From: a virus
Length of the DNA: 64,000 nt
Strand: one strand, 5' to 3'
Virus record (IMG/VR): IMGVR_UViG_3300042389_001478
Location: 1 to 64,000 of that record
Below the pieces are notes generated by a model. That model had not been told where the DNA came from, did not search any database, and saw nothing but the letters and a program-made list of their open reading frames with translations. Position 1 is the stretch's first letter. The number at the start of each line of letters is the position of its first letter. Of this stretch, positions 1-64,000 are shown one piece after another. Both the position numbers and the translations under genes were made by a program.

Positions 1-6
1 TGAGTC

Positions 7-34
7 ATTCTACAGGAGTATCGGCTATTGTCAA
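7..34 (-). promoter_or_regulatory. sigma-70-like promoter, left edge
   Basis: On the minus strand this reads TTGACA, a 16-base spacer containing CCGATA, then TAGAAT. It points out of the left edge and would drive a gene outside the window. It belongs to the same family as the other promoters of this arm. Confidence 0.6.
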
Positions 35-70
35 TAGATTCGGTAAGAAATTCTCTTTCGTCACAATCCT

Positions 71-147
71 ATGCAAGATAAGGACTTACGTCAAATCCGG
101 CTCCCCGCGTCGGCCCTAAGTGCTTGAGCACAAAGGGTTTACGACGA
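71..147. repeat. tandem-hairpin intergenic element, copy 1
   Basis: First of seven related elements. The left hairpin is degenerate here (only the ACTTACGTC arm at 84-93 is clear). The GC-rich core follows at about 97-116. The right part has CCCTAA at 114-119 and GGGTTTACG at 135-143, plus an inner GTGCT/AGCAC pairing. The function is unknown. Confidence 0.6.
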
Positions 148-158
148 GAGATTATTTT

Positions 159-389
159 TTACTCAAAATCAACAAAGATGATTTGAGCATAACCGCGAGG
201 CTTAACGGTATATCCGTCGCCATAGTCAAGTGTATCAGCCTTGACCGCAGTCATACCGGCCAGAGCCTTAGCCTTACGAACAACGCTACGCTGGCTAGCA
301 TTCTTCTTGGGAATGAATTCATAACGATTCACCCAACCAAAGTTAGCTTCGCCATTGAAAACATCCGTGTGTGTAACTAAAACTTTCAT
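159..389 (-). CDS. hypothetical small early protein, 76 aa
   Basis: I do not recognise this protein. The ATG at 389 is preceded on the minus strand by GGGAGAATAATTG, a reasonable ribosome binding site, and is preferred over the TTG one codon upstream. The sequence mixes basic (SQRSVVRKAKA) and aromatic stretches and ends in an aromatic/acidic tail (IIFVDFE). It has no membrane segment or cysteine motif. It is the leftmost complete gene of the small minus-strand array and lies head-to-head with the plus-strand HNH gene at 456. The stop codon lies just right of repeat copy 1, so that element sits in its 3' region. Confidence 0.6.
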   Translation of the reverse strand: MKVLVTHTDVFNGEANFGWVNRYEFIPKKNASQRSVVRKAKALAGMTAVKADTLDYGDGYTVKPRGYAQIIFVDFE

Positions 390-455
390 CAATTATTCTC
401 CCAAATGGTGTAATAAACTAATAGACTCACTACTAAACAATCAAAGGAATTAACA

Positions 456-911
456 ATGCAGACAGAAGACGAAAAAAGAGAAAAGAGAAGAATCCGACAA
501 AAACTCTGGAGAGCTAAGACTAGAAAACAACGAAGGGTCAAAGCAAAAGAATACAGACAAAAAAACAGAGAAAAACTACTAGAACAATCTAAACAAAGAT
601 ACCAAACACATAAAACTAGATACCGAGCATACGCTAAAAAAAACGCCAATCAAAAAAGATTAGAAATCCGCACAAAATTCGATGATCTGATGAAAGACAA
701 GGTTTGTAATAGGTGTAAATTTAGTGACACAAGAGCATTAGTATGGCACCACACCGATCCAAAAACTAAGTCTAATGGAATTGGAACTATGGTCGGAACA
801 GGATCAAATTGGAATAAAATCTTAATAGAAATAGCAAAATGTGAATGTTTATGTGCTAATTGTCATACTATACATCATAAAATTCATTCAACTAAAAAGC
901 ACTTCATTTAA
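456..911 (+). CDS. HNH endonuclease, free-standing type
   Basis: This is probably a site-specific DNA endonuclease of the HNH family, of the solitary kind that spreads as a selfish element in phages. The first 75 residues are extremely Lys/Arg-rich and probably helical, likely a DNA-binding arm. The nuclease core is at residues 84-141: C84-x2-C87 zinc pair, then WHH (H98, H99) with D101-P102, and a second knuckle C133-x2-C136 followed by H137 and H141. The start follows an AAAGGAA sequence. It is the only plus-strand gene in the left arm, which suggests separate insertion. Its 3' end overlaps the converging 51-aa gene by 8 bases. The family call is solid; the role is inferred. Confidence 0.85.
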   Translation: MQTEDEKREKRRIRQKLWRAKTRKQRRVKAKEYRQKNREKLLEQSKQRYQTHKTRYRAYAKKNANQKRLEIRTKFDDLMKDKVCNRCKFSDTRALVWHHTDPKTKSNGIGTMVGTGSNWNKILIEIAKCECLCANCHTIHHKIHSTKKHFI

Positions 912-1059
912 CAAGTTCCTTTGCTTTCATGGTTTCAAGATACAACTGTTCCAACATCTTCACACGGCTCACTGCACGATTAGCTTCACGATCCATAAGC
1001 ATAACTGCTTTCTGGTGTGCTGTCAATTCTTTCTTTTTCATTTTCATTTTCATTTTCAT
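904..1059 (-). CDS. hypothetical 51-aa basic protein with MKMKMK start
   Basis: This is a short reading frame of 52 codons. The promoter at 1088-1115 lies directly upstream and the leader contains AGAGAAAG before the first ATG. The protein begins with four alternating Met-Lys pairs, so any of four ATGs (1059, 1053, 1047, 1041) could initiate. The rest is a probable amphipathic helix (HQKAVMLMDREANRAV, then SRVKMLEQLYLETMKAKELVK) rich in heptad-spaced Leu/Met/Val, consistent with a small coiled coil. The function is unknown. The stop overlaps the tail end of the HNH gene on the opposite strand. Confidence 0.6.
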   Translation of the reverse strand: MKMKMKMKKKELTAHQKAVMLMDREANRAVSRVKMLEQLYLETMKAKELVK

Positions 1060-1087
1060 TTGCTTTCTCTTTTCTTCTTATATCGAC

Positions 1088-1115
1088 ATTTTACCACAAA
1101 AATCTTAGCTGTCAA
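1088..1115 (-). promoter_or_regulatory. sigma-70-like promoter, class A
   Basis: On the minus strand: TTGACA, 16-base spacer, TAAAAT, followed at once by GTCGATATA, the signature shared with the promoters at 1554, 5001, 6169 and 7279. It drives the 51-aa gene. The -35 box overlaps the stop codon region of the gene to the right. Confidence 0.75.
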
Positions 1116-1326
1116 GGCTAATTTCTACTGGCCTATAATGTTTTTGCATAGCCAGCTTCACTTCATTCAAACCACGATAGTGGCCAACATAGGTCAATTC
1201 TGGTTGCAGATAATACAGAACGAAATGATTCCAGTCGAGAGGCTTCGGAATGTAGACCACTCTAAAACCCATCAACCCAGCATCGAACTCCAAATCATCA
1301 ACCTCATTCTTGCTCAACTGTCTCAT
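1105..1326 (-). CDS. hypothetical small early protein, 73 aa
   Basis: Not recognised. The protein starts MRQLSKNEVDDLEFDAG, has an aromatic middle (DWNHFVLYYLQPELTYVGHYR) and ends VEISLDS. No membrane span or known motif is visible. The ATG lies 2 bases after the stop of the upstream gene (1329-1517), whose 3' end supplies a GAGGAAT ribosome binding site, so the two are very likely co-transcribed from the promoter at 1554-1582 and translationally coupled. The stop codon abuts the -35 box of the next promoter, showing how tightly this array is packed. Confidence 0.65.
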   Translation of the reverse strand: MRQLSKNEVDDLEFDAGLMGFRVVYIPKPLDWNHFVLYYLQPELTYVGHYRGLNEVKLAMQKHYRPVEISLDS

Positions 1327-1328
1327 TT

Positions 1329-1517
1329 TTATTCCTCAATTTCACTTACATAGCACTCACAACCAAACTCATAGCCAGCCTTACGTTTGGCTTCACTCTC
1401 ACTACGACAATCAACAACCGTACCAAGATGCTTGTTGTCGCTCTTGCGATAGACCACATACACTCCCGTATCATGACGATTGTATGGATTAAAACGACCT
1501 TCGTAATACCTACTCAT
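1329..1517 (-). CDS. hypothetical small early protein, 62 aa
   Basis: Not recognised. The N-terminus is Tyr/Arg-rich (MSRYYEGRFNPYNRHDTG), followed by VYVVYRKSDNKHLGTVVDCRS, which looks like a two-stranded beta hairpin, and a Ser/Glu/Lys helix ending with GCECYVSEIEE. Three cysteines are present but not in a clear zinc-binding spacing. It is the first gene of a two-gene unit with 1105-1326 and is preceded by a near-consensus promoter (1554-1582) and an AGAGTGAAGA leader. Confidence 0.65.
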   Translation of the reverse strand: MSRYYEGRFNPYNRHDTGVYVVYRKSDNKHLGTVVDCRSESEAKRKAGYEFGCECYVSEIEE

Positions 1518-1553
1518 TCTTCACTCTCTCTTTCTCTAATACCTTATATCGAC

Positions 1554-1582
1554 ATTTTAGCATACGGATCTTTAGCTGTCAA
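1554..1582 (-). promoter_or_regulatory. sigma-70-like promoter, class A
   Basis: On the minus strand: TTGACA, 17-base spacer, TAAAAT, then GTCGATATAAGG. It drives the pair 1329-1517 and 1105-1326. Confidence 0.75.
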
Positions 1583-1594
1583 ATGCAAAGTTTT

Positions 1595-1610
1595 CTTGCA
1601 ATGTCGTAAG
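1595..1610 (-). terminator. short inter-gene hairpin (degenerate)
   Basis: On the minus strand CTTAC, a 6-base loop and GCAAG (one G-T-type mismatch) are followed by AAAAC. It is one of a series of similar hairpins that sit just before promoters in this arm. It is a weak terminator at best. Confidence 0.3.
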
Positions 1611-1702
1611 GTTGATGTAAAGTATTGCGGCGTAAAGACTTACATCAAAATCGGCCCGCCCCGCCAGCCCTAAGTGCTTACACACAAAGGGTTTAGGGCG
1701 AG
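1611..1702. repeat. tandem-hairpin intergenic element, copy 2
   Basis: Left hairpin: GATGTAA (1614-1620) pairs with TTACATC (1640-1646). GC core: GGCCCGCCCCGCC at 1653-1665. Right hairpin: GCCCTAA (1667-1673) pairs with TTTAGGGC (1692-1699). Compared with copies 4-6, where the arms read CGTAA/TTACG, both sides of each stem have changed together, which supports a selected stem. Confidence 0.75.
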
Positions 1703-1705
1703 TGC

Positions 1706-2104
1706 TTAGAATTTTCCTCCAAAATCTGGACTAATTCCAAGTTGCTCCTGAACATCCTCATCGTCCAAAGTATCCTCATCCATCATGAAATCCAGATCAT
1801 CAAAGAACATTTCCAGTTCTGGCTTACCACGATTACTCAAGAGAATAACAAAATCATATAAGAGAAAATAAGCTGTAGCTTGCGCCCAAGACTCGACACA
1901 TCCTGAGTGAAGTTCGATAGTATCTCTATTAGAGAAGACATATTCGATAGCTGCACACTTGATGTTATCGTCCATATCACACCATACAGGAATTTGTTCA
2001 TTATACTTATTCAGTTCATATGACAACTCGTTATCTTTTTTCCAATACTTATAGTTCTCGTATGTAGCTTCAATTATGCTAGTGGCAATCTTTCGATATT
2101 GCAT
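1706..2104 (-). CDS. hypothetical acidic early protein, 132 aa
   Basis: Not recognised. The N-terminal half is helical and aromatic (YENYKYWKKDNELSYELNKY), the middle contains CDMDDNIKCAAIEYVF and a hydrophobic helix (ATAYFLLYDFVILLSNRG), and the C-terminus is strongly acidic (MFFDDLDFMMDEDTLDDEDV). An acidic tail of this kind is common in small phage proteins that bind host factors or mimic DNA, but that is only an inference. The ATG at 2104 is preceded by GAAAGGAAACGG. It lies 17 bases after the next acidic gene (2122-2397) and probably shares its transcript. Confidence 0.7.
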   Translation of the reverse strand: MQYRKIATSIIEATYENYKYWKKDNELSYELNKYNEQIPVWCDMDDNIKCAAIEYVFSNRDTIELHSGCVESWAQATAYFLLYDFVILLSNRGKPELEMFFDDLDFMMDEDTLDDEDVQEQLGISPDFGGKF

Positions 2105-2121
2105 TATCCGTTTCCTTTCAA

Positions 2122-2397
2122 TTAGTCGTTATATGGGCCGTCTTCATTGTAATCCACAAACCCCACGGCCTCATCGGCGTGGAAATCTTCTACTCCATCG
2201 TCACCATAGTAACCGTAATCCTCGTCGGTTCCCCATCCAGCGGAAGCCAACGCAGATTCAGCATCGCCATCCATACTATCATCAAATGAATCATCAGAAT
2301 CATTCTCCAAGTCGTCATTTCCAGCCCAATAATCATTAGTACGATCATCAGCGTCGATACCATAAAAATCGTCATGATCGTCATACTCGTAGCTCAT
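2122..2397 (-). CDS. hypothetical very acidic protein, 91 aa
   Basis: Not recognised. About a third of the residues are Asp or Glu, with Tyr, Trp, Ser and Gly making up most of the rest and almost no basic residues, so the protein is low-complexity and likely disordered or a DNA-mimic type. The start is the ATG at 2397, preceded by GAGGGATTGACC; the upstream TTG would add two residues. It starts 2 bases after the stop of the 23-aa microprotein, so the three genes 2464-2637, 2400-2471 and 2122-2397 form one coupled unit from the promoter at 2675-2703, continuing into 1706-2104. Confidence 0.65.
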   Translation of the reverse strand: MSYEYDDHDDFYGIDADDRTNDYWAGNDDLENDSDDSFDDSMDGDAESALASAGWGTDEDYGYYGDDGVEDFHADEAVGFVDYNEDGPYND

Positions 2398-2399
2398 GG

Positions 2400-2471
2400 T
2401 CAATCCCTCACGATAGTAGTAATGTAAAACAAGCCAACATAGCCCACAACGAAAGCAATCGCACTAAGCAT
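2400..2471 (-). CDS. 23-aa single-span membrane microprotein
   Basis: This tiny frame reads MLSAIAFVVGYVGLFYI followed by TTIVRD: one hydrophobic helix with a charged end. Its ATG overlaps the stop of the upstream 57-aa gene and is preceded by GAGGAG at a good distance, and its own stop is 2 bases from the next start. That tight fit supports real translation. The function is unknown; small membrane peptides made early in infection often act on host envelope processes, which is inference only. Confidence 0.45.
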   Translation of the reverse strand: MLSAIAFVVGYVGLFYITTIVRD

Positions 2472-2637
2472 TAGTATACTCCTCGGGAACAAATTCGTCA
2501 ACAGCACCCACAACGTCAGCCCAATCCCAAAAGTTGACTTCCACACTAGGATCGTCGATAGGCTCGACCATCGGCTCAACAATCCCCGCTTCGGCCATGT
2601 CGTTCAGAATGTCGTTGATCTCGTCGAAGTTCAGCAT
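2464..2637 (-). CDS. hypothetical acidic 57-aa protein
   Basis: The frame starts MLNFDEINDILNDMAEAG, continues through acidic VEPMVEPIDDPSVEV and a WDWADVVGAVDEF helix, and ends PEEYTNA. The ATG follows AAGGAAC at a good distance, and a consensus promoter (2675-2703) lies directly upstream. I prefer this frame over the overlapping frame across 2400-2582, whose start has no ribosome binding site and whose N-terminal half would be out of step with the other acidic early proteins. The function is unknown. Confidence 0.6.
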   Translation of the reverse strand: MLNFDEINDILNDMAEAGIVEPMVEPIDDPSVEVNFWDWADVVGAVDEFVPEEYTNA

Positions 2638-2674
2638 GATTCTGTTCCTTATGGGTTATCGTTCGTGTGCTGTG

Positions 2675-2703
2675 ATTCTACACTTATTATCGGCCAGTGT
2701 CAA
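2675..2703 (-). promoter_or_regulatory. sigma-70-like promoter, class B
   Basis: On the minus strand: TTGACA, 17-base spacer containing GCCGATAA, then TAGAAT. It drives the coupled unit 2637 to about 1706. It contains the CGATA hexamer inside the spacer, unlike class A promoters, where it follows the -10. Confidence 0.75.
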
Positions 2704-2760
2704 GCACCAACTTAGAAAATTCTGGAATATAATTCCATGCCAAAGATGAAAAATTTTGAA

Positions 2761-2852
2761 GTTGACGTAAAGTGTTGGTAGATAAAGACTTACGCTTCGC
2801 GGGGCGGGCCGGACTCGACGTAAGTCCTTACAGATGAAGGAGATACGTCATA
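2761..2852. repeat. tandem-hairpin intergenic element, copy 3 (inverted)
   Basis: Left hairpin arms: GACGTAA (2764-2770) and ACTTACG (2788-2794). Right hairpin arms: GACGTA (2817-2822) and TACGTC (2844-2849). The GC core reads GCGGGGCGGGCC (2799-2810), the reverse complement of the GGCCCGCCCCGC core in the other copies, so this copy lies in the opposite orientation. Confidence 0.7.
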
Positions 2853-2908
2853 GCACAACCGATAACAAAACACACCCCCCACAATATGTAGTCACTCGCT
2901 TTCATCAT
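2828..2908 (-). CDS. 26-aa membrane microprotein
   Basis: The frame reads MMKASDYILWGVCFVIG then CAMTYLLHL, one hydrophobic helix. It is preceded by a strong GGAGG ribosome binding site ending 3 bases before the first ATG and 6 before the second (2905). It overlaps the preceding 36-aa frame. An alternative is one 62-aa protein in this same frame beginning at 3016, but that start lacks a binding site while the internal one is very good. The stop lies inside repeat copy 3. Confidence 0.45.
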   Translation of the reverse strand: MMKASDYILWGVCFVIGCAMTYLLHL

Positions 2909-3002
2909 TTTCCTCCATATACATGATATTTGACATACTAGCGTACAGTACAATACCACAAATATAACCGAAAGCGACACTAACGAAATCCAGTTGATAC
3001 AT
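2892..3002 (-). CDS. 36-aa membrane microprotein
   Basis: The frame reads MYQLDFVSVAFGYICGIVLY then ASMSNIMYMEENDESE: a membrane helix followed by an acidic tail. GGAG lies 8 bases before the ATG. It overlaps the next 26-aa frame by 17 bases and follows the 57-aa gene 3027-3200 after 24 bases, so it is probably part of that transcript. The alternative 62-aa reading in another frame cannot be excluded. Confidence 0.4.
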   Translation of the reverse strand: MYQLDFVSVAFGYICGIVLYASMSNIMYMEENDESE

Positions 3003-3026
3003 CCTTGCATCTCCATAGTTATTCGG

Positions 3027-3200
3027 TCAATCCCCGTATCCTACCCAGAAATCATCACCCTTATCACTTTTCATAAGAGTATAACCCCTAGATTTCATAT
3101 TCTCATACTCATTTATCCTTTGCCATACTTCGCACAATGTTTCCATAACCTTTAGAAACGCCCCCATAACCCACACAAAAGGATATTCAATCATTCTCAT
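3027..3200 (-). CDS. hypothetical 57-aa protein with N-terminal hydrophobic helix
   Basis: Start chosen at 3200 (MRMIEYPFVWVMGAFLKVM...) because AGGAG lies just upstream and the earlier in-frame ATG at 3224 falls inside the -10 box of the promoter. Residues 5-18 are hydrophobic and aromatic, then a helix with LCEVWQRINEYENMKSRG and a charged tail ending DDFWVGYGD. It may be a membrane-associated small protein; otherwise unrecognised. Confidence 0.6.
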   Translation of the reverse strand: MRMIEYPFVWVMGAFLKVMETLCEVWQRINEYENMKSRGYTLMKSDKGDDFWVGYGD

Positions 3201-3222
3201 AAGCTTTCTCCTGTTCTGCACC

Positions 3223-3251
3223 ATTCTATACTATTGTTATCGGTTCGTCAA
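3223..3251 (-). promoter_or_regulatory. sigma-70-like promoter, class B
   Basis: On the minus strand: TTGACG, 17-base spacer beginning AACCGATAAC, then TAGAAT. It drives 3027-3200 and the microproteins after it. Confidence 0.65.
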
Positions 3252-3324
3252 GGGCTCTGACTTTAGGCTGACTATACCCACCCATCCCAAATCCAGAGGA
3301 TTAGGAGAGACTAACGATCCTTTT

Positions 3325-3498
3325 TTACTTAGCAGCCAGCAACATAGATTCTTCACGCCACCGACGCAATAGTTCTGTTGCAAGATAGGAAATGTGCTGC
3401 TTCCTCAGTTCGATCATTTCGGGATCAGTATCCCTAGATAGCCTGACCTGTTCAAGCCACAAATTGTCTTGCAAAACCCTAGTGGAAAATTGTTTCAT
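3325..3498 (-). CDS. hypothetical helical 57-aa protein
   Basis: The frame runs from MKQFSTRVLQDNLWLEQVRL through SRDTDPEMIELRKQHISYL to ATELLRRWREESMLLAAK. It is charged and probably all-helical with Leu-rich heptads. The start follows a leader with GAAAGAAAGAAT and lies 28 bases from a sigma-70-like promoter at 3527-3555. After the stop come AAAAAAGG and about 70 bases in which I see no gene, only a short AATCC/GGATT inverted repeat at about 3289-3301. Confidence 0.55.
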   Translation of the reverse strand: MKQFSTRVLQDNLWLEQVRLSRDTDPEMIELRKQHISYLATELLRRWREESMLLAAK

Positions 3499-3526
3499 CT
3501 TAATTCTTTCTTTCTTTTATCCTATC

Positions 3527-3555
3527 ATTATACCAAACTTTTCCGCCGCCGCCAA
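3527..3555 (-). promoter_or_regulatory. sigma-70-like promoter
   Basis: On the minus strand: TTGGCG, 17-base spacer, TATAAT followed by GATAGG. The -35 is imperfect. It lies just after the stop of 3560-3826 and drives 3325-3498. Confidence 0.55.
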
Positions 3556-3559
3556 CCCC

Positions 3560-3826
3560 TCAATTGGGGGAGTATGGCATATTCCTCAGACGAGTCTTAG
3601 CCGGAGTTTCACCGGGTCGCGGCATAGACTGGAAATACTTTTGCCACAGACTATCCATCACGAACTGGACAACACGATCATGAGTACCACGACAAACGTA
3701 GTATCCCATGTGAATGTCGAACAGAGCAAACGATCCATCTGCTTGGGGATGGTAGGTAAATCCACACTTGTAGGCATAGCCTTGAATCTTACCCTTGACA
3801 GTTGCAATCTTTGGAGGCTTTCTCAT
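3560..3826 (-). CDS. hypothetical early protein, 88 aa
   Basis: Not recognised. The start at 3826 is chosen because AAGGA lies 6 bases upstream; the ATG at 3832 abuts that site, and longer versions would begin inside the promoter. The sequence is basic at the N-terminus (MRKPPKIATVKGKIQGYAYK), then a beta-rich region (FTYHPQADGSFALFDIHMGYYVCRGTHDRVVQF) and a helix with SLWQKYFQSM. Two cysteines are far apart. It may be a small alpha/beta fold; no motif supports a function. Confidence 0.65.
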   Translation of the reverse strand: MRKPPKIATVKGKIQGYAYKCGFTYHPQADGSFALFDIHMGYYVCRGTHDRVVQFVMDSLWQKYFQSMPRPGETPAKTRLRNMPYSPN

Positions 3827-3854
3827 TTTCATTCCTTTTCTTTCTTGTCCTATC

Positions 3855-3883
3855 ATTATACCATTATTATCGTCCAATGTCAA
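3855..3883 (-). promoter_or_regulatory. consensus sigma-70 promoter, class B
   Basis: On the minus strand: TTGACA, 17-base spacer with GACGATAATAATGG, then TATAAT. Both hexamers are perfect consensus at optimal spacing. It drives 3560-3826. Confidence 0.85.
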
Positions 3884-3891
3884 TAGGGTAG

Positions 3892-3923
3892 ACCAGAAAA
3901 AATTTTCTTACAAAGCTGTAAGG
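3892..3923 (-). terminator. short hairpin followed by T-rich stretch
   Basis: On the minus strand CTTAC, loop AGCTTT, GTAAG are followed by AAAATTTTTTC. It lies directly upstream of the promoter at 3855-3883, so leftward transcription could stop here before the next promoter restarts it. Confidence 0.45.
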
Positions 3924-3936
3924 TTTGTGGTTAGTT

Positions 3937-3954
3937 TTGGCACAGTATTTGCTA
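3937..3954 (+). promoter_or_regulatory. palindromic motif resembling a sigma-54 -24/-12 box
   Basis: Reads TTGGCACAGTATTTGCTA: GG and GC are separated by exactly 10 bases as in sigma-54 promoters (TGGCAC-N5-TTGCT). It is also a partial dyad, so an operator is the alternative. It is the first of two sites before repeat copy 4. Confidence 0.4.
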
Positions 3955-3980
3955 TATGCAATTTTCATGCCAAAAAAGTC

Positions 3981-3999
3981 TGGCATAGCATTTGCTATG
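3981..3999 (+). promoter_or_regulatory. palindromic motif resembling a sigma-54 -24/-12 box
   Basis: Second site before repeat copy 4. It contains CATAGCA, two bases, TGCTATG: a perfect 7-base inverted repeat, and also TGGCAT-N5-TTGCT. It ends about 10 bases before the first hairpin of copy 4. Confidence 0.4.
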
Positions 4000-4006
4000 A
4001 AGATTC

Positions 4007-4095
4007 ATCGTAAGTTGTTACTACGTAAGCACTTACGTCAAACGCGGCCCGCCCGCCTAGTCGTAAGTCCTTTGGCAGCAAGGGTTTACGTCAAG
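4007..4095. repeat. tandem-hairpin intergenic element, copy 4
   Basis: Left hairpin: CGTAAGT (4009-4015) with ACTTACG (4031-4037). GC core: GGCCCGCCCGCC at 4046-4057. Right hairpin: CGTAA (4062-4066) with TTTACG (4085-4090). It is preceded by two palindromic motifs. The 130 bases from 4096 to 4227 hold no supported gene, only an 8-base inverted repeat (4195-4216). Confidence 0.75.
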
Positions 4096-4194
4096 TTTTG
4101 CGTTTCCTGTATATTCGTTCAGTACCCACCCAAACGGGGAGGTATAGCTTAGGGTATAGCTGTACATACGTACTCTTTACCAATCTCTCAGTCT

Positions 4195-4216
4195 CTAGTG
4201 TAACGTCGTACACTAG
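4195..4216. other. 8-base inverted repeat downstream of 4228-4605
   Basis: CTAGTGTA, a 6-base loop and TACACTAG form a perfect stem just after the stop of the minus-strand gene. No T-run follows, so it may be an RNA-stabilising hairpin or a protein site rather than an intrinsic terminator. Confidence 0.45.
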
Positions 4217-4227
4217 TGTAGTATCGT

Positions 4228-4605
4228 TCACTCATCTTCTCCCTTGAAGCTGAACGGACTGAGTTCAAGGTGAGCAACCGCACCATACTGCTTTGTCAGT
4301 TCCTCGACACGTTCACGCGAACCCGGCTTACCAACTGGAACGATCATGGTATCTTGTCCCCCTACATAGCGGGGATTAGCCTTTTCCTTGCGAACCTTTC
4401 CCAGATTCTTCAAGGCAGTACGGTTGAACTTGATAACCTTCTCGCTCACAACGTATCGCTTCTGATCGGTCACGCCATAGACGTAATCGGTATCTTCTGT
4501 GATTCGATCATCGGGAATTTCGACCAGCATCGGGATTGCAATACCCTTGAAAATCATACGGGCTTGACGCTTGGCATTTTCGATGATGGGGAACTTGGTT
4601 TTCAT
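4228..4605 (-). CDS. hypothetical early protein, 125 aa
   Basis: Not recognised. The start at 4605 (MKTKFPIIENAKRQARMIF) is chosen because upstream in-frame starts lie in the -10 box at 4646-4651. The protein is basic, with a probable beta-rich N-terminal half (PMLVEIPDDRITEDTDYVYG), a central Lys/Arg region (FNRTALKNLGKVRKEKANP) and a C-terminal helix (SRERVEELTKQYGAVAHLE). No catalytic motif is visible. It could be a small nucleic-acid-binding protein, based only on charge. Confidence 0.65.
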   Translation of the reverse strand: MKTKFPIIENAKRQARMIFKGIAIPMLVEIPDDRITEDTDYVYGVTDQKRYVVSEKVIKFNRTALKNLGKVRKEKANPRYVGGQDTMIVPVGKPGSRERVEELTKQYGAVAHLELSPFSFKGEDE

Positions 4606-4645
4606 TTTCTTTTCTCTCTTAGGTCTATCGTTCTCTTGTATGTGC

Positions 4646-4673
4646 ATTATACCAAACTGTTTTTCAATGTCCA
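4646..4673 (-). promoter_or_regulatory. sigma-70-like promoter
   Basis: On the minus strand: TGGACA, 16-base spacer, TATAAT. It drives 4228-4605. A CGATA hexamer occurs further downstream in the leader. Confidence 0.6.
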
Positions 4674-4675
4674 GC

Positions 4676-4702
4676 GAAAAGTTTCCTTACAATTCCGTAA
4701 GG
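4676..4702 (-). terminator. short hairpin with T-rich tail
   Basis: On the minus strand CCTTAC, loop GGAATT, GTAAGG are followed by AAACTTTTC. It begins immediately after the stop codon of 4704-4970 and ends at the next promoter. The same unit recurs at 5034-5057. Confidence 0.5.
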
Positions 4703-4703
4703 T

Positions 4704-4970
4704 TCATTCTCCCTCATCTTCACCCCATTCGCCATCGTCAAGGCCCGGAATGTAGTCCCCCTCATCGACACAAGCCTCGCACATCATATCATAGTAGAGA
4801 GCGTTTACGTTGTTCAGAATCTGATTCTCTGAACGAATCCACACCCCATCGTGAATCATTTCTTTCGGCTCAACCTTGAAAGACGATCCGGCTTGAATCA
4901 CTCGCACCTTGTGCGAATCCTTACCGAAAACCTGTCGAACACCAGCCATCACTTTGTCGAGCGTAATCAT
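4704..4970 (-). CDS. hypothetical early protein, 88 aa
   Basis: Not recognised. The start at 4970 (MITLDKVMAGVRQVFGKDS) has AGGAG 10 bases upstream; the longer frame to 5111 would run through the promoter and the repeat. The N-terminal 40 residues look like a small beta/alpha fold (KVRVIQAGSSFKVEPKEM) and the C-terminus is acidic (CVDEGDYIPGLDDGEWGEDEGE). A short hairpin terminator follows at once. Confidence 0.65.
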   Translation of the reverse strand: MITLDKVMAGVRQVFGKDSHKVRVIQAGSSFKVEPKEMIHDGVWIRSENQILNNVNALYYDMMCEACVDEGDYIPGLDDGEWGEDEGE

Positions 4971-5000
4971 TTTTCTTTCTCCTGTTCTTTCTATATCGAC

Positions 5001-5028
5001 ATTATACCAAAGGATATTTAGGTTGCAA
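5001..5028 (-). promoter_or_regulatory. sigma-70-like promoter, class A
   Basis: On the minus strand: TTGCAA, 16-base spacer, TATAAT, then GTCGATATAG. It drives 4704-4970. Confidence 0.65.
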
Positions 5029-5033
5029 GCGAA

Positions 5034-5057
5034 AAGTTTCCTTACAATTTCGTAAGG
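5034..5057 (-). terminator. short hairpin with T-rich tail
   Basis: On the minus strand CCTTAC, loop GAAATT, GTAAGG are followed by AAACTTTTC, near-identical to 4676-4702. It lies between repeat copy 5 and the promoter at 5001-5028. Confidence 0.5.
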
Positions 5058-5062
5058 TTGGA

Positions 5063-5080
5063 TTGGCATAGTATTTGCTA
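5063..5080 (+). promoter_or_regulatory. palindromic motif resembling a sigma-54 -24/-12 box
   Basis: Reads TTGGCATAGTATTTGCTA, with the GG-N10-GC spacing of sigma-54 promoters and partial dyad symmetry. It lies 11 bases before the first hairpin of copy 5, the distance at which a sigma-54 start site would fall. Confidence 0.4.
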
Positions 5081-5089
5081 CGAGAATTT

Positions 5090-5177
5090 GTCGTAAGTCT
5101 TTATCTAGCAAGCACTTACGTCAAGCTCGGCCCGCCCCGCTCGTCGTAAGTCGTTACGAGCTAAGGGTTTACGTCTA
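5090..5177. repeat. tandem-hairpin intergenic element, copy 5
   Basis: Left hairpin: CGTAAGT (5092-5098) with ACTTACG (5114-5120). Core: CGGCCCGCCCCGC at 5128-5140. Right hairpin: CGTAA (5145-5149) with TTTACG, plus an inner TTA/TAA pairing. The 3' side abuts the stop codon of 5175-5492. Confidence 0.75.
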
Positions 5178-5492
5178 GTATATCAGGTTCATATCGGCCA
5201 CAGTCATACCATCTTCATATGGTGTACCATCGTTCAGGTACCATTCGCCTTTCTTCTGATACACACGTACAGGTGAATACTTGTTCATCCTATCCTTGGT
5301 GGTACTCGTATGCCACCCCCCACTATTGAGGGTAGCACTATTGTCGGGATGAATCCTCACAACAGTTGTGCCATGTAGAATAATCCCTACGCTACCATCT
5401 ACAAGAATTTCCGCATAGGTATTGTTGCCAACCTTACGAGTAGTACGCTTAGTCTTACCATGCACCATCTTAGTAGCTTCGAAGTGTGTCAT
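5175..5492 (-). CDS. hypothetical early protein, 105 aa
   Basis: Not recognised. The N-terminus is basic (MTHFEATKMVHGKTKRTTRK), followed by a run of short beta strands (NNTYAEILVDGSVGIILHG, TTVVRIHPDNSATLNSGGW, VRVYQKKGEWYLNDGTPYE) and an ending DGMTVADMNLIY. The strand pattern resembles the small beta-sandwich or WG-type proteins common in phage early regions, but no family is assigned. The start follows GGAAAGAAAAGAAT. The stop lies at the edge of repeat copy 5, so no terminator is seen other than that element. Confidence 0.7.
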   Translation of the reverse strand: MTHFEATKMVHGKTKRTTRKVGNNTYAEILVDGSVGIILHGTTVVRIHPDNSATLNSGGWHTSTTKDRMNKYSPVRVYQKKGEWYLNDGTPYEDGMTVADMNLIY

Positions 5493-5515
5493 ATTCTTTT
5501 CTTTCCTTTTTGGAG

Positions 5516-5629
5516 TTAGTCGTTCAGCATGGAATGGATAGCGTTACCAATCTCATGCACAGTGTAGGTGATAAAGGCACAGCCCGTAATCAGGGCAAAC
5601 AGCTGAACATATTCGATAGTCGTAATCAT
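5516..5629 (-). CDS. 37-aa single-span membrane microprotein
   Basis: The frame reads MITTIEYVQLFALITGCAF followed by ITYTVHEIGNAIHSMLND: a membrane helix (residues 5-22) and a short amphipathic tail. It sits between 5640-5837 and 5175-5492 on the same strand with 10-23 base gaps, so it belongs to the transcript from 5866-5895. The binding site (GAAAGA) is weak. The function is unknown. Confidence 0.5.
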   Translation of the reverse strand: MITTIEYVQLFALITGCAFITYTVHEIGNAIHSMLND

Positions 5630-5639
5630 TAGAAGTCTT

Positions 5640-5837
5640 TCAATATTTGATAAGCTGATTTGCAACATTAAACCGAATCAATCCAGATACACTACGATTA
5701 GCCAAGAGGCTATCGGTAACATTCTTTCCATCCCGTAGGATGGTTTGAATCACAAAGGAACCACTAGGATAAACCTTGAAGGTTGCAGTGGTGTTGCCAA
5801 ACTTCATCGTATGCCAAGTTTCGTATCCAAAATTCAT
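5640..5837 (-). CDS. hypothetical small early protein, 65 aa
   Basis: Not recognised. The sequence MNFGYETWHTMKFGNTTATF, KVYPSGSFVIQTILRDGKN, then SLLANRSVSGLIRFNVANQL is beta-rich with a C-terminal helix. It resembles the strand layout of 5175-5492 and may be a distant relative, but similarity is too slight to claim. Start 5837 has AAAGGAAAAAG upstream and a consensus promoter 29 bases away. It is first in a transcript with the 37-aa membrane microprotein and probably 5175-5492. Confidence 0.65.
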   Translation of the reverse strand: MNFGYETWHTMKFGNTTATFKVYPSGSFVIQTILRDGKNVTDSLLANRSVSGLIRFNVANQLIKY

Positions 5838-5865
5838 TTTCTTTTTCCTTTTCTCTTGTTTCTCT

Positions 5866-5895
5866 ATTATACAGTATCGGTTATTCTCTTGTCAA
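5866..5895 (-). promoter_or_regulatory. sigma-70-like promoter, class B
   Basis: On the minus strand: TTGACA, 18-base spacer containing ACCGATAC, then TATAAT. It drives the unit starting at 5837. Confidence 0.7.
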
Positions 5896-5901
5896 CTCTT
5901 G

Positions 5902-5923
5902 AACCTTGCAATATCGTAAGGTT
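5902..5923 (-). terminator. short hairpin between gene and promoter
   Basis: On the minus strand AACCTTAC, loop GATATT, GCAAGGTT (one wobble pair). It starts at the stop codon of 5923-6126. No strong T-run follows. Confidence 0.35.
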
Positions 5924-6126
5924 CAGATTCTCCACTCAACAAACTTGAGGGTGAACACTTGACCAGGATATTTGCTAGCGATATACGCTTGTGCAGTTTC
6001 CTTACGGTTATCGTCAGCACTAACGCCTTGAACAACCTTTCCATCAATCGTCACACTCCAAATCTTACGCTTACGAATCCTAGGGAGCGAAGCGATGAAA
6101 CCGTTGATGCTAGTAGTCTTTTCCAT
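5923..6126 (-). CDS. hypothetical small basic early protein, 67 aa
   Basis: Not recognised. The start at 6126 (MEKTTSINGFIASLPRIRK) is chosen because the longer frame to 6222 crosses the promoter at 6169-6196. Strongly basic N-terminal half (PRIRKRKIWSVTIDGKVVQG), then a helix (SADDNRKETAQAYIASKYPG) and a final strand (QVFTLKFVEWRI). This beta-alpha-beta layout with basic charge could bind nucleic acid; that is inference. The ribosome binding site is only a GAGAAAGAAAAAG purine tract. Confidence 0.6.
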   Translation of the reverse strand: MEKTTSINGFIASLPRIRKRKIWSVTIDGKVVQGVSADDNRKETAQAYIASKYPGQVFTLKFVEWRI

Positions 6127-6168
6127 TTTTCTTTTTCTCTTTCTTTCTCTCTTACTTCTTATATCGAC

Positions 6169-6196
6169 ATTATACCATCGATTCTTTAGATTGCAA
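6169..6196 (-). promoter_or_regulatory. sigma-70-like promoter, class A
   Basis: On the minus strand: TTGCAA, 16-base spacer, TATAAT, then GTCGATATAAG. It drives 5923-6126. Confidence 0.65.
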
Positions 6197-6259
6197 GAGA
6201 AAAATTTCAAGAATATTGTCAAGAGATTTTGACAAAACTTTTCTCAATTTTGAATACGA

Positions 6260-6278
6260 TTGGCACAGTATTTGCTAC
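6260..6278 (+). promoter_or_regulatory. palindromic motif resembling a sigma-54 -24/-12 box
   Basis: Reads TTGGCACAGTATTTGCTAC. It is the first of a pair before repeat copy 6, spaced like the pair before copy 4. It has GG-N10-GC spacing and partial dyad symmetry. Confidence 0.4.
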
Positions 6279-6287
6279 GTGCAATTA

Positions 6288-6307
6288 TGGCACAGCATTT
6301 GCTATGC
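6288..6307 (+). promoter_or_regulatory. palindromic motif resembling a sigma-54 -24/-12 box
   Basis: Reads TGGCACAGCATTTGCTATGC: GCACAGCA and TGCTATGC form an 8-base inverted repeat with one mismatch around TT, and the sequence also matches TGGCAC-N5-TTGCT exactly. It ends 9 bases before copy 6. Confidence 0.45.
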
Positions 6308-6313
6308 TGATTC

Positions 6314-6402
6314 GTCGTAAGTCGTTATCTCATAAACACTTACGTCGATTTTGGCGCCGCAAATTTGTCGTAAGTCGTTTAGCAGCAAGGGTTTACGTCA
6401 AG
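6314..6402. repeat. tandem-hairpin intergenic element, copy 6
   Basis: Left hairpin: CGTAAGT (6316-6322) with ACTTACG (6338-6344), plus TTA/TAA. The GC core is diverged (GGCGCCGC, 6353-6360). Right hairpin: CGTAA (6369-6373) with TTTACG (6392-6397). The 29-aa microprotein stop lies 5 bases beyond. Confidence 0.7.
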
Positions 6403-6406
6403 TCTG

Positions 6407-6496
6407 CTAGTGTACAAGCATATTCCCTATAACCATGCCCAGTCTGTACATAAGAACAGTTAGTAGTATACATCCGATCATATCTACAACAATCAT
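6407..6496 (-). CDS. 29-aa membrane microprotein
   Basis: The frame reads MIVVDMIGCILLTVLMYRLG then MVIGNMLVH, almost entirely hydrophobic. Its ATG overlaps the TGA of 6493-6672 (ATGA), and GGAGG lies 7 bases upstream inside that gene, so translational coupling is very likely. It is not convincing by composition alone, but start, overlap and binding site together support it. The function is unknown. Confidence 0.55.
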   Translation of the reverse strand: MIVVDMIGCILLTVLMYRLGMVIGNMLVH

Positions 6497-6672
6497 ACAA
6501 GCGCCTCCGCCTTAGCCTGTAGAGATTCCACAAGTGCCCAGCATTCATTGAACGTGATATGTCGAGCGATCACCACTCCACCATACCATACCTCATAGCG
6601 ATCACCAGCACGATTCGAAGTATTCCAGTAGATCATTTTTTCTTCGTAGTATTTTGTATCGTTCGTATTCAT
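6493..6672 (-). CDS. hypothetical small early protein, 59 aa
   Basis: Not recognised. The start at 6672 (MNTNDTKYYEEKMIYWNTSN) has AAGGAAACC upstream; a longer frame would begin inside the promoter at 6695-6723. The middle is beta-like with aromatics (RYEVWYGGVVIARHITF) and the end is a helix (NECWALVESLQAKAEALV). It is followed by the coupled 29-aa membrane microprotein. Confidence 0.6.
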   Translation of the reverse strand: MNTNDTKYYEEKMIYWNTSNRAGDRYEVWYGGVVIARHITFNECWALVESLQAKAEALV

Positions 6673-6694
6673 CGCTTGGTTTCCTTGTGCTTGT

Positions 6695-6723
6695 ATTCTA
6701 TACATCGGCCGTTTAGCTGTCAA
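6695..6723 (-). promoter_or_regulatory. sigma-70-like promoter, class B
   Basis: On the minus strand: TTGACA, 17-base spacer containing GGCCGATG, then TAGAAT. It drives 6493-6672. The -35 overlaps the stop codon of 6720-6902. Confidence 0.7.
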
Positions 6724-6902
6724 GCGTTAGCCAAATATTCACAAGATACACACTTGTCAAGGTACATTGAACGATACCCTACCCCGTCAACCTTCAGGGT
6801 AAACAGCAAACGGTATCCATGCATATACTTGATGGAAACGATTTCTCCAACAAACTTTTCACCCGTTTCGTATTCGACCGCAACATTGTATCCGATTTCC
6901 AT
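6720..6902 (-). CDS. hypothetical small early protein, 60 aa
   Basis: Not recognised by family. The start at 6902 (MEIGYNVAVEYETGEKFVG) follows GAGGATAAG. The strand pattern (NVAVEYETGEKFVGEIVSI, RLLFTLKVDGVGYRSMYL) is that of a five-stranded SH3-like barrel, and the protein ends DKCVSCEYLANA. Such barrels bind nucleic acid or protein; this is inferred from strand layout only. Confidence 0.6.
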   Translation of the reverse strand: MEIGYNVAVEYETGEKFVGEIVSIKYMHGYRLLFTLKVDGVGYRSMYLDKCVSCEYLANA

Positions 6903-6941
6903 TTTCTTATCCTCTTTAGTGTTCTTCGTTCTTCTGTCTCT

Positions 6942-6969
6942 ATTATACATATCGGCTTTTGGGGGTCAA
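6942..6969 (-). promoter_or_regulatory. sigma-70-like promoter, class B
   Basis: On the minus strand: TTGACC, 16-base spacer containing GCCGATATG, then TATAAT. It drives 6720-6902. Confidence 0.65.
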
Positions 6970-6976
6970 TAGCTTG

Positions 6977-6998
6977 AACCTTACAATCTCGTAAGGTT
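6977..6998 (-). terminator. short hairpin between gene and promoter
   Basis: AACCTTAC, 6-base loop, GTAAGGTT: a perfect 8-base stem 5 bases after the stop of 7004-7237. It is the longest member of the inter-gene hairpin series. No T-run follows. Confidence 0.45.
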
Positions 6999-7003
6999 GA
7001 GTC

Positions 7004-7237
7004 TCACCGATAGATTCCATCGGAGATAACGTATCCATCGTTATCCACTTCGATGAACTCACCCTCATCGCCCATCGGAAAGAAATATTCGATCATGTTT
7101 CGATTGTTCTTTGCTTCGTCAAGCAATTCACCACCGATTGCATACTCAGTACCAACCAGCGTATCCAGTTCAACCGGATTGTTGTAGAGCACGTTTTCCA
7201 GTTCAACCCGATTCATGATGATTTTCGTATTCTTCAT
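7004..7237 (-). CDS. hypothetical acidic early protein, 77 aa
   Basis: Not recognised. It starts MKNTKIIMNRVELENVLYNN with GAAGGATAAG upstream, continues PVELDTLVGTEYAIGGELL and EAKNNRNMIEYFFPMG, and ends in an acidic beta hairpin (EGEFIEVDNDGYVISDGIY). It is promoted from 7279-7306 and ended by the 8-base stem at 6977-6998. Confidence 0.65.
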   Translation of the reverse strand: MKNTKIIMNRVELENVLYNNPVELDTLVGTEYAIGGELLDEAKNNRNMIEYFFPMGDEGEFIEVDNDGYVISDGIYR

Positions 7238-7278
7238 TTTCTTATCCTTCTTTCTTTCTTCTTTTCTCTTATATCGAC

Positions 7279-7306
7279 ATTATACAGAGTATTCTTTAGG
7301 TTTCAA
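7279..7306 (-). promoter_or_regulatory. sigma-70-like promoter, class A
   Basis: On the minus strand: TTGAAA, 16-base spacer, TATAAT, then GTCGATATAAG. It drives 7004-7237. Confidence 0.65.
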
Positions 7307-7394
7307 GAGAAATTTTTGGATTTTTTCAAATATATTTTCATGCCAAACAAAATATTTTTATTTTTATACTTTGGAATACCATTTGCGTACATAT

Positions 7395-7484
7395 TTGACG
7401 TAAAGTATTGATACATAAGCACTTACATCAAATTTTCGTGAGTAAACATGCCCTAAGTCGTTACCCAACATGGGGTTAGGGGTT
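7395..7484. repeat. tandem-hairpin intergenic element, copy 7
   Basis: Left hairpin: GACGTAA (7397-7403) with TTACATC (7423-7429), one mismatch. The GC core has been replaced by AT-rich sequence. Right hairpin: CCCTAA (7451-7456) with TTAGGGG (7476-7482), again keeping the stem while differing from the CGTAA/TTACG form. No palindromic sigma-54-like motif is clear, only a weak TTTGGAATA...TTTGCGTA at 7370-7388. Confidence 0.65.
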
Positions 7485-7493
7485 TTTCTGTTT

Positions 7494-7571
7494 CTACAGG
7501 ACATTAGACAAAGTTTCCCAAAAAGGCCAGGAGATCCACAAATAGTAAGCACCTCCTAAAATAAATGTAAT
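7494..7571 (-). CDS. possible 25-aa membrane microprotein with ATT start
   Basis: The open frame reads (I)TFILGGAYYLWISWPFW then ETLSNVL, which looks like a membrane helix with an aromatic belt, and the frame is closed upstream by a stop just before an ATT codon preceded by AAGG and TTTAGG. No ATG, GTG or TTG fits better except a TTG 10 codons in, behind AGGAGG. It is kept as a low-confidence candidate; the rest of the 7485-7619 gap shows nothing else. Confidence 0.25.
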   Translation of the reverse strand: MTFILGGAYYLWISWPFWETLSNVL

Positions 7572-7619
7572 ACCTAAACCTTAATGGTAGCCCCTATGTG
7601 CTTCTTTTGTTTCTATCTG

Positions 7620-9227
7620 TTATTTATTAATGACTCTTTCCCAAGCTATCGAAACTTGTCTCGATATAGGATCATAAACCACAATCTTTATATCGTTAGC
7701 TCCTTTATGAAACCAGTTTCTATTCAACGAGATATTGAATCCGTGTCTGGGGCTACCAACCACTGGAATTAGCGCTGGCCTATACTGATTAGCCCACTGA
7801 CCAGCTACTACTCTTCCGTTAATAACTACTCTAACAAAAACCGGAGATACTCCAGATCTTTCGCTAAATGCCCATCCACTAATCCTATTCAATCTTAAAT
7901 ATCCAACACTGACCACGGGAGGAGCAACATTCACATTGGTTGACGCCACATTGCCCCACAAACCCGTGTTTGAGTCTCTTGCCTCCACGCTTATAACATG
8001 TTCCCCTATTGTGAGACCGCCCAGATTAAAAACAAATGACCCACCAACTCCAGTCCACATTAACCCTTTATCTGCACCATCTATTATTAGTCGTACACAA
8101 ATACTAGAGTTCGGAGAGTTAAGATCTTTAGCCCACCCACTAATACTTCTTAAATTCTGACTGATTATGGCTCCTGTTGGTAATATGTTTCCATCATAAG
8201 CAACCCCCAACACATTAGCCACGGCTGCTCCCATATTCAACTTTCCTCCGGTTGATACCTTTCCGAATAATTCTGGAAGCTTATCTACTGATCCAAAAAT
8301 AGCAGCCTTAACTTTTGAAATTGATAATCCAGGTTTAACAGAGTTCAACAAAGCTACAGCACCAGCCACTTGAGGAGCTGCCATACTAGTCCCCGCCATA
8401 TATCCATAATTATTATATGGAATAGTAGATAGTATCATGCTACCAGGAGCAGCAATATCTACATTAGTAGCTCCATAATTTGAAAAGCTAGCTAACTTTA
8501 TTCCATCATATCCTAAAGCCCCTACACTAATAATATTATCATTATCAAAACAACTAGGATATCTTAATGTAATATCATTATCGCTACCATTATTACCAGC
8601 CGCCACCGTCACCACCACCCCAGCATCATTTAATCTACCAATCGCCCCATACAACATATTACTAAAACCAGTCCCCCCACCCCAACTAGCATTAGCTACT
8701 ACCACATTTACTCCATAAGTATTCTTCATCATACTAATATAATCCATGGCTCGAATAGCCCCACCAGTATCCCCCACACCCTTATCATCCATAAACTTTA
8801 AAGCCATCAAGCTTACACCCCAATTAATTCCCGCAACCCCCAAGCTATTGCCCCCTTCTGCACCAATTATGCCAGCCACATGAGTTCCATGACCATATCT
8901 ATCCTGAACGTCATTAGTATTATTTGCAAAATTCCACCCATTAACATCGTCTATATATCCATTACCCTCATTATCTATACCATCTCCTTGTATCTCCCCA
9001 GGATTAGTCCATAAATTATTCACTAGATCTTGATTGGTTAAATCAATACCACTATCAATTACAGCAACCACAACATTTTTAGAGCCAGTACCATACTGCC
9101 ATGCTTGATAAGCTGAGATACTTTGCAAACCCCACTGATCATTAATTCGTGGGTCATTAGGAACTACTGATAATAACGTTTTGTTCTCTATAGACTCTGG
9201 ACCAGCTAACTTCCATGCTTTTTTCAT
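7620..9227 (-). CDS. subtilisin-like serine protease (S8) with two C-terminal beta domains
   Basis: This is a secreted-type peptidase of the subtilase family. The catalytic triad is complete: D58 in VIDSGID, H113 in HGTHVAG and S281 in GTSMAAP, with the oxyanion Asn N212 in AAGNNG. Two related domains of about 85 residues follow, each opening with an ISGWA motif and ending in a beta-rich stretch, as in adhesive modules. The N-terminus lacks a normal signal peptide but carries ESIENKTLLS at residues 11-20, resembling the LLS-type N-terminal signature of planctomycete secreted proteins. The start has AGGA upstream. A protease of this kind is unusual in a phage; it may mature fibres, degrade host surface protein, or be a cargo gene from the host. 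Enzyme class is certain, role is inferred. Confidence 0.92.
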   Translation of the reverse strand: MKKAWKLAGPESIENKTLLSVVPNDPRINDQWGLQSISAYQAWQYGTGSKNVVVAVIDSGIDLTNQDLVNNLWTNPGEIQGDGIDNEGNGYIDDVNGWNFANNTNDVQDRYGHGTHVAGIIGAEGGNSLGVAGINWGVSLMALKFMDDKGVGDTGGAIRAMDYISMMKNTYGVNVVVANASWGGGTGFSNMLYGAIGRLNDAGVVVTVAAGNNGSDNDITLRYPSCFDNDNIISVGALGYDGIKLASFSNYGATNVDIAAPGSMILSTIPYNNYGYMAGTSMAAPQVAGAVALLNSVKPGLSISKVKAAIFGSVDKLPELFGKVSTGGKLNMGAAVANVLGVAYDGNILPTGAIISQNLRSISGWAKDLNSPNSSICVRLIIDGADKGLMWTGVGGSFVFNLGGLTIGEHVISVEARDSNTGLWGNVASTNVNVAPPVVSVGYLRLNRISGWAFSERSGVSPVFVRVVINGRVVAGQWANQYRPALIPVVGSPRHGFNISLNRNWFHKGANDIKIVVYDPISRQVSIAWERVINK

Positions 9228-9308
9228 TTGGTGTCCTACCTGGTTTTGTCATAAAATTTCCGCCCCAGACCTGACATTACCAGAAAAAACAAAGAAGTCA
9301 ATAGTTTT

Positions 9309-9593
9309 TTAATATTTTACTGGAACATAAACTGTCTGAGGAATTCTCACTATTTCATAGCGCTTATGAAAACACCATACTTTATGTTCTACTAATACAT
9401 CTTGATAAGTTGTAACAGGAACATATTGAGGAACTATTGGTACATTATAGTATTGAACCAATTGAAAGTTCTGGACTATTGGAGCTGGTTGAACCACAAT
9501 CGGAGGTCGATATACATAAGGAACCCACCCCTCATTCCCACAAGCCACACCGCTTACAACAAAGAAAAATATTCCAGCTAATATCTTTTTCAT
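9309..9593 (-). CDS. small secreted protein with Tyr/Pro/Val-rich repeats, 94 aa
   Basis: It starts at 9593 (MKKILAGIFFFVVSGVACG), a clear signal peptide with a Cys near the cleavage site; the lipobox is imperfect, so secretion rather than lipidation is preferred. The mature part is rich in Tyr, Pro and Val: YVYRPPIVVQPAPIVQ, VPIVPQYVPVTTYQDVLVE, and ends in VPVKY. YVPVT/PVTTY motifs of this type are common in planctomycete envelope proteins. AGGGA lies in the leader. It sits next to the subtilase on the same strand and may be its partner or substrate; this is inference. Confidence 0.65.
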   Translation of the reverse strand: MKKILAGIFFFVVSGVACGNEGWVPYVYRPPIVVQPAPIVQNFQLVQYYNVPIVPQYVPVTTYQDVLVEHKVWCFHKRYEIVRIPQTVYVPVKY

Positions 9594-9671
9594 AAAAAAT
9601 CCCTCGTTAATAAAGTAAATTGACCGATTTCCACACATTATTTAATATCGACATCAGGCCCCTACAACCTT
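9594..9671 (-). promoter_or_regulatory. possible promoter and leader of the small secreted protein
   Basis: On the minus strand TTGTAG, 17 bases, TAAATAAT can be read, with TGTCGATAT (the class A signature) inside. It is a weaker match than the other promoters of this arm. Confidence 0.35.
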
Positions 9672-9710
9672 TAAAAAAATAATTCCAGATGACACCAATG
9701 CCACCTGGAA
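9672..9710 (-). terminator. rho-independent terminator
   Basis: On the minus strand TTCCAGGTGG and CATCTGGAA form an imperfect stem followed by ATTATTTTTTT. It ends transcription of the DNA-binding protein gene 9746-9979. Confidence 0.7.
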
Positions 9711-9745
9711 CTATTAGTTTTAAATCAAAATAATAAACAAAATAA

Positions 9746-9979
9746 TCAACTAGAAACAACACTATCATTATTACTAGCATCAACAAGCTTATTCTTCCTT
9801 GGTCGTCCTCGTGCCTTCTTTAGAGCCAGCTTGCGCCTTTGACGACGAACCATTGCTGTTGTTACATTTTGGCCAGTTATTTGACTCAACTTCGATGCTA
9901 GTGCCTCATCACAAAGAAGAGAATGATTATTCTGAATATAATCAATTTCAGTAGTTGTCCATTTCTTATAATTTGCCAT
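9746..9979 (-). CDS. putative DNA-binding regulator with Myb/HTH-like domain and AT-hook
   Basis: The N-terminal 50 residues (KKWTTTEIDYIQNNHSLL, then EALASKLSQITGQNVTTAMVRRQRRKL) have the three-helix layout of Myb/SANT or phage HTH domains, with Trp at the start and an Arg-rich recognition helix. A classic AT-hook follows (ARGRPRKNK, residues 57-65). It is transcribed away from the late arm and faces the switch region 9980-10066 that contains a perfect dyad, so it is a candidate autoregulator or early/late switch. Start 9979 has AGGAAAG upstream. The motifs are seen; the regulatory role is inferred. Confidence 0.75.
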   Translation of the reverse strand: MANYKKWTTTEIDYIQNNHSLLCDEALASKLSQITGQNVTTAMVRRQRRKLALKKARGRPRKNKLVDASNNDSVVSS

Positions 9980-10003
9980 AAAGTATTACTTTCCTAATTA
10001 AAG

Positions 10004-10038
10004 TTGACGAAAAGTGTAAACACTTTATTATACTAGTG
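10004..10038 (+). promoter_or_regulatory. divergent switch region: promoter with embedded 7+7 dyad
   Basis: On the plus strand TTGACG (10004-10009) precedes TATTAT/TATACT, with AAAGTGT (10011-10017), AA, ACACTTT (10020-10026) as a perfect inverted repeat exactly between the boxes. It looks like an operator that would block the promoter of the late arm. The gap 9980-10066 holds nothing else. Confidence 0.6.
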
Positions 10039-10066
10039 TTTGGCAAGTTTTGTGCAAGGAGAGAAA

Positions 10067-10234
10067 ATGACTAATCCAGAAATTAATATTGTAGACTCCA
10101 TATTGACCGTAAAAGCTTCTGGTACTGATCTTAATATAAATCACGACCTAGAACTACCTCAAGGAAAGAGCATAGCACAACTATTATATGACCAAGAGAA
10201 CACAGAAATCCCCCAAGAAGAAGAATCCTGCTAA
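10067..10234 (+). CDS. hypothetical small acidic protein, 55 aa
   Basis: First gene of the plus-strand arm. The ATG at 10067 has AAGGAGAG upstream, a strong site, and is chosen over a TTG at 10040. The protein starts MTNPEINIVDSILTVKASG, has a LNINHDLELPQGKSIAQLL section and an acidic end (QENTEIPQEEESC). It is not recognised. It overlaps the next gene by 47 bases in another frame, consistent with coupled translation. Confidence 0.6.
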   Translation: MTNPEINIVDSILTVKASGTDLNINHDLELPQGKSIAQLLYDQENTEIPQEEESC

Positions 10235-10844
10235 ACTCCCCAAAGGGGTCACAGAGGAGCAATTTTTAGCCGTATTAGACAATATTAGCAAAAGGCTAGG
10301 CCACAAATTCAAATTTGGCTATCACAGCTTTGAGGACATGAAACAACAAGCAGCAATCTTTGCTCTTGAAGGATTAGAAAAATATGATAATAGTCGCCCC
10401 CTAGAAAACTTCTTATGGACCCACGTAAGAAATCGTCTTTTTAATTACAAAAGAGATAACTATCAAAGGCCCGATAAACCCTGCTTAAGCTGTCCTCTAT
10501 ATGATGCTCATTGCAAGGTATCAACTAATCAGTGTTCCGAATATACTGACAAGAATGAGTGTGAATTATTTTCTGCTTGGGAAACTCGCAATAACTCTAA
10601 AAAGAATATTATGAAGCCCGTTGGCATGGAAGAAGTTCACGAAACATCATCCAGGAAACAATCAGAAATTCCAGACATGGTATTTAATCAACAAATTATC
10701 GAATTACTAGATAAACACATACCATCATCATGCCGAGAAACATATCTAAGATTAAAATATGGAGAGAAAATCTACAAGGCCGATATGTTAAAACTACACG
10801 CTGTTATTCAAGAGATACTCAGAGAACACAATTATGAGTACTAA
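10188..10844 (+). CDS. phage sigma factor, late-transcription type, with Cys-rich insert
   Basis: Predicted to direct host RNA polymerase to late phage promoters. Residues 48-92 match sigma-70 region 2: FEDMKQQAAIFALEGLEKYD, then RPLENFLWTHVRNRLFNYKRD, the core-binding and -10 recognition helices. A Cys cluster follows (C99, C102, C109, C116, C125), probably a metal-binding insert as in other phage sigma factors. The C-terminal 55 residues (SSCRETYLRLKYGEKIYKAD) may be a reduced region 4. The size fits T4 gp55-like factors. It is encoded at the head of the late arm, just before terminase, which suits this role. The start codon lies inside the preceding gene. Confidence 0.8.
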   Translation: MTKRTQKSPKKKNPAKLPKGVTEEQFLAVLDNISKRLGHKFKFGYHSFEDMKQQAAIFALEGLEKYDNSRPLENFLWTHVRNRLFNYKRDNYQRPDKPCLSCPLYDAHCKVSTNQCSEYTDKNECELFSAWETRNNSKKNIMKPVGMEEVHETSSRKQSEIPDMVFNQQIIELLDKHIPSSCRETYLRLKYGEKIYKADMLKLHAVIQEILREHNYEY

Positions 10845-11664
10845 ACCTCCAAAAAAAAGAGGTCAACTAAGCTTAGAAGAAGAAAAATATATTAGAGATA
10901 ATATGACAACTTCTTCATTAGAAGATATAGCAGAATATTTGAATCGTAGTATTGCCCCAATAGAGAGATACATTTCAGAAGAACAATTAGCCAAAGACCC
11001 CACCGAACAAACTGATGAAAGAATATTAAGACAAAAATTACACAGCAAAAACTTTTGGGGAGAAATTAAAAGACAATTTGATGCTGATACCGGTGAACTA
11101 GAATACTTCGAAAGTCTCTGGACTAATCTGATAAAACAATTTAGAGAAGACGTATTGCCCGCAGAAGAACTTCAAATCAAACAATTTATTACAATTGATA
11201 TTCTGATTAATCGAAGCATGAAAGAACGAAAGCGTCATATTGCAGAAACTGAGAAACTTCAAAAGGAGGTTGATAAGGAGTATGCTAAACCCGAAAATGA
11301 ACGAGATATACCGAGACTTGCTAATCTCGAAACTCAGCTATCGTTTGCCCGCAACAGCATCGCTAATTATACTAATGAATATACCAAACTTCTTAATGAA
11401 CAGCAAAAAATTAGCAAAGATCTTAAAGCTACTCGTGAACAAAGAATAAAAAGAATAGAAGACGGTAAAAGTAGCTGGGTGGGTTTAATACGAATGCTAG
11501 AAGATGAAGAAGTAAGAGAAAGAGAAGGCAGAGAAATGGAAATTATTAGTATGGCCACAGATAAGATGAAAACCGTACTATATGATTACCATCAATATGC
11601 TGATAATACATTAGATATGCCATTTTTAACCCCGGACAGCGTTACTCAAAAGGATAATCAATGA
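10834..11664 (+). CDS. probable terminase small subunit
   Basis: This would recognise phage DNA and hand it to the large subunit for packaging. Residues 10-50 look like a helix-turn-helix (SLEEEKYIRDNMTTSSLEDIAEYLN), followed by a long helical, highly charged middle with coiled-coil character (residues 120-215, KERKRHIAETEKLQKEVDKE). The identification rests on size, HTH-plus-coiled-coil layout and position ahead of the large terminase, not on a diagnostic motif. It overlaps the sigma gene by 11 bases and the GDP-mannose dehydratase gene by 4 (ATGA). Confidence 0.6.
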   Translation: MSTKPPKKRGQLSLEEEKYIRDNMTTSSLEDIAEYLNRSIAPIERYISEEQLAKDPTEQTDERILRQKLHSKNFWGEIKRQFDADTGELEYFESLWTNLIKQFREDVLPAEELQIKQFITIDILINRSMKERKRHIAETEKLQKEVDKEYAKPENERDIPRLANLETQLSFARNSIANYTNEYTKLLNEQQKISKDLKATREQRIKRIEDGKSSWVGLIRMLEDEEVREREGREMEIISMATDKMKTVLYDYHQYADNTLDMPFLTPDSVTQKDNQ

Positions 11665-12638
11665 AAACCGCACTCATCACAGGCGTCACAGGACAAGATG
11701 GATCTTATTTGGCTGACCTTTTATTAGATAAAGGATATAAGGTTATTGGTCTTCATAGACGAAGCAGCAGCAATAATTTTCAACGCATTCAGCACATTCT
11801 GCAACATGAGAATTTTAAGTTAGAAGAATTTGATCTAACAGACCCATATGGATGCAACAGAATCATATCTCAATATAAACCAGAAGAATTTTATAATTTG
11901 GGGGCTCAAAGTCACGTTGGAACCAGTTTTATACAACCAACCACAACATTCGAGATTAACGCGGTTGGAGTTATTAATATCTTAGAGGGAATAAGAAATC
12001 TATCTCCTTTAACCAAATTCTATCAAGCTAGCACCAGTGAAATGTTTGGACGAAACTATGTGGAAAAAAATGGACAAAGATATCAGGATGAGCAAACCAC
12101 CATGCTTCCACAAAGTCCATACGGAGTGGCTAAGTTGGCTAGTTATCATATGATTCAGATCTATCGGGCAGGATATAATTTATTCGCATGCTCAGGCATT
12201 CTTTTTAATCATGAAAGTCCTCGACGAGGGGAAAATTTTGTTACTAGAAAAATTACAAAATATATCGGGCAACTAGTTAAAGGTAAAACTAAAGACAAGT
12301 TACAGCTAGGCAACCTAGATGCTCATCGAGACTGGGGCCATGCTAAAGACTATGTAAAAGCTATGTGGCTAATGCTACAACAACCAAAGCCCGAAGACTA
12401 TGTTATCGCCACAGGACAAACTCACTCAGTTAAAGAATTTCTTGATCTAGCTTTTGAGTCAGTGAATCTTAATGCTCAAGATCATGTTAATATTAATAGT
12501 GATTTATTTAGACCAGCTGAAGTAGATTATCTTAAAGGAGATCCGTCTAAAGCCAAACTACAACTAGGTTGGTTAAATGAGACTTCTTTTAATTCATTAA
12601 TAGACGACATGATACAAAGCGATATAGCCAATGCTTAG
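11661..12638 (+). CDS. gmd: GDP-mannose 4,6-dehydratase
   Basis: Converts GDP-mannose to GDP-4-keto-6-deoxymannose, the precursor of GDP-fucose, rhamnose-type and related sugars. It is an extended SDR enzyme: GVTGQDG at residues 8-14 is the family NADP-binding loop, RRSSS near 33-37 is characteristic, Y154-x3-K158 in SPYGVAKL is the catalytic pair, and LGNLDAHRDWGHAKDYVKAM is the GMD signature further on. At 325 residues it is slightly short but covers the domain. It is embedded between terminase subunits with 4- and 8-base overlaps, so it is expressed with head genes; phages use such enzymes for glycan decoration or host-surface change. With the glycosyltransferase at 30753 a sugar-modification role is plausible. 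Confidence 0.93.
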   Translation: MKTALITGVTGQDGSYLADLLLDKGYKVIGLHRRSSSNNFQRIQHILQHENFKLEEFDLTDPYGCNRIISQYKPEEFYNLGAQSHVGTSFIQPTTTFEINAVGVINILEGIRNLSPLTKFYQASTSEMFGRNYVEKNGQRYQDEQTTMLPQSPYGVAKLASYHMIQIYRAGYNLFACSGILFNHESPRRGENFVTRKITKYIGQLVKGKTKDKLQLGNLDAHRDWGHAKDYVKAMWLMLQQPKPEDYVIATGQTHSVKEFLDLAFESVNLNAQDHVNINSDLFRPAEVDYLKGDPSKAKLQLGWLNETSFNSLIDDMIQSDIANA

Positions 12639-12900
12639 AAATTTTGGTGATCCACAATATAAAAAATGGCGAAGTGCAGTATATAAAAGAGATCATTATC
12701 ATTGTAGATGGCCAAATTGTGTATTAAAAAGAAAGATAAATGCTCATCATATAAAAACCTGGGCACATTTCCCTGGCTTAAGATTTGATGTTAACAATGG
12801 CATCACATTGTGCAAATATCATCATGACCTTATTAAAGGTATGGAAAGCATATATGAGGCCACATTTTTAAAGATACTTGCCAATGATAAACTACAATAA
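12631..12900 (+). CDS. HNH endonuclease, small
   Basis: An 89-residue nuclease with the standard zinc-finger HNH core: C25-x4-C30, H39-H40 (AHHIKTW), N56 in VNNG, C61 and H64-H65 (LCKYHHDL). HNH proteins next to the large terminase assist cos cleavage or DNA packaging in HK97-type phages, which fits this position. It overlaps the gmd gene by 8 bases and the ERCC4 nuclease gene by 23. A homing endonuclease is the alternative, but the compact operon placement favours packaging. Confidence 0.85.
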   Translation: MLRNFGDPQYKKWRSAVYKRDHYHCRWPNCVLKRKINAHHIKTWAHFPGLRFDVNNGITLCKYHHDLIKGMESIYEATFLKILANDKLQ

Positions 12901-13366
12901 TTTTCATATCATAATAGACACAAGAGAACAACAGCCGTGGATTTTTGATCATCATATCACAGCTAATGAAAAGCTAGATACTGGAGATTATTCTGTTAGA
13001 GGTCTGGAAAATATACTATGCGTCGAAAGAAAAAAGAGTGTTGGCGAGGTAGCAACAAATATTACAGAAAAACGCTTTAAAGATGTTGTTGGAAGAATGT
13101 CTCAATTTAAGTATGCGTTTTTACTATTAGAGTTTAGCATGGATCAGCTACTATCCTATCCTGTTGGCTCGAATGTTCCAAGAAAAATGTGGGATAAAAT
13201 CAAGATCTCTCCTAACTTTATTCTAAAGCATCTAGTAGAACTTCAAGTATTTTTTAATATCAAAGTACTATTTTGCGGCTCGCCATCCAATGCCGAAAAA
13301 ATGGCATTATCTATTATGAAAAAGGTTTACGAAATTGAAGGACAACCAACAAAAGAAAATATTTGA
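12878..13366 (+). CDS. ERCC4-type nuclease
   Basis: Structure-specific DNA nuclease of the XPF/ERCC4 fold. DTREQQPW at residues 14-21, the LDTGDYSVRG section at 33-42 with D37, and the VERKK motif at 49-53 form the GDx(n)ERK active site. Residues 60-160 complete the small domain. The protein has no helicase part. It could trim DNA during packaging or recombination. The ATG at 12878 is listed; an ATG at 12884 is also possible. It overlaps the HNH gene and the large terminase gene. Confidence 0.85.
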   Translation: MPMINYNNFHIIIDTREQQPWIFDHHITANEKLDTGDYSVRGLENILCVERKKSVGEVATNITEKRFKDVVGRMSQFKYAFLLLEFSMDQLLSYPVGSNVPRKMWDKIKISPNFILKHLVELQVFFNIKVLFCGSPSNAEKMALSIMKKVYEIEGQPTKENI

Positions 13367-15368
13367 AGATGCATGGCTAAACCTAGGAGACATATCACAA
13401 CTTGTCATTCCTAGTAATCCCATGATTCACAGATTAAAAAGGGATATAGAAAATCCTGATTTACATCTCATAAGACTTCTTCGCAACCCTAAATATTTAG
13501 GTACTACATGTAAGATTCTATTCAATATTGAACTTCATCCGATGCAGGTGGCTATATTACAAGAATTTTGGAATCGGCCATTTCCAATGTATATCGCTAG
13601 TCGCGGTTGGGGAAAATCATTCTTACTTGCTCTCTATTCTGTTCTTAAATGCACTTTTTATCCAGGAACTAAAATAGTTATTGTTGGTGCGGCTTTTAGA
13701 CAGAGTAAAATTATCTTCGAATATATGGAAACTATGTGGAGGGGAAGTCCTATCCTAAGAAGCATATTCAATGGCAACGAAGATGGCCCACGAAGAGACG
13801 TTGACCGATGTACTATTAGACTAGGAGACAGTTGGACAATAGCGGTTCCAATGGGTGACGGTTCTAAGATTAGAGGCTTACGAGCCCATATTATTATTGC
13901 GGACGAATTTGCATCAATCAGTCCAGATATCTATGAAACGGTAGTATCAGGATTCGCGGCTGTTAGCGCAAGTCCCATACAGAATGTGAAAGAACAAGCC
14001 AAGCGAAAAGCAATGACAGAGGCAGGATTATGGAATGAAGAACTATCTGCACTGAATACTAAAATGGGCAACCAAGCTATTATATCCGGTACAGCTGATT
14101 ATGACTTTAAACACTTCGCTAGTTACTGGAAACGCTATAAAGCTATTATTGAAAGCAAGGGTGATGTCAGAAAGTTAGAGGATCTTTTTAAGGGAGAAGT
14201 TCCTAGTAATTTTAATTGGAAAGATTATTCGATTATCAGAATACCCTATGAGCTTATCCCCAAAGGATTCATGGATGATAAACAAGTAGCACGAGCAAAA
14301 GCCACCATCCATACTGGTATTTATAACATGGAGTACGCCGCTTGTTTTACAGCAGATAGTGATGGTTTTTTTAGAAGAAGCTTAATAGAGAGCTGTGTAG
14401 CTAATGACTCTAGTCCGATTACAATCAACAATAAACCAATTATATTTGATCCAGTAGTTACAGGAAATACTTCTTTACAATATGTCTATGGTATCGATCC
14501 AGCGTCCGAACAAGACAACTTTAGCATTGTAGTTTTAGAAGTTCATCCGGATCACTCAAGAATAGTATATGTATGGACAACTAATCGTAGCAATTTTAAA
14601 GAAAGACAAAAAACTGGATTAGTAAAAGAATATGATTTTTATGGGTTTTGTGCTAGGAAAATTAGAAATCTTATGAAAACATTTCCTTGTGCTAGAATAG
14701 GAATGGATGCTCAGGGCGGAGGTGTTGCAATAGAAGAAGCTTTACACGATCCATCCAAACTAGAAGAAGGTGAAAATTTAATATGGCCTATCATAGATTA
14801 CAATAAAATCAAAGACACAGATTCTCAACCCGGTCTTCATCTTATCGAACTAGTTCAATTCGCTAAAGCTGATTGGACGACACAGGCCAACCACGGTCTC
14901 AGAAAAGATTTTGAAGATAAGGTTTTAGTATTTCCAAGATTTGACTCTTTAACCCTGGGCTTGGCTCTCGATAAAGAAGGCAAAGATATCCTAGGAGGAG
15001 ATCTCACTCCAATATATGATAATCTCAGTGAATGCATTCTAGAAATAGAAGAACTTAAAGATGAATTAACCACTATTGTTATGACTCAGACCAGCACAGG
15101 TTCTGGAGGAAGAGATCGATGGGATACTCCAGAAGTTAAGTTGCCAAACGGTAAAAAGGGCAGATTAAGAAAAGACCGATATAGTGCTTTAGTAATAGCC
15201 AATATGTTAGCTAGACAAATGTCTAGAACTCTTCAAGCAGTTACTTATGATATTATTGGTGGAAATGCCAGAGATACTGTTGCTCACAAGGGTAGTATGT
15301 ACAAAGGACCAGAATGGTTCACTTCTGGAGCTAATGACGATGATCTTTATACAGGAATTTATAGATAA
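13335..15368 (+). CDS. terminase large subunit
   Basis: ATP-driven DNA packaging motor and nuclease. ATPase: Walker A SRGWGKS (residues 89-95) and Walker B IIIADE (D190, E191) with SISPDIYE following. RNase H-like nuclease: D388 in GIDPASE, D458 in GMDAQGG and D614 in RKDRYSA. At 677 residues it is somewhat long, with an extended ATPase-nuclease linker. The reading frame begins with TTG at 13335 within the ERCC4 gene; no ATG occurs before residue 30, so the TTG (with AAGG upstream) is accepted with some doubt. Head genes follow. Confidence 0.95.
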   Translation: MKDNQQKKIFEDAWLNLGDISQLVIPSNPMIHRLKRDIENPDLHLIRLLRNPKYLGTTCKILFNIELHPMQVAILQEFWNRPFPMYIASRGWGKSFLLALYSVLKCTFYPGTKIVIVGAAFRQSKIIFEYMETMWRGSPILRSIFNGNEDGPRRDVDRCTIRLGDSWTIAVPMGDGSKIRGLRAHIIIADEFASISPDIYETVVSGFAAVSASPIQNVKEQAKRKAMTEAGLWNEELSALNTKMGNQAIISGTADYDFKHFASYWKRYKAIIESKGDVRKLEDLFKGEVPSNFNWKDYSIIRIPYELIPKGFMDDKQVARAKATIHTGIYNMEYAACFTADSDGFFRRSLIESCVANDSSPITINNKPIIFDPVVTGNTSLQYVYGIDPASEQDNFSIVVLEVHPDHSRIVYVWTTNRSNFKERQKTGLVKEYDFYGFCARKIRNLMKTFPCARIGMDAQGGGVAIEEALHDPSKLEEGENLIWPIIDYNKIKDTDSQPGLHLIELVQFAKADWTTQANHGLRKDFEDKVLVFPRFDSLTLGLALDKEGKDILGGDLTPIYDNLSECILEIEELKDELTTIVMTQTSTGSGGRDRWDTPEVKLPNGKKGRLRKDRYSALVIANMLARQMSRTLQAVTYDIIGGNARDTVAHKGSMYKGPEWFTSGANDDDLYTGIYR

Positions 15369-15370
15369 CA

Positions 15371-15379
15371 GTGTATAAA
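15371..15379 (+). promoter_or_regulatory. candidate late promoter motif
   Basis: GTGTATAAA, 45 bases before the portal start, followed by an AATACTATTAT segment. It is one of a set of GTGTAT-type motifs in late-arm gaps. Confidence 0.35.
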
Positions 15380-15423
15380 AGACCAATACTATTATGGTTT
15401 AATTACAATAGAATTGAAATATT

Positions 15424-17619
15424 ATGGCTAAAAAAAGATATCCCAAAAGCGAAGCTGTTCAAAACTCTCAACCCGTTGATGAACAGGCATATGTCGCTTG
15501 GGGAGATGATTTAGACAGTAAAAAGGCCGCTTTAAAGGAATCTTCAGAATCAATGTCTGAATATTCCCTAATTCAAAAAGCCAGCGCCATGAGAAGATAT
15601 GGTCTTGACTATTCTAATCTTGATACTAATACTTCAGGAAGACCAGGACTAACAAGAAGTGATTACGACTACTTTCGTCCGGATGAAGCTGTACCTCGTG
15701 AAATCAAACTCATTCTTAGAAAAGCAGAAGATATTTATCAAAGAGTCGGTTTGGTAAAAAATGTTATTGATTTGATGGGCGACTTTGCTGCTCAGGGAAT
15801 AAGACTAGTTCATAAAAACAAAAGAATAGAAAGATTTTATAGACAGTGGTTTAAGAAGGTAAGAGGTAAAGATAGAAGCGAAAGATTTCTTAACAATTTA
15901 TATAAAACAGGAAATGTTGTAATTAATAGACAGACAGGAAAACTAAGTCTTAAAGTATCAGAAAAATTATATCAAGCAGTAGCAGCACCAGATCTTCAAA
16001 TACAGGACTTATCAGATGTGCAATTAGAAAAAAGAGAAATTCCTTGGAGATATACTTTTATAGATCCATTCTTTGTTGATATAGCAGCTGGTCCATTGGC
16101 TTCTTTTGTACAACAAAAATCCTATCAATTAATACTCCCAGCAGAACTTAGAAAGTTTGTTAATAACCCAAAGAGTGATGCAGAAAAAGCCGTAGTAGCA
16201 TCACTACCAGCTCAAATTTTAGAAGCAGCCAAGAGTAGAGTGCCATATGCACTAGATCCAGAAAAAACACTAGTATTTCATTACAAAAAAGACGATTGGC
16301 AGAGCTGGGCTTTCCCAATGGTCTATGCTATTATGGATGATATTACAGTTATAGAAAAACTTAAACTTGCTGATATGGCAGCATTAGATGGTGCTATTTC
16401 TAATATTCGTATTTTTAAACTAGGAAGTCTTGAACATAAAATTGCTCCTACAAAAGCGGCTACTGCAAAGTTAGCTCAACTATTAGGAAACAATGTTGGT
16501 GGTGGAACCATGGATTTAGTATGGGGTCCAGACATAGAACTCCTTGAATCCAAAACGAATGTTCATCAATTTTTGGGAGAAGGAAAATATGTTCCTCACC
16601 TTAATAGCGTTTATGCCGGACTAGGGATTCCTCCAACACTAACGGGAACTTTCGGGGCTTCTGGAACAACAAATAATTTTATTAGCCTTAAAACATTAAC
16701 ACAAAGACTACAGTATGGAAGAGACGTACTAGTAGAATTTTGGGAAAAAGAAATCGAATTAGTTCAAAAAGCTATGGGTTTTAGATATGGCGCTAAAATT
16801 GAATTTGATCGTATGGACTTAAGTAATGAAGATGCCGAGAAAGCATTATTAGTACAACTAGCTGACAGAAATTTAATCTCTGATGAAATTCTGCAATCTA
16901 GATTTGGATTAGATCCAGACATGGAAAAATCACGACTCAACAGAGAAAGCAGAGACAGAAAGAGTAACAGAATGGTTAAGAAATCTGGTCCTTGGTATGA
17001 TCCACAACCTGAAAATTCTTTAAAGAAAATAGCTCTACAAACTGGAACCGTTACTCCTAGTCAAGTTGGTTTAGATCTTGAGAAGAAGAAAAGCGGTGAA
17101 GTACCAGCACTCCAAATGAAGATGCCCTCTGGACCCCTTCCCCCAACGAAGTTGGCAAACGATTCGCCAGAATCTTTGCCGGGAACACCCGGACAAGGCC
17201 GCCCCAAAAACTCTAAGGATTCTGAGAAGAGAAAAACAAAAGTCTTCAAACCCCAAACCGGAGCAAAGCTATTACTATGGGCTTCGGAGGCGCAAGATAA
17301 AATTAGTCAAATTTTGAACCCACTACTACTAGACTTCTACAACAAGAAAAATCTAAGAAGCTTATCGAATGAAGAAGTCAAAGAATTAGACCTAATTAAA
17401 ACAAAAATATTATTCTCTCTTGACCCGTTTTCCCCTATTGATTCTGACAAGGTAACTAGCACTATGGCCAGTCTAGATATACTTGATAAGAACGAAATAA
17501 TATTAGCTTATAGTGTATGGTTAAAAGAGCTAAAGGCTGATTTAAATAAAGAACTAACTGTTGACGAACACAAACAGGCCAAAGCTTCATTTTATTCTAT
17601 GGTGTACTCTTCTTTATAG
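15424..17619 (+). CDS. portal protein
   Basis: Forms the dodecameric ring at the head vertex through which DNA is packaged and to which the tail attaches. Assigned from size (731 aa), position between large terminase and protease, and portal-like sequence: IYQRVGLVKNVIDLMGDFAA and RFYRQWFKKVRG near residues 98-150, a FHYKKDDWQSWAFP stem segment, and a wing/crown region with KALLVQLADRNLISDEIL. The C-terminal 190 residues add a Pro/Gly-rich linker (SGPLPPTKLANDSPESLPG) and a helical domain, which is longer than in many portals. The start follows a 55-base gap containing a late-promoter-like motif. Confidence 0.85.
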   Translation: MAKKRYPKSEAVQNSQPVDEQAYVAWGDDLDSKKAALKESSESMSEYSLIQKASAMRRYGLDYSNLDTNTSGRPGLTRSDYDYFRPDEAVPREIKLILRKAEDIYQRVGLVKNVIDLMGDFAAQGIRLVHKNKRIERFYRQWFKKVRGKDRSERFLNNLYKTGNVVINRQTGKLSLKVSEKLYQAVAAPDLQIQDLSDVQLEKREIPWRYTFIDPFFVDIAAGPLASFVQQKSYQLILPAELRKFVNNPKSDAEKAVVASLPAQILEAAKSRVPYALDPEKTLVFHYKKDDWQSWAFPMVYAIMDDITVIEKLKLADMAALDGAISNIRIFKLGSLEHKIAPTKAATAKLAQLLGNNVGGGTMDLVWGPDIELLESKTNVHQFLGEGKYVPHLNSVYAGLGIPPTLTGTFGASGTTNNFISLKTLTQRLQYGRDVLVEFWEKEIELVQKAMGFRYGAKIEFDRMDLSNEDAEKALLVQLADRNLISDEILQSRFGLDPDMEKSRLNRESRDRKSNRMVKKSGPWYDPQPENSLKKIALQTGTVTPSQVGLDLEKKKSGEVPALQMKMPSGPLPPTKLANDSPESLPGTPGQGRPKNSKDSEKRKTKVFKPQTGAKLLLWASEAQDKISQILNPLLLDFYNKKNLRSLSNEEVKELDLIKTKILFSLDPFSPIDSDKVTSTMASLDILDKNEIILAYSVWLKELKADLNKELTVDEHKQAKASFYSMVYSSL

Positions 17620-17634
17620 AAAGAGGTTTGAAAA

Positions 17635-19227
17635 ATGAAAATATTTGCCCAAGAAATAGAAGACGGACTAGAGGCTAAAATCTCCACATCTGCATCAATT
17701 TGTTATGCTTCTGTTGCTGAGCCATGCTTGACAGATGTACTAAAAAGAAAAGAGTTTAAAACTCTTGCATCTCTTAATGATTCCGACTTATACTATGTTC
17801 AGTCTATTCTAGTTAGCTCTTCTTGGAATAAAAATGACGACATATTTGATAAAGCAGAGGTGTGGTTAGCTAGAAACACACCAGAAGACAAACCTACTAA
17901 TTTAGAACACGACGAAAGTGTAATAATCGGTCATATCACTAGTAATTGGCCAATTACGGAAGATGGCTCTCTTATTAGCGAAGCTACCGATATGAACAGT
18001 CTTCCAGAAAAATATCACATTTTAACAGGTTCAGTAATTTATAGGGCTTTTAGTAGTCCAGAACTGAAAGACCGCGCAGAGAAACTAATTGCCGATATTG
18101 AGTCTGGCAATAAGTTTGTTAGCATGGAGTGCTTTTTCAAAGGCTTTGATTATGGCTTAATTAATAAGTCAACTGGAAAATATAAAACATTAGCTAGGAA
18201 TGATAGCACAGCATATCTAACAAAATATCTAAGAGCATATGGTGGTCTTGGAGAACATGAAGACTATAAGATAGGTAGAGTATTAAGAAATATTACATTT
18301 TCTGGCAAGGGATTTGTTGAAAAACCAGCTAATCCAGATAGTGTTATTTTTACAAAAGACATAGTTGATAAATTATTTACAGAAAAAAATGATGATTTAT
18401 CAATAGCAGGTGTATCTTACAATCAGTCAACCTCTAACGTGGAGAATAATATTATGAGTTCAAACACAGAAGTAGTAGAAGTCAAGCCCGAAGCCGAAGC
18501 TTCCACTGCCGAAAATTCTGCTCCAGTAGTAGTAGCAGAAGTAGCTGACCAAACAACCGAACTAGAAGCTGCCATCAGCGCTAAGGATGAATCCATCGCC
18601 GCTTTGTCTTCAGAACTAGAAACTCTTAAGAGCGAATATGAAGCTCTAGCTAAGAAGCTAAAAGAAGAAGAGAGTAAGGAAGAAGAGACAGAAGCAGCTA
18701 AAAAGAAAATGAAAGAAGACATGGAATCTAAAGATGAAGAAATGAAAAAGACCAAGAGCGAGCTCTCAGCTGCTCTAGAAGCCATTGCTGCTTATAAAAT
18801 GAAAGAAGAAGAAATGGCTATGAAAGAAGAAGAAATGGCCAAGAAAGAAAAGAAGACAAAAAGAAAAGCTGCTCTTCTTAGCTATGGCTTTGATGAAGAA
18901 ACATCAGAAGCTACATTGTCTAAGTTCGAATCTCTCAGTGACGATGCTTTTGATGCTATGACATCCCTCTTTGCTGGCAAACTTCCTCCTTGGCTCGACA
19001 AGATCAAGAAGGATGACAAAGACGAAGAGGATATGAAGAAGAAAGATAAGAATAAGGCATCATCTGAAGCTCCTGTAGATCCTTCAGTTCTTGAGACTGT
19101 AGAAGCCGAAGAAAGTGTTAATCTTAGTGTTGGCAGCGATGCTCAGTCTTCTGTTAACACAACTCGTGCAGAGTTAGTTGAATTCGTTTGTGCTAGACTA
19201 GGTAAAAAACTTAACAAGGGAGAATAA
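17635..19227 (+). CDS. prohead protease fused to scaffold domain
   Basis: Residues 1-245 are a head-maturation protease: NLEHDES (H92) and SMECFFKGFDY (S163) fit the His/Ser pair of prohead core proteases. Residues about 295-430 are an extremely Glu/Lys-rich coiled coil (KKLKEEESKEEETEAAKKKM and repeats of MKEEEMA), typical of scaffolding proteins, followed by a C-terminal helix bundle. An internal ATG at 18454 (residue 274) lies behind GGAG and could yield the scaffold alone, as in lambda C/Nu3. The protein precedes the decoration and capsid genes by 1 base. The protease family is fairly sure; the internal start is inference. Confidence 0.8.
   Translation: MKIFAQEIEDGLEAKISTSASICYASVAEPCLTDVLKRKEFKTLASLNDSDLYYVQSILVSSSWNKNDDIFDKAEVWLARNTPEDKPTNLEHDESVIIGHITSNWPITEDGSLISEATDMNSLPEKYHILTGSVIYRAFSSPELKDRAEKLIADIESGNKFVSMECFFKGFDYGLINKSTGKYKTLARNDSTAYLTKYLRAYGGLGEHEDYKIGRVLRNITFSGKGFVEKPANPDSVIFTKDIVDKLFTEKNDDLSIAGVSYNQSTSNVENNIMSSNTEVVEVKPEAEASTAENSAPVVVAEVADQTTELEAAISAKDESIAALSSELETLKSEYEALAKKLKEEESKEEETEAAKKKMKEDMESKDEEMKKTKSELSAALEAIAAYKMKEEEMAMKEEEMAKKEKKTKRKAALLSYGFDEETSEATLSKFESLSDDAFDAMTSLFAGKLPPWLDKIKKDDKDEEDMKKKDKNKASSEAPVDPSVLETVEAEESVNLSVGSDAQSSVNTTRAELVEFVCARLGKKLNKGE
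18454..19227 (+). CDS. possible separate scaffold protein from internal start
   Basis: In-frame ATG (MSSNTEVVEVKPEAEASTA) with GTGGAGAA 12 bases upstream inside the protease gene. If used it would give a 257-residue acidic, coiled-coil scaffold without the protease. The evidence is the site plus the family precedent. Confidence 0.4.
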   Translation: MSSNTEVVEVKPEAEASTAENSAPVVVAEVADQTTELEAAISAKDESIAALSSELETLKSEYEALAKKLKEEESKEEETEAAKKKMKEDMESKDEEMKKTKSELSAALEAIAAYKMKEEEMAMKEEEMAKKEKKTKRKAALLSYGFDEETSEATLSKFESLSDDAFDAMTSLFAGKLPPWLDKIKKDDKDEEDMKKKDKNKASSEAPVDPSVLETVEAEESVNLSVGSDAQSSVNTTRAELVEFVCARLGKKLNKGE

Positions 19228-19228
19228 C

Positions 19229-19678
19229 ATGGCTCTTAAAGCAGATCGTATCGAAGCATTATCAGATATCTCTTTTTTCATGAACACGGTTGCCGAAAGA
19301 GGTGGTGTGGTATCTGTTGTTACAGCTGGTTCTGGCGTATCAATGGACGACGCTAACGCTGTCGTTAGTTATGCCGCTACTGTAAGTGGATCCAAGCCAC
19401 TAGGCATCCTACTCAATGATGTTGTAAATTATGACTTAACCAGACAGCATATCAACTGGCATAAAGACGAAGTACAAGTTGGCGGCAAGGTCGCACTACT
19501 TCGTCAGGGACAAGTTACTACTAATATGGTAGCTGGTACTCCAAGTGCTGGTTCTGATGCATACGTTGGGGTAAGTGGCCTAGTTGGCACAAGCAGTACC
19601 AACAGTGTCAAGATTGGTCAGTTCTTGAGCAGTAAAGACGCTGATGGTTACGTTAAATTATCAGTAAACATAACTTGA
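19229..19678 (+). CDS. probable head decoration protein
   Basis: 149 residues, starting right after the scaffold stop. The small, Gly/Ala/Val-rich beta structure (GGVVSVVTAGSGVSMDDANA, then PLGILLNDVVNYDL, GGKVALLRQGQV and SDAYVGVSGLVGT) and the place just before the major capsid gene match the capsid decoration/cement proteins of HK97-type phages. The family is inferred from layout and position rather than from a unique motif. A 27-base gap and AAGGGAG site separate it from the capsid gene. Confidence 0.7.
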   Translation: MALKADRIEALSDISFFMNTVAERGGVVSVVTAGSGVSMDDANAVVSYAATVSGSKPLGILLNDVVNYDLTRQHINWHKDEVQVGGKVALLRQGQVTTNMVAGTPSAGSDAYVGVSGLVGTSSTNSVKIGQFLSSKDADGYVKLSVNIT

Positions 19679-19705
19679 TTAAAAGCTTTAACAAGGGAGA
19701 AAAAA

Positions 19706-20716
19706 ATGTCAGGTAATACAAAAGCATTTCAGCCAACACCAGAGCTTACCGATCTACTTGTTCGTTCTGGTTCACCAAATAGAGAAGTAGCTTTAGCTGC
19801 TAACTCAGAGTTTGCAAAAGCTCTAGAGCTACCACTAAGACAAGCTCTATTAAGTGGAGATATTCTAGATGGTATTTTCGAGCCAATTCAACTTGCTCAA
19901 AGTGCCACACCAGAGTTTCCTCTTGATTTCCTAGCTCCTGGCACCGAAAAAGATTTCGTTGCCTATACAATTCCTAACCACGGACATATTCCAGAGCGTC
20001 ACGTTGAAGGCGATTACGTCATGGTTCCAACCTATGACATCGGCGCCTCAATCGACTACCTCCTAAAGTATGCTCGTGATGCTCGTTGGGACGTTGTTGG
20101 TCGTGCTATGGAAGTTCTAGAGGGCTCGTTCGTTAAGAAGATGAATGATGACGGTTGGCACACCCTACTAGCTGCTGGCGTTGATCGTAACATTGTTGTT
20201 TACGATAGTGATGCTTCAGCTGGTTTGTTTACCAAGCGTCTAGTAAGTCTCATGAAGACCGTTATGCGTCGAAATGGCGGCGGTAACAGTGCTTCAAACA
20301 ACCGTGGTATGCTAACAGACCTTTACGTTTCACCAGAGTCAATGGAAGATATCCGTAATTGGGGTATCGATCAAGTTGACGAAACAACTCGTAGAGAAAT
20401 CTATACGGCTGCTGACGGCACCCTTAATCGTGTATTCGGCGTAAACCTACACGACCTTGATGAACTTGGTGAAGGCCAAGAGTACCAGCTATTCTATAGC
20501 GACGTTCTCAGCGGCACTCTACCAGGAAGCAAGAATGAAATCGTTGTTGGTCTTGATCTTCGCAAGACAGACAGTTTCATTATGCCAGTTCGTGAGCAAG
20601 TTCAGATTTTTGAGGATGATACACTTCATCGTCAAAAGAGAGCTGGCTTCTACGGATGGGCCGAGCAGGGCTTTGCTGTTCTAGATAACCGTAGAGTACT
20701 ACTAGGCTCCCTATAA
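19706..20716 (+). CDS. major capsid protein
   Basis: 336 residues, forming the icosahedral shell. HK97-type features: the N-terminal helix (TDLLVRSGSPNREVALAANS), a P-domain/E-loop region (TIPNHGHIPERHVEGDYVMV), the spine helix with WDVVGRAMEVLEGSFVKKMN, and the A-domain end (REQVQIFEDDTLHRQKRAGF). It is placed after protease and decoration genes and before a terminator. The start follows AAGGGAGAAAAA. Codon use is richer in GC than its flanks, as is usual for the most highly expressed gene. Confidence 0.9.
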   Translation: MSGNTKAFQPTPELTDLLVRSGSPNREVALAANSEFAKALELPLRQALLSGDILDGIFEPIQLAQSATPEFPLDFLAPGTEKDFVAYTIPNHGHIPERHVEGDYVMVPTYDIGASIDYLLKYARDARWDVVGRAMEVLEGSFVKKMNDDGWHTLLAAGVDRNIVVYDSDASAGLFTKRLVSLMKTVMRRNGGGNSASNNRGMLTDLYVSPESMEDIRNWGIDQVDETTRREIYTAADGTLNRVFGVNLHDLDELGEGQEYQLFYSDVLSGTLPGSKNEIVVGLDLRKTDSFIMPVREQVQIFEDDTLHRQKRAGFYGWAEQGFAVLDNRRVLLGSL

Positions 20717-20745
20717 TTAAAGCCTAATCAATAGTTTATAGAATA

Positions 20746-20774
20746 AGGGCTGGTAGCAATACCAGTCCTTTTCT
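20746..20774 (+). terminator. rho-independent terminator after capsid gene
   Basis: AGGGCTGGTA, loop GCAA, TACCAGTCCT, then TTTTCT. The stem has one G-T pair. It closes the head operon. Confidence 0.85.
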
Positions 20775-20800
20775 ATTTATATACGCTTCTTATCTAGTGT

Positions 20801-20821
20801 AGGTGTATTCCATAGTATAAT
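20801..20821 (+). promoter_or_regulatory. candidate late promoter
   Basis: AGGTGTATTC (20801-20810), then TATAAT at 20816-20821, restarting transcription after the capsid terminator. It matches the GTGTATT motif at 31638 and 37086. Confidence 0.45.
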
Positions 20822-20862
20822 ACTATATATACTGAGCCAATTTAACCCCATGGTCCATAAAT

Positions 20863-21270
20863 ATGGCAGCATCAAAATATGATTTCTCTATAGAGCAGGG
20901 GACCTCATTTAAAATATCACTAATTTATAAGAATAGTGAAGGAAATCCTATTAATCTAACCAATTGGTGTGCTAGACTAATATGGAAGACTAATAATGGA
21001 ACCACCCAAACCTTTTCAACAGATAATCTAGACTATAGTGTGTATAAGTTCATATTAGATGAAGTTGCTGGTAAATTAACTTTACTAATTCCAGCAGATA
21101 CAACTAATAGTTTTAATTTCACTACAGCAAAATACGACTTGGAACTACAATCTCCCGACGATCTATATGATGGAGGGGGAAAATACACTACTAGATTATT
21201 ATTTGGGACTATTAATCTTGTGAAAAGAAATAGTCAATCAAGCATAGCATTGGACTGCAATCATGAGTGA
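20863..21270 (+). CDS. tail/baseplate-associated beta protein, 135 aa
   Basis: Paralogue of 37663-38106: both share the FxIExGTxF start, the I(D/N)xTNWCAR motif and the DLYxGGGK C-terminal section. The beta-sandwich layout resembles N-terminal domains of baseplate upper proteins and other phage virion proteins of the same size; the exact role is unknown. It overlaps the next gene by 8 bases, just as the second copy overlaps the giant adhesin gene. Confidence 0.7.
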   Translation: MAASKYDFSIEQGTSFKISLIYKNSEGNPINLTNWCARLIWKTNNGTTQTFSTDNLDYSVYKFILDEVAGKLTLLIPADTTNSFNFTTAKYDLELQSPDDLYDGGGKYTTRLLFGTINLVKRNSQSSIALDCNHE

Positions 21271-21514
21271 TTTTATTGTAGAAATTATTGATCCAGCTAT
21301 TACTACCGTTACAGTAGAAACTAGCTTTTTGAATAATATAAACAATATTGATATTGAAAGATATGAAACATATGATTTGCAAATTGTAAATACTGAGAAA
21401 ATTTTAGTCAGTGACTTACCAGATAATATATCATTTGACAAAATTAAAAAGCAGGGAATTGATGGGGTTGATTATTATTTAGATCATTATGAGTTTGATT
21501 GTGGTACACCGTAA
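21263..21514 (+). CDS. short adhesin-related protein, 83 aa
   Basis: It starts MSDFIVEIIDPAITTVTVET and ends with YYLDHYEFDCGTP. The opening resembles the first 45 residues of the 4221-aa protein (MSIVRIEEEIQPLKYLVITQ), and it likewise follows a copy of the 135-147-aa beta protein. It may be a remnant of a larger fibre gene whose rest was lost or a fibre-base adaptor. It overlaps its neighbour by 8 bases. Confidence 0.6.
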   Translation: MSDFIVEIIDPAITTVTVETSFLNNINNIDIERYETYDLQIVNTEKILVSDLPDNISFDKIKKQGIDGVDYYLDHYEFDCGTP

Positions 21515-21542
21515 TAAACACTTTTAAAAAGGGATATCAATT

Positions 21543-23741
21543 ATGCCAGCTATTACAAGAATCCAGCTTAGAAGAGGCACAGCCGCCGCAGGCGCTAGCC
21601 AATGGACAAATCAAGTTCTATATGCAGGTGAAGTTGGCTATGAAACAGATACAGGGCGTTTTAAGATTGGCGACGGATCAACAGCATGGGATTCTCTTAA
21701 GTATTCTGCTGTTGTTCCTACTGGTTTTGTTGGTAGCAGCGGAATATATGTGGGCACCTCATCTAATGGTGAAACTGTAACTATCAATGTTAGCGGTATC
21801 ACCTCCTCACAAGTAAATGATTTTAATAGTAGCGTTAGTGGACTACTACCAGTTAAAAGTCTTGTTGGTGGAACCAATATATCTGTAACTCCAGGTAGTG
21901 GTGATGGCTCTTTTATTATCTCTACTAATGGATTAGATACAAATGCTGTCAAAGATGTTGTTGGGGCCACTATTACTGGAGTTAGTGGTATTTCATTTAA
22001 TTATAATAGTACATCTAAGATTGGCACTATTAGTTTATCCGATCCTTCTATACAATCTACAGACATTACTGACTTTAATACCGCTGTTAGTGGTCTATTA
22101 GGCGTTAAGAGCTTGGTACAAGGTACCGGAGTCGGAATAGTAAATAATTCAGGTACCCAGACAATTAGTGTAACTGGTATTCCAACTTCCTTGATTACTA
22201 ATTTTGCTAGTGGCGTTAATGCCCTTATTGATAATGCTGTTAGTGCCAGTATTGTTGGTGGCAGTGGTGTTGATATTGTATATAGCAGCGGAACTAATAC
22301 TCTCACCATCAGTAGCGCTTTAACAGCAGGTAGTGGAATATCTTTAACACATAATAGTGGTAATTATGTTGTTAGTTTAAGTGATCCTACTATTCAACTA
22401 TCAGAGATTACAGATCTAACTACTAATGCTAGAAACTTTTTGTTAACACCAAGTAGCGATAATCTTGCAACTCTTGTTACTAATGAGACAGGATCGGGTT
22501 CTCTAGTATTTGCCAATAATCCAACCATGAGCGGCGTTACTGTTAATGGTGATCTTACGGTTAGTGGTAGTGGCTTAGTTGCTAGCAACATTAATGACTT
22601 CAATACTGCCGTAAGAACTAATCGTTTGGATCAGATGAGTGCTCCTACGAATTCTGTATCTTTGAATAGTAATAAGATCACTAATTTATCCGATCCTACT
22701 AGTGCTCAAGATGCTGCCACAAAAGCCTACGTCGATGCTGCACGAAGCGGATTAGACGTTAAACAAAGTGTTAGAGTTGCTACCACAGGCAATATAACGC
22801 TGTCAGGTACTCAAACCATCGACGGAGTAGCTGTTATAGCTGGTGATAGAGTATTGGTCAAAGATCAAAGTACTGCTAGCCAAAACGGTATCTATGAGGT
22901 AGCTGCTGGATCTTGGAGCAGAACATCTGATGCCGATTCTGATGCTGAGGTTACTGCTGGACTATTTACTTTCGTGTCTGAGGGTACTGCTAATGCTGAT
23001 AGTGGCTGGGTACTAACTACTAATGATGCGATAACCCTTGGAACAACGAGCCTAGTATTTGCTCAATTTTCTGGCGCTGGTCAGATTGCAGCTGGGGCAG
23101 GTTTAACAAAGAATGGTAACACTATAGACGCTGTTGGTACGGCTGGTCGTATAGTTGTTAATGCGGATAGTATTGATCTAGATACTGTAAATGTTGCTAT
23201 TAGTACTGACATGATCCCATTTGGATCAACCCAAGCTCACCGAATAATTTCTAGCTTAAGTACAGATTCTTATGGTCGAGTAACAGCAATTGATAACCAT
23301 TACATACTTAACGCTTCAACAGACTATAAGGGCATAGCCAGTTTTGATAGTGGAGACTTTAGTGTTTCTTCTGGTGCTGTTAGCATTAAGACTAGTGGTG
23401 TTGATAACTCTCAATTAGTTAATAGTTCTGTTACAATTGGTTCAACATCACTTAGTCTGGGCGGAAGTATTACCGCTGTATCAGGACTAAGTAGTGTTAG
23501 TAGCACATCATTTGTTGGTGACCTAACTGGGACTGCCAGCAATGCTACTAATATTGAAGTTGATCTTAGTACAAGCAATGTAAATAATCTTGTTTTTGTT
23601 AATGGTACTGATGGCAATCTTAAGCCAAGCGTTAATAACAACTTAAGATTCGATGCAGCTAATAATCAACTATTAGGCTCATCTAATACTACTCCAGCGA
23701 CATCTCTGAAATACTTTATGATTGATGGGGGAACACCATAG
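21543..23741 (+). CDS. tail fibre protein with Mtd-like N-terminus, 732 aa
   Basis: Residues 5-52 are the common fibre-attachment domain (RIQLRRGTAAAGASQW, GEVGYETDTGRFKIGDGSTA) known from Mtd-type and related phage fibres. A repetitive beta region follows with recurring SSQVNDFNSSVSGLL and SGxx units, then NDFNTAVRT, a SAQDAATKAYVDAARSGLDV segment (residues 380-405) and a DQSTASQNGIYEVAAGSW fibre shaft. It probably trimerises. No chaperone or enzyme domain is visible. It ends in FMIDGGTP. Start 21543 has AAAAAGGGATATC upstream. Confidence 0.85.
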   Translation: MPAITRIQLRRGTAAAGASQWTNQVLYAGEVGYETDTGRFKIGDGSTAWDSLKYSAVVPTGFVGSSGIYVGTSSNGETVTINVSGITSSQVNDFNSSVSGLLPVKSLVGGTNISVTPGSGDGSFIISTNGLDTNAVKDVVGATITGVSGISFNYNSTSKIGTISLSDPSIQSTDITDFNTAVSGLLGVKSLVQGTGVGIVNNSGTQTISVTGIPTSLITNFASGVNALIDNAVSASIVGGSGVDIVYSSGTNTLTISSALTAGSGISLTHNSGNYVVSLSDPTIQLSEITDLTTNARNFLLTPSSDNLATLVTNETGSGSLVFANNPTMSGVTVNGDLTVSGSGLVASNINDFNTAVRTNRLDQMSAPTNSVSLNSNKITNLSDPTSAQDAATKAYVDAARSGLDVKQSVRVATTGNITLSGTQTIDGVAVIAGDRVLVKDQSTASQNGIYEVAAGSWSRTSDADSDAEVTAGLFTFVSEGTANADSGWVLTTNDAITLGTTSLVFAQFSGAGQIAAGAGLTKNGNTIDAVGTAGRIVVNADSIDLDTVNVAISTDMIPFGSTQAHRIISSLSTDSYGRVTAIDNHYILNASTDYKGIASFDSGDFSVSSGAVSIKTSGVDNSQLVNSSVTIGSTSLSLGGSITAVSGLSSVSSTSFVGDLTGTASNATNIEVDLSTSNVNNLVFVNGTDGNLKPSVNNNLRFDAANNQLLGSSNTTPATSLKYFMIDGGTP

Positions 23742-23805
23742 TATCTGCTTTCAAGCTTTTATACAATCACCATTTAACTTCTTATTTTTAAAATAGGTAT
23801 ATAAC

Positions 23806-26800
23806 ATGAGCAGCAGCAGAGGCAAATTTTTTATAGTTAATGGCCAAGCTAAAACCAATCCTCCAAAACCACAATCTCCGCCGGTATCAAGTTTACCGGC
23901 AATGACAGTTGGAGCTTGGGGTGATCCTCATATGTATATTACTGTTAGTTCTTTGGATAATAGAAAGAGAACAGTAACGAAAACAATAGCAAAATGGGAT
24001 GATAATAAACCGGGGCCAGTTGGAGATAACGAATTAAGATTACTAGATTTGACAACATCAACACAGATCATAAAGGTTTTTTATACAAATAAGACTTGGA
24101 ACTTAAATGCTCAGGGAGCTAAGGTCATCTCTAATATTAGAGTAGAATTTAATGGAGTTTCAACAACATATAATAATACCGCCAAAGTGACTGCAGGGCC
24201 GATTAGTTTAAATATACTTAAAAATGGCTCAGGCGCTAATACATATTTAACTTTTGAGATGAGTTGGAACACTATTAATAATGTGGTTCAGTTAAAAGGG
24301 GCACTAACCGTTATTCTTAAAAGAATAGCGGCAAACAATGGAGTGCCTTGGAACGGAGGAAGTGGTAGGTCTTGGGATGGCTTTGGAAAAGCTGCAGCTG
24401 CTTATGGTTTAAGTAGAAGTGATTTTGAAACTGGTATAGGCATTCAAAGTCAAAATACTATAGATTGCATAACTGTCACCGGAATGGATCCGTGGGTCGC
24501 CCGCTTCAATGAGGGTTTTCCAGGATTTAATGCGAATGGAACTTATGTCTTAAACGGTACGTCCGGAGGAAAACCTCGCTATACTCGAACAATTAGTTGG
24601 TATTCATCTGTAGATGTGCAGACCACACTAATGATAGCTTATAGTCCAGAAAGTCATGGATGGTACATATCTGAATTAGATTGGGATGGAGAACCGGAAG
24701 GCAGGGCTTTCTCTGGTTCACCGTACTATGCGCCATGGTCATATGCATCCTCGATCCCTCCATTAACCGGATGGTGGTCGGCCGCTAGCTATGGTTATAG
24801 CAACAGTATGTATATTACTTATAATTGTGGTCAAAATAATAACCAGACTACCGAATTAACTTTATCGTCAAATGAGGCAACATTTTTATCAGCTATTGGA
24901 GAAGATTTTATTCAAAATTCTGATATTTTTAATAATGTTACTGACGGCGGAGCAGAAGGAGAAGGAGACGGAGCCCCTGTAGACTTATGGGATGCCTCTA
25001 CTGAAACAGTTAAGGCGGTGCTTGATAATCCTATTGGTTTAGAAGGAGTTGTAGATCAGATACTTAGTTCAGGAACAACGACTACTACTTCAACTACAAC
25101 CACAGCAGAGCCAACTACAACTACAACCACGACAACGGCAGAGCCAACTACTACCACTACGACCACGACGGCCGCCCCGACAACAACCACCACCACCACT
25201 GCGGCGCCGACAGGAGCCCCCGATAATTTTATTTTAAGTGGATTGCCCAACACTAGTGACTTTGATACAAGCTATAATGGATGGAACGGAACATCTTATG
25301 TACAAGTATATCTTAATGGCATGAAATTCTCCAAGCGTCCCGGCGGTGATTACTATTCCAATGGTTTGACGAGCGTGCCGGATGGTCAAGGAGATCTCGG
25401 CCCTTCTACAACTCCTTGCTCATCGTGTTGCAACACCGAGTATCCGCCATCTCTTAATTTTTGCTGGGGTCAAGGAGACTTCAAATTTGAATTGCAAGCT
25501 GATTGGACGGGCAATTTTGTTCAAGGAGTTGGAGGAGGTCCTGGACTTTATTGGGCTTTGACCTATAGTGGCTCAGCACGAGCTTATACTCTGGATAATT
25601 CTTCGGCCGATGCATCAAATCCTCCAACAGTTTTGCCCACTACTGGCTGGAAAATTATGTATTCTAATACTGTGTTAAATCTGGTGTTTACAGCCCCCGG
25701 TGCGCCAACAACCACAACTACAACCACCACTACGACCACAACAACAACCACAGCAGAGCCAACAACTACCACAACCACAGCAGAGCCAACGACCACTACT
25801 ACCACAACAACCACCACAACAACCGCTGCGCCGACAACCACCACAACAACGGCAGCTCCATCAGGAAATACTCTCACTGTAAGCGGTCTTACGGGAGAAC
25901 AGTCTGGAGCTAATGGAGTTTATGTACAAGCGGGAACATATAATGGAAAGCCGTATTATGCGAAGGGCAGTTATGTTCAAGAAACATATGAGCCTTTTGT
26001 GAATGGCGAGTATATTATCATTTGGGGAGCCTTCGGGCCATTGTGGAACTGGTACAACAATGAAACAGGATCTCCTATTAGTTCAAACACCGAATCTACG
26101 GCGACTCCTCCCAAAACAGGAGAACCCGAATTTGGATCTTGGTTTAGTATTGACACCGGTAGCGTGACAATTACAGGCGGTGGCACAACCACTGAGCCTA
26201 CTACAACCACCACTACAACAACGACTGTAGCCCCCACGACCACGACCACTGCCGCTCCATCAGCAAATGGGCTGTCAATCTCTGGTTCAATGGGAGAAGA
26301 CGGAACATTCTGTCCGGTTGCCACTTATAGCGGAAAGCCATTCTACAAGCATACAAGTTTGATGTGGTTCATTTGGCACGATGGCTATGATTGGCTTTAC
26401 GGAGATAGCACTAGCGGTGGCTATAACCCAGCAAATCCCAGTCACGGCGCCTTTGTGGAGAATCTGAGATGGTTGGCTTCTAACTTCAGCAGTAGCTCAA
26501 CTCCACCGCTCACCGGATGGGGTGGTGACTTGAGTGGCGCAACAATAACGCAGACATCTTGTGGTGGTGGAGATCCGACAACAACAACCACTACCACAAC
26601 TACAACGACCACCACCACAACTGCCGCCCCAAGTGGTCCACCTTCTGGATTTGCTGGGGCTGGATATTATCTTAGCACTGAAGGAGCTACTATTAGTGGA
26701 GCCACTACAGACACAAGCTTTAATGGCACATATAGGGTGGTAAAAGAATATGATTCTAATGGAAATGTGGTTGGTTTTGTTGGAAATAGTGGCGGTAGTG

Positions 26801-27039
26801 TTTGGTATACAAAGGTTGTCAATGGAGCTAATGGTTGGAGCAATAGTATTGTCAAACAGTCTTCTGTTTGGGAAATTGGAAGTTTTCTATATTTAAATAC
26901 TGACGTGTCATCAAATGTTGTTCCGACTACTGGCTGGAGAGAATACTGTCCGAATTATGACAACAGTTGTGATCCCGCTACATCCTTAGTCGTTTCCATA
27001 GTTTCTTTTAACGATATAATACCAGACTATATTTTTTAA
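23806..27039 (+). CDS. large adhesin with von Willebrand D-like N-terminus and Thr-linked modules, 1077 aa
   Basis: The N-terminus (GKFFIVNGQAKTNPP) leads to GAWGDPHMYIT at residues 37-46, the WGDPH hallmark of von Willebrand factor D-type domains; the first 215 residues match the start of the next gene. Beyond residue 220 comes a series of about 100-residue modules of one pattern (SG...GTY...GKPxY...W...PPxTGW), at about 24460-24830, 25225-25700, 25873-26185, 26266-26575 and 26640-27020. Thr-only linkers with PTTT or EPTTTT separate modules 2 to 5. This bead-string layout fits a host-binding fibre. The poly-Val frames on the other strand are shadows of the linkers. Confidence 0.8.
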   Translation: MSSSRGKFFIVNGQAKTNPPKPQSPPVSSLPAMTVGAWGDPHMYITVSSLDNRKRTVTKTIAKWDDNKPGPVGDNELRLLDLTTSTQIIKVFYTNKTWNLNAQGAKVISNIRVEFNGVSTTYNNTAKVTAGPISLNILKNGSGANTYLTFEMSWNTINNVVQLKGALTVILKRIAANNGVPWNGGSGRSWDGFGKAAAAYGLSRSDFETGIGIQSQNTIDCITVTGMDPWVARFNEGFPGFNANGTYVLNGTSGGKPRYTRTISWYSSVDVQTTLMIAYSPESHGWYISELDWDGEPEGRAFSGSPYYAPWSYASSIPPLTGWWSAASYGYSNSMYITYNCGQNNNQTTELTLSSNEATFLSAIGEDFIQNSDIFNNVTDGGAEGEGDGAPVDLWDASTETVKAVLDNPIGLEGVVDQILSSGTTTTTSTTTTAEPTTTTTTTTAEPTTTTTTTTAAPTTTTTTTAAPTGAPDNFILSGLPNTSDFDTSYNGWNGTSYVQVYLNGMKFSKRPGGDYYSNGLTSVPDGQGDLGPSTTPCSSCCNTEYPPSLNFCWGQGDFKFELQADWTGNFVQGVGGGPGLYWALTYSGSARAYTLDNSSADASNPPTVLPTTGWKIMYSNTVLNLVFTAPGAPTTTTTTTTTTTTTTTAEPTTTTTTAEPTTTTTTTTTTTTAAPTTTTTTAAPSGNTLTVSGLTGEQSGANGVYVQAGTYNGKPYYAKGSYVQETYEPFVNGEYIIIWGAFGPLWNWYNNETGSPISSNTESTATPPKTGEPEFGSWFSIDTGSVTITGGGTTTEPTTTTTTTTTVAPTTTTTAAPSANGLSISGSMGEDGTFCPVATYSGKPFYKHTSLMWFIWHDGYDWLYGDSTSGGYNPANPSHGAFVENLRWLASNFSSSSTPPLTGWGGDLSGATITQTSCGGGDPTTTTTTTTTTTTTTTAAPSGPPSGFAGAGYYLSTEGATISGATTDTSFNGTYRVVKEYDSNGNVVGFVGNSGGSVWYTKVVNGANGWSNSIVKQSSVWEIGSFLYLNTDVSSNVVPTTGWREYCPNYDNSCDPATSLVVSIVSFNDIIPDYIF

Positions 27040-27077
27040 TGAATTAAATTCTTTATTATTGAAATGAAATACACAAA

Positions 27078-29939
27078 ATGAAAAATGGCAAATTCTTTAT
27101 AGTCAATGGACAAGCTAAAACCAATCCTCCGCAACCACCATCTCCTCCATTATCAAGTTTGCCAGGAATGACGATAGGGGGCTGGGGAGATCCTCATCTT
27201 TATATTACTACTAGTTCTGTAGATTCTAAAAAAAGAGTAAAAACTAAAACTATAGCCCAATGGGGAGATAATAAAGCTGGAGTAGCAGGAAATAACGAAA
27301 TTCAGCTATTAGATCTACAAACATTAACACATAGTATAAAAATTTATTATACGAACAAGGCTTATGGTAGTGCTAAGGTTATTGATAATATAAGAGTAAA
27401 CTATAATGGTGTTTCTACAATATATAATGCTACTACAAAACTAACTCTTGGTCCAGTAACTCTATATATTCTTAAGAAAGGATCGGGAAATAGCTCTTAT
27501 CTAAATTTTGAAATTAGTTGGTCTAATATTAATAATGTAGTTAAATTAGGTGGTGCTATAGTACCCATTCTTAAAAGAGTAGCTGATAATAATGGGGTTT
27601 TATGGAATGGTGGAGATGGATCATCATGGGACGGTTTCGGAAAAGCACTGGCTCCCTATGGTTTGAGCAGAAGCAGTTTTGAAACTGGAATTGGAATTCA
27701 GGCCACAGAAGAAGAATTAGCTCTATCAGAACAGGAAGCTAATTTCTTAGCAGCTGCAGATGAAAACTTTACTCAAAATAATAGTATATTTAATAATTTA
27801 GAAAATCTTGGAGAAAACGGAGAGGGAGATGGTGCTAATATTGGAGATTGGGATCCCGAACATCGTGTGATGGAACCAGTTTATTCTAATGATGATGGAT
27901 TACCACTGGCTGTAGACGTTGCTCTCGGCAATGTAACAACTACCACTCCGATCCCAGAATTATGGGGCAAATGGGAGATAACAGTATATAGATGCGGCCA
28001 AGCAGGCTGGGCTAGGAGAACAACAAATAAAATTTGTACTTGGAGTCACTTTCATGCAACCTCTACAAACGGCAGCGGGCGCAACAACTTAGATGCACAA
28101 AAGCTTATTCCATCAAATGATCCTTTAATTCCTGCGTCTTTTAATCCCCAGTCGTGTTTTTCCTCAGAAGTCAGATGCGGACCCGTAAAACTGGCGCCAG
28201 AGCTAGACTCCAGCCAAGATACAATTGGTCCAAACTATAAATTCTCTGAGAGTTGGACCATAATCGAAGACGGAGCTCCACCGATATATGCAAATACCCA
28301 GTCGATTTACTTGGGGGTTTATCTGAATAGAGATAACACCACCCAAGGATGGACGAACCTATCAGAACCAAGACCCACAGAGTACACTGTTCAACAAAAT
28401 AGCAGATGCGTATGTAGCGTCAATACTTTTAGCGGCTGCACAGAAGGAAATATCCTGGTTGATTGGTGTTCGGCCATAGGGGGAAATGTACAGCAAGGTA
28501 ATTGCTACATGGCATGTTGTGAAGAATCCGAATGCACAGATATAACTGGAAACTATAGCAACAACCCAGACAGCCCTATCTACAGAGCCCCGTGCACAAA
28601 CACAAACTCTTATCCCCAGACACAATGCCAACCGAATCCATGTGGACCCACAACCACCACAACAACGCCAGAGCCAACAACCACCACAACAACGCCAGAG
28701 CCAACAACCACCACAACAACGCCAGAGCCAACAACCACCACAACAACGCCAGAGCCAACAACCACCACTACGACGGCTGCTCCGACAACTACCACAACTC
28801 TGCCTCCAGACGACCCTCTTTGCGTCTGGAACTACGTCTCCGGGATATCTGGTCCGCTTAATTGTGGTTATTATGGCACACAAAACACCGCCCAGAACGC
28901 GACACAATGTGGTCAGAATTGGTGCACCAATTACGCCAGACCGGAGGACGCTCAGTATCTTTGTCAAGAAGGGTGGTCGCTCACCGGCTGCAGAATAACA
29001 GAACCATATCGTTCAGGTGGCGAAAACGCAGAATGGTTTGTTGATGTGTCCGTAAGATGCTGTCCACCAACCACCACAACAACAACAGCATCTCCGACAA
29101 CTACCACAACAACAGCATCTCCGACAACTACCACAACAACAGCATCTCCGACAACTACCACAACAACAGCATCTCCGACAACTACCACAACAACAGCATC
29201 TCCGACAACCACAACACCTAGTCCTGACGCTATTAGCTGTCCAAATGGATCTAGCGATTGCTATTATTATACTAGTCTTTATGCCGGAAATCCAGACTTT
29301 GGAACATTCACAGTTACCAACGCTGGCAGCTATGTTGTAACAGCAGCTTACGGAGAGTCAGAACCAGGAGCAAACGATGGAACTCAAGCTGGTACCTATA
29401 GTATGAATGGGACTTATGTGTGGGGTGGCTATGGATCATGGGATAAGCAGGGGGTTGGTGGAGGAGGATCAAGTAATAATATGTTCATAATAACTCCTAC
29501 TAATGAGGGATATGGTGGAGATAAATTAACTATTTATGGTGGCGGTCCAGCAGGATTTGCCTCTTGGCATTTTACAGGAACTACCACCGAATATAATAGT
29601 TGTTCTCCATGGACTTTTTCGGGCTGGACGAAACTAACAATGCCAAATGGAATAACAGTAAATGGGTCCGCACCTACAGTAGTAAAAACCGAATCAACAA
29701 ATGACAGATCTCTTTGTATTAATGCTGGCGGAAGATACCAGCCGGGTGGTATAAATTATCCCGCAGAGTGTACTTTTTATGATGTTCTTCCTGAAGATGA
29801 ATTTTATGAATTTCAACCTCCCCATGCTTCTCCCGGAGGAAGTTGGACATATATTTACAATGGTTTCTATCAAGGAACTTGTGTAAATGGAATATGTCAA
29901 ACTTTCACATACAATCCTACCAACTGTCAATTTAGCTAG
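27078..29939 (+). CDS. large adhesin with von Willebrand D-like N-terminus, paralogue, 953 aa
   Basis: The first 215 residues are closely similar to those of 23806-27039 (MKNGKFFIVNGQAKTNPPQ, GGWGDPHLYIT, SSWDGFGKALAPYGLSRSSF), but the C-terminal parts are unrelated, showing a common base with swapped tips. A Cys-rich segment follows (residues 300-520), then two Thr linkers built from perfect 27-base repeats (28651-28776, TTTTTTPEP units; 29097-29204, TTTTTTASP units). Between and after them are Cys-rich domains (WNYVSGISGPLNCGYYG; CYYYTSLYAGNPDFG). It is a candidate receptor-binding fibre. Confidence 0.78.
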   Translation: MKNGKFFIVNGQAKTNPPQPPSPPLSSLPGMTIGGWGDPHLYITTSSVDSKKRVKTKTIAQWGDNKAGVAGNNEIQLLDLQTLTHSIKIYYTNKAYGSAKVIDNIRVNYNGVSTIYNATTKLTLGPVTLYILKKGSGNSSYLNFEISWSNINNVVKLGGAIVPILKRVADNNGVLWNGGDGSSWDGFGKALAPYGLSRSSFETGIGIQATEEELALSEQEANFLAAADENFTQNNSIFNNLENLGENGEGDGANIGDWDPEHRVMEPVYSNDDGLPLAVDVALGNVTTTTPIPELWGKWEITVYRCGQAGWARRTTNKICTWSHFHATSTNGSGRNNLDAQKLIPSNDPLIPASFNPQSCFSSEVRCGPVKLAPELDSSQDTIGPNYKFSESWTIIEDGAPPIYANTQSIYLGVYLNRDNTTQGWTNLSEPRPTEYTVQQNSRCVCSVNTFSGCTEGNILVDWCSAIGGNVQQGNCYMACCEESECTDITGNYSNNPDSPIYRAPCTNTNSYPQTQCQPNPCGPTTTTTTPEPTTTTTTPEPTTTTTTPEPTTTTTTPEPTTTTTTAAPTTTTTLPPDDPLCVWNYVSGISGPLNCGYYGTQNTAQNATQCGQNWCTNYARPEDAQYLCQEGWSLTGCRITEPYRSGGENAEWFVDVSVRCCPPTTTTTTASPTTTTTTASPTTTTTTASPTTTTTTASPTTTTTTASPTTTTPSPDAISCPNGSSDCYYYTSLYAGNPDFGTFTVTNAGSYVVTAAYGESEPGANDGTQAGTYSMNGTYVWGGYGSWDKQGVGGGGSSNNMFIITPTNEGYGGDKLTIYGGGPAGFASWHFTGTTTEYNSCSPWTFSGWTKLTMPNGITVNGSAPTVVKTESTNDRSLCINAGGRYQPGGINYPAECTFYDVLPEDEFYEFQPPHASPGGSWTYIYNGFYQGTCVNGICQTFTYNPTNCQFS
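28651..28776. repeat. 27-base tandem repeat, 4 full copies plus partial
   Basis: Unit CAACCACCACAACAACGCCA plus GAGCCAA, four identical copies from 28651 to 28758 and a partial fifth, in frame and coding for TTTTTTPEP. Identity at DNA level suggests recent expansion. Confidence 0.9.
29097..29204. repeat. 27-base tandem repeat, 4 full copies
   Basis: Unit ACAACTACCACAACAACAGC plus ATCTCCG, four identical copies in frame, coding for TTTTTTASP, with partial units on both sides. It is a different array from the one at 28651, in the same gene. Confidence 0.9.
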
Positions 29940-29956
29940 TAATAGTCTGTGATATT

Positions 29957-30017
29957 TTGATGATAGATCAAAGCATTGTATTATACTACTTGCCAATACG
30001 GCGATAGGTTGTATTAT
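29957..30017 (+). promoter_or_regulatory. tandem promoter-like pair
   Basis: TTGATG, 16 bases, TATTAT (29957-29984) and TTGCCA, 16 bases, TATTAT (29990-30017), each -10 preceded by TTG. The pair lies upstream of the 30038-31613 cluster and could give it separate expression. Confidence 0.5.
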
Positions 30018-30037
30018 AAAAAGAAGGAGACCAAAAT

Positions 30038-30442
30038 ATGATCAATACTAATAATGTGGCTGATGTTATCCCCATGTTGATTCAAGACTCTGAGACTTTC
30101 GAAAAACTTAAGAGTGATTTTCCAAACATATTAGCAGATCTAGTAACTTTTAAAGATAATCCTAATTGCTCTTGTCGAGGACGAGTTTTTAAATTCTTTA
30201 CTGAGTATCTAGAAACTAATCCAGGATCTTTAGACAAATATATTAAAGATGCTTCAGAAGTAACTCTAAAACTACAGTCTCTAAGTGAAGAAAGAGTCAA
30301 TAATAATTATGCAGGAAAAATGTTCGTGATTGGTAAGGACGAAGAGGCTTGGAAGAGTTTTGCTGCAACATTACCCGGCAAGATGTTTCGCATGTTTAGT
30401 GTGACCGAAAGAGATGATAGTGTTGCGGTTTATTTCTTATGA
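30038..30442 (+). CDS. hypothetical protein, 134 aa
   Basis: Not recognised. It starts MINTNNVADVIPMLIQDSE with AAGAAGGAGACC upstream. The N-terminal part is helical (FEKLKSDFPNILADLVTF), with NPNCSCRGRVFKFFTEYLE in the middle, and the C-terminal part is alpha/beta (GKMFVIGKDEEAWKSFAATL). No enzymatic motif is visible. Its stop overlaps the next start by 4 bases, and the group 30038-31613 seems a separate small operon inside the adhesin region. Confidence 0.65.
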   Translation: MINTNNVADVIPMLIQDSETFEKLKSDFPNILADLVTFKDNPNCSCRGRVFKFFTEYLETNPGSLDKYIKDASEVTLKLQSLSEERVNNNYAGKMFVIGKDEEAWKSFAATLPGKMFRMFSVTERDDSVAVYFL

Positions 30443-30732
30443 GTTTATTTATTATTTATTTATTTTGCTCTTTAGGAATAAGTTACGCTTGGAGCGATAC
30501 TCAGATTACTCAACCATTAAGAAATCTTGTTGCGCGAGTTCCTTATGTTCGTAAGCCTCTATTATGTCATGAGTGTGTCAGCTTTTGGATTAGTCTGGCT
30601 CTTTCATTCTTTATAAATCCGTTGGAAGGCTATGCTAGTAGTGGAGTTAGCCATTTATTGAGTGGTTTTTGTGGGTTTTTCATTAATATGGTCTTTGTGA
30701 GAAAACATTTGATTCCTTACAGAGACTCATAA
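30439..30732 (+). CDS. small multi-span membrane protein, 97 aa
   Basis: Three hydrophobic segments (LFIIYLFCSLGISYAW; ISLALSFFI; LSGFCGFFINMVFV) flank a LLCHECVSFW motif around residue 42, the C-x2-C/SFW feature of a family of small phage and bacterial membrane proteins of unknown function (DUF1360-like). It overlaps 30038-30442 by 4 bases (ATGA), so both are made together. A membrane role during infection is inferred. Confidence 0.7.
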   Translation: MSLFIIYLFCSLGISYAWSDTQITQPLRNLVARVPYVRKPLLCHECVSFWISLALSFFINPLEGYASSGVSHLLSGFCGFFINMVFVRKHLIPYRDS

Positions 30733-30752
30733 AAGGAATAATTAAAATAGAT

Positions 30753-31613
30753 ATGAATAAATTACTTACAATTGGCATGAGCACTTATGACGATTTTGAT
30801 GGAGTTTATTTTACCATTCAAGCTCTCAGAATGTATCATTCAATATGTGATACTAATGACATAGAAATAATAGTATTAGATAATAATCCAGAAGGAGTTC
30901 ACGGACAAGAACTTCAAAAATTTATTGCCGGATGGACAAATGGTAATGGAAAATATGTTCCTATAAAAGATAAGTCTTCTTCTTTTAACAAATATAAGGT
31001 AGTAGACCACGCCTCTGGACAATATGTTCTTATTTTAGATTGTCATGTATTATTAGCTAATAATGCAATAGAAACACTATTAAATTACTATTCTTCTCAT
31101 CCTGATTGTAAAGACTTAATTCAGGGGCCTCTGCTATATGATGACTTAAGAAACCTCTCAACAGAATTCAAAGATGAATGGAGAGGGGACATGTATGGCA
31201 TATGGCACAACAGTCCAGAAGCTTACTCAAAGGGGGAGCCTTTTGAAATAAAATTACAGGGTATGGGATTATGTTCATTTGAAAAGAAAAATTGGCCCGG
31301 TATTTGTCCTTACTTTAAAGGGTTTGGGGGAGAAGAAGGATACATAGCGGAAAAGTTTAGACGAAATGGCGGTAAAAATATTTGTATTCCTTCATTAAAG
31401 TGGGTTCATCGCTTTGGTCGCCCCAACGGAGTTAAATATCCATTAATATTAGAAGATAGAATATGGAATTATTTTGTAGGATGGCTAGAAATCACAAGAG
31501 ATCCAAGTCACCATATGATAGTTGATACATACAATCATTTTAAGGGTCGAATTCCTCAAGATAGTTTGGATAATATATTGGAAAGAGCCAAAAATAAGAT
31601 CATTAATAGCTAA
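30753..31613 (+). CDS. family 2-like (GT-A) glycosyltransferase
   Basis: Transfers a sugar from a nucleotide donor. The N-terminal half is a GT-A Rossmann-like fold: LTIGMSTYDDFDGVYFTIQA at the start, then IEIIVLDNNPEG and YVLILDCHVLL, the last being the DxD-like metal site (D99, C100, H101: an unusual DCH). The C-terminal half has FKGFGGEEGYIAEKFRRNGG and KWVHRFGRP, which shape the acceptor site, as in enzymes acting on surface or capsid glycans. It is the third gene of its cluster. Together with the gmd gene it suggests glycosylation of the phage particle or host. Confidence 0.85.
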   Translation: MNKLLTIGMSTYDDFDGVYFTIQALRMYHSICDTNDIEIIVLDNNPEGVHGQELQKFIAGWTNGNGKYVPIKDKSSSFNKYKVVDHASGQYVLILDCHVLLANNAIETLLNYYSSHPDCKDLIQGPLLYDDLRNLSTEFKDEWRGDMYGIWHNSPEAYSKGEPFEIKLQGMGLCSFEKKNWPGICPYFKGFGGEEGYIAEKFRRNGGKNICIPSLKWVHRFGRPNGVKYPLILEDRIWNYFVGWLEITRDPSHHMIVDTYNHFKGRIPQDSLDNILERAKNKIINS

Positions 31614-31637
31614 ATAGATCAATACTATCTTGCTCGT

Positions 31638-31647
31638 GGGTGTATTA
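31638..31647 (+). promoter_or_regulatory. candidate late promoter motif
   Basis: GGGTGTATTA, identical at all 10 bases to 37086-37095, 50 bases before the fibre gene start, followed by ACTATTATAC. Confidence 0.45.
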
Positions 31648-31696
31648 ATTACTATTATACCGTATAGTATTCATAAAAATAGGACTATATCATAAG

Positions 31697-33694
31697 ATGG
31701 CCGTAAATGATCTTATTACATTTCGTAAAGGAACAGCCTCAGCATGGACTTCAGCCAATCCAGTATTAGCTAGCGGCGAGCCCGGTTATGATTTAACCAA
31801 TAGCATTCTCAAAATAGGGGATGGAGTTTCAAATTGGGTAGCTCTTAGTGGAATTGGATCAACTAGTCTTAATAATTCATCATCCTCTTCCTCTGTGGGT
31901 GTTAGAGGAATTATAAGCACCACAGGGACATTGACCAGTTTTGCCGTATCAGGAGGTTACCCCGTTGGATATTTAGATCTATTCCAAGATGGAATTAAAT
32001 TAGTATCAGACCTCGACTTTTCTGCAACAGATGGATCTAATGTTACTCTTAGTAACAGTGTCCCTTCTGGTACAGTTTTAGAGTATTTAACAATGGCTTC
32101 TGGAGTTTCTTCTGGAGGAGGTTCTTTATCTGGAAGTGTTACGATTCCGGGAAGTGATCCGTATTGGGATAGCGTTTTGTTGCTATTGCGCGGCGACGGC
32201 AACCTCACGGACTCGTCCAAGTACGGTCGCACACTGACGGCCCACGGTAACGCAGCGGCGAACGCGGCGGGCAAGTATGGCACCAACTCTATTGCGTTGG
32301 ATGGGACGGGCGACTACCTGTCGTTGTCAAGCAGTGACTTTTCGTGGGGAACGAGCGACTGGACGGCTGAAGCGTGGGTATGGCTGACTGCCTACGGCAC
32401 CTACGGTTCGTACTTCTCGACGTACTTCAGCAATGGATCTCCGTTCGGCGTGTCTGTTGGCGTGACGAACACCGGCTATCCGTTTCTGATGCACCCGGGC
32501 GGCGCGAACATCGAAGGATCCTCGCTGCTCCCGACCGGGCAATGGGTGCATCTTGCCGCCGTTCGCGCAAGCGGCGTGGTGACCTACTACGTTAACGGCA
32601 CGTCTGTCGGGAGCGTGACGGCTGCTGACTCGCACGGACAGTCCAATGTGGTTGTAGGCCGCACCTATGTGGAGTTGAACAACAATTATTGGAACGGCCG
32701 CATCGCGGAACTTCGCGTCACGCAGGCGGCTCGCTATACTGCCAACTTCACGCCTCCAACTGCTGCTCTGCCAACGACAATCTTTCAGGCATCACCTCAG
32801 ATCCTCCCCGTCACCATTACTGGCTCTAGCGGCAATTCTTCTGGTCTTTCGTGGTCAAGTGTCCCAGCATCAGCATCAGCAAGCGGTACTACTGGTCAAA
32901 TAGCATATGATAGTAATTATTTTTATGTAGCTACTGCTAGTAATACTTGGAAAAGATCTATATTATCATCATGGTTTTCTCTTAATAGTATAAGCAGCTT
33001 AAATATGTGGTTAGACGCTTCGGTATCGAGTAGCTTACGAAGTACTACTTCCGGGGGCTCTATTGTTGGCATCAATGGGTCTGTGGCTAGATGGGAAGAT
33101 CAAAGCGGTAATGGAAATCATTTTACCCAATCAGATTCTCAATATTGTCCTATATATGATGGAACAGGACTGGTATTAGCAGAGAATACAGGAAGGTATT
33201 TATTAGCGTCTTATCCAATAACAGAAAATAATTTTTCTTTTTTTGCTGCTATTGTACTTAATGGACGAAATAATTCGCGTCATACATATGGTCGAATTTT
33301 TAGTGGAGCCCCAACTACTAGCGGAGGAGCAGATTATGCCGACAATAACGGTCTTTTATTTGCAGATTTTCCTTCCCCCAGCTTGCAAGCATATAGAAAC
33401 AGCTCAACCATAGCGTCCACCACAGCCCTAAGCATAGGAACACGAGTAGTTGTTGGTTTTACAGTAAATAGCGGGTCTGTTACTATCTATAGAAATAAAT
33501 CATATACGTCTGGCAGTACCAGCTCTACTCCTGTGAATATACAAACAGTTAGGCTTGGTAATAATGCCGCCCCGAATACCGACTCATCACTTAATGGGGC
33601 TTACTATGAAGTTGTGATGTTTAATAGCGCTTTGGATAATACTACATCTCAATCTGTTATTGATTATTTAATGAGTAAATGGAGTATAGCTTAA
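31697..33694 (+). CDS. tail fibre with Mtd-like start and inserted LamG domain, 665 aa
   Basis: Residues 5-50 are the fibre-attachment domain (DLITFRKGTASAWTSANP, GEPGYDLTNSILKIGDG). Residues 160-355 form a concanavalin A-like LamG domain (SSKYGRTLTAHGNA, GDYLSLSSSDFSWGTSDW, GQWVHLAAVRASGVVTYYVN). A second beta domain follows (MWLDASVSSSLRST, then DQSGNGNHFTQS), another LamG-like fold near residues 440-660. The DNA for the first LamG (about 32160-32790) is GC-rich, unlike both flanks, so it looks imported from another genome. Start 31697 lies 50 bases after a late-promoter motif. Confidence 0.85.
   Translation: MAVNDLITFRKGTASAWTSANPVLASGEPGYDLTNSILKIGDGVSNWVALSGIGSTSLNNSSSSSSVGVRGIISTTGTLTSFAVSGGYPVGYLDLFQDGIKLVSDLDFSATDGSNVTLSNSVPSGTVLEYLTMASGVSSGGGSLSGSVTIPGSDPYWDSVLLLLRGDGNLTDSSKYGRTLTAHGNAAANAAGKYGTNSIALDGTGDYLSLSSSDFSWGTSDWTAEAWVWLTAYGTYGSYFSTYFSNGSPFGVSVGVTNTGYPFLMHPGGANIEGSSLLPTGQWVHLAAVRASGVVTYYVNGTSVGSVTAADSHGQSNVVVGRTYVELNNNYWNGRIAELRVTQAARYTANFTPPTAALPTTIFQASPQILPVTITGSSGNSSGLSWSSVPASASASGTTGQIAYDSNYFYVATASNTWKRSILSSWFSLNSISSLNMWLDASVSSSLRSTTSGGSIVGINGSVARWEDQSGNGNHFTQSDSQYCPIYDGTGLVLAENTGRYLLASYPITENNFSFFAAIVLNGRNNSRHTYGRIFSGAPTTSGGADYADNNGLLFADFPSPSLQAYRNSSTIASTTALSIGTRVVVGFTVNSGSVTIYRNKSYTSGSTSSTPVNIQTVRLGNNAAPNTDSSLNGAYYEVVMFNSALDNTTSQSVIDYLMSKWSIA
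32160..32790 (+). other. GC-rich LamG-coding segment of foreign composition
   Basis: Counted directly: line 32221-32280 has 41 of 60 G+C and 32521-32580 has 42 of 60, against 21 of 60 for 33121-33180. Codons such as GCG, GGC and CGC dominate. Both ends fall near the LamG domain boundaries. Confidence 0.8.
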
Positions 33695-33726
33695 TATTAT
33701 TTATTAATAATAAAAGATAAAACAAA

Positions 33727-34197
33727 ATGACAAAAGCATATAATAATTCACTACTAGCACGAAACATAAGCATCAGTGGTACCAATACTTCTGTTAGTGG
33801 GTTATTGTCTGCAACTAGTGGTAATTTTATTGATTCTTTGCAAGTTAATAATATTAATGTTAGCGTTAGTGGACATACTCATACATCATCTAATATTAGT
33901 GATTTTAACTCTTCAGTTAGTGGATTATTATCAGTAACTAATATCTCTGCTGGTTCTGGGATTAGTGTTAGCTCTAGTTCTGGTAATTATACAGTTAATA
34001 GTACTACTATATTAAGTTATGCTGCTACTAGTGGTTTTCCAGCTTCTGGAGTCTCAACATCATATTATTTAGCTAGTGATACTAGTAGATTATATCAATG
34101 GACAGGATCATATTATGCTGAAATAGGACCACCGATTGCAGGTGTTAATAATGCTCAAAATGCTGCTAATCTTTATCTATGGAACAACTTTAAATAG
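33727..34197 (+). CDS. short tail-fibre segment protein, 156 aa
   Basis: Not a full fibre: a short repeat-rich protein with NNSLLARNISISGTNTSVSG, a VSGHTHTSSNISDFNSSVSG segment shared with 21543-23741, and a C-terminal PIAGVNNAQNAANLYLWNNF. It may be a fibre tip or an assembly accessory. It follows the preceding fibre gene at 32 bases and precedes 34209 by 11. Confidence 0.65.
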   Translation: MTKAYNNSLLARNISISGTNTSVSGLLSATSGNFIDSLQVNNINVSVSGHTHTSSNISDFNSSVSGLLSVTNISAGSGISVSSSSGNYTVNSTTILSYAATSGFPASGVSTSYYLASDTSRLYQWTGSYYAEIGPPIAGVNNAQNAANLYLWNNFK

Positions 34198-34208
34198 GAG
34201 AATAAATT

Positions 34209-34592
34209 ATGGCCATCAGTCCCTCGTTTGCCGCAACACCAAGAATAGGAAATGTTAGTATAGCAACTGCTGAAGGTTCTTATACATCCCCAACAAATTT
34301 TGGCACTCTAATTACCGGAGCATCTACTGGAACACGAATAGCAGAAGTTATAGTAAAAAATGCTGCTACTAGTGCTGCTGCTATAGTACGTTTATTTTTA
34401 CATGATGGATCTACTTATTATCTTTTTGATGAATATACTATAGCCGCAGCTACAGGATCAAGTACTGTTCAGCAAACGCGAGTAAGCACACAATATAACA
34501 ATCTTATATTGCCAAACTCTTCTTGGACTCTAAGAGTAACAACATCAGTAGCTCAAACAACCCATGTTACTGCTTTAGGTGCTGATCTATGA
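34209..34592 (+). CDS. hypothetical fibre-associated beta protein, 127 aa
   Basis: Not recognised. Beta-rich with SFAATPRIGNVSIATAEGSY, GTRIAEVIVKNAATSAAAIV, TYYLFDEYTIAAATGSST and SWTLRVTTSVAQTTHVTALG, the strand layout of a small jelly-roll or immunoglobulin-like domain. Its stop overlaps the start of the glycine-rich protein by 4 bases. A role as fibre adaptor is inferred from position. Confidence 0.6.
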   Translation: MAISPSFAATPRIGNVSIATAEGSYTSPTNFGTLITGASTGTRIAEVIVKNAATSAAAIVRLFLHDGSTYYLFDEYTIAAATGSSTVQQTRVSTQYNNLILPNSSWTLRVTTSVAQTTHVTALGADL

Positions 34593-35473
34593 ATAATGGT
34601 ATTTATGGTTTTGGATCATCTTTAGTATCTTCTAGTCCATATGGGCCTTATGGAATTTCTGGTTCTTCATCTGTTATTGGAACAATAAGGTTATTAGTTG
34701 TTGGAGGTGGAGGAGCAGGAGGTTCCGCAACAGGCGGGGCGAGGACTGGGCCGGGAGGTGGTGGTGGTGGGACGATTGAGTCTTCTGTAGGTGTTGTTCT
34801 CGGTATCACATATACAGTACAAATTGGTGCTGGAGGAGCTATTAATAATTTTGGAAACTTGTCGAGATTTGGAGATTTTACTGCTGCTGGAGGTGGTTTC
34901 GGAACAACCACTGGTGGTGTTTACTATTCGTTAGCAACTGGTGCTGGTGGATTAGGAGGACGCTTTGCGTCAAATATTCCTTCGCAGGGTGCTGCGGGAG
35001 GTACCGGTGTTACTACGGCTGGTTCTGTGATTATTAGTGGAGGAGGAGGAGGAGCATCTCAAGGTGGAGATGCTACTACAACCATTGCCGGTTCTGGAGG
35101 TGCAGGTAGAACAGTTTCAGTATTAGCTGCCCAATCTTTTTTTGGAGGAGGAGGAGGTGCCGGTGCAAGTACAACTTCCGGCTCATTAGCTTCTGGTGGC
35201 GTTGGAGGAGCGGGCGGTGGAGGCAATGGTGCAACAGATTTGGTCGGATCCACAGCTGGATCACCAAATACCGGAGGTGGCGGAGGTGGTGGACGCGCTT
35301 CAGCATCGTCAAGCGCTGGAAGTTCTGGAGGGTCTGGTGTTGTGATTGTTCGTTGGAATTCTTCAACAATGAAAATTAATATAGGAGTAGGATTAACATT
35401 TACAACAACCACAGTAGGATCTGATACAATAGTTACCTTTACAGCAGGAACCGGAACAGTATCATGGAGTTAA
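34589..35473 (+). CDS. glycine-rich adhesin, 294 aa
   Basis: An N-terminal cap (MNNGIYGFGSSLVSSSPYG) is followed by about 220 residues of glycine-rich repeats (LLVVGGGGAGGSATGGARTG, PGGGGGGTIESSVGVVLG, SVIISGGGGGASQGGDATTT, GGGGGASAGSS). It ends in a short beta domain (NIGVGLTFTTTTVGSDTIVT) shared with the next gene. Glycine-rich domains of this type form the tips of phage fibre adhesins and are common in T4-like gp38 proteins. Variants of the tip are expected to change receptor choice. It overlaps the previous gene by 4 bases. Confidence 0.8.
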   Translation: MNNGIYGFGSSLVSSSPYGPYGISGSSSVIGTIRLLVVGGGGAGGSATGGARTGPGGGGGGTIESSVGVVLGITYTVQIGAGGAINNFGNLSRFGDFTAAGGGFGTTTGGVYYSLATGAGGLGGRFASNIPSQGAAGGTGVTTAGSVIISGGGGGASQGGDATTTIAGSGGAGRTVSVLAAQSFFGGGGGAGASTTSGSLASGGVGGAGGGGNGATDLVGSTAGSPNTGGGGGGGRASASSSAGSSGGSGVVIVRWNSSTMKINIGVGLTFTTTTVGSDTIVTFTAGTGTVSWS

Positions 35474-35476
35474 TTT

Positions 35477-36394
35477 ATGCCATTTAATTTTCCAAATAAT
35501 CCAACAGTAAATCAATATTCTCGTCAAAATAATAGAGTATACCGATGGAATGGATATTCGTGGGATTTATTTGCTGATAATTTTTTACTTCGTGTGTTGT
35601 TGGTTGGTGGTGGAGCGGCTGGTGTTACTGCACAGGGAAGTGGCGCACGCCCTGGACCCGGAGGTGGTGGTGGCGGCGTGGTGGATCAGACCCTTGGCGT
35701 TCTACTTAACACATCATACTCCGTGACGATTGCTGCCGGTGGCTCTGTTGGAGCATTCCCCGGAAATAATAGTTTTTTTGCTGGTATCACTGCCGCAGGC
35801 GGTGGAACGGGTTCGACATCTAGCGTTGGCTTCTCGCTTGCTACAGGTGCCGGATATTTGTTCCTGACCAGCAACAGCAACGGAGGCACTCGCAATGCGT
35901 CCTACATCACGACGCAAGGATTTTCCGGTGGCCTTGGCCAATCAAACGGAAGGGCTGGTGGTGGTGGCGGTGGTTCTGGTGGACAAGGGGGTGACGCCAC
36001 TTCAACCGTTAGCGGTTCGGGCGGTATTGGTAGGTCTAGCGACATCACTGGATCGGCTGTTCTATACGGTCCCGGCGGTGGCTCTGGAGGCTACGTTGGA
36101 ACATCTTCTGCTGGTTCTGGTGGTAGCACTGGTGGAGGCAACGGGTCGCAGGATGTTGCGTCTGCGGGATCGGCAGGTGCGGCTAATACCGGAGGGGGAG
36201 GTGGTGGTGGAGCAAGTAATGGTACTACTTTCTCGGTTGGAGGAGCAGGGGGTAGTGGCGTTGTGATATTGCGATTTGATGCCATATTAAACATAACTCT
36301 TTCAGCGGGACTATCATACACTACAGCTTCTTTTGGAGCAGATACAATTGTTACAATTACAGCCGGTACAGGAACGGTTACATTTACAGTTTAA
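35477..36394 (+). CDS. glycine-rich adhesin, paralogue, 305 aa
   Basis: Close relative of the preceding gene: after a different N-terminus (MPFNFPNNPTVNQYSRQNNR) the Gly-rich repeats and the C-terminal GLSYTTASFGADTIVTITAG match. The middle (35640-36260) has GC-rich codons (43 of 60 G+C in 35641-35700) while both ends are AT-rich, again suggesting an exchanged receptor-binding centre. It probably works at a fibre tip. Confidence 0.8.
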   Translation: MPFNFPNNPTVNQYSRQNNRVYRWNGYSWDLFADNFLLRVLLVGGGAAGVTAQGSGARPGPGGGGGGVVDQTLGVLLNTSYSVTIAAGGSVGAFPGNNSFFAGITAAGGGTGSTSSVGFSLATGAGYLFLTSNSNGGTRNASYITTQGFSGGLGQSNGRAGGGGGGSGGQGGDATSTVSGSGGIGRSSDITGSAVLYGPGGGSGGYVGTSSAGSGGSTGGGNGSQDVASAGSAGAANTGGGGGGGASNGTTFSVGGAGGSGVVILRFDAILNITLSAGLSYTTASFGADTIVTITAGTGTVTFTV

Positions 36395-36408
36395 ATAGGA
36401 GAATAATT

Positions 36409-36723
36409 ATGGCTCATTATGCATTTTTAGACGAAAACAATATTGTTACTGAAGTTATAGTTGGTAAGAATGAAAACGAAGATGGTATTAATTGGGAAAA
36501 ACATTATGGAGAATTTAGAGGAAAAACTTGTAAACGAACTTCATATAATACCTCTGGTGGAGTTCACAACGGAGGTGGAATCCCATACCGAAAAAATTAT
36601 GCTGGAATAGGTTATGTTTTTAGAGAAGACATAAATGTCCCAGAAGGAGCTTTTGTTCCACCTTGTCCCGGTGACGAATATGTTTTAGATGAGACTACTG
36701 GATTATGGGTAATATTAAGTTAG
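36409..36723 (+). CDS. small tail-fibre accessory protein, 104 aa
   Basis: It opens AHYAFLDENNIVTEVIVGKN, a start typical of small fibre-associated or assembly proteins found beside phage fibres, then GINWEKHYGEFRGKTCKRTS and YAGIGYVFREDINVPEGAFV. The family is known from many phages but its function is not established. It follows the glycine-rich gene by 14 bases with AATAGGAGAAT upstream. Confidence 0.65.
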   Translation: MAHYAFLDENNIVTEVIVGKNENEDGINWEKHYGEFRGKTCKRTSYNTSGGVHNGGGIPYRKNYAGIGYVFREDINVPEGAFVPPCPGDEYVLDETTGLWVILS

Positions 36724-36759
36724 CCCTTTAATTTTAAACGAATCAATTATTTTATAAAG

Positions 36760-36768
36760 TGTATATAC
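36760..36768 (+). promoter_or_regulatory. candidate late promoter motif
   Basis: GTGTATATA, 20-30 bases before 36789-37070, in the 65-base gap after the fibre accessory gene. Confidence 0.35.
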
Positions 36769-36788
36769 CAACATAAGGACAAATTATT

Positions 36789-37070
36789 ATGCAACTAAAT
36801 AATAAAATCGCAATTACAGACCAATCTGGCTCGCCGCAGGAAATAGACCATCTTGATCTTGTGGTAGTGGATCTCAATGTCAGAAAAACCGTATTATGCC
36901 ACATAGAACCTTATCAAACCCCATTAATATTATGGAAAGATAAAGAATATGATGCTGTCGGTGATTATACTCAAGCACAGATAGAGAGCAGGGTTTTAGA
37001 AATTCTTGGAGACAATCCATCCATTGTTTTACAGGGCTTAATCTTCTCTAGACAGCCAATTCCTCATTAA
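36789..37070 (+). CDS. hypothetical protein, 93 aa
   Basis: Not recognised. It starts MQLNNKIAITDQSGSPQEID, has LDLVVVDLNVRKTVLCHIEP and KDKEYDAVGDYTQAQIESRV, and ends FSRQPIPH. The alternating strand and helix layout suggests a small alpha/beta fold; the EYDAVGDYTQ segment may bind a partner. Flanked on both sides by gaps carrying late-promoter-like motifs, so it is possibly expressed alone. Confidence 0.6.
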   Translation: MQLNNKIAITDQSGSPQEIDHLDLVVVDLNVRKTVLCHIEPYQTPLILWKDKEYDAVGDYTQAQIESRVLEILGDNPSIVLQGLIFSRQPIPH

Positions 37071-37085
37071 TTTAAAAGCCGGTTT

Positions 37086-37095
37086 GGGTGTATTA
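37086..37095 (+). promoter_or_regulatory. candidate late promoter motif
   Basis: GGGTGTATTA, identical to 31638-31647, 37 bases before 37132-37647. Confidence 0.45.
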
Positions 37096-37131
37096 AAGAA
37101 CAGCCACCAATACCCATAAAAGGATCAAATT

Positions 37132-37647
37132 ATGAGCTGGTCTATTGAAATTCCAATTATTGTACGCACTTTAATTGATGACTATGCTGAAACCCCAGTT
37201 TTTAGTGATGAAAGACTACTACAAGCCATAGTCGTAGCAGCTAAATATGTTCAATTTGACGTATCTTTAGACAATAAATATGCCGTTAACGTAGTAACCC
37301 CAGACATCACCCCAGACCCGACAACATTAGATGACAGTATTTTCATCAGCCTGACCTCATTAAAGACAGCCTGCATAATTGATCAAAGTAATCTAAGAAC
37401 AAAAGCCGCCATGGAAGGCATTAGGGCTGCTTTGGGACCCATTAGTTTAAGTGTTGGTGGTAGTTTAGCTGGACTTAAAATGATCATAGAACAGGGCCCC
37501 TGTGCCGCATATGAAGAACTAACATCTCATTGGGATGTTAAAGAAGCCACAGCTATTAGAGCAGTATTTAGCCCATTTGTTGGCAACAAGTTTGATCCAC
37601 GATACATACAGAATCACGACTATCGATCAAGATACTTTTATTCATAA
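37132..37647 (+). CDS. probable head-tail connector-like protein, 171 aa
   Basis: It begins MSWSIEIPIIVRTLIDDYAE, then FSDERLLQAIVVAAKYVQFD, the mixed helix-strand arrangement of small head-tail adaptor proteins; SLTSLKTACIIDQSNLRTKA and SHWDVKEATAIRAVFSPFVG follow. It is a cautious call from length and fold rather than motif. Position is unusual: it lies among fibre genes rather than next to portal. Confidence 0.5.
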   Translation: MSWSIEIPIIVRTLIDDYAETPVFSDERLLQAIVVAAKYVQFDVSLDNKYAVNVVTPDITPDPTTLDDSIFISLTSLKTACIIDQSNLRTKAAMEGIRAALGPISLSVGGSLAGLKMIIEQGPCAAYEELTSHWDVKEATAIRAVFSPFVGNKFDPRYIQNHDYRSRYFYS

Positions 37648-37662
37648 ATAAGGATTATTACC

Positions 37663-38106
37663 ATGCCAGCAGCTGACTATAATTTTACTATAGAAAAAGG
37701 CACAGCATTTGTTCTTGCATTTGAATATAGAGACGATAATAATATTCCAATTGACATTACCAATTGGTGTGCTAGAATAAGATGGATAGAAGATCAAAGT
37801 CCAGAACCAGTAATTAGAACATTCACCACTAATAATAGAACATCAGAATACGAATTCACCATAGACCCCAAAGTTGGCAAAATTGTATTAAGAATACCAG
37901 CATCACAAACAGTTGCCTATTCCTTTGGATCTGCTAGATACGATTTTGAGCTACAAGAACCAAATGATTTATATAGTGGTGGTGGTAAAAAAATATTTCG
38001 AATTCTTCAAGGAAGCGTATCATTACTTGCAAGAAATGTACCGGGAGACGATGCATTTGGTTGCGACACCAATGTACAAAATGATTGTGGAACATGTAGC
38101 TCATGA
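37663..38106 (+). CDS. tail/baseplate-associated beta protein, 147 aa
   Basis: Paralogue of 20863-21270: FTIEKGTAFVLAFEYRDD, ITNWCARIRW and NDLYSGGGKK are shared. Beta-sandwich layout, with a Cys-rich end (FGCDTNVQNDCGTCSS). Its last bases overlap the start of the 4221-residue adhesin gene by 4 (ATGA), as the first copy overlaps its own partner. The protein may form the base on which the fibre stands. Confidence 0.7.
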   Translation: MPAADYNFTIEKGTAFVLAFEYRDDNNIPIDITNWCARIRWIEDQSPEPVIRTFTTNNRTSEYEFTIDPKVGKIVLRIPASQTVAYSFGSARYDFELQEPNDLYSGGGKKIFRILQGSVSLLARNVPGDDAFGCDTNVQNDCGTCSS

Positions 38107-41100
38107 GCATAGTACGAATAGAAGAAGAAATACAGCCATTAAAATATCTGGTTATAACACAAGAAAGAGACCCTGAAAGTGTTGTTTCTACCAATGTAAT
38201 TATATCTGATACTAGAGTAAATAGAGTCAATTTAATTTCTATAGAAAAAGGACCCCAAGGAGATACTGGACCACGAGGGGCTCAAGGACCAGCAGGAAAA
38301 GACGGAGCCTCTTTTGAAGTTTTGCCAATTAATAGTGGAGGAACCAATAACACTTCATTTAGTAGTGGTAATATAATATATTATGACGGACACAAGCTAT
38401 CTAGTTCTAACTATTCATTTCAAGATCTACTAAACAACTCTAACACTAATGCTGTTACTGGAGTTTTTGCCGGATCAGGGCTATACAGAGAACTAGCAAA
38501 TAATACCGCTACGCTAGGAATTAATGCTGGAGATGGACTTTCTATTAATGAAGATAACCAAATAATAGTAGATGATACCATTGTTCGTAAAGTCGAGCTG
38601 AGTATTGGAAATATTAGTGGTGTTGTTCCGATAGCTAAAGGAGGCACTAATAATCAAACCTTTAGTAGTAATAGGCTATTATATTATGATGGTTTTAAAA
38701 TAACATCATTTCCATTGGCTACTGGAAGAATACTATTAAGCGGAACAACAATAGACATAATTGCAGGATCAGGATTAACCGGAGGAGGATCTTTATCTTT
38801 GCCCAGCGGATCTGTGGTTCTAAATATTGGTGGATCATCAGACATTCTAGTAGAAAATAACGCCATCTCATTATCAACTACTGGAACACCAGGAACATAT
38901 TCTAGAATTACCACAGATGATAAAGGCAGAGTAGTCTCAGGAAGCAACCTAACAAGATCTGATATTATTAGTATTCTTGGATATACTCCTTGGCATCCAG
39001 GTAATGATGGACAAGACTCTGGATTAGACGCTGATTTGCTTGATGGTAGAGATAGCTCATATTTTACTAATGCAGCCAACTTAACTGGTCTTATAGATTC
39101 AAATATTATTCCATCGTCAGTCGAGCCCGGAGTTTATACAAAGCTTTATATTAATAACAAGGGTATGGTAACTCTTGGAGATAATATGAATTATGGAGAT
39201 GTTGTTTATTCTCTAGGATATCGTCCCGTAAGCACAGCCGGAGATACCATTAATGGACCAATAGAAATTAATGGAGATGCCAGTCTAAATGGAGATAATC
39301 TAACCATCAGAGACAATCTCCCTACGATAGGGACCAACTCTGCGTCAATACTTCCTAGCGACCCTAGGGGTTTTAGTTTTTTATATGGTGGATACACATC
39401 CAAAACTGGAATACTTGCATTTTTTCCAGCAGATAGAGAACTGAGACTCGTTACTAATATTAGTAGTGGCGGAGACTTGAGCGGAGGTGAAAATAGTTTT
39501 ATAGGAGATGTCGATGGCGGAGATCAAAATGCTTTGTATATTACTAATAATGTTAGTGGAGATATTAATGTTGTTCTATTAAGAAGTAAAGCTGATAGTC
39601 TTTACGTTAGCAGAACCGATACTCAGGTCATCAGTGGAGTCAAAACATTTGTTAATGGGGTGCAGGTTAGAGATCAGGTTGTGATTATACCGTCCGTTAA
39701 TCAATCCAACCCTCCTCTTAATGTTGGAAATAACTCCAGGATGGTAGATAGTCTCAATGTGGATTTATTACATGGACACAATGCAGATTATTTCAATAAC
39801 GCTAGCAACATGACCGGACTATTTACTTATACTAAAGTCCAATTTGATAATTTAGATGGGACACCAGACTATATTCCTCGTTTTGATAATAGAACCTCTA
39901 ACCCTAGTAGAACAATTAGTAATTCTATCATAAGACAAAAGTCGGACAACACGGCTATTATAATAGAAAATAATGCAAACTTATACGTTGGCTCATCAAA
40001 TAGTGGCTCGTTTTTATCTGACAGTTCTACGGCTGTTGGGCGTAATAATAAAATATATGAAGATAATAGTTTAGCTGTTGGCTATGGTAATGCTATTTCT
40101 GGACAAAATAGCGTAGCGCTAAATTATGGATCTAAGACTTTATCAGATACTTCTATCGCGGCCGGTAAATATGGAGAGACCTGGAATGAAAATCAATTAA
40201 GCTTCGGTGCTTTTTCTGAGTTTAATAATAGTCAAACCATTACTCACGGACAGTATTCAACTATTGCGCTAGGATTAAATAGTACAGAAACTAATGGAGC
40301 ATGGGCCACAATGTCTCCTAATGTCATTTTGCCCAAAGATAAAACTATCGCTTATTCATTAGAAGTATTAATGAATAAAGCAGCAGGTACCGGCGCGGCA
40401 TTTGTTGTATTTGATAGTGGGATTATCAAGAATACCACCTTCAGAAGTCCATCCAACCCCTCTCAGACCATCAATGTCACATCTTCTCTTAAAAATACCA
40501 CCAAAAAAGAAATTTATAACGATTCTCAACAAAGAAGACACTATTATCACTACAGACTAGCAAATATAACCATCATTCAAAATCTTGAAGTAACTGCGTC
40601 TCCTGTTAAAAATATAAGCGGAACTAGCGGTATTGCACAAAATATTAATTCAGAATATAAATATATACCAAAATTTATTAGCAGCATATCTAGCTATTCA
40701 AAGTCAAATGATGGCCATACTGTATTAAATATTCCTAAGCCCATATTTAGTGGATCATTTATACAAAATGAAAATGACTATAGAATCAAAATTAAATCAT
40801 ATGATCATAATATGGTCGCCGGATGTATGGCTAATCTGATGTTTTCATCAGGACTAGCCCGCAACCCAATTTCTAAAAAATATCAGGTTTTAGATATTAT
40901 TGATAAAGATAACTTTCGTGTTAGTGAAAATTTTGCTAGTGGATATCTAACAGATAACGAAATAACTATAGATCCACAGAGTATTTCATTGGTTGATGAG
41001 GCTAATTCTATAGTAATCTCTGGTGGATATCTATATACTAATTCACCAGATATGTATAATATGCCTATTAATGCTATGACCGTACTACATACTGGTATGA

Positions 41101-44100
41101 AAGTACGATTTAGGCCATATGAGTCCCTATATCCAAGCATCAACGAACAAACAGGGATTATTGTCGCATTAACAAATAGTAGCGTTACTTTTAATGTTCC
41201 TTTTACTGGGGTCTTTAATTCTTCTAGCGTCAACACCCCGTCCGTATTAAGGTTTAACTCATACACAGACCACACCTTGAGCTCTTGCTCAAAATTATAT
41301 CTAAGTATTGAAGGATATGGACAGCAGTCAGTCTTTAGAACCTCTGGATCATACCCAACAACATACTGTGGGCAGCCTACTATAGCTTTTAGAATTTCTG
41401 GGGTTCCACAAAACTTTAGTGGCAATCCCGTCAGAGTTTCTCCAGCATCACTAAATTCAGGACTAGTAAATCTACACAACAAAAGAAGTTTTGATGGATC
41501 GTATTCTAAATTAGCCACATCATTTAAAAAGTATGAAGGCATCTATACTCAATATCCATCTAATGATGGGACTAGCGTTTTAAGTATCTTTAACAAGAAC
41601 CTAGAGCACATAACCTTACCTTCTATGCCTTTTTCATATTCTTTGGTATGCGGCTATGGAGACACCGACAACAGCTTTTTTCGTGTTAGTGGGGATTATT
41701 TAGTTTCTAAGCAGGCATTTAATTTTGAAGAGCAAGCAACCCGCACTGTTAGAATTAGAACCACGGACATGTCTGGACAATTTTTAGAAAAATCTTTTAG
41801 AATCAATATATTAAATATGGATGAAAATCCACTATTAATAAATCCTATACAGGATCAATATTTAACAGTCGATGAATTATGGACTTTTTCAGTTCCGACA
41901 GACACTTTTAGCGACGAGGTTTTTTCGACATCTAAGTCTTATTCTGCTCTTTTGAGCGATAATTCTACGCTACCATCATGGCTTAGTTTTAACCCCAGCA
42001 CAAGAAGCTTTAGTGGAACTCCTTCATTATCTGATACTGGTGTCTTGTCTTTAAAAGTGAATGCTCTTTACTATGGCGGTCTATCAGCGCAGGATACTTT
42101 TAATATACATATTAATGAGCCAGGTTTAAACACCTTTGACTACAGCATTCAGTCTGTTGATGATGATAGTCCTCTAAAGATCACAAATCTTAATTTATCA
42201 CAAATTACAATACCAGAAAACATGCCTTCAGGATCAATCATAGGCAAACTAGACACAGCCGGAGGATATGCTCCCCATCTAATATTTCAAACGGCTTCGA
42301 ATAGTTTTAGCGGAGTACTGATCAACAATAGCAATATAATAAGCGAGTGCGCTTCATTTAGTGTGAATTATCCTACAACCACCTTGCTGGGTAGGCTGGA
42401 TACTATCTATACTGGAATGCCGCTGTCCGCATCGAATGGTCTGTCATCAGCCACAGTTACGGGAATTTTAGATTCTATAGTAGCAATCAATGGATACACA
42501 AGTAGTGGGTCAAATCGAGTTTGTGTTCCTAGCATGACATTTCCAGACCTACAATATATTTCCGGCATTCGGTTTGTTTCTTCTCTTTCTGGATGGAATA
42601 ATCAAGCAAGAGTCGCTAATACTGGGCAGAATTTTATCACATTTGATAGAACAGCTTTTAGCGGAAACACGGACTCTGCTTCAAATAAATTTAGCGGCGT
42701 ACTCATTAATAATAGCAACATAATAAGTGAGTGTGCTTCAGTACTTGGTAATCTAAATACTCTGGTTGTCGGAATGCCATTATCGACAAATAGCGACCTA
42801 TCATCAGCCGCAGTTACGGGAATTTTAGATAATATAGTAGAAATTGACGGATATGTAAGTAGTGGATCTTATTCCATTTCGGGTATAACTCCCCCAGATT
42901 TGCAATATATTTCCGGCGTTAGATTTGTATCTTCTCTTCCTGAATGGAATAACGAGGCTAGGGTTGTTAATACCGGAGAGAATTCTCTTATATTTGACGT
43001 TGCCTTTACTGGGACCGGAATTGATACGGCTATTACTGTAAATAATATTGGTAAGCGAATTCTTTTAGACACAAGATATCAAGGACAATCACTATCTGGA
43101 CTAATAACTTATACAGCTATTACTATAAATAATATTGGGAAGCGAATTCTTTTGGATACAACATATCAAGGAACATCACGATCCGGAATAATAACTTATA
43201 CAGCTGAACTTCCGAATGATGCTGAGTACTATCCAAGTGGATTACAATATTTCTCTCGGTCATCAATAGAAGGATGGTGCCCAACAACCATTTCAAAGTC
43301 TTATATTAAAGGATTTCAATCCGAAACCCCTCAATATGCACAATCAACTGGTCACTATGCTACCGGCATCGTATCCTTCTATACTAGTGCTGGATACAAC
43401 AGAATAACTATTAATACGAATGAATATACTAATATCGAACCCGATGAAGATAGTATCTTTATTAATTATTTAGATATAAATCTTGGAGACATTCCAACAG
43501 ATAAGCCATATTCTAGAATTAGTGGATATGACAATCCGTTGTCTTTTATGACACATAGCTTATCGTGGTATCCAGACTCTGGAGTGTTGGGAACAGGTAG
43601 ATTAATATTAAACTTAGATCAAAATCATGGCTATAAAATATTAGATCCCAAAATTTTAAATCAGATCCCCGTACGGTTCGATTCTTGCATTAATAACAAC
43701 AGCAATCGTAGACCCAAAGATAATTTATTTGATATTTTAGCTATTACTGGAAATAAAATAACCATAAAAGATAGTCAAAACTATTTACTAAAAGAAAATG
43801 GCAGACCCGACTATTTTGAACAGCCAATAAAAGCACAATATTCTACAAACGGTTTTCATTTTAGTGGTACAATAGTTAGTGGATCTAATTTATTATATGA
43901 TTGTAGTAGTAATAAAATTTATGATTTACAAAAAAATATGATTTTAGGGTCTTCTTCTTTTAGGGACTACCCACACGTAGTAAGGTTTGATTCTATAGTA
44001 TCGACCGGAACTACCTTCACCGCCACCCTGTATGGTGGACAAAGTATTTTAACGACGACCCCCGGACAACCCATATACATTAATCAGAAGCTATACTCTT

Positions 44101-47100
44101 CATTTCCTGGGTGGTCGGATAGACAAATATACGTAGTAGGTTATTCTTCAGACACAATATATTTATCTAGAGAAATAGACTGGATAAGCCAAGGAACTAG
44201 TGCTACGGCCACTTTCTATACTCTTCCAATATTAGCCGCTAATAAAGATTTCTGTATAGACGACGAAAGAAGAGAGAACAATAGAATTTTTTATAACGGG
44301 AATATTATTACTATAAATGATTTATCAACACCACGAGCATACCTAAACACAAATGATCAAATCAAGATTACTAAATTTAATGAACTAAATAGTTTTGATA
44401 CTAGTTCTGCAATTAGTCAATATGCGCAAATTTTAAGACTTAATGATAAAAAAACTTTATTTAGTGGCATAGCTATCAATGGTGCTAAAAATCTTGAGCC
44501 AATAGTTTTTAATAATCCACAAGATCCCTTAAGAAGAAATGAATATAGACATTCTGATAGTTTTGGATTAGATTGTAATACCGAACTCCCAAATACAGGA
44601 TCTCTGTCTTTTCTAGGGGCAGTATCAGGATATTGTAATATACCATTCTTTAATGGAATTTATTATCATTCATACGGAGGATTTACAGCACAGTGGCCCA
44701 TGGATCCAGACGGACATTTTATTTCAGCCCCAAAAACTGGAGTCTTTACGATAGGAGTAAGCTCCACTAGCTGTCAATCAGGGACTTTATGTATTAATAT
44801 TAGAACTTTTGAAAATACAGAGTTTGATAACATTACAGACATATTTAATAGAAGCATTATCGGACATACCAGTAATATAACCAGCGACAATAAAGGATAT
44901 GTGAGGCCCTGGGGAACAGATAAAAAGCTATATTTTGATTTTTCTGATGGAGCACCGGCTCTTAATGGGTCATACCACATAACTGATAAAATAGATACCA
45001 ATAACTTTACAATTACTGTACCATATAATTCTTCGTATCTCAACAGTAGTGGTTTGGTTTATATTATAGATAGTGACTATAATCTTAAAGCTAATAGAAA
45101 CCCAAATATAAACAATAGTTTTGTAATTCCAGAAGGATCTCTTAGCGTTTCTGGAAACCAGAGCCTGTTTGGTTTTAGTCTTGATTCGTATAATGACCAA
45201 TCTAAGAGATGGAAACATCTTATCAATCTTAGTAATTCAAGCCTATCTAAGTATAGTGGATACCCAGTAAAATTCCACAACCAGGTTAATAGTCAACTAT
45301 TATACTTAAACCCTAATCAAATTAATATTATAGGATTAGATTATTCATTAGATTTTGGTCAAACATACTCATCCATACTAGACAATCCTTCCCTGGACAT
45401 ATTATCAACTAATACACAACCTATTTATCTTAGAGTAACAACCAAAGAAGGCGCAGAACAATGGGCAGCTAGTATACCTAAAATAGCGCCCAAGATTAAT
45501 ATCCTTGGAATTGGTAGTTACACTATCGATAGCAGTAATTTAGTATATAATAATCTAAATAATACATGGCTAATTAATATTATTATTAATAATATAACAG
45601 ACGTTTTAATAGATAGAGATATTACTATTAGAGCTAGCGATGAAACAGGTTTTGATAGTATCACTAAAAACCTTCACTTCAAATTAATACCTGAAATTAG
45701 ATCACCATTGCCTTCATACGCATATTTGAATGGTTCAGATAGTTGGTCTTTAATATATGATGTAAAATATTTACCAGATCAACATCTTATCACAATGTCA
45801 GGCTTTCCCGGCCCAAACTTTAATACCGAAACTGTCTATCCTAATAGTAATACTCCCCTGCGTGTTTATGGATCTCCGGGGTCTATCTCTGGAATATATC
45901 GTCCGGTTTTACAGATCAGAGACTGGACAACCAGCGAGGTTTTAGCAACAAATACAGGAGAGATACACATATTGGGACCAGGGCAATCTGCTCCTCCTTA
46001 TCAATTAAATCCCATTGGGCTTGATGATGATATCTATTTAGACATAGATAATAATTCTAATTCTAGTTCTTTCTCTTTTTATGTTCCATCTAATACTAGC
46101 GCAAGCGAGACAAATTTAGTTGTAACACTAGGAGCTGATCAAAAATATAACAGCAATATATCATATGAATATAGTACAGTATCTAATAGGTACAAAGTCA
46201 CAGTTACTCTAGTTGGTAATACCGGATATTATCCGTCTAAAAATATTAGCGTATCCATATTTCAACCTGTTGTAGATGCAAATTCTAACACAACCTGGGT
46301 ACCACATACTTATAATAAAACGATTAATTTGACACTATACAAGCAATTTCAGATTAGCACATTAGAACTAACACTACCACTAGTATACGACAAACAACAG
46401 AAATGGTCTATTCAGTTCGCTTTAATAGAGGGAATATTAGCATATAGACCCGATATTCAACCAATAGTTAGACTAGGAAATCTACCAACAATAGGAACCT
46501 ATGAGACGCAGCCTCTAGAATATTCTTTAGCCTATAATTATGATGCTGTTAATCATAGATGGCATGTTATAGTGACAGGAAAAGAAGATATTTTTGGATA
46601 TACTACCGACAGACTAGGTCTTAAAGCTATTCAAGTATATGCCGAGGATGGTCTATCATTAGCTACAAAATCTGTTGATGTATTATTTACACAAACTCAA
46701 TATATGGATAATATACAACCAACAATATATTCTATACCAAATGAAGGCTATCAAAATACATTTGATATCAAACAAGCATCTGTTAATGTTTTTCCACAAG
46801 TTCAGATTCCTGTTGAATTAGCAGAAAACACAATTAATTTATCAAGATACTATCGTAAATATGATCCACAGTTTGGTTTATGGGAATATTCATATTATGG
46901 AGATCCTATTTTTGATAGGTGGGATATAGGACTTGATATTACTAATCTGAATTCAACACTATCCAGTAACCAATTTTCTAGACTAATAGTCAAATGTAAA
47001 GGCATTGCTACAGATAAAATACAGGCTGTTGGCAAGCTCAGTCTTGTTGAGCTGGATAGCTTTAGTCTTAATTCATTACCAATTAGTATTAGTGACATAA

Positions 47101-50100
47101 TCTATCCATCATACAATATCATCGAGGGCGAACCCTGGGAAATAACATTTAAGACCTCCTTTGGTCTTGAAAATCCAAATTTTCCTCCGACGATTTTGTT
47201 CTCCGGCCTTCCGTCCATGTGTTCAGGATACAATCCCAGTATTCCATTAGAGCAACAAAATGCCTGCTTTCAATCTAGGATTTGGGATGGTCAACAAAAG
47301 TCTTGGAGCTTTAGATTCAAGGGGCTTCCGTTGTGCGGCATTGAAGGACTAAAGCCCTTCTCTATTACGGCAATAGACACAGACACTATTCAAGATATTT
47401 ATTTAACTTCAGACACTAAATCTGCAAGTATTATGTATTCTTCTTTGGAAGATAATGGCTCTCCTCATACTCCTCCAATAATAAAGATTAAAGGACTTAT
47501 ACCAGAAGAAGATCCTATTCCTTTATCTCCAAAATGCAATTCTCCTATCAACATCTCCTATGAATTTATGCCAAGTAATAGAGAGGCATGTCCAATCCCC
47601 ACGGGTATAACAGGATGGTTAGTTAGTGGCTTGTTACCGCCCGGAATAGGTTATACAATAACATTTTCTGGAGGAAACCCCTCTCCTCCGTGGAATAATC
47701 TATCCAAAGGAACTATTACCCTGTCAGGAAACCCTACAGAGTTTGCTAATGGTGGAGAATATTCACAAAAACTTACTTTAAGAGTATTTGATGCTAGAAA
47801 TAAATCAAGTCAAAAAACCTTTAAATTCCAAGATGCTTCATCTCCAAATCCAGCGTCTCCATTAAATATTTCAGTATATTTTGATGATGAGAAACCCAAA
47901 TACACACCAAGAAGAGCACTAGGCAATGGAGAACAGATAATTCCTCCTCTAGGTACGAATCCTGTAGATAAAGTTATAGGATATCCACCTATTTCTAAAG
48001 CATATTGGCCGCCAGCAATCTCGGGATATGTAACATGCACCAGCACACTTCCTCATAATCTTTGCGAAACTTGCGAATTCTCATATTCTGGAGGAAATTT
48101 TAATAATTTAGATGATAAAGTTTATTTACAATTTTCTAAGCAATTACCAGGATTACCTCTTGGCGCTGGGAATAATGTCTATTTAGAGTTTGACTATGAT
48201 TCAAATAATGATTTAAATAAAATATATACTTTACAATATTCTGCTCCTAATTACTATGTCAGTATTCCGGGGCAAACCTTATTAACCGGAAGTGGTAGGC
48301 TAGTAAGAGAGAGAATAAAAGAAAATATTCCAACAGAAGACCTGCAGAAATTTCGCGGGTCTGTTGATCCAAACACCTCTCATTCTATACTAGGATGTGG
48401 AGCATTTGCTACTAAGTTATCTTACCAAGTTCCAGGAGAAGGAAACTCGTACGGATTATTTGGCAGAATGAGGCCAGATTATATCGCCACCATTCCTACT
48501 AATGGGGTTTTTAGTAACACAGACTCTTTACTTTCTGGTTTAAGTATTAATCAATTAAATAATCCATATACTGCTGGTAGTTCCAATCATATCTATACCA
48601 TAAAAACATCTAATTGTTGGGAAACAGGATATCTAAGAATCAGTGGCATACTATTACCATCCCCCTCTGTCGAGCTAACAGACCCCGCTCCCGCCCAAGG
48701 TGTTCCTTTTGCATATAATAATCAGCAGTACTATGTTGGTAGCAGATGTTCATATGGAAATACCACTGAACAAAGAGATCTAGTAGAGAACCAAAGAGAT
48801 ACAAGTATAAATTACAGGATCAAAAATATTTTGACGAATTCTATTTATCAAAATTCTCAGGTAGGACGAAATCAGGCTATAGCATTTAACCATAGCGAAA
48901 CAAACGGAACAGTCTTCTCCTTATTTTTAAGCAATAACCCATCGACATTTCCAACATTCAAATATAATGCATTAAGGTATGCAGAAAATGAATATTTTTG
49001 GATTCATAAGGGTGGCACCAAGAATGGAACTATAACACAAACTAGTTTTCCACCAGTTATTATTGCCGGAATCAAGAACAATACCATTTCTTCTTTAAGC
49101 GGAGTTTCTATTTCAGGTTATGGAGGCGTTTTAGTTGGTGGCTATATTCCCTTCAGAGAATATCCAATAGCAATACCATATTATCAGCGTCCAGATAATA
49201 CAGAATGGCGAACACAGGATTATCCACCACACATCACTGGGTTTATTGCAGAAGAAATTAAAAATAGTCTCTCGATATCTGTGCCATATACACACCCAGG
49301 AAATTCATCCAGTAGCGATCAATATATTTATATTAATATTGGTCCTAATAACTACAATCTGGTTGCAGGAGAGGCTATTAGTGTTTCTTTTGCTAATAGC
49401 TTAATACCATCAATGTCATTAATTTTAGAAAACGCTAATTTCAGTAGTACTTTTATAAAAATACCATATAACAGACAGACACTTCAGCCCATAACCGATG
49501 GTCAGGCTTATATTTCATTTAAAAATGTATTATTGAATACAGATACAGAAAATAATCAATTAATTATTAAACATAGAGATATACCATTTATAACTGGAGA
49601 TAATGTTGATATAACCCAAGCCTCAGCATCGACTCGCACTAATATAGCTCCATATGACTATAATACCACGATAGTCTCTGGAGATAGCTCTACTCTATAT
49701 GTGGCATTTAATGGTCCAAATACCATCAACTACAGTGGATCTCTTGCTGTTTCGGGCATTACTACTATTAATAGGGTATATTCAGACATGATTAATGTGG
49801 TACAGCCACTGACCACTACAGACACGGCAGGATATTGGTTATTTGGATTATCTGGAATACCATCGGGCCTATATAAAGACTATTCGTATAAAATGATCTC
49901 TGTGGAAAATACTGGTATGCCAGTTTTTAATGGTACTGATTTAAGCCCTAAAAAATACTACACATCCTATCCTCTATATATCAATAAGCCTATTAAAATT
50001 AAGTTGACTCAATCGGTTTTGGATGCAGGCATAGTCAACAACAACGGATCATGGAGCCTTACCTTTAATGTTGAAGGAGGGTCGAGACCAATAATCAATA

Positions 50101-50768
50101 ATAAGCCAGAAGTTATGATTGATGGAAGTATTTGTAATTTTAATAGACAACTATCTCCAACTAATATGCTGGATACCTATGATCCCACTACTGATTCGTG
50201 GCAGATTACACTAACTAATAATAATAATTTTAATTGGAGATATTCTATATCTTTTGAATTAACTGTTTTTGATGAAACTGGCAGCGACACAGTAACAGTA
50301 AACTTAACTTCATCAACACCCCCTACGACAACGCCAGCTCCTACGACAACAACGACAACCACTACAACGCCAGCTCCTACGACAACCACGACAACCACTA
50401 CAACGCCAGCTCCTACAACAACCACGACAACAACGACAACTACAGCAGCACCAACATCATTTAGCGTTACTAATAGCGGTAGCGGATCATATGTAATTAG
50501 TGGATCTAATAATCCGACACTAAATCTTATAAGAGGGACAACATATACATTTAATATAAATACTCCTGGTCATCCTTTCTGGATTAAGACAACTCAGACT
50601 ACCGGACAAACAAATGCTTATAATACAGGAATCACAAATAATGGTGCCGAGAATGGCTCGTTAACATTTGTCGTTGCAAATAATGCGCCAGATACTCTAT
50701 ACTATAATTGTGAATTCCATTCCAGTATGGCTGGTATAATAAATATTACTGGGACTACCACCCCATAA
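38103..50768 (+). CDS. giant tail fibre/adhesin, 4221 aa
   Basis: A single 12.7-kb gene. Domains in order: a base related to 21263-21514 (residues 1-45), a collagen-like GPQGDTGPRGAQGPAGKDG stretch (50-68), fibre repeats, YadA-like head repeats (about 640-700, SxAxG pattern), a dystroglycan-type cadherin-like domain (about 1243-1339; LPSWLSFNPSTRSFSGTP), two internal duplications (1400-1640 and 1642-1700), then about 2300 residues of extended beta domains without known family. Near the C-terminus come a Thr/Pro linker (4073-4117) and a cupredoxin-like domain (4118-4221) with H4157, C4203, H4206 and M4209. The length and composition mark it as a long adhesive fibre rather than an enzyme. It is co-translated with 37663-38106. 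Confidence 0.85.
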   Translation: MSIVRIEEEIQPLKYLVITQERDPESVVSTNVIISDTRVNRVNLISIEKGPQGDTGPRGAQGPAGKDGASFEVLPINSGGTNNTSFSSGNIIYYDGHKLSSSNYSFQDLLNNSNTNAVTGVFAGSGLYRELANNTATLGINAGDGLSINEDNQIIVDDTIVRKVELSIGNISGVVPIAKGGTNNQTFSSNRLLYYDGFKITSFPLATGRILLSGTTIDIIAGSGLTGGGSLSLPSGSVVLNIGGSSDILVENNAISLSTTGTPGTYSRITTDDKGRVVSGSNLTRSDIISILGYTPWHPGNDGQDSGLDADLLDGRDSSYFTNAANLTGLIDSNIIPSSVEPGVYTKLYINNKGMVTLGDNMNYGDVVYSLGYRPVSTAGDTINGPIEINGDASLNGDNLTIRDNLPTIGTNSASILPSDPRGFSFLYGGYTSKTGILAFFPADRELRLVTNISSGGDLSGGENSFIGDVDGGDQNALYITNNVSGDINVVLLRSKADSLYVSRTDTQVISGVKTFVNGVQVRDQVVIIPSVNQSNPPLNVGNNSRMVDSLNVDLLHGHNADYFNNASNMTGLFTYTKVQFDNLDGTPDYIPRFDNRTSNPSRTISNSIIRQKSDNTAIIIENNANLYVGSSNSGSFLSDSSTAVGRNNKIYEDNSLAVGYGNAISGQNSVALNYGSKTLSDTSIAAGKYGETWNENQLSFGAFSEFNNSQTITHGQYSTIALGLNSTETNGAWATMSPNVILPKDKTIAYSLEVLMNKAAGTGAAFVVFDSGIIKNTTFRSPSNPSQTINVTSSLKNTTKKEIYNDSQQRRHYYHYRLANITIIQNLEVTASPVKNISGTSGIAQNINSEYKYIPKFISSISSYSKSNDGHTVLNIPKPIFSGSFIQNENDYRIKIKSYDHNMVAGCMANLMFSSGLARNPISKKYQVLDIIDKDNFRVSENFASGYLTDNEITIDPQSISLVDEANSIVISGGYLYTNSPDMYNMPINAMTVLHTGMKVRFRPYESLYPSINEQTGIIVALTNSSVTFNVPFTGVFNSSSVNTPSVLRFNSYTDHTLSSCSKLYLSIEGYGQQSVFRTSGSYPTTYCGQPTIAFRISGVPQNFSGNPVRVSPASLNSGLVNLHNKRSFDGSYSKLATSFKKYEGIYTQYPSNDGTSVLSIFNKNLEHITLPSMPFSYSLVCGYGDTDNSFFRVSGDYLVSKQAFNFEEQATRTVRIRTTDMSGQFLEKSFRINILNMDENPLLINPIQDQYLTVDELWTFSVPTDTFSDEVFSTSKSYSALLSDNSTLPSWLSFNPSTRSFSGTPSLSDTGVLSLKVNALYYGGLSAQDTFNIHINEPGLNTFDYSIQSVDDDSPLKITNLNLSQITIPENMPSGSIIGKLDTAGGYAPHLIFQTASNSFSGVLINNSNIISECASFSVNYPTTTLLGRLDTIYTGMPLSASNGLSSATVTGILDSIVAINGYTSSGSNRVCVPSMTFPDLQYISGIRFVSSLSGWNNQARVANTGQNFITFDRTAFSGNTDSASNKFSGVLINNSNIISECASVLGNLNTLVVGMPLSTNSDLSSAAVTGILDNIVEIDGYVSSGSYSISGITPPDLQYISGVRFVSSLPEWNNEARVVNTGENSLIFDVAFTGTGIDTAITVNNIGKRILLDTRYQGQSLSGLITYTAITINNIGKRILLDTTYQGTSRSGIITYTAELPNDAEYYPSGLQYFSRSSIEGWCPTTISKSYIKGFQSETPQYAQSTGHYATGIVSFYTSAGYNRITINTNEYTNIEPDEDSIFINYLDINLGDIPTDKPYSRISGYDNPLSFMTHSLSWYPDSGVLGTGRLILNLDQNHGYKILDPKILNQIPVRFDSCINNNSNRRPKDNLFDILAITGNKITIKDSQNYLLKENGRPDYFEQPIKAQYSTNGFHFSGTIVSGSNLLYDCSSNKIYDLQKNMILGSSSFRDYPHVVRFDSIVSTGTTFTATLYGGQSILTTTPGQPIYINQKLYSSFPGWSDRQIYVVGYSSDTIYLSREIDWISQGTSATATFYTLPILAANKDFCIDDERRENNRIFYNGNIITINDLSTPRAYLNTNDQIKITKFNELNSFDTSSAISQYAQILRLNDKKTLFSGIAINGAKNLEPIVFNNPQDPLRRNEYRHSDSFGLDCNTELPNTGSLSFLGAVSGYCNIPFFNGIYYHSYGGFTAQWPMDPDGHFISAPKTGVFTIGVSSTSCQSGTLCINIRTFENTEFDNITDIFNRSIIGHTSNITSDNKGYVRPWGTDKKLYFDFSDGAPALNGSYHITDKIDTNNFTITVPYNSSYLNSSGLVYIIDSDYNLKANRNPNINNSFVIPEGSLSVSGNQSLFGFSLDSYNDQSKRWKHLINLSNSSLSKYSGYPVKFHNQVNSQLLYLNPNQINIIGLDYSLDFGQTYSSILDNPSLDILSTNTQPIYLRVTTKEGAEQWAASIPKIAPKINILGIGSYTIDSSNLVYNNLNNTWLINIIINNITDVLIDRDITIRASDETGFDSITKNLHFKLIPEIRSPLPSYAYLNGSDSWSLIYDVKYLPDQHLITMSGFPGPNFNTETVYPNSNTPLRVYGSPGSISGIYRPVLQIRDWTTSEVLATNTGEIHILGPGQSAPPYQLNPIGLDDDIYLDIDNNSNSSSFSFYVPSNTSASETNLVVTLGADQKYNSNISYEYSTVSNRYKVTVTLVGNTGYYPSKNISVSIFQPVVDANSNTTWVPHTYNKTINLTLYKQFQISTLELTLPLVYDKQQKWSIQFALIEGILAYRPDIQPIVRLGNLPTIGTYETQPLEYSLAYNYDAVNHRWHVIVTGKEDIFGYTTDRLGLKAIQVYAEDGLSLATKSVDVLFTQTQYMDNIQPTIYSIPNEGYQNTFDIKQASVNVFPQVQIPVELAENTINLSRYYRKYDPQFGLWEYSYYGDPIFDRWDIGLDITNLNSTLSSNQFSRLIVKCKGIATDKIQAVGKLSLVELDSFSLNSLPISISDIIYPSYNIIEGEPWEITFKTSFGLENPNFPPTILFSGLPSMCSGYNPSIPLEQQNACFQSRIWDGQQKSWSFRFKGLPLCGIEGLKPFSITAIDTDTIQDIYLTSDTKSASIMYSSLEDNGSPHTPPIIKIKGLIPEEDPIPLSPKCNSPINISYEFMPSNREACPIPTGITGWLVSGLLPPGIGYTITFSGGNPSPPWNNLSKGTITLSGNPTEFANGGEYSQKLTLRVFDARNKSSQKTFKFQDASSPNPASPLNISVYFDDEKPKYTPRRALGNGEQIIPPLGTNPVDKVIGYPPISKAYWPPAISGYVTCTSTLPHNLCETCEFSYSGGNFNNLDDKVYLQFSKQLPGLPLGAGNNVYLEFDYDSNNDLNKIYTLQYSAPNYYVSIPGQTLLTGSGRLVRERIKENIPTEDLQKFRGSVDPNTSHSILGCGAFATKLSYQVPGEGNSYGLFGRMRPDYIATIPTNGVFSNTDSLLSGLSINQLNNPYTAGSSNHIYTIKTSNCWETGYLRISGILLPSPSVELTDPAPAQGVPFAYNNQQYYVGSRCSYGNTTEQRDLVENQRDTSINYRIKNILTNSIYQNSQVGRNQAIAFNHSETNGTVFSLFLSNNPSTFPTFKYNALRYAENEYFWIHKGGTKNGTITQTSFPPVIIAGIKNNTISSLSGVSISGYGGVLVGGYIPFREYPIAIPYYQRPDNTEWRTQDYPPHITGFIAEEIKNSLSISVPYTHPGNSSSSDQYIYINIGPNNYNLVAGEAISVSFANSLIPSMSLILENANFSSTFIKIPYNRQTLQPITDGQAYISFKNVLLNTDTENNQLIIKHRDIPFITGDNVDITQASASTRTNIAPYDYNTTIVSGDSSTLYVAFNGPNTINYSGSLAVSGITTINRVYSDMINVVQPLTTTDTAGYWLFGLSGIPSGLYKDYSYKMISVENTGMPVFNGTDLSPKKYYTSYPLYINKPIKIKLTQSVLDAGIVNNNGSWSLTFNVEGGSRPIINNKPEVMIDGSICNFNRQLSPTNMLDTYDPTTDSWQITLTNNNNFNWRYSISFELTVFDETGSDTVTVNLTSSTPPTTTPAPTTTTTTTTTPAPTTTTTTTTTPAPTTTTTTTTTTAAPTSFSVTNSGSGSYVISGSNNPTLNLIRGTTYTFNINTPGHPFWIKTTQTTGQTNAYNTGITNNGAENGSLTFVVANNAPDTLYYNCEFHSSMAGIINITGTTTP
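42301..43010 (+). repeat. intragenic tandem duplication in the giant adhesin
   Basis: Two copies (42301-42684 and 42685-43010) share FSGVLINNSNIISECAS and DLQYISGxRFVSSL; a second, 87-base repeat follows at 43029 and 43116 (NNIGKRILLDT). The first pair has diverged and one copy is shorter. Confidence 0.75.
50330..50452 (+). repeat. Thr/Pro linker repeats in the giant adhesin
   Basis: Units of about 36 bases beginning CAGCTCCTACGACAAC, coding for PAPTTTTTTTTT, separate the fibre body from the C-terminal cupredoxin-like domain. Confidence 0.8.
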
Positions 50769-50783
50769 GGATATAATTTAATT

Positions 50784-51938
50784 ATGGCTATTGTTAACAT
50801 CACACCACCATCTAATAAAATATTAGTTATTAATCAATCCATAGATGGATCAAATAGTAATGGCGTTATAACTACTAATTTAAAAATCAATGATGGTTTT
50901 GAGAATACTGTTGGGGTTGTTTACATAGAGCGCGGATTACAAGGCTTGACTGGGCCTAGCGGAAATATTGGACCAGCGGGGCCAGTTGGGCCTCAAGGAG
51001 AACCCGGATCCATTGGTTTACAGGGACCACCGGGTAGCGGACTAACTAAATTACTAGTTGGAAATATTGAGATAAAAGAAAATGAAATTCTTAATATTAC
51101 AGGGAACGGCGGCACTACAGTTACTTTTTATCCTAATTCTAATACTATTGATATTAGTTCTGATATTATAAGTAATAATTATTCATTAGTTGGTCATCGT
51201 CATAATACTAGCGATATAAATGGCTTCGGTGAAGCAGTAGATGATAGAGTTGCTGGTTTATTGACGGCTGGTGACCACATCTCTTTACAATATAATGATC
51301 AGGACTTAAATAATCTCGTTGTTTCTACAACCGGACTAGAAATTGGAAAAGATATTCAAGAGTATAGTTCCAGATTATCCAAGCTTGGTAATTTATCAAT
51401 ACACTCTGGGTCTATTATATATGGAACAGCCGTAGATCAGTATGGCTTAATTAACATTACAGAAGCTGGAAAAATATTAATAAACGATGTCGATGCAGCA
51501 GCACAAAGACGCACCCTTGAATTAGGAGAAATTGCCACCCACGACTCCTCTGAATTTGCTAAACTAGCTGGAGGAAATAATTTTACTGGCACACAATCCC
51601 TAGGAGACGGAACGCTAACCAGATTCTCGGCATCCCTGAATAACCAGAGTTCTAATTCATATATTATTACACAAAGCGATAATGGAAAAGTGCTTAGCTT
51701 TAACAATGATGCTACCTTCATAAATGTTAGTTTTAGCAATTCATTAAATGTCGGGTTCAACTGCCTAGTAACACAAATGGGTTCTGGACAAGTAAGATTT
51801 TCAGGAGTACAACTAGGACACAGACTTGGTCATAATAAATTAGTGGGTAAGTATTCTATAGCAACATTAGTAAAAACTACTCCAGATATTATTTTGATTT
51901 CTGGAGATACTACTGATGCTGAAGGTGGTCCAGGATAA
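50784..51938 (+). CDS. collagen-repeat fibre protein, 384 aa
   Basis: N-terminal base domain (ITPPSNKILVINQSIDGSN), then a collagen-like repeat (GPSGNIGPAGPVGPQGEPGS, residues 55-90), then a beta domain with SDIISNNYSLVGHRHNTS, and a C-terminal region (LGHRLGHNKLVGKYSI). The layout resembles the N-terminus of the 4221-residue protein, suggesting trimeric fibres with collagen stalks. Its start is 16 bases after the giant gene's stop. Confidence 0.8.
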   Translation: MAIVNITPPSNKILVINQSIDGSNSNGVITTNLKINDGFENTVGVVYIERGLQGLTGPSGNIGPAGPVGPQGEPGSIGLQGPPGSGLTKLLVGNIEIKENEILNITGNGGTTVTFYPNSNTIDISSDIISNNYSLVGHRHNTSDINGFGEAVDDRVAGLLTAGDHISLQYNDQDLNNLVVSTTGLEIGKDIQEYSSRLSKLGNLSIHSGSIIYGTAVDQYGLINITEAGKILINDVDAAAQRRTLELGEIATHDSSEFAKLAGGNNFTGTQSLGDGTLTRFSASLNNQSSNSYIITQSDNGKVLSFNNDATFINVSFSNSLNVGFNCLVTQMGSGQVRFSGVQLGHRLGHNKLVGKYSIATLVKTTPDIILISGDTTDAEGGPG

Positions 51939-51950
51939 TAGGAGAAAGTC

Positions 51951-54032
51951 ATGATTTTGCCTCCATTTTTTGGCTACCCAATCCCCAAAGATAGAGAGAT
52001 ATATAAGCTTAAATATTCTTATTTATCTCAAGATTTATTCTCATACCCCTACTACCCACCAATTGCTCAAATTACCTATGTTAGCAATGATATATTATCA
52101 TATAGTAAAAATACAATAGTAGATTCTTTAGCTAATACCTATCTTTCTAATGATGTTATGTCGTATAGTATAGCTACTCCTAAAGCTATTTCTTCGTACT
52201 TATCTTTCGACATACTTTCTTATGATCCTCCTCCGGCACCCCCAGAACCACCGCTTAATCTTAGTAGCTTGGCTGACGACGGAACAGCAACCCTATCCTG
52301 GACTGCTCCATATGCTAATAGATCTCCGCTCATCGACTATATCGTAGAATATGCAACAGGAAATTTTACATCATGGAACACCTATAACGACGGTGTGTCT
52401 CTGGATACCAATCTGTTTGCCACAGGACTGCAGAATTTAACAACATATAAGTTTAGGGTCTCCGCTACTAATGCGATAGGAACAGGTAATTTTTCAAACT
52501 ATACTACTGTTTTTCCATCGGCAGTTTCTCTTAATTATTGTGATTTGTTGTTATATTTTCCATTCGACACAGATTTTTCGGATAAGTCATGCTATAATAC
52601 CAACATTCAAGCCATGATACCTACTGAAGGATCTTTATCGATTACTAGCAACGATTATAAGTATGGTGGATATAGCTTATATACAGACGGTATACAGTAT
52701 GGAGAACCGGGGAACTACGATAATCCTCCAGAATATGCTCATCTTATTGTTGGTAGTAATCAAAATATCGACTGGAGTCCTAGCGGAGACTTTACTATTG
52801 AAATGTTTGTTAAGGGCCTTCCCGGAAATGCTGCAGGTACCATATTTAGTATTAGTAATAAAAACTACAATGATAATTATAGTTATATACAATTAAGTAA
52901 ATATAATAATACGTTGTATTTTGGATTTTATACTCAGTACTATGATAATAATTCACAAACATACATAGAGGATGGAAACAGCAGTATCACTGCTAATAAT
53001 GTTGTTTTAACAACAGGCTGGAGACATATTGCAATATCACGAGCCAATAATACCATGAGATTATTTGTTGATGGTATCGATAAAGGTAGTAAAATTACAA
53101 GCTTCAACCCAAAACTCGATAGCCATAATTTTTATATTGGATCAAATATTACCGCACCATTTTATCCTGGAACATCTTATGATGGTTTTGCCGGATATAT
53201 TGATCAATTTATATATACTAAAAAAGCTAAATACAGAGGAAGATTTATACCATCTAGATATTCTTTGCCATTTAATTGTGATAATTGTCAGCCAACTACT
53301 ACCACAACTACAGTTGCGCCCACAACAACTACAACAACTACCACCACAACAACACCAGCCCCCGCAACAACCGGTTATTTAATTAGTGGAGCATTTGATC
53401 CTGTAGCACAAGACGGAACATATTGTCAAGACGGAACATATAACGATAGACCATATTACAAAAACACAAACAATAGCAATTATTATCTGCTCTATCTAGG
53501 AACTCTTGACGGATGGGTTCTGGCATATACTTACGGAGCACCGTTTAATCCAGCAAATCCATCTTATGCATTTATGGACCAGGTCTATAGTAATGACCAG
53601 ACTCCGCCATTAACCGGATGGAACCAGGAACTAGGTAGCGCCACTATAACCACAATAACTTGCGGAGGAGGGGGAACAACTACCACAACAACGACGACTA
53701 CTACAACCACCCCAGCTCCTATTGGATATAATATCAGCGGAGGTGCCGATCCAGATTCTGATGGAATATATTGTCAAATCGGCATTTACAACGGAAAACC
53801 ATTCTATAAACATTCAACCAATAATTTCTTTTTCATATACTATAACCCAGGAGATCCTTCTTGGACAATTTCCTATGCGTCATCTGATTACTGGCAACCA
53901 TCCAATCCAACAAATTCTATTCTAAACTCAAGCACACAATCTATTAATTCTAATTATCAAAGCCCTACGCCACCACTCACTGGGTGGGGCGACCAATTCT
54001 CTGAGGCAATTATAACTCAAACAATATGTTAG
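51951..54032 (+). CDS. tail adhesin with fibronectin III, LamG and Thr-linked modules, 693 aa
   Basis: Residues 95-190 form a fibronectin type III domain (PEPPLNLSSLADDGTATLSW, LQNLTTYKFRVSATNAIGTG). Residues 195-445 are a LamG-like domain (DLLLYFPFDTDFSDKSCYN, GWRHIAISRANNTMRLFVDG). Two copies of the GKPFY/PPLTGW-type module follow (53371-53670 and 53722-54030), each after a Thr-rich linker. The modules match those of 23806-27039, so tips are shared between fibres. The start follows AATAGGAGAAAG. Confidence 0.82.
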   Translation: MILPPFFGYPIPKDREIYKLKYSYLSQDLFSYPYYPPIAQITYVSNDILSYSKNTIVDSLANTYLSNDVMSYSIATPKAISSYLSFDILSYDPPPAPPEPPLNLSSLADDGTATLSWTAPYANRSPLIDYIVEYATGNFTSWNTYNDGVSLDTNLFATGLQNLTTYKFRVSATNAIGTGNFSNYTTVFPSAVSLNYCDLLLYFPFDTDFSDKSCYNTNIQAMIPTEGSLSITSNDYKYGGYSLYTDGIQYGEPGNYDNPPEYAHLIVGSNQNIDWSPSGDFTIEMFVKGLPGNAAGTIFSISNKNYNDNYSYIQLSKYNNTLYFGFYTQYYDNNSQTYIEDGNSSITANNVVLTTGWRHIAISRANNTMRLFVDGIDKGSKITSFNPKLDSHNFYIGSNITAPFYPGTSYDGFAGYIDQFIYTKKAKYRGRFIPSRYSLPFNCDNCQPTTTTTTVAPTTTTTTTTTTTPAPATTGYLISGAFDPVAQDGTYCQDGTYNDRPYYKNTNNSNYYLLYLGTLDGWVLAYTYGAPFNPANPSYAFMDQVYSNDQTPPLTGWNQELGSATITTITCGGGGTTTTTTTTTTTTPAPIGYNISGGADPDSDGIYCQIGIYNGKPFYKHSTNNFFFIYYNPGDPSWTISYASSDYWQPSNPTNSILNSSTQSINSNYQSPTPPLTGWGDQFSEAIITQTIC

Positions 54033-54200
54033 AATTAGGATATAATTGAATGTCAATGCCAAGAAGGGGTACTATGATATTGGTGCTGGATGCAAATGAA
54101 TGACAGAAATGATCTAGTTTGGCCCGTATTTTGGACAAAACCCACTTTGTTAAATAAGACTACATCGACGGGGTATTAAAGATAAACACTGGAGTTAATT
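54033..54200. other. 168-base gap between adhesin genes
   Basis: No supported gene or RNA. It contains a GGGTATTAAA at 54170-54179, similar to the late-promoter motif and about 20 bases before the next start, and several stop codons in all frames. Confidence 0.4.
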
Positions 54201-57200
54201 ATGGCCACATTATTTTTTGAAGGATTTGAAAAAGGCGTTATTTTAAATAGCCTAGATTCTAGCTATTGGTCTAGCCAATTTAAAAGATTTCCCCAATATA
54301 GTTTTGGTGGATATGTACCATACACAGATCCTTCTCGTAGCTATTATGTTAATTATGCTTCAATATCTCCTAATAATGGAATACTACCTGATATAAGTTA
54401 TACTAATAGTTATTTAAACAGCAACAACGGAATATATTATCCCGGCAATGGTTATCCAGGATTTGGACAACCTCCAGGATTTTTGGCATTAACCAATGTA
54501 GAAGTTGAAAATCCAGACTCAGTAGAATATCCAACATATCTACAAATTAGCGGATTTCCCAATGCCAATGGGAATAAAACTTACTTTGGATTTAGGTCCT
54601 TAGGACTAGAAAGTAAGCACAGAGATTACTCAGACTATCCTCATGCTCACACTCTATTTTCTTTGTGTAGTGGCAATATTACCGGATTGGTGGTTAATGT
54701 GGTAAAACCAACAGGAAATACCTTAGCCTCTCTGAATAATGAAAAAACCACACTAGCCCTAGAAATACAGCAAAACAATCAATCAATTGGCTTTTTTGAT
54801 CTTAATATTTCGGGTGTACTCAGTAGATATCGAGTAGCATCAGTATTCTCTACAGGAAATAAAGTATTAACAATAGCAGATACTGTTGCTGGAAATGACA
54901 TAAACCGAGAGGATGCCTTAATAACTAGATGGATTCATTCTGAATTTTTAATAGATGATTCTAATCCCTCGCAGTCTTACTTATCAATTAAGCTGGAAGG
55001 TACTGACCTAGGCATTATTAATAATGATATAGAGAATAGAAATGACTGGGATATTGAGTTGCCAATTAGTGGTTTTAAATTCAACAATATTAAATTTTAT
55101 AATAGAACATATTCTTCTACATTAGAACAAAATATCACCTACGGAGGTGCGGGTGGCTACTATAGTTGGCCTGCGATGCAACCCGCTTCTAGATATTATC
55201 TTCATGGGAAAGCATGGCTATTAGACGATATTACTTTGATAGATAACGCTGGAGATCCATCTTTTTATGTTGGCCCAACAGCTAAGATACTATCATTCAA
55301 CCCTGGATATTATACTGGTGGATATGAAGGACCTAATTTAAGAGATAATGTTGGAGAAACTGATGGAGTATTAGATTGGACTTCTACTGCTGTAGTTAAT
55401 GATGGTTTCTCTTTCGGGAGCCCGACTAATCCATCGCCAAGCACTCGCAAGGCTTTATTGGCTATAGATAATGCTAATGTTATAGAATCAGTTACCAGTG
55501 GCAATATTGCAGCAGTAAATATGAACCCCCTATATCTTAAGTTTTTAAACGTTTCTGACGACGTGGTTTCGTATGACCCAGGATCAGCATGGAGATGGGG
55601 ATTAAATGATGCTGTTGGAGGAATGAAAGTATACAATACTGCTCGCAAAAACTATTTGGATACTAAATTTATTAATGTTTTTCGTTCAGGAGTTAGTGAT
55701 TCATTAGAAAATAATGTTTCTCTATTACTCCATGCGGACTCTGCTCCAATAGTAGACTCCACTAAATTTCCTAAAGCAGTTAATAGTAATAGCGTTTTAG
55801 TTAGAGGAGACAAATTCAAGTTTGGCGGAGGAAGTTTGTATTTCTCCAATAAAGACTCTTCTTTGTCTGTTAGTCACCCAGACTTAGGAAATAGTCCTTT
55901 TACCATAGAAGCTTGGATATATTTCCAAAATCATTCGCAAATAGTAGCATTATTTGATAAGACCCCAGCCAACTGGCCTTTAAAACCATATGAAAATACA
56001 ACTTATGAAATTCCTGGTCAAGGAACATTTCAAGCACCCTACTATAGTTTTGCGGCAAATACTAGCGGTATTATTTTCAAGAATAGAGACTACTGCGATA
56101 AGATCTTACCTTTTGATGCTATCGCAGAAACAGGAGTCTGGAACCATGTTGCTATCAGCAGAACATCAGACTCTAATCTAGTATGTTATTTAAATGGGAT
56201 TAAGGGAAATTTATATAATGTTTGTAATTGCGATTCTCAACTTTATCTGAGAACAAATGAATATCAAGGAACATCTAATGATATTTATTCGTTAAATACT
56301 TTATATAGTAGTAATTTAACTTCTGTTTATAATTTAACTATTGGTAAGCCAAGGACCTCTCTGCTTAAAGATTCTTATTATAATAATGTTTCACTGTTAT
56401 TAAAATCAGAAAATAGCGCTATTACAGACTATTCTTCAAATCCTAAAACTATTTCTAATAGCGGGGTTGTTTTATCTTATGATCATTCAATATTTGGAGA
56501 CCGAAGTCTCAAGTTGACTAATAGTAGTTATTTAAGTTGTAATAATTCTTCGGATTTTAATTTTGGTAGCGATAATTTCACGATAGAATTTTGGGTTTAT
56601 CTTGGGGATCCTAATCCTACTAATTTTACCCAGCGATCACTATTTAGTAGTAACAGTATTAATATCGATTTTAGAAGAACAAACACCAACGATTGCACCG
56701 GCAATAACGGTAGTACTTATGGTATGCTAGTATATGTTTTGGATAGTCAAGCAAATGCATATTATTTGACTAGGGGATGTAGCGGAACTTGGTGGCAGAA
56801 TATTGGTAACCCCTACTATGCTTGGGATCAACTTAAATACCCATGGGTACATATTAGTATAGTCAGAATCAATGGTATGATGTATGCATATGTTAATGGT
56901 AGTACAGCTATAGGAAATAGTGATCCTATAGCATATTCTGCAAATATACCATTTAATATTGATGTTAATAATTTTACTCTAGGATCCAGTTCTCCTGGCA
57001 ATTCCTTGAATTGTTATTTGGATAATTTTAGAATTACTAAGGGAATTGCTAGATATGCCACCAGAGCCAATAGCTTCAGTCCTCCGTATCAACCTTTTGG
57101 TACTAATGTTACAATACCAACAGATCCTGGGGCATTTATAGACGATTATAGAATTACTTATGGCGCAAATAGATATACTGATAATTTCACACCACCAGAC

Positions 57201-57371
57201 TATCCTCTTAGAGCAGAAAGAGACGACTATTATGATATAGGCCCAGTACATAATGTTAATAAAACCACCTATAGGAATTATCAGTATTACTCATATAAAA
57301 ATCCTGCCACTAACCAAAATTGGACGATGCCTCAAATTAATAATTTGATTTTTGGAGTGAAAAAGCTATGA
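54201..57371 (+). CDS. large structural adhesin with two LamG domains, 1056 aa
   Basis: The N-terminal part (EGFEKGVILNSLDSSYWSSQ) is a large beta region without known family. Two LamG-like domains follow: residues about 508-700 (SLLLHADSAPIVDSTKFP, GVWNHVAISRTSDSNLVCYL) and about 730-960 (SLLKSENSAITDYSSNPKT, WVHISIVRINGMMYAYVNG). The second ends in YLDNFRITKGIARYATRANS. The C-terminal end has DYRITYGANRYTDNF. Glycan binding at a fibre tip is inferred. Its stop overlaps the next start (ATGA). Confidence 0.8.
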   Translation: MATLFFEGFEKGVILNSLDSSYWSSQFKRFPQYSFGGYVPYTDPSRSYYVNYASISPNNGILPDISYTNSYLNSNNGIYYPGNGYPGFGQPPGFLALTNVEVENPDSVEYPTYLQISGFPNANGNKTYFGFRSLGLESKHRDYSDYPHAHTLFSLCSGNITGLVVNVVKPTGNTLASLNNEKTTLALEIQQNNQSIGFFDLNISGVLSRYRVASVFSTGNKVLTIADTVAGNDINREDALITRWIHSEFLIDDSNPSQSYLSIKLEGTDLGIINNDIENRNDWDIELPISGFKFNNIKFYNRTYSSTLEQNITYGGAGGYYSWPAMQPASRYYLHGKAWLLDDITLIDNAGDPSFYVGPTAKILSFNPGYYTGGYEGPNLRDNVGETDGVLDWTSTAVVNDGFSFGSPTNPSPSTRKALLAIDNANVIESVTSGNIAAVNMNPLYLKFLNVSDDVVSYDPGSAWRWGLNDAVGGMKVYNTARKNYLDTKFINVFRSGVSDSLENNVSLLLHADSAPIVDSTKFPKAVNSNSVLVRGDKFKFGGGSLYFSNKDSSLSVSHPDLGNSPFTIEAWIYFQNHSQIVALFDKTPANWPLKPYENTTYEIPGQGTFQAPYYSFAANTSGIIFKNRDYCDKILPFDAIAETGVWNHVAISRTSDSNLVCYLNGIKGNLYNVCNCDSQLYLRTNEYQGTSNDIYSLNTLYSSNLTSVYNLTIGKPRTSLLKDSYYNNVSLLLKSENSAITDYSSNPKTISNSGVVLSYDHSIFGDRSLKLTNSSYLSCNNSSDFNFGSDNFTIEFWVYLGDPNPTNFTQRSLFSSNSINIDFRRTNTNDCTGNNGSTYGMLVYVLDSQANAYYLTRGCSGTWWQNIGNPYYAWDQLKYPWVHISIVRINGMMYAYVNGSTAIGNSDPIAYSANIPFNIDVNNFTLGSSSPGNSLNCYLDNFRITKGIARYATRANSFSPPYQPFGTNVTIPTDPGAFIDDYRITYGANRYTDNFTPPDYPLRAERDDYYDIGPVHNVNKTTYRNYQYYSYKNPATNQNWTMPQINNLIFGVKKL

Positions 57372-58303
57372 GCGATTTTACCAGAATCAGATTACGACGA
57401 GCTAGTTCAACGGAATGGCTGGCTGTTGATCCATTACTATCTTTGGGAGAAGCCGGATACGAAACTGATACTAAAAAACTCAAAATTGGTGATGGTAATA
57501 ATATTTGGTCATTGTTAGACTACGTTAAAGTAGATACATCAGAAATAGTTTTTCCTTCAATACAGCTTGGAATTTCTGATGGTACAGATCAACGAATGGG
57601 AATTAACTTATCTCAAAATGAGTCATTCAATATTGTTGGTTCTGGAGGAACTGATGTTCTGTATGATGACTATACCAAAACATTGACTATAAAAAGCTTA
57701 GGCGACGGATCTTCATTAAGCAGAAATGATATCCTGAATGCATTAGGATATATTCCACATAGATCTGGTAACTATAGTTCAGTCGATCATAATCATAGCA
57801 TATCTAACATTAGTGGACTACAAGCTATTCTGGACAGCAAACAATCTAGTGGCAACTATGCGTCAGGGAATCATACTCACTCTATGAGCATCGGAAATGG
57901 AACATACAACACCATATCATATAGCGTTGGAGAAACCTTAAACGTTATTGGTAGCGGCTATACCTCAGTATTATTTGATGAATATACAAATAGTATAACT
58001 ATATATTCTACTGGTAATAGCGGTGTGATTTCATTAAATAATAGAGCGGGCGATGTTATTCTTAATTTTACTGATATTACAAACGCCATAGGATATGTTC
58101 CACAGCCTGTCGGATCATATTCGTTGTCCAGTCATAATCATTATGCTTCTGGTCTACTTCAATTAGAAAATATCTTTGAACAAAAAACCATAGGTAGCGC
58201 TGGTGCTTCTGGAGTAGCTGGTCAAATTTGCTGGGATCCAGCATATTTATATCTTTGCATCTCAACAAATTCATGGCATAGAATCCCACATTCTGGCTGG
58301 TAA
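57368..58303 (+). CDS. tail fibre with Mtd-like N-terminus, 311 aa
   Basis: Residues 5-52 are the third copy of the fibre-attachment domain in this window (DFTRIRLRRASSTEWLAVDP, GEAGYETDTKKLKIGDGNN). A SGxHNHxxSN repeat region follows (SVDHNHSISNISG, GNHTHSMSIG), then a conserved C-terminal GQICWDPAYLYLCISTNSWH found at the ends of many phage fibres. It is short for a fibre and may be a fibre tip or an adaptor. It overlaps the preceding gene by 4 bases. Confidence 0.8.
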   Translation: MSDFTRIRLRRASSTEWLAVDPLLSLGEAGYETDTKKLKIGDGNNIWSLLDYVKVDTSEIVFPSIQLGISDGTDQRMGINLSQNESFNIVGSGGTDVLYDDYTKTLTIKSLGDGSSLSRNDILNALGYIPHRSGNYSSVDHNHSISNISGLQAILDSKQSSGNYASGNHTHSMSIGNGTYNTISYSVGETLNVIGSGYTSVLFDEYTNSITIYSTGNSGVISLNNRAGDVILNFTDITNAIGYVPQPVGSYSLSSHNHYASGLLQLENIFEQKTIGSAGASGVAGQICWDPAYLYLCISTNSWHRIPHSGW

Positions 58304-58312
58304 AAGCATAAT

Positions 58313-58321
58313 GTGTATTTA
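58313..58321 (+). promoter_or_regulatory. candidate late promoter motif
   Basis: GTGTATTTA, about 32 bases before the start of 58353-58883. Confidence 0.4.
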
Positions 58322-58352
58322 ATAGTAACTTAATTTATATAGGAATATTATT

Positions 58353-58883
58353 ATGGCCAATCCTTTTGACTCACTAATTTCCCCACTATTCAAAGATACT
58401 TTTAATAAGGCCATAGACGCACTGTTGGCTGACAATGCTCTCACAGTTCCATGCACATTAAATTACGCTTCTTCGAATAGATCATTATGTAATAACTGTA
58501 TTTTTGACCCAATTTCACAAAGATCTCTGAATCAATATAATAATGTTGGACCAGCTCCATTTGCTGCTAATAGCATTTGTCCAGTGTGTAATGGATATGG
58601 ACTACTTGATAAAGCAAAAACAGAAAGCGTTTACTTGGCTGTACTTTTTGATAGTAAATACTGGTTTAATTGGAATAATAAAGATGCTATCAATATACCA
58701 GACGGATCAGTCCAGACTGTTTGCAACATATCATTATTGCCAAAACTTAAAAATTCTCAATCTATGACCATGGATACGAATATTCAGAATTATGGAAATT
58801 ATTCATATGCTATTGCTGGAGACCCTCAACCATGTGGTCTTGGAAATAATAGATATATTATAACTATGTGGAGCAGAGCATGA
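58353..58883 (+). CDS. zinc-ribbon head-tail joining protein, putative, 176 aa
   Basis: Two C-x2-C pairs (C46-C49 in LCNNCIFD; C76-C79 in CPVCNGYG) form a zinc ribbon. An aromatic beta domain follows (AVLFDSKYWFNWNNKD), and the C-terminus is AGDPQPCGLGNNRYIITMWS. The position between fibre genes and tail-tube-like genes and the size suggest a head-tail completion or neck protein; this is inference. It overlaps the next gene by 16 bases. Confidence 0.6.
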   Translation: MANPFDSLISPLFKDTFNKAIDALLADNALTVPCTLNYASSNRSLCNNCIFDPISQRSLNQYNNVGPAPFAANSICPVCNGYGLLDKAKTESVYLAVLFDSKYWFNWNNKDAINIPDGSVQTVCNISLLPKLKNSQSMTMDTNIQNYGNYSYAIAGDPQPCGLGNNRYIITMWSRA

Positions 58884-59524
58884 AGCTGGAAATGAAATTA
58901 TTGGAATCAAATGCGGACATAGAAAATATGATTTTATCAGGCATTAGAGATAATATAGATCAAGCATTTAATAAGGCTCTTAAAAATTTACAAAGGTCTA
59001 TTCCTCTTGAGATACAAAGAGCGATCACATCCGAACCAGAATATCAGTCCTTAATTGGCGGAGTCTTACAATATGAGCTTGGCATCCCGGACGCAGGTAA
59101 AAAGGTAAATAATATTGTTAATATATGGACGAATAATTTTAATGTTGAAGTTTCTCCAATATCAATAAGGGGAGCTGGAATTACTGGTGGTTTTAGTATT
59201 AATATGATAAAAGAGAACTATGAAGATGTATTAAGCAGTGCGGATGCTTTTGTAATAGATGACGCTAAATCATTAAAGTTACCCTGGCTAGAGTGGCTCT
59301 TATTATATGGTGGTAAAATTATAGTAAGAAGCTATGAAGTTAAGGTGGGACCAAATCCACACTCACGAACCGGATTAGCTATCATGAAACCGTCAAAAAA
59401 GAACTGGAGAGTTCCAGCAGAATTTTCTGGCACACGAGAGAATAACTGGGTTACCAGAGCCTTAGACAGACTAGACGATTCCATTCCCAACCTTATACAA
59501 ACAGAAATTGAGAAGAACACATGA
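58868..59524 (+). CDS. hypothetical tail-completion protein, 218 aa
   Basis: Not recognised with certainty. Helical N-terminus (MKLEMKLLESNADIENMILS), then FNKALKNLQRSIPLEIQRAI, a beta part (NIWTNNFNVEVSPISIRGAG) and a Gly-rich loop near 175-185. The GKIIVRSYEVKVGPNPHSRT segment resembles tail-completion proteins in size and style. It overlaps both neighbours (16 and 4 bases), which argues for co-assembly. Confidence 0.5.
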   Translation: MEQSMKLEMKLLESNADIENMILSGIRDNIDQAFNKALKNLQRSIPLEIQRAITSEPEYQSLIGGVLQYELGIPDAGKKVNNIVNIWTNNFNVEVSPISIRGAGITGGFSINMIKENYEDVLSSADAFVIDDAKSLKLPWLEWLLLYGGKIIVRSYEVKVGPNPHSRTGLAIMKPSKKNWRVPAEFSGTRENNWVTRALDRLDDSIPNLIQTEIEKNT

Positions 59525-60942
59525 GTTGCAAAAATAACTACAGGATAAATGGAGCAACTAATTGGAGAAATATTGGAGGATCTGGCGGAATAGGAGGCTT
59601 GTCTCCATTAAACACCAATATATATATAGATAATACCAACGGAGAAAGTTTAGAGATATCAGCATCTGGTTTTATAGATCTTTATGGAGATGGATCAAAG
59701 GGAACAACCGGCCCAAACGGATATTTGTCAACAATATCTCCGGTAGACCCCGAGACTGGATTTAACGGCGGGGCCCTATTAGGCAAAATAGGAATAGACG
59801 GACCTCCGTTTTTAATAGGAAGTAATTATAATAATATTCCAAGCTCATCTGGTTTCCTATATTTAGGAATTTCAGATCTTAATTCGTCTTTGGGTTATTC
59901 GGATAATACTGGATGTTTTGACATTACTATACAATATAAAAATTGTGGAAACGATCTGAGTAATTGTGAAAATTGCTGTCCTGAATCTACAAATTATACT
60001 AAGTTTAATAATGTAGAAAGCATAGGAGACAATTATTTAGTAACAACACTTGAAGAAAATATTAAAAGCTTCCTTGATTGGGGTTTTCTTAATATTGGTG
60101 GATTTGTTAATATAAAGACACCGACAAGCGGCTTATATGGAGGGAATTTTAGTGATTTAAAAGTTTCCGACCAACCAGGATATTTAAATGGCCAAGTATG
60201 GCAAAGTCCCAAGAAAGAATGGATATGGGAAAACGGAGTATCCTATGAAGGATCCTCTCCAATTAATATCTCGGGAGTTAGAGTATCCAACGTATTCTAT
60301 CCTACCCCAACAGGAAGCGGATCAGTAGGATACTATATTAATTATCCAATGGGCAATGTTGTTTTTAACAAACCCATCCCAGCCTCCGCTTCTGTCAAAT
60401 TAGAATATTCATATAGATGGTGTCAGGTATATAAAAGTAGTACCGACCCATATTTGTCCGAATTACAAGGAATGACGTATGAGCCAGCCCCCGCTATTAA
60501 TCAAAAGGACAAGGGAGACTATAGCCTATCTTCTAACCATAGAGTACAAATGCCCTGTATTATTATTGAGCCTATTGCTAGAAGTTTCTCTCATCCTTGG
60601 CAATTAGGAGCATATGATTTTTTAATAGACCAAGATATTTTATTGCATGTTTTTACAGAAAACGCAATTGACAAAAATACTATTTCGGATATTATTAGAC
60701 TACAGAAACAAAAAACAATTTGGTTATATGATGTTAAAAAAGCGGTCAAAAATGGAGTTAATCCATTAGATTATCGTGGGTCACTTAATAATAATGGTAA
60801 AAACTACCACGATTTAGTAACTAATATTGATTATAGATGGAAAAAATGCCACTTTAAAGAGGTTATTTTCTCTGAGATGGAAAGCAAAAATAAAAATTTA
60901 TATTGGTGTACAATAAGGTTGACTACCGAAGTTATCATTTAA
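59521..60942 (+). CDS. virion structural protein, 473 aa
   Basis: Not recognised by family. Aromatic and Gly-rich N-terminus (GGSGGIGGLSPLNTNIYIDN), CGNDLSNCENCCPESTN with a Cys cluster near residues 142-153, then beta stretches and a C-terminal helical part (IIRLQKQKTIWLYDVKKAVK). It is translated in overlap with the preceding gene (ATGA) and lies just before the tail tube gene, so it is probably a tail or neck component. The Cys cluster could bind metal. Confidence 0.55.
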   Translation: MSCKNNYRINGATNWRNIGGSGGIGGLSPLNTNIYIDNTNGESLEISASGFIDLYGDGSKGTTGPNGYLSTISPVDPETGFNGGALLGKIGIDGPPFLIGSNYNNIPSSSGFLYLGISDLNSSLGYSDNTGCFDITIQYKNCGNDLSNCENCCPESTNYTKFNNVESIGDNYLVTTLEENIKSFLDWGFLNIGGFVNIKTPTSGLYGGNFSDLKVSDQPGYLNGQVWQSPKKEWIWENGVSYEGSSPINISGVRVSNVFYPTPTGSGSVGYYINYPMGNVVFNKPIPASASVKLEYSYRWCQVYKSSTDPYLSELQGMTYEPAPAINQKDKGDYSLSSNHRVQMPCIIIEPIARSFSHPWQLGAYDFLIDQDILLHVFTENAIDKNTISDIIRLQKQKTIWLYDVKKAVKNGVNPLDYRGSLNNNGKNYHDLVTNIDYRWKKCHFKEVIFSEMESKNKNLYWCTIRLTTEVII

Positions 60943-60973
60943 TTCTTCTTAAAAAAATAGTGGAGACTAAACC

Positions 60974-62056
60974 ATGGCCAACAATCGTATTTTTTATGCA
61001 TGTCAAGCTGTTCAACTTAATGGTCCATCGGGCACGAAAGCTGGCGAGGGTACCACAGCTGCTACCAATGCTGATTGGGATACAGTACAGGGTTTGCAAA
61101 GCGTTGGTATGAACACCAACTTTAACCTTGAGCCAATTTATCAGCTTGGTCAAATTGAACTATATGATAACTACGAAGAAATTCCAGAAGTGGAAATTAC
61201 CTTAAATAAGGCTCTTGATGGTTTCCCCACTCTTTATCAAATGACAATGGGCACCGGTGACCTAGCTAGTTTGGCTAATAATCGTTGTGGTGTAAGACTA
61301 CTACTATATCCTGATACCAATACAGCTGCTACCGGAGTACCTACAGCTGAGGTTGGATGTACTCCTGCTTACTTGTCTTCGGTCAGCTATACATTTCCAA
61401 CAGAAGGTAATTTCACAGAAGAAGTTACTCTTGTTAGTAATGATAAAGTTTGGACAACTGGAACCAATACTGCAATCAGCGCTAGACCAGTAGTTGATGC
61501 TCCAAGTGGCGTTGGTATTCTTCGTCGTGGCCTCTGGAACAAGTCTCTTACTGTTCTTCCAACCGGAGGCTCCAATGTGAGCATGGAAAAACGATCAATT
61601 AGTGGCGGTATTCCAGACGGAGCCAAGATCAGTAGTGTTAAGGTCAGCATGAACCTTGGTCGTGAACAAATTCGTGAACTTGGTAGCAGAACTCCTTACT
61701 ATCGTTATGTCAAGTTCCCTGTTGAGGTTTCAACAGAAATTGAAGTAACAGCCAATAATGGAGATCTTGTTGGAGCAGCCGGATCGAGCGACACAGCATG
61801 CAACAATCCCAAAGCTCTAACAAATAAAGAGATCAAGATTGCTCTTTGCGACGGTACCGTGATCGACCTAGGCAAGAAGAACAAGCTCACAACAGTAAAC
61901 TATACTGGTGGTGATACTGGTGGTGGTAATGCTACGATCACCTATAGCTATAGAACATATAGCGAGTTCACATATACTGCCCCAACCAGCGGTGTTGGTC
62001 AAACAGGTAGTGATGTGATTGAAGGCAATCTACCAGTTCCTGGTACCGACTTCTAA
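60974..62056 (+). CDS. probable major tail tube protein
   Basis: 360 residues, forms the inner tube of the tail. Assigned from size, composition and the layout MANNRIFYACQAVQLNGPSG, SVGMNTNFNLEPIYQLGQIE, IPEVEITLNKALDGFPTLYQ, SVSYTFPTEGNFTEEVTLVS and SVKVSMNLGREQIRELGSRT, with the beta-barrel and loop arrangement of tube proteins. GC-richer codons match the major capsid gene, as for a highly expressed structural protein. No sheath gene is visible in the window, so long non-contractile or contractile tail cannot be decided. Confidence 0.7.
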   Translation: MANNRIFYACQAVQLNGPSGTKAGEGTTAATNADWDTVQGLQSVGMNTNFNLEPIYQLGQIELYDNYEEIPEVEITLNKALDGFPTLYQMTMGTGDLASLANNRCGVRLLLYPDTNTAATGVPTAEVGCTPAYLSSVSYTFPTEGNFTEEVTLVSNDKVWTTGTNTAISARPVVDAPSGVGILRRGLWNKSLTVLPTGGSNVSMEKRSISGGIPDGAKISSVKVSMNLGREQIRELGSRTPYYRYVKFPVEVSTEIEVTANNGDLVGAAGSSDTACNNPKALTNKEIKIALCDGTVIDLGKKNKLTTVNYTGGDTGGGNATITYSYRTYSEFTYTAPTSGVGQTGSDVIEGNLPVPGTDF

Positions 62057-62101
62057 TAGTAGACTGATAATTAACAAAAGATACAAGGCTCGGGGAAAGA
62101 A

Positions 62102-62254
62102 ATGGAAGAAATATTTTCAACAATCGGTAAATTATATCTAGACTTATTACAAAGTCAAAAAATTATAGAAGGCCTGCAAAAAAAGGTAGACAATCTTGAA
62201 AAAGACCTATCTAATCTGCAGGCTTCTATTATTTCACGAGAAAATCAAGTGTGA
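62102..62254 (+). CDS. 50-aa coiled-coil protein
   Basis: This small frame reads MEEIFSTIGKLYLDLLQSQK, then IIEGLQKKVDNLEKDLSNLQ, then ASIISRENQV, a clean heptad-repeat coiled coil. The ATG at 62102 lies behind GGGGAAAG. Its stop overlaps the GTG start of the next gene (GTGA), so translation is probably coupled. It may be a tail-assembly accessory; the role is unknown. Confidence 0.6.
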   Translation: MEEIFSTIGKLYLDLLQSQKIIEGLQKKVDNLEKDLSNLQASIISRENQV

Positions 62255-63282
62255 ATGATTCAAGGAAAAATGAAGCATTAGTTCATAGAATATTATCAGG
62301 AAAACAAATCTTTGTTCATCAGGATAATACGTATGAACTTAGAAAGCCGTCCTTATCTTTAAAAATGAGGGGCGACTTATTATATGAGACAACTTATCAG
62401 GATCATATTTATGATAATTTTTGGTTCTTAGAGGATATTGATATTTTATTATTTGATTTACAGCTTTTGTCTCCTAACTATAAAGAATCGCTATCTAAGC
62501 TAGAAAAAAACTTAGAAAAAACTAAGATTAATCTTTTTCAACAGTATTTTGATACCACAAAAAGAAAAAAGATAAAACAGAGAATCCAAGACTTAAAAGA
62601 TAATATTGATAGTATTTATAGCCAACAACACTCTCTAGATTTTTTAACACTAGAGCATTATTGTGATAATATTAAAAATGAGCTTATTATAAGTCGTACT
62701 CTTTATTTTTACGATTCTGAAGAATTAGTATTTGAACAAAATATAGACTCTAATCTTTTTAATCAGATCGTAACACAAATATCAAAGAATATGATTAGTT
62801 TACCATCATATAAAAAAGTTGCTCGTAGTGATTATTGGAGAAACTATTGGAATAATAATAAAACTAATATTTTAGACGAACCAGTTAAAGAATGGTCAGA
62901 AGAACAAAAAAGTTTGATAAATATTTCTTATATGTATGATAAGATATATGAGCATCCGGGATGTCCAAAAGATGATATTATTGATGACGATGACGCATTA
63001 GACGGATGGATGTTATTCCAAAAACAAGAAAATGAAAGACAAAAGAAAGAAAAGGGTGTAGAAAGTATATTGAGTGGGAATATGAAAAATGCAAATGAAG
63101 TATTCTTGATGGCTGGAAACAAGGAACAGGCACAGAATGTTTTGGACCTTAATTCAGAAGGATCACTAGCTACTTTACAGCAAAAACTTGGTTTTATAAA
63201 TTCTAGTTCTACGCCAGTTAGAGATGCTCAGTTACCCGACGTTAAACAAAGATTAATGCAGCAATTACAGGAAAGAGGATAA
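62251..63282 (+). CDS. hypothetical tail-region protein, 343 aa
   Basis: Not recognised. The start is GTG at 62251 (overlapping the preceding stop). Highly helical and charged: LSKLEKNLEKTKINLFQQYF, then KIKQRIQDLKDNIDSIYSQQ, and a hydrophilic C-terminal half with DVKQRLMQQLQERG. It could be a tail-assembly chaperone or a structural protein, placed between the tail tube gene and genes running off the edge. Confidence in the gene is high, in the role low. Confidence 0.7.
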   Translation: MNDSRKNEALVHRILSGKQIFVHQDNTYELRKPSLSLKMRGDLLYETTYQDHIYDNFWFLEDIDILLFDLQLLSPNYKESLSKLEKNLEKTKINLFQQYFDTTKRKKIKQRIQDLKDNIDSIYSQQHSLDFLTLEHYCDNIKNELIISRTLYFYDSEELVFEQNIDSNLFNQIVTQISKNMISLPSYKKVARSDYWRNYWNNNKTNILDEPVKEWSEEQKSLINISYMYDKIYEHPGCPKDDIIDDDDALDGWMLFQKQENERQKKEKGVESILSGNMKNANEVFLMAGNKEQAQNVLDLNSEGSLATLQQKLGFINSSSTPVRDAQLPDVKQRLMQQLQERG

Positions 63283-63284
63283 AT

Positions 63285-63605
63285 ATGGATAATGATATGT
63301 ATAATCCAGACAGACTACAATTTTATATGAAAAGAAGAATTCAAACCACAATGATTGGCGCCTTGGCTCGCATGGAGCGTCATTTTGGATTTCTGTGGGG
63401 ACAGAACAAAGAGGGCGAATTGACTCCAGAAGAAGAAAACTTTGCTGATATCTGGGATTTTACCAGAAATGAAATTCTAAACCATGGAAATAAACAAATG
63501 AGAGAAGTGGCTGATGACTTTTATGAATATGGTGGTTTATTTAAAAACAAATACCATTACAACTTTAGAGTAGTTCAAGATAATCAAAAAAGGAAGGATA
63601 ATTAA
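63285..63605 (+). CDS. hypothetical protein, 106 aa
   Basis: Not recognised. Aromatic and charged: LQFYMKRRIQTTMIGALARM, ERHFGFLWGQNKEGELTPEE, then NFADIWDFTRNEILNHGNKQ. The start is 2 bases after the previous stop with AGAGGA inside that gene. Probably cotranslated with its neighbours. Confidence 0.65.
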   Translation: MDNDMYNPDRLQFYMKRRIQTTMIGALARMERHFGFLWGQNKEGELTPEEENFADIWDFTRNEILNHGNKQMREVADDFYEYGGLFKNKYHYNFRVVQDNQKRKDN

Positions 63606-63606
63606 T

Positions 63607-64000
63607 ATGAAGACCGAAAATTTTAGTACAGTAGTAGGTGGGACAGAAAAGCATTTTGTGGTTAGATCTCCGTCATTAAATGACCAGAGAGAGGCCCAGA
63701 AGGCTTATAATCAAGCTTTTACGGACGCTATTAAAAGCAAGAGTATCGTAAGAGCCAAGATGGACGATCTTTTAGAAGAGCAAGGACTGTGGGACAGAGA
63801 GAAACAGGCCAAGTTCACCAACCTGCAACAAGAACTTCTTGATGGCGAAAAGAGATTAGCCAAGGGTGGTTTCGGTATTTCAGAGGCCAGAAATTTGGCC
63901 CTTAAGATGAAAGAAGTTCGTTCTGAGATACGAGAACTAATTAGTGTCAGAACATCTCTTGATAATCATAGTGCTGAAGGTCAAGCTGATAATGCTAGAT
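63607..64000 (+). CDS. hypothetical protein, partial, cut by right window edge
   Basis: The frame is open to the edge (131 codons visible). MKTENFSTVVGGTEKHFVVR at the start, then ASN/Gln-rich helices (LNDQREAQKAYNQAFTDAIK) and EKQAKFTNLQQELLDGEKRL. Start 63607 follows AAGGAT. It is a helical, charged protein of unknown role; a tape measure or assembly gene may lie beyond the edge. Confidence 0.7.
   Translation, partial: MKTENFSTVVGGTEKHFVVRSPSLNDQREAQKAYNQAFTDAIKSKSIVRAKMDDLLEEQGLWDREKQAKFTNLQQELLDGEKRLAKGGFGISEARNLALKMKEVRSEIRELISVRTSLDNHSAEGQADNAR

Follow-up and report, generated by a model that had tools for sequence, protein, structure and literature searches.

We propose that a GC-rich island in the fibre gene of an uncultured phage encodes a LamG/ConA-like lectin that was recently gained by horizontal recombination from a pool of phages of about 60% GC, and that the lectin occupies one slot of a modular fibre; we regard this explanation as very probable. 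The window analyzed here, a stretch of 64,000 bases with an average GC content of 38.2%, belongs to IMG/VR record IMGVR_UViG_3300042389_001478 (192,497 bases), and the recipient is a large AT-rich (38% GC) uncultured tailed phage that infects bacteria. The fibre gene (31697..33694, defined by translation, Pfam and a module map; this and all features of the gene given below lie on the plus strand) encodes 665 residues. As an earlier note on this DNA had claimed, the reading frame runs uninterrupted across the island, and the island coincides with one LamG-type domain. Because the codon usage of the island has not yet drifted toward that of the recipient, the acquisition would be recent.

How is the fibre protein organized? 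An Mtd_N-type N-terminus is followed by the LamG slot, a GLSW linker module and a C-terminal ConA-like region. The Mtd_N domain (31721..31831; Pfam and module map) likely anchors the fibre protein to the virion, judging from its family, and the N-terminal ~146 residues of the fibre have among their top matches only AT-rich (~40% GC) phages, at identities of up to 91%. The slot holds the domain discussed below, whose Laminin_G_3/ConA-like jelly-roll core spans 32300..32734 (Pfam, AlphaFold2 and Foldseek). Near the C-terminus, a second, weak LamG/ConA-like region (33296..33637) has native codon composition and a profile score of 25.5 bits, below the 27.6 cut-off.

The composition of the island is foreign to the gene that carries it. 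The maximum-likelihood GC3 segment, 32159-32833, has a GC3 of 0.71 versus 0.23 in the remaining fibre gene, and an alternative end at 32752 is nearly as likely; GC3 segmentation, alignment to contig L002 and recoding delimit the imported tract to 32187..32833 (GC 60%, GC3 0.72). GC averages 59-60% in the island versus 30-42% in the flanks, and the shift is abrupt at both ends. The contrast had been described as near 70% against about 35%; the island and its place were right, but the magnitude was overstated, as ~70% is reached in only a few 60-base lines (maximum 43/60, mostly 32-40). Amino-acid content does not explain the high GC, because the same peptide recoded with the window's own codon usage in 5000 draws gives a GC3 of only 0.263 ± 0.029 (maximum 0.367), compared with the observed 0.716 (z = 15.7), and amino-acid bias is thereby ruled out. 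The highest GC3 over 60 codons in the island is 0.80, and the runner-up among the tested forward ORFs of the window is 0.57. Elsewhere in the window, tandem ACA/ACC codon repeats encode Thr-rich tracts at 25076-29216 and 50322-50440; these repeats are the probable cause of the remaining moderate rises in GC and of the strong GC skew near 25-29 kb.

The assignment of the domain to the LamG family is supported by both profile and fold. Pfam Laminin_G_3 (PF13385) matches residues 202-346 over profile positions 1-145 of 151 (E 3.1e-23), and the whole-protein score of 83 bits is well above the curated cut-off of 27.6. The AlphaFold2 model of the domain (pLDDT 88.6, pTM 0.88) is nearly all beta and adopts a jelly-roll. 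In a Foldseek search of the PDB, the best match was domain 4 of the arabinanase AbnA (5hon; TM 0.68, E 3.7e-9), which has the same jelly-roll fold but, at 22% identity, neither a ligand nor binding residues that can be transferred to the phage domain. The closest viral structures are the LamG domains of cyanophage and Pseudomonas phage tail proteins. Likewise, the tail LamG/ConA-like domains of Synechococcus phage S-SKS1 and Pseudomonas phage SCUT-S3 share the Pfam family and the predicted fold; isolate domains of this kind reach ~35% amino acid identity at best, whereas the kin at 74-89% are all found on uncultured contigs. Family, fold and location suggest that the domain likely binds a surface carbohydrate and contributes to adsorption or receptor recognition, and its import would likely have changed receptor binding.

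What is the source of the domain? Searching with the domain alone, the check recommended in the earlier note, revealed GC-rich phage donors: 13 IMG/VR loci with 75-89% amino acid identity, to which an alignment query added L184/L185 at 74%. All IMG/VR relatives of at least 74% identity sit on loci of 59-64% GC, and in them the domain has a GC of 0.57-0.62 and a GC3 of 0.64-0.74, so the high-GC composition is native there. Below this set, the next-best lectins are only ~41% identical or less. In the domain tree, the window sequence is nested among five rows from GC-rich phages with supports of 100/96 and 100/99. No DNA match to the domain was found in isolate phages, and the isolate-phage proteins are ~35% identical or lower among the best matches listed. 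A bacterial donor was considered and rejected: 84,980 species genomes yielded one confirmed match, at 29%, in a Verrucomicrobia MAG, and thus the sampled donors are phages. A peptide-pattern search of IMG/VR, which is independent of codon choice, detected no close relative carrying the domain in AT-rich codons. The proposal of a recent domain transfer is therefore borne out by the foreign GC3, the GC-rich relatives and the near-identical lineage described below; the two observations that had been named as counting against it were both sought, and neither AT-coded close relatives nor a gradual change of composition was found.

The GC-rich relatives offer two further observations. In L008 (613-2265), a GC-rich phage fibre carries two tandem LamG cassettes, and an SLSGSVTIP linker again precedes the second, as would be the case if the linker marked the edge of a unit that can be duplicated. 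In L195, L196, L200, L214 and L227, a GC-poorer LamG domain (GC3 0.39-0.49) sits on loci of 54-61% GC, a contrast that suggests exchange in the opposite direction too.

The junctions of the island are clean and fall in segments that recur in other fibre genes. The left junction, at 32150-32187, falls in the lectin's first strand, downstream of an AT-rich linker. To the left of 32187, identity to L002 is ~70%. The linker GSLSGSVTIP (32120..32149), in AT-rich codons, aligns with the AT-rich loci L054 and L046 and not with the GC-rich donors (21/30), and the crossover interval that follows, GSDPYWDSVLLLL (32150..32186), combines a donor-like peptide with recipient-like codons (26/37 in the alignment to L002). 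Because GSDPYWDSVLLLL is a donor-type peptide in AT-type codons, we place the crossover either within the first strand or immediately ahead of it, and infer that a lectin with the same start was probably present in the recipient beforehand. The right junction, at ~32826-32843, is located in a second shared linker. Beyond it, alignment and the module map define the right linker module GLSWSSVP...GQIAYDSNYFYVATASNTWKR in AT codons (32843..32962); this AT-coded GLSWSSVP...NTWKR module is common to the AT-rich L054, L059 and L068 and the GC-rich L005 and L184. Junctions had been expected near 32150 and 32790; the swap starts inside the first strand and not at the domain edge.

Relatives show the same slot empty or differently filled. 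In L059, window positions 32119 and 32837 correspond to the adjacent bases 5519 and 5520, such that precisely the 717-bp (239-codon) cassette at 32120..32836 is absent in frame. In L054, a different lectin with a slot GC3 of 0.33 lies between the same linkers, and L048/L049 and L050-L053 hold other modules in the slot.

Within the domain, one stretch is nearly identical to sampled contigs. At 32187..32415, the window matches L002, L003 and L004 at 228 of 229 nucleotides, with an exact run of 202 bp (32214-32415); the three contigs are mutually identical over the 3.7 kb compared and represent one sampled lineage. To the right of 32415, identity to L002 drops to ~78% (200/256). Comparison with other alleles locates the switch. 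Over 32187-32380, the window and L002 are identical at 193 of 194 positions and L005 is ~79% identical to both; over 32419-32674, L002, L005 and L014 are identical at 255-256 of 256 positions and the window is ~78% identical to all three. Over part of the domain, the donor pool is a mosaic. The switch point falls in a 38-bp stretch (32381..32418) that is common to all alleles, being identical or nearly so in the window, L002, L005 and L014. The window is equally distant from L005 before and after the switch, which is most simply explained if L002 is the recombinant, and the in-domain crossover probably belongs to the L002 lineage. If so, the window carries one coherent allele, and its direct donor is unsampled. 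The latter also follows from the best match beyond 32416, which is only ~78%: IMG/VR contains no contig of high identity over the whole island, and the nearest sampled contigs, L002-L004, are probably not the direct donor.

Could the island be an artefact of assembly? A cluster of reads from a GC-rich phage wrongly joined into an AT-rich contig would be compatible with the metagenomic origin of the record, with the presence of neither junction pattern (42 and 48 bp) in any other IMG/VR record, and with a stretch almost identical to the contig of another phage. However, such an error requires two joins, each preserving the frame and each placed in a conserved part of a linker or strand; no sampled contig exceeds ~80% identity to the second half of the island; and similar GC-rich modules occupy the same fibre position in L046/L047, L048/L049 and L050-L052, from more than one metagenome. 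We consider misassembly highly improbable. We give even less credence to the idea that the domain is old and native to this phage lineage, its high GC3 being kept by selection on codon usage or on RNA or DNA structure. GC-rich LamG alleles are indeed present in many phages, but the near-identity to another phage extends to nearly all third positions, in relatives of the N-terminus the slot is empty or occupied by other modules, the L054 lectin is not GC-rich at third positions in the same place, and no close AT-coded copy was found in IMG/VR.

The manner in which the lectin entered the fibre is less sharply decided. Insertion de novo into a fibre whose slot held no lectin, as opposed to replacement of an older AT-coded lectin, would agree with the slot of L059, which is empty at precisely the same place. 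We nevertheless judge it unlikely, since the cassette opens with 67 AT-coded bases (32120-32186) that encode GSLSGSVTIPGSDPYWDSVLLLL, which suggests an earlier AT-coded lectin of the same type whose start was kept, and since AT-richer modules accompany the same linker in L054 and L046. Replacement is also the more likely because the crossovers are probably in segments that both fibre genes share.

By what route might a recent gain from GC-rich phages have occurred? Most likely, an AT-rich and a GC-rich phage would have met in one coinfected cell, and homology in their shared segments would have driven the exchange. The left crossover probably fell in a segment common to both fibre genes, the lectin start DPYWDSVLLLL, and the right crossover probably in the common GSSG...SGLSWSSVP linker. 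The slot, whose position between the two conserved linkers is constant, would hold an interchangeable carbohydrate-binding domain. The record encodes a RecA-family protein (125109-125918), and the single-strand annealing recombinases RecT, ERF and Rad52 were not found in its 192 kb, so the identity of the recombination enzyme is uncertain. Two other mechanisms are not supported. For a diversity-generating retroelement of the Mtd-like type, no reverse transcriptase was detected: the 192-kb record, possibly only part of a genome, has no RVT_1 match. For an invertible fibre switch of the Gin/Cin type, no serine invertase was detected, as the record has no Resolvase family match. Within 31600-34300, the stretch scanned for a template/variable repeat pair, there are no direct repeats of at least 16 bp, and the only inverted repeat near the fibre gene is one 16-bp pair of 81%. 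More broadly, we tentatively suggest, as a somewhat doubtful extension, that unrelated phages draw lectin and FN3/Gly-rich cassettes from a common pool, in which the conserved linkers [SA]LSGSVTIP on the left and LPVTITGSSG...GLSWSSVP on the right would act as the recombination anchors of one socket. A shared socket, if true, would imply that phages of very different GC frequently coinfect a shared host.

Exchange is not confined to the lectin slot. The N-terminal relatives L046-L058 are phage loci of ~38-42% GC whose distal modules vary from none to another lectin, FN3 or Gly-rich, and in 5 of 21 such fibre ORFs the distal half itself contains a GC3 island of at least 0.6. Modules in L046, L048, L050 and the L069 locus (G012) are 78-88% identical over ~1.0-1.2 kb to the GC-rich contig G001/L003. 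G001 has a GC of 55% over the 60 kb read and encodes its own replication genes, and its protein matches to the 64-kb window are limited to tail, fibre and accessory ORFs. A close relative of the recipient, G012, has a terminase of 97% identity and is 88.9% identical over a 12.2-kb core, yet differs from the window across most of 21.8-36.4 kb. The core of G005 is only ~74% identical, yet some stretches of its fibre region reach 86-93%. Because core and fibre identities disagree in both G012 and G005, we consider the fibre region an exchange hotspot.

Several additional observations concern the same region. GC-rich distal modules are also held by the AT-rich phage fibre ORFs L046, L048, L050, L056 and L065. 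Window positions 35325-36738 are 96.4% identical to L048/L049 (G005). Two small genes, 34209-34592 and 36409-36723, have 76% and 80% protein identity (127 and 84 residues, respectively) to G001, with GC3 values of 0.14 and 0.17 here versus 0.53 and 0.65 in G001; they are possibly older exchanges that have since adapted in composition.

Smug et al. 2023 (PMC10684548) document recent domain mosaicism in phage receptor-binding proteins across distant taxa, and report tail fibres and spikes as the sole location of recent mosaicism that crosses families or lifestyles. Our case resembles those in that a high-identity domain is located in otherwise unrelated tail proteins with different N-terminal parts. 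It differs in that both phages belong to uncultured groups ~20 points of GC apart and in that the direction, the junctions, the empty slot and the in-domain crossover are directly readable. Similarly, the unrelated Alteromonas phages A5, V22 and P24 share genes for host recognition, which have been ascribed to horizontal transfer during co-infection of a host (PMC10579305). There too host-recognition modules were exchanged between unrelated phages, but those transfers are old and involve whole fibre and chaperone genes, whereas here a lectin domain smaller than a gene retains a recent composition contrast. The island is thus a new, well-resolved and unusually legible example of the known shuffling of receptor-binding protein domains and not a new kind of event. 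The island connects two uncultured phage groups that differ greatly in GC, which suggests that they meet in the same cells, and the lectin link between them is a testable route to a shared host.

Finally, we note several features of the recipient and its relatives. No isolate-phage match was found for the recipient's 530-residue protein or for the L013 protein; the recipient terminase has only distant isolate-phage matches, and the G001 DNA polymerase matches at ~27% at most. The protein encoded at 17635-19227, of unassigned function, has more than 500 IMG/VR relatives and no isolate-phage match, and marks a large group of uncultured phages. The 6855-base IMG/VR contig L104 matches window positions 15214-22068 at 100% identity along its entire length and ends where the fibre region starts; the recipient phage may therefore occur in another sample. 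A single ORF of 4221 residues (38103-50768) lies among the tail genes and contains an Ig-like He_PIG domain near residues 1240-1340, and a subtilase-family protease gene (7620-9227, minus strand; Peptidase_S8, E 5e-48) precedes the structural genes on the opposite strand.
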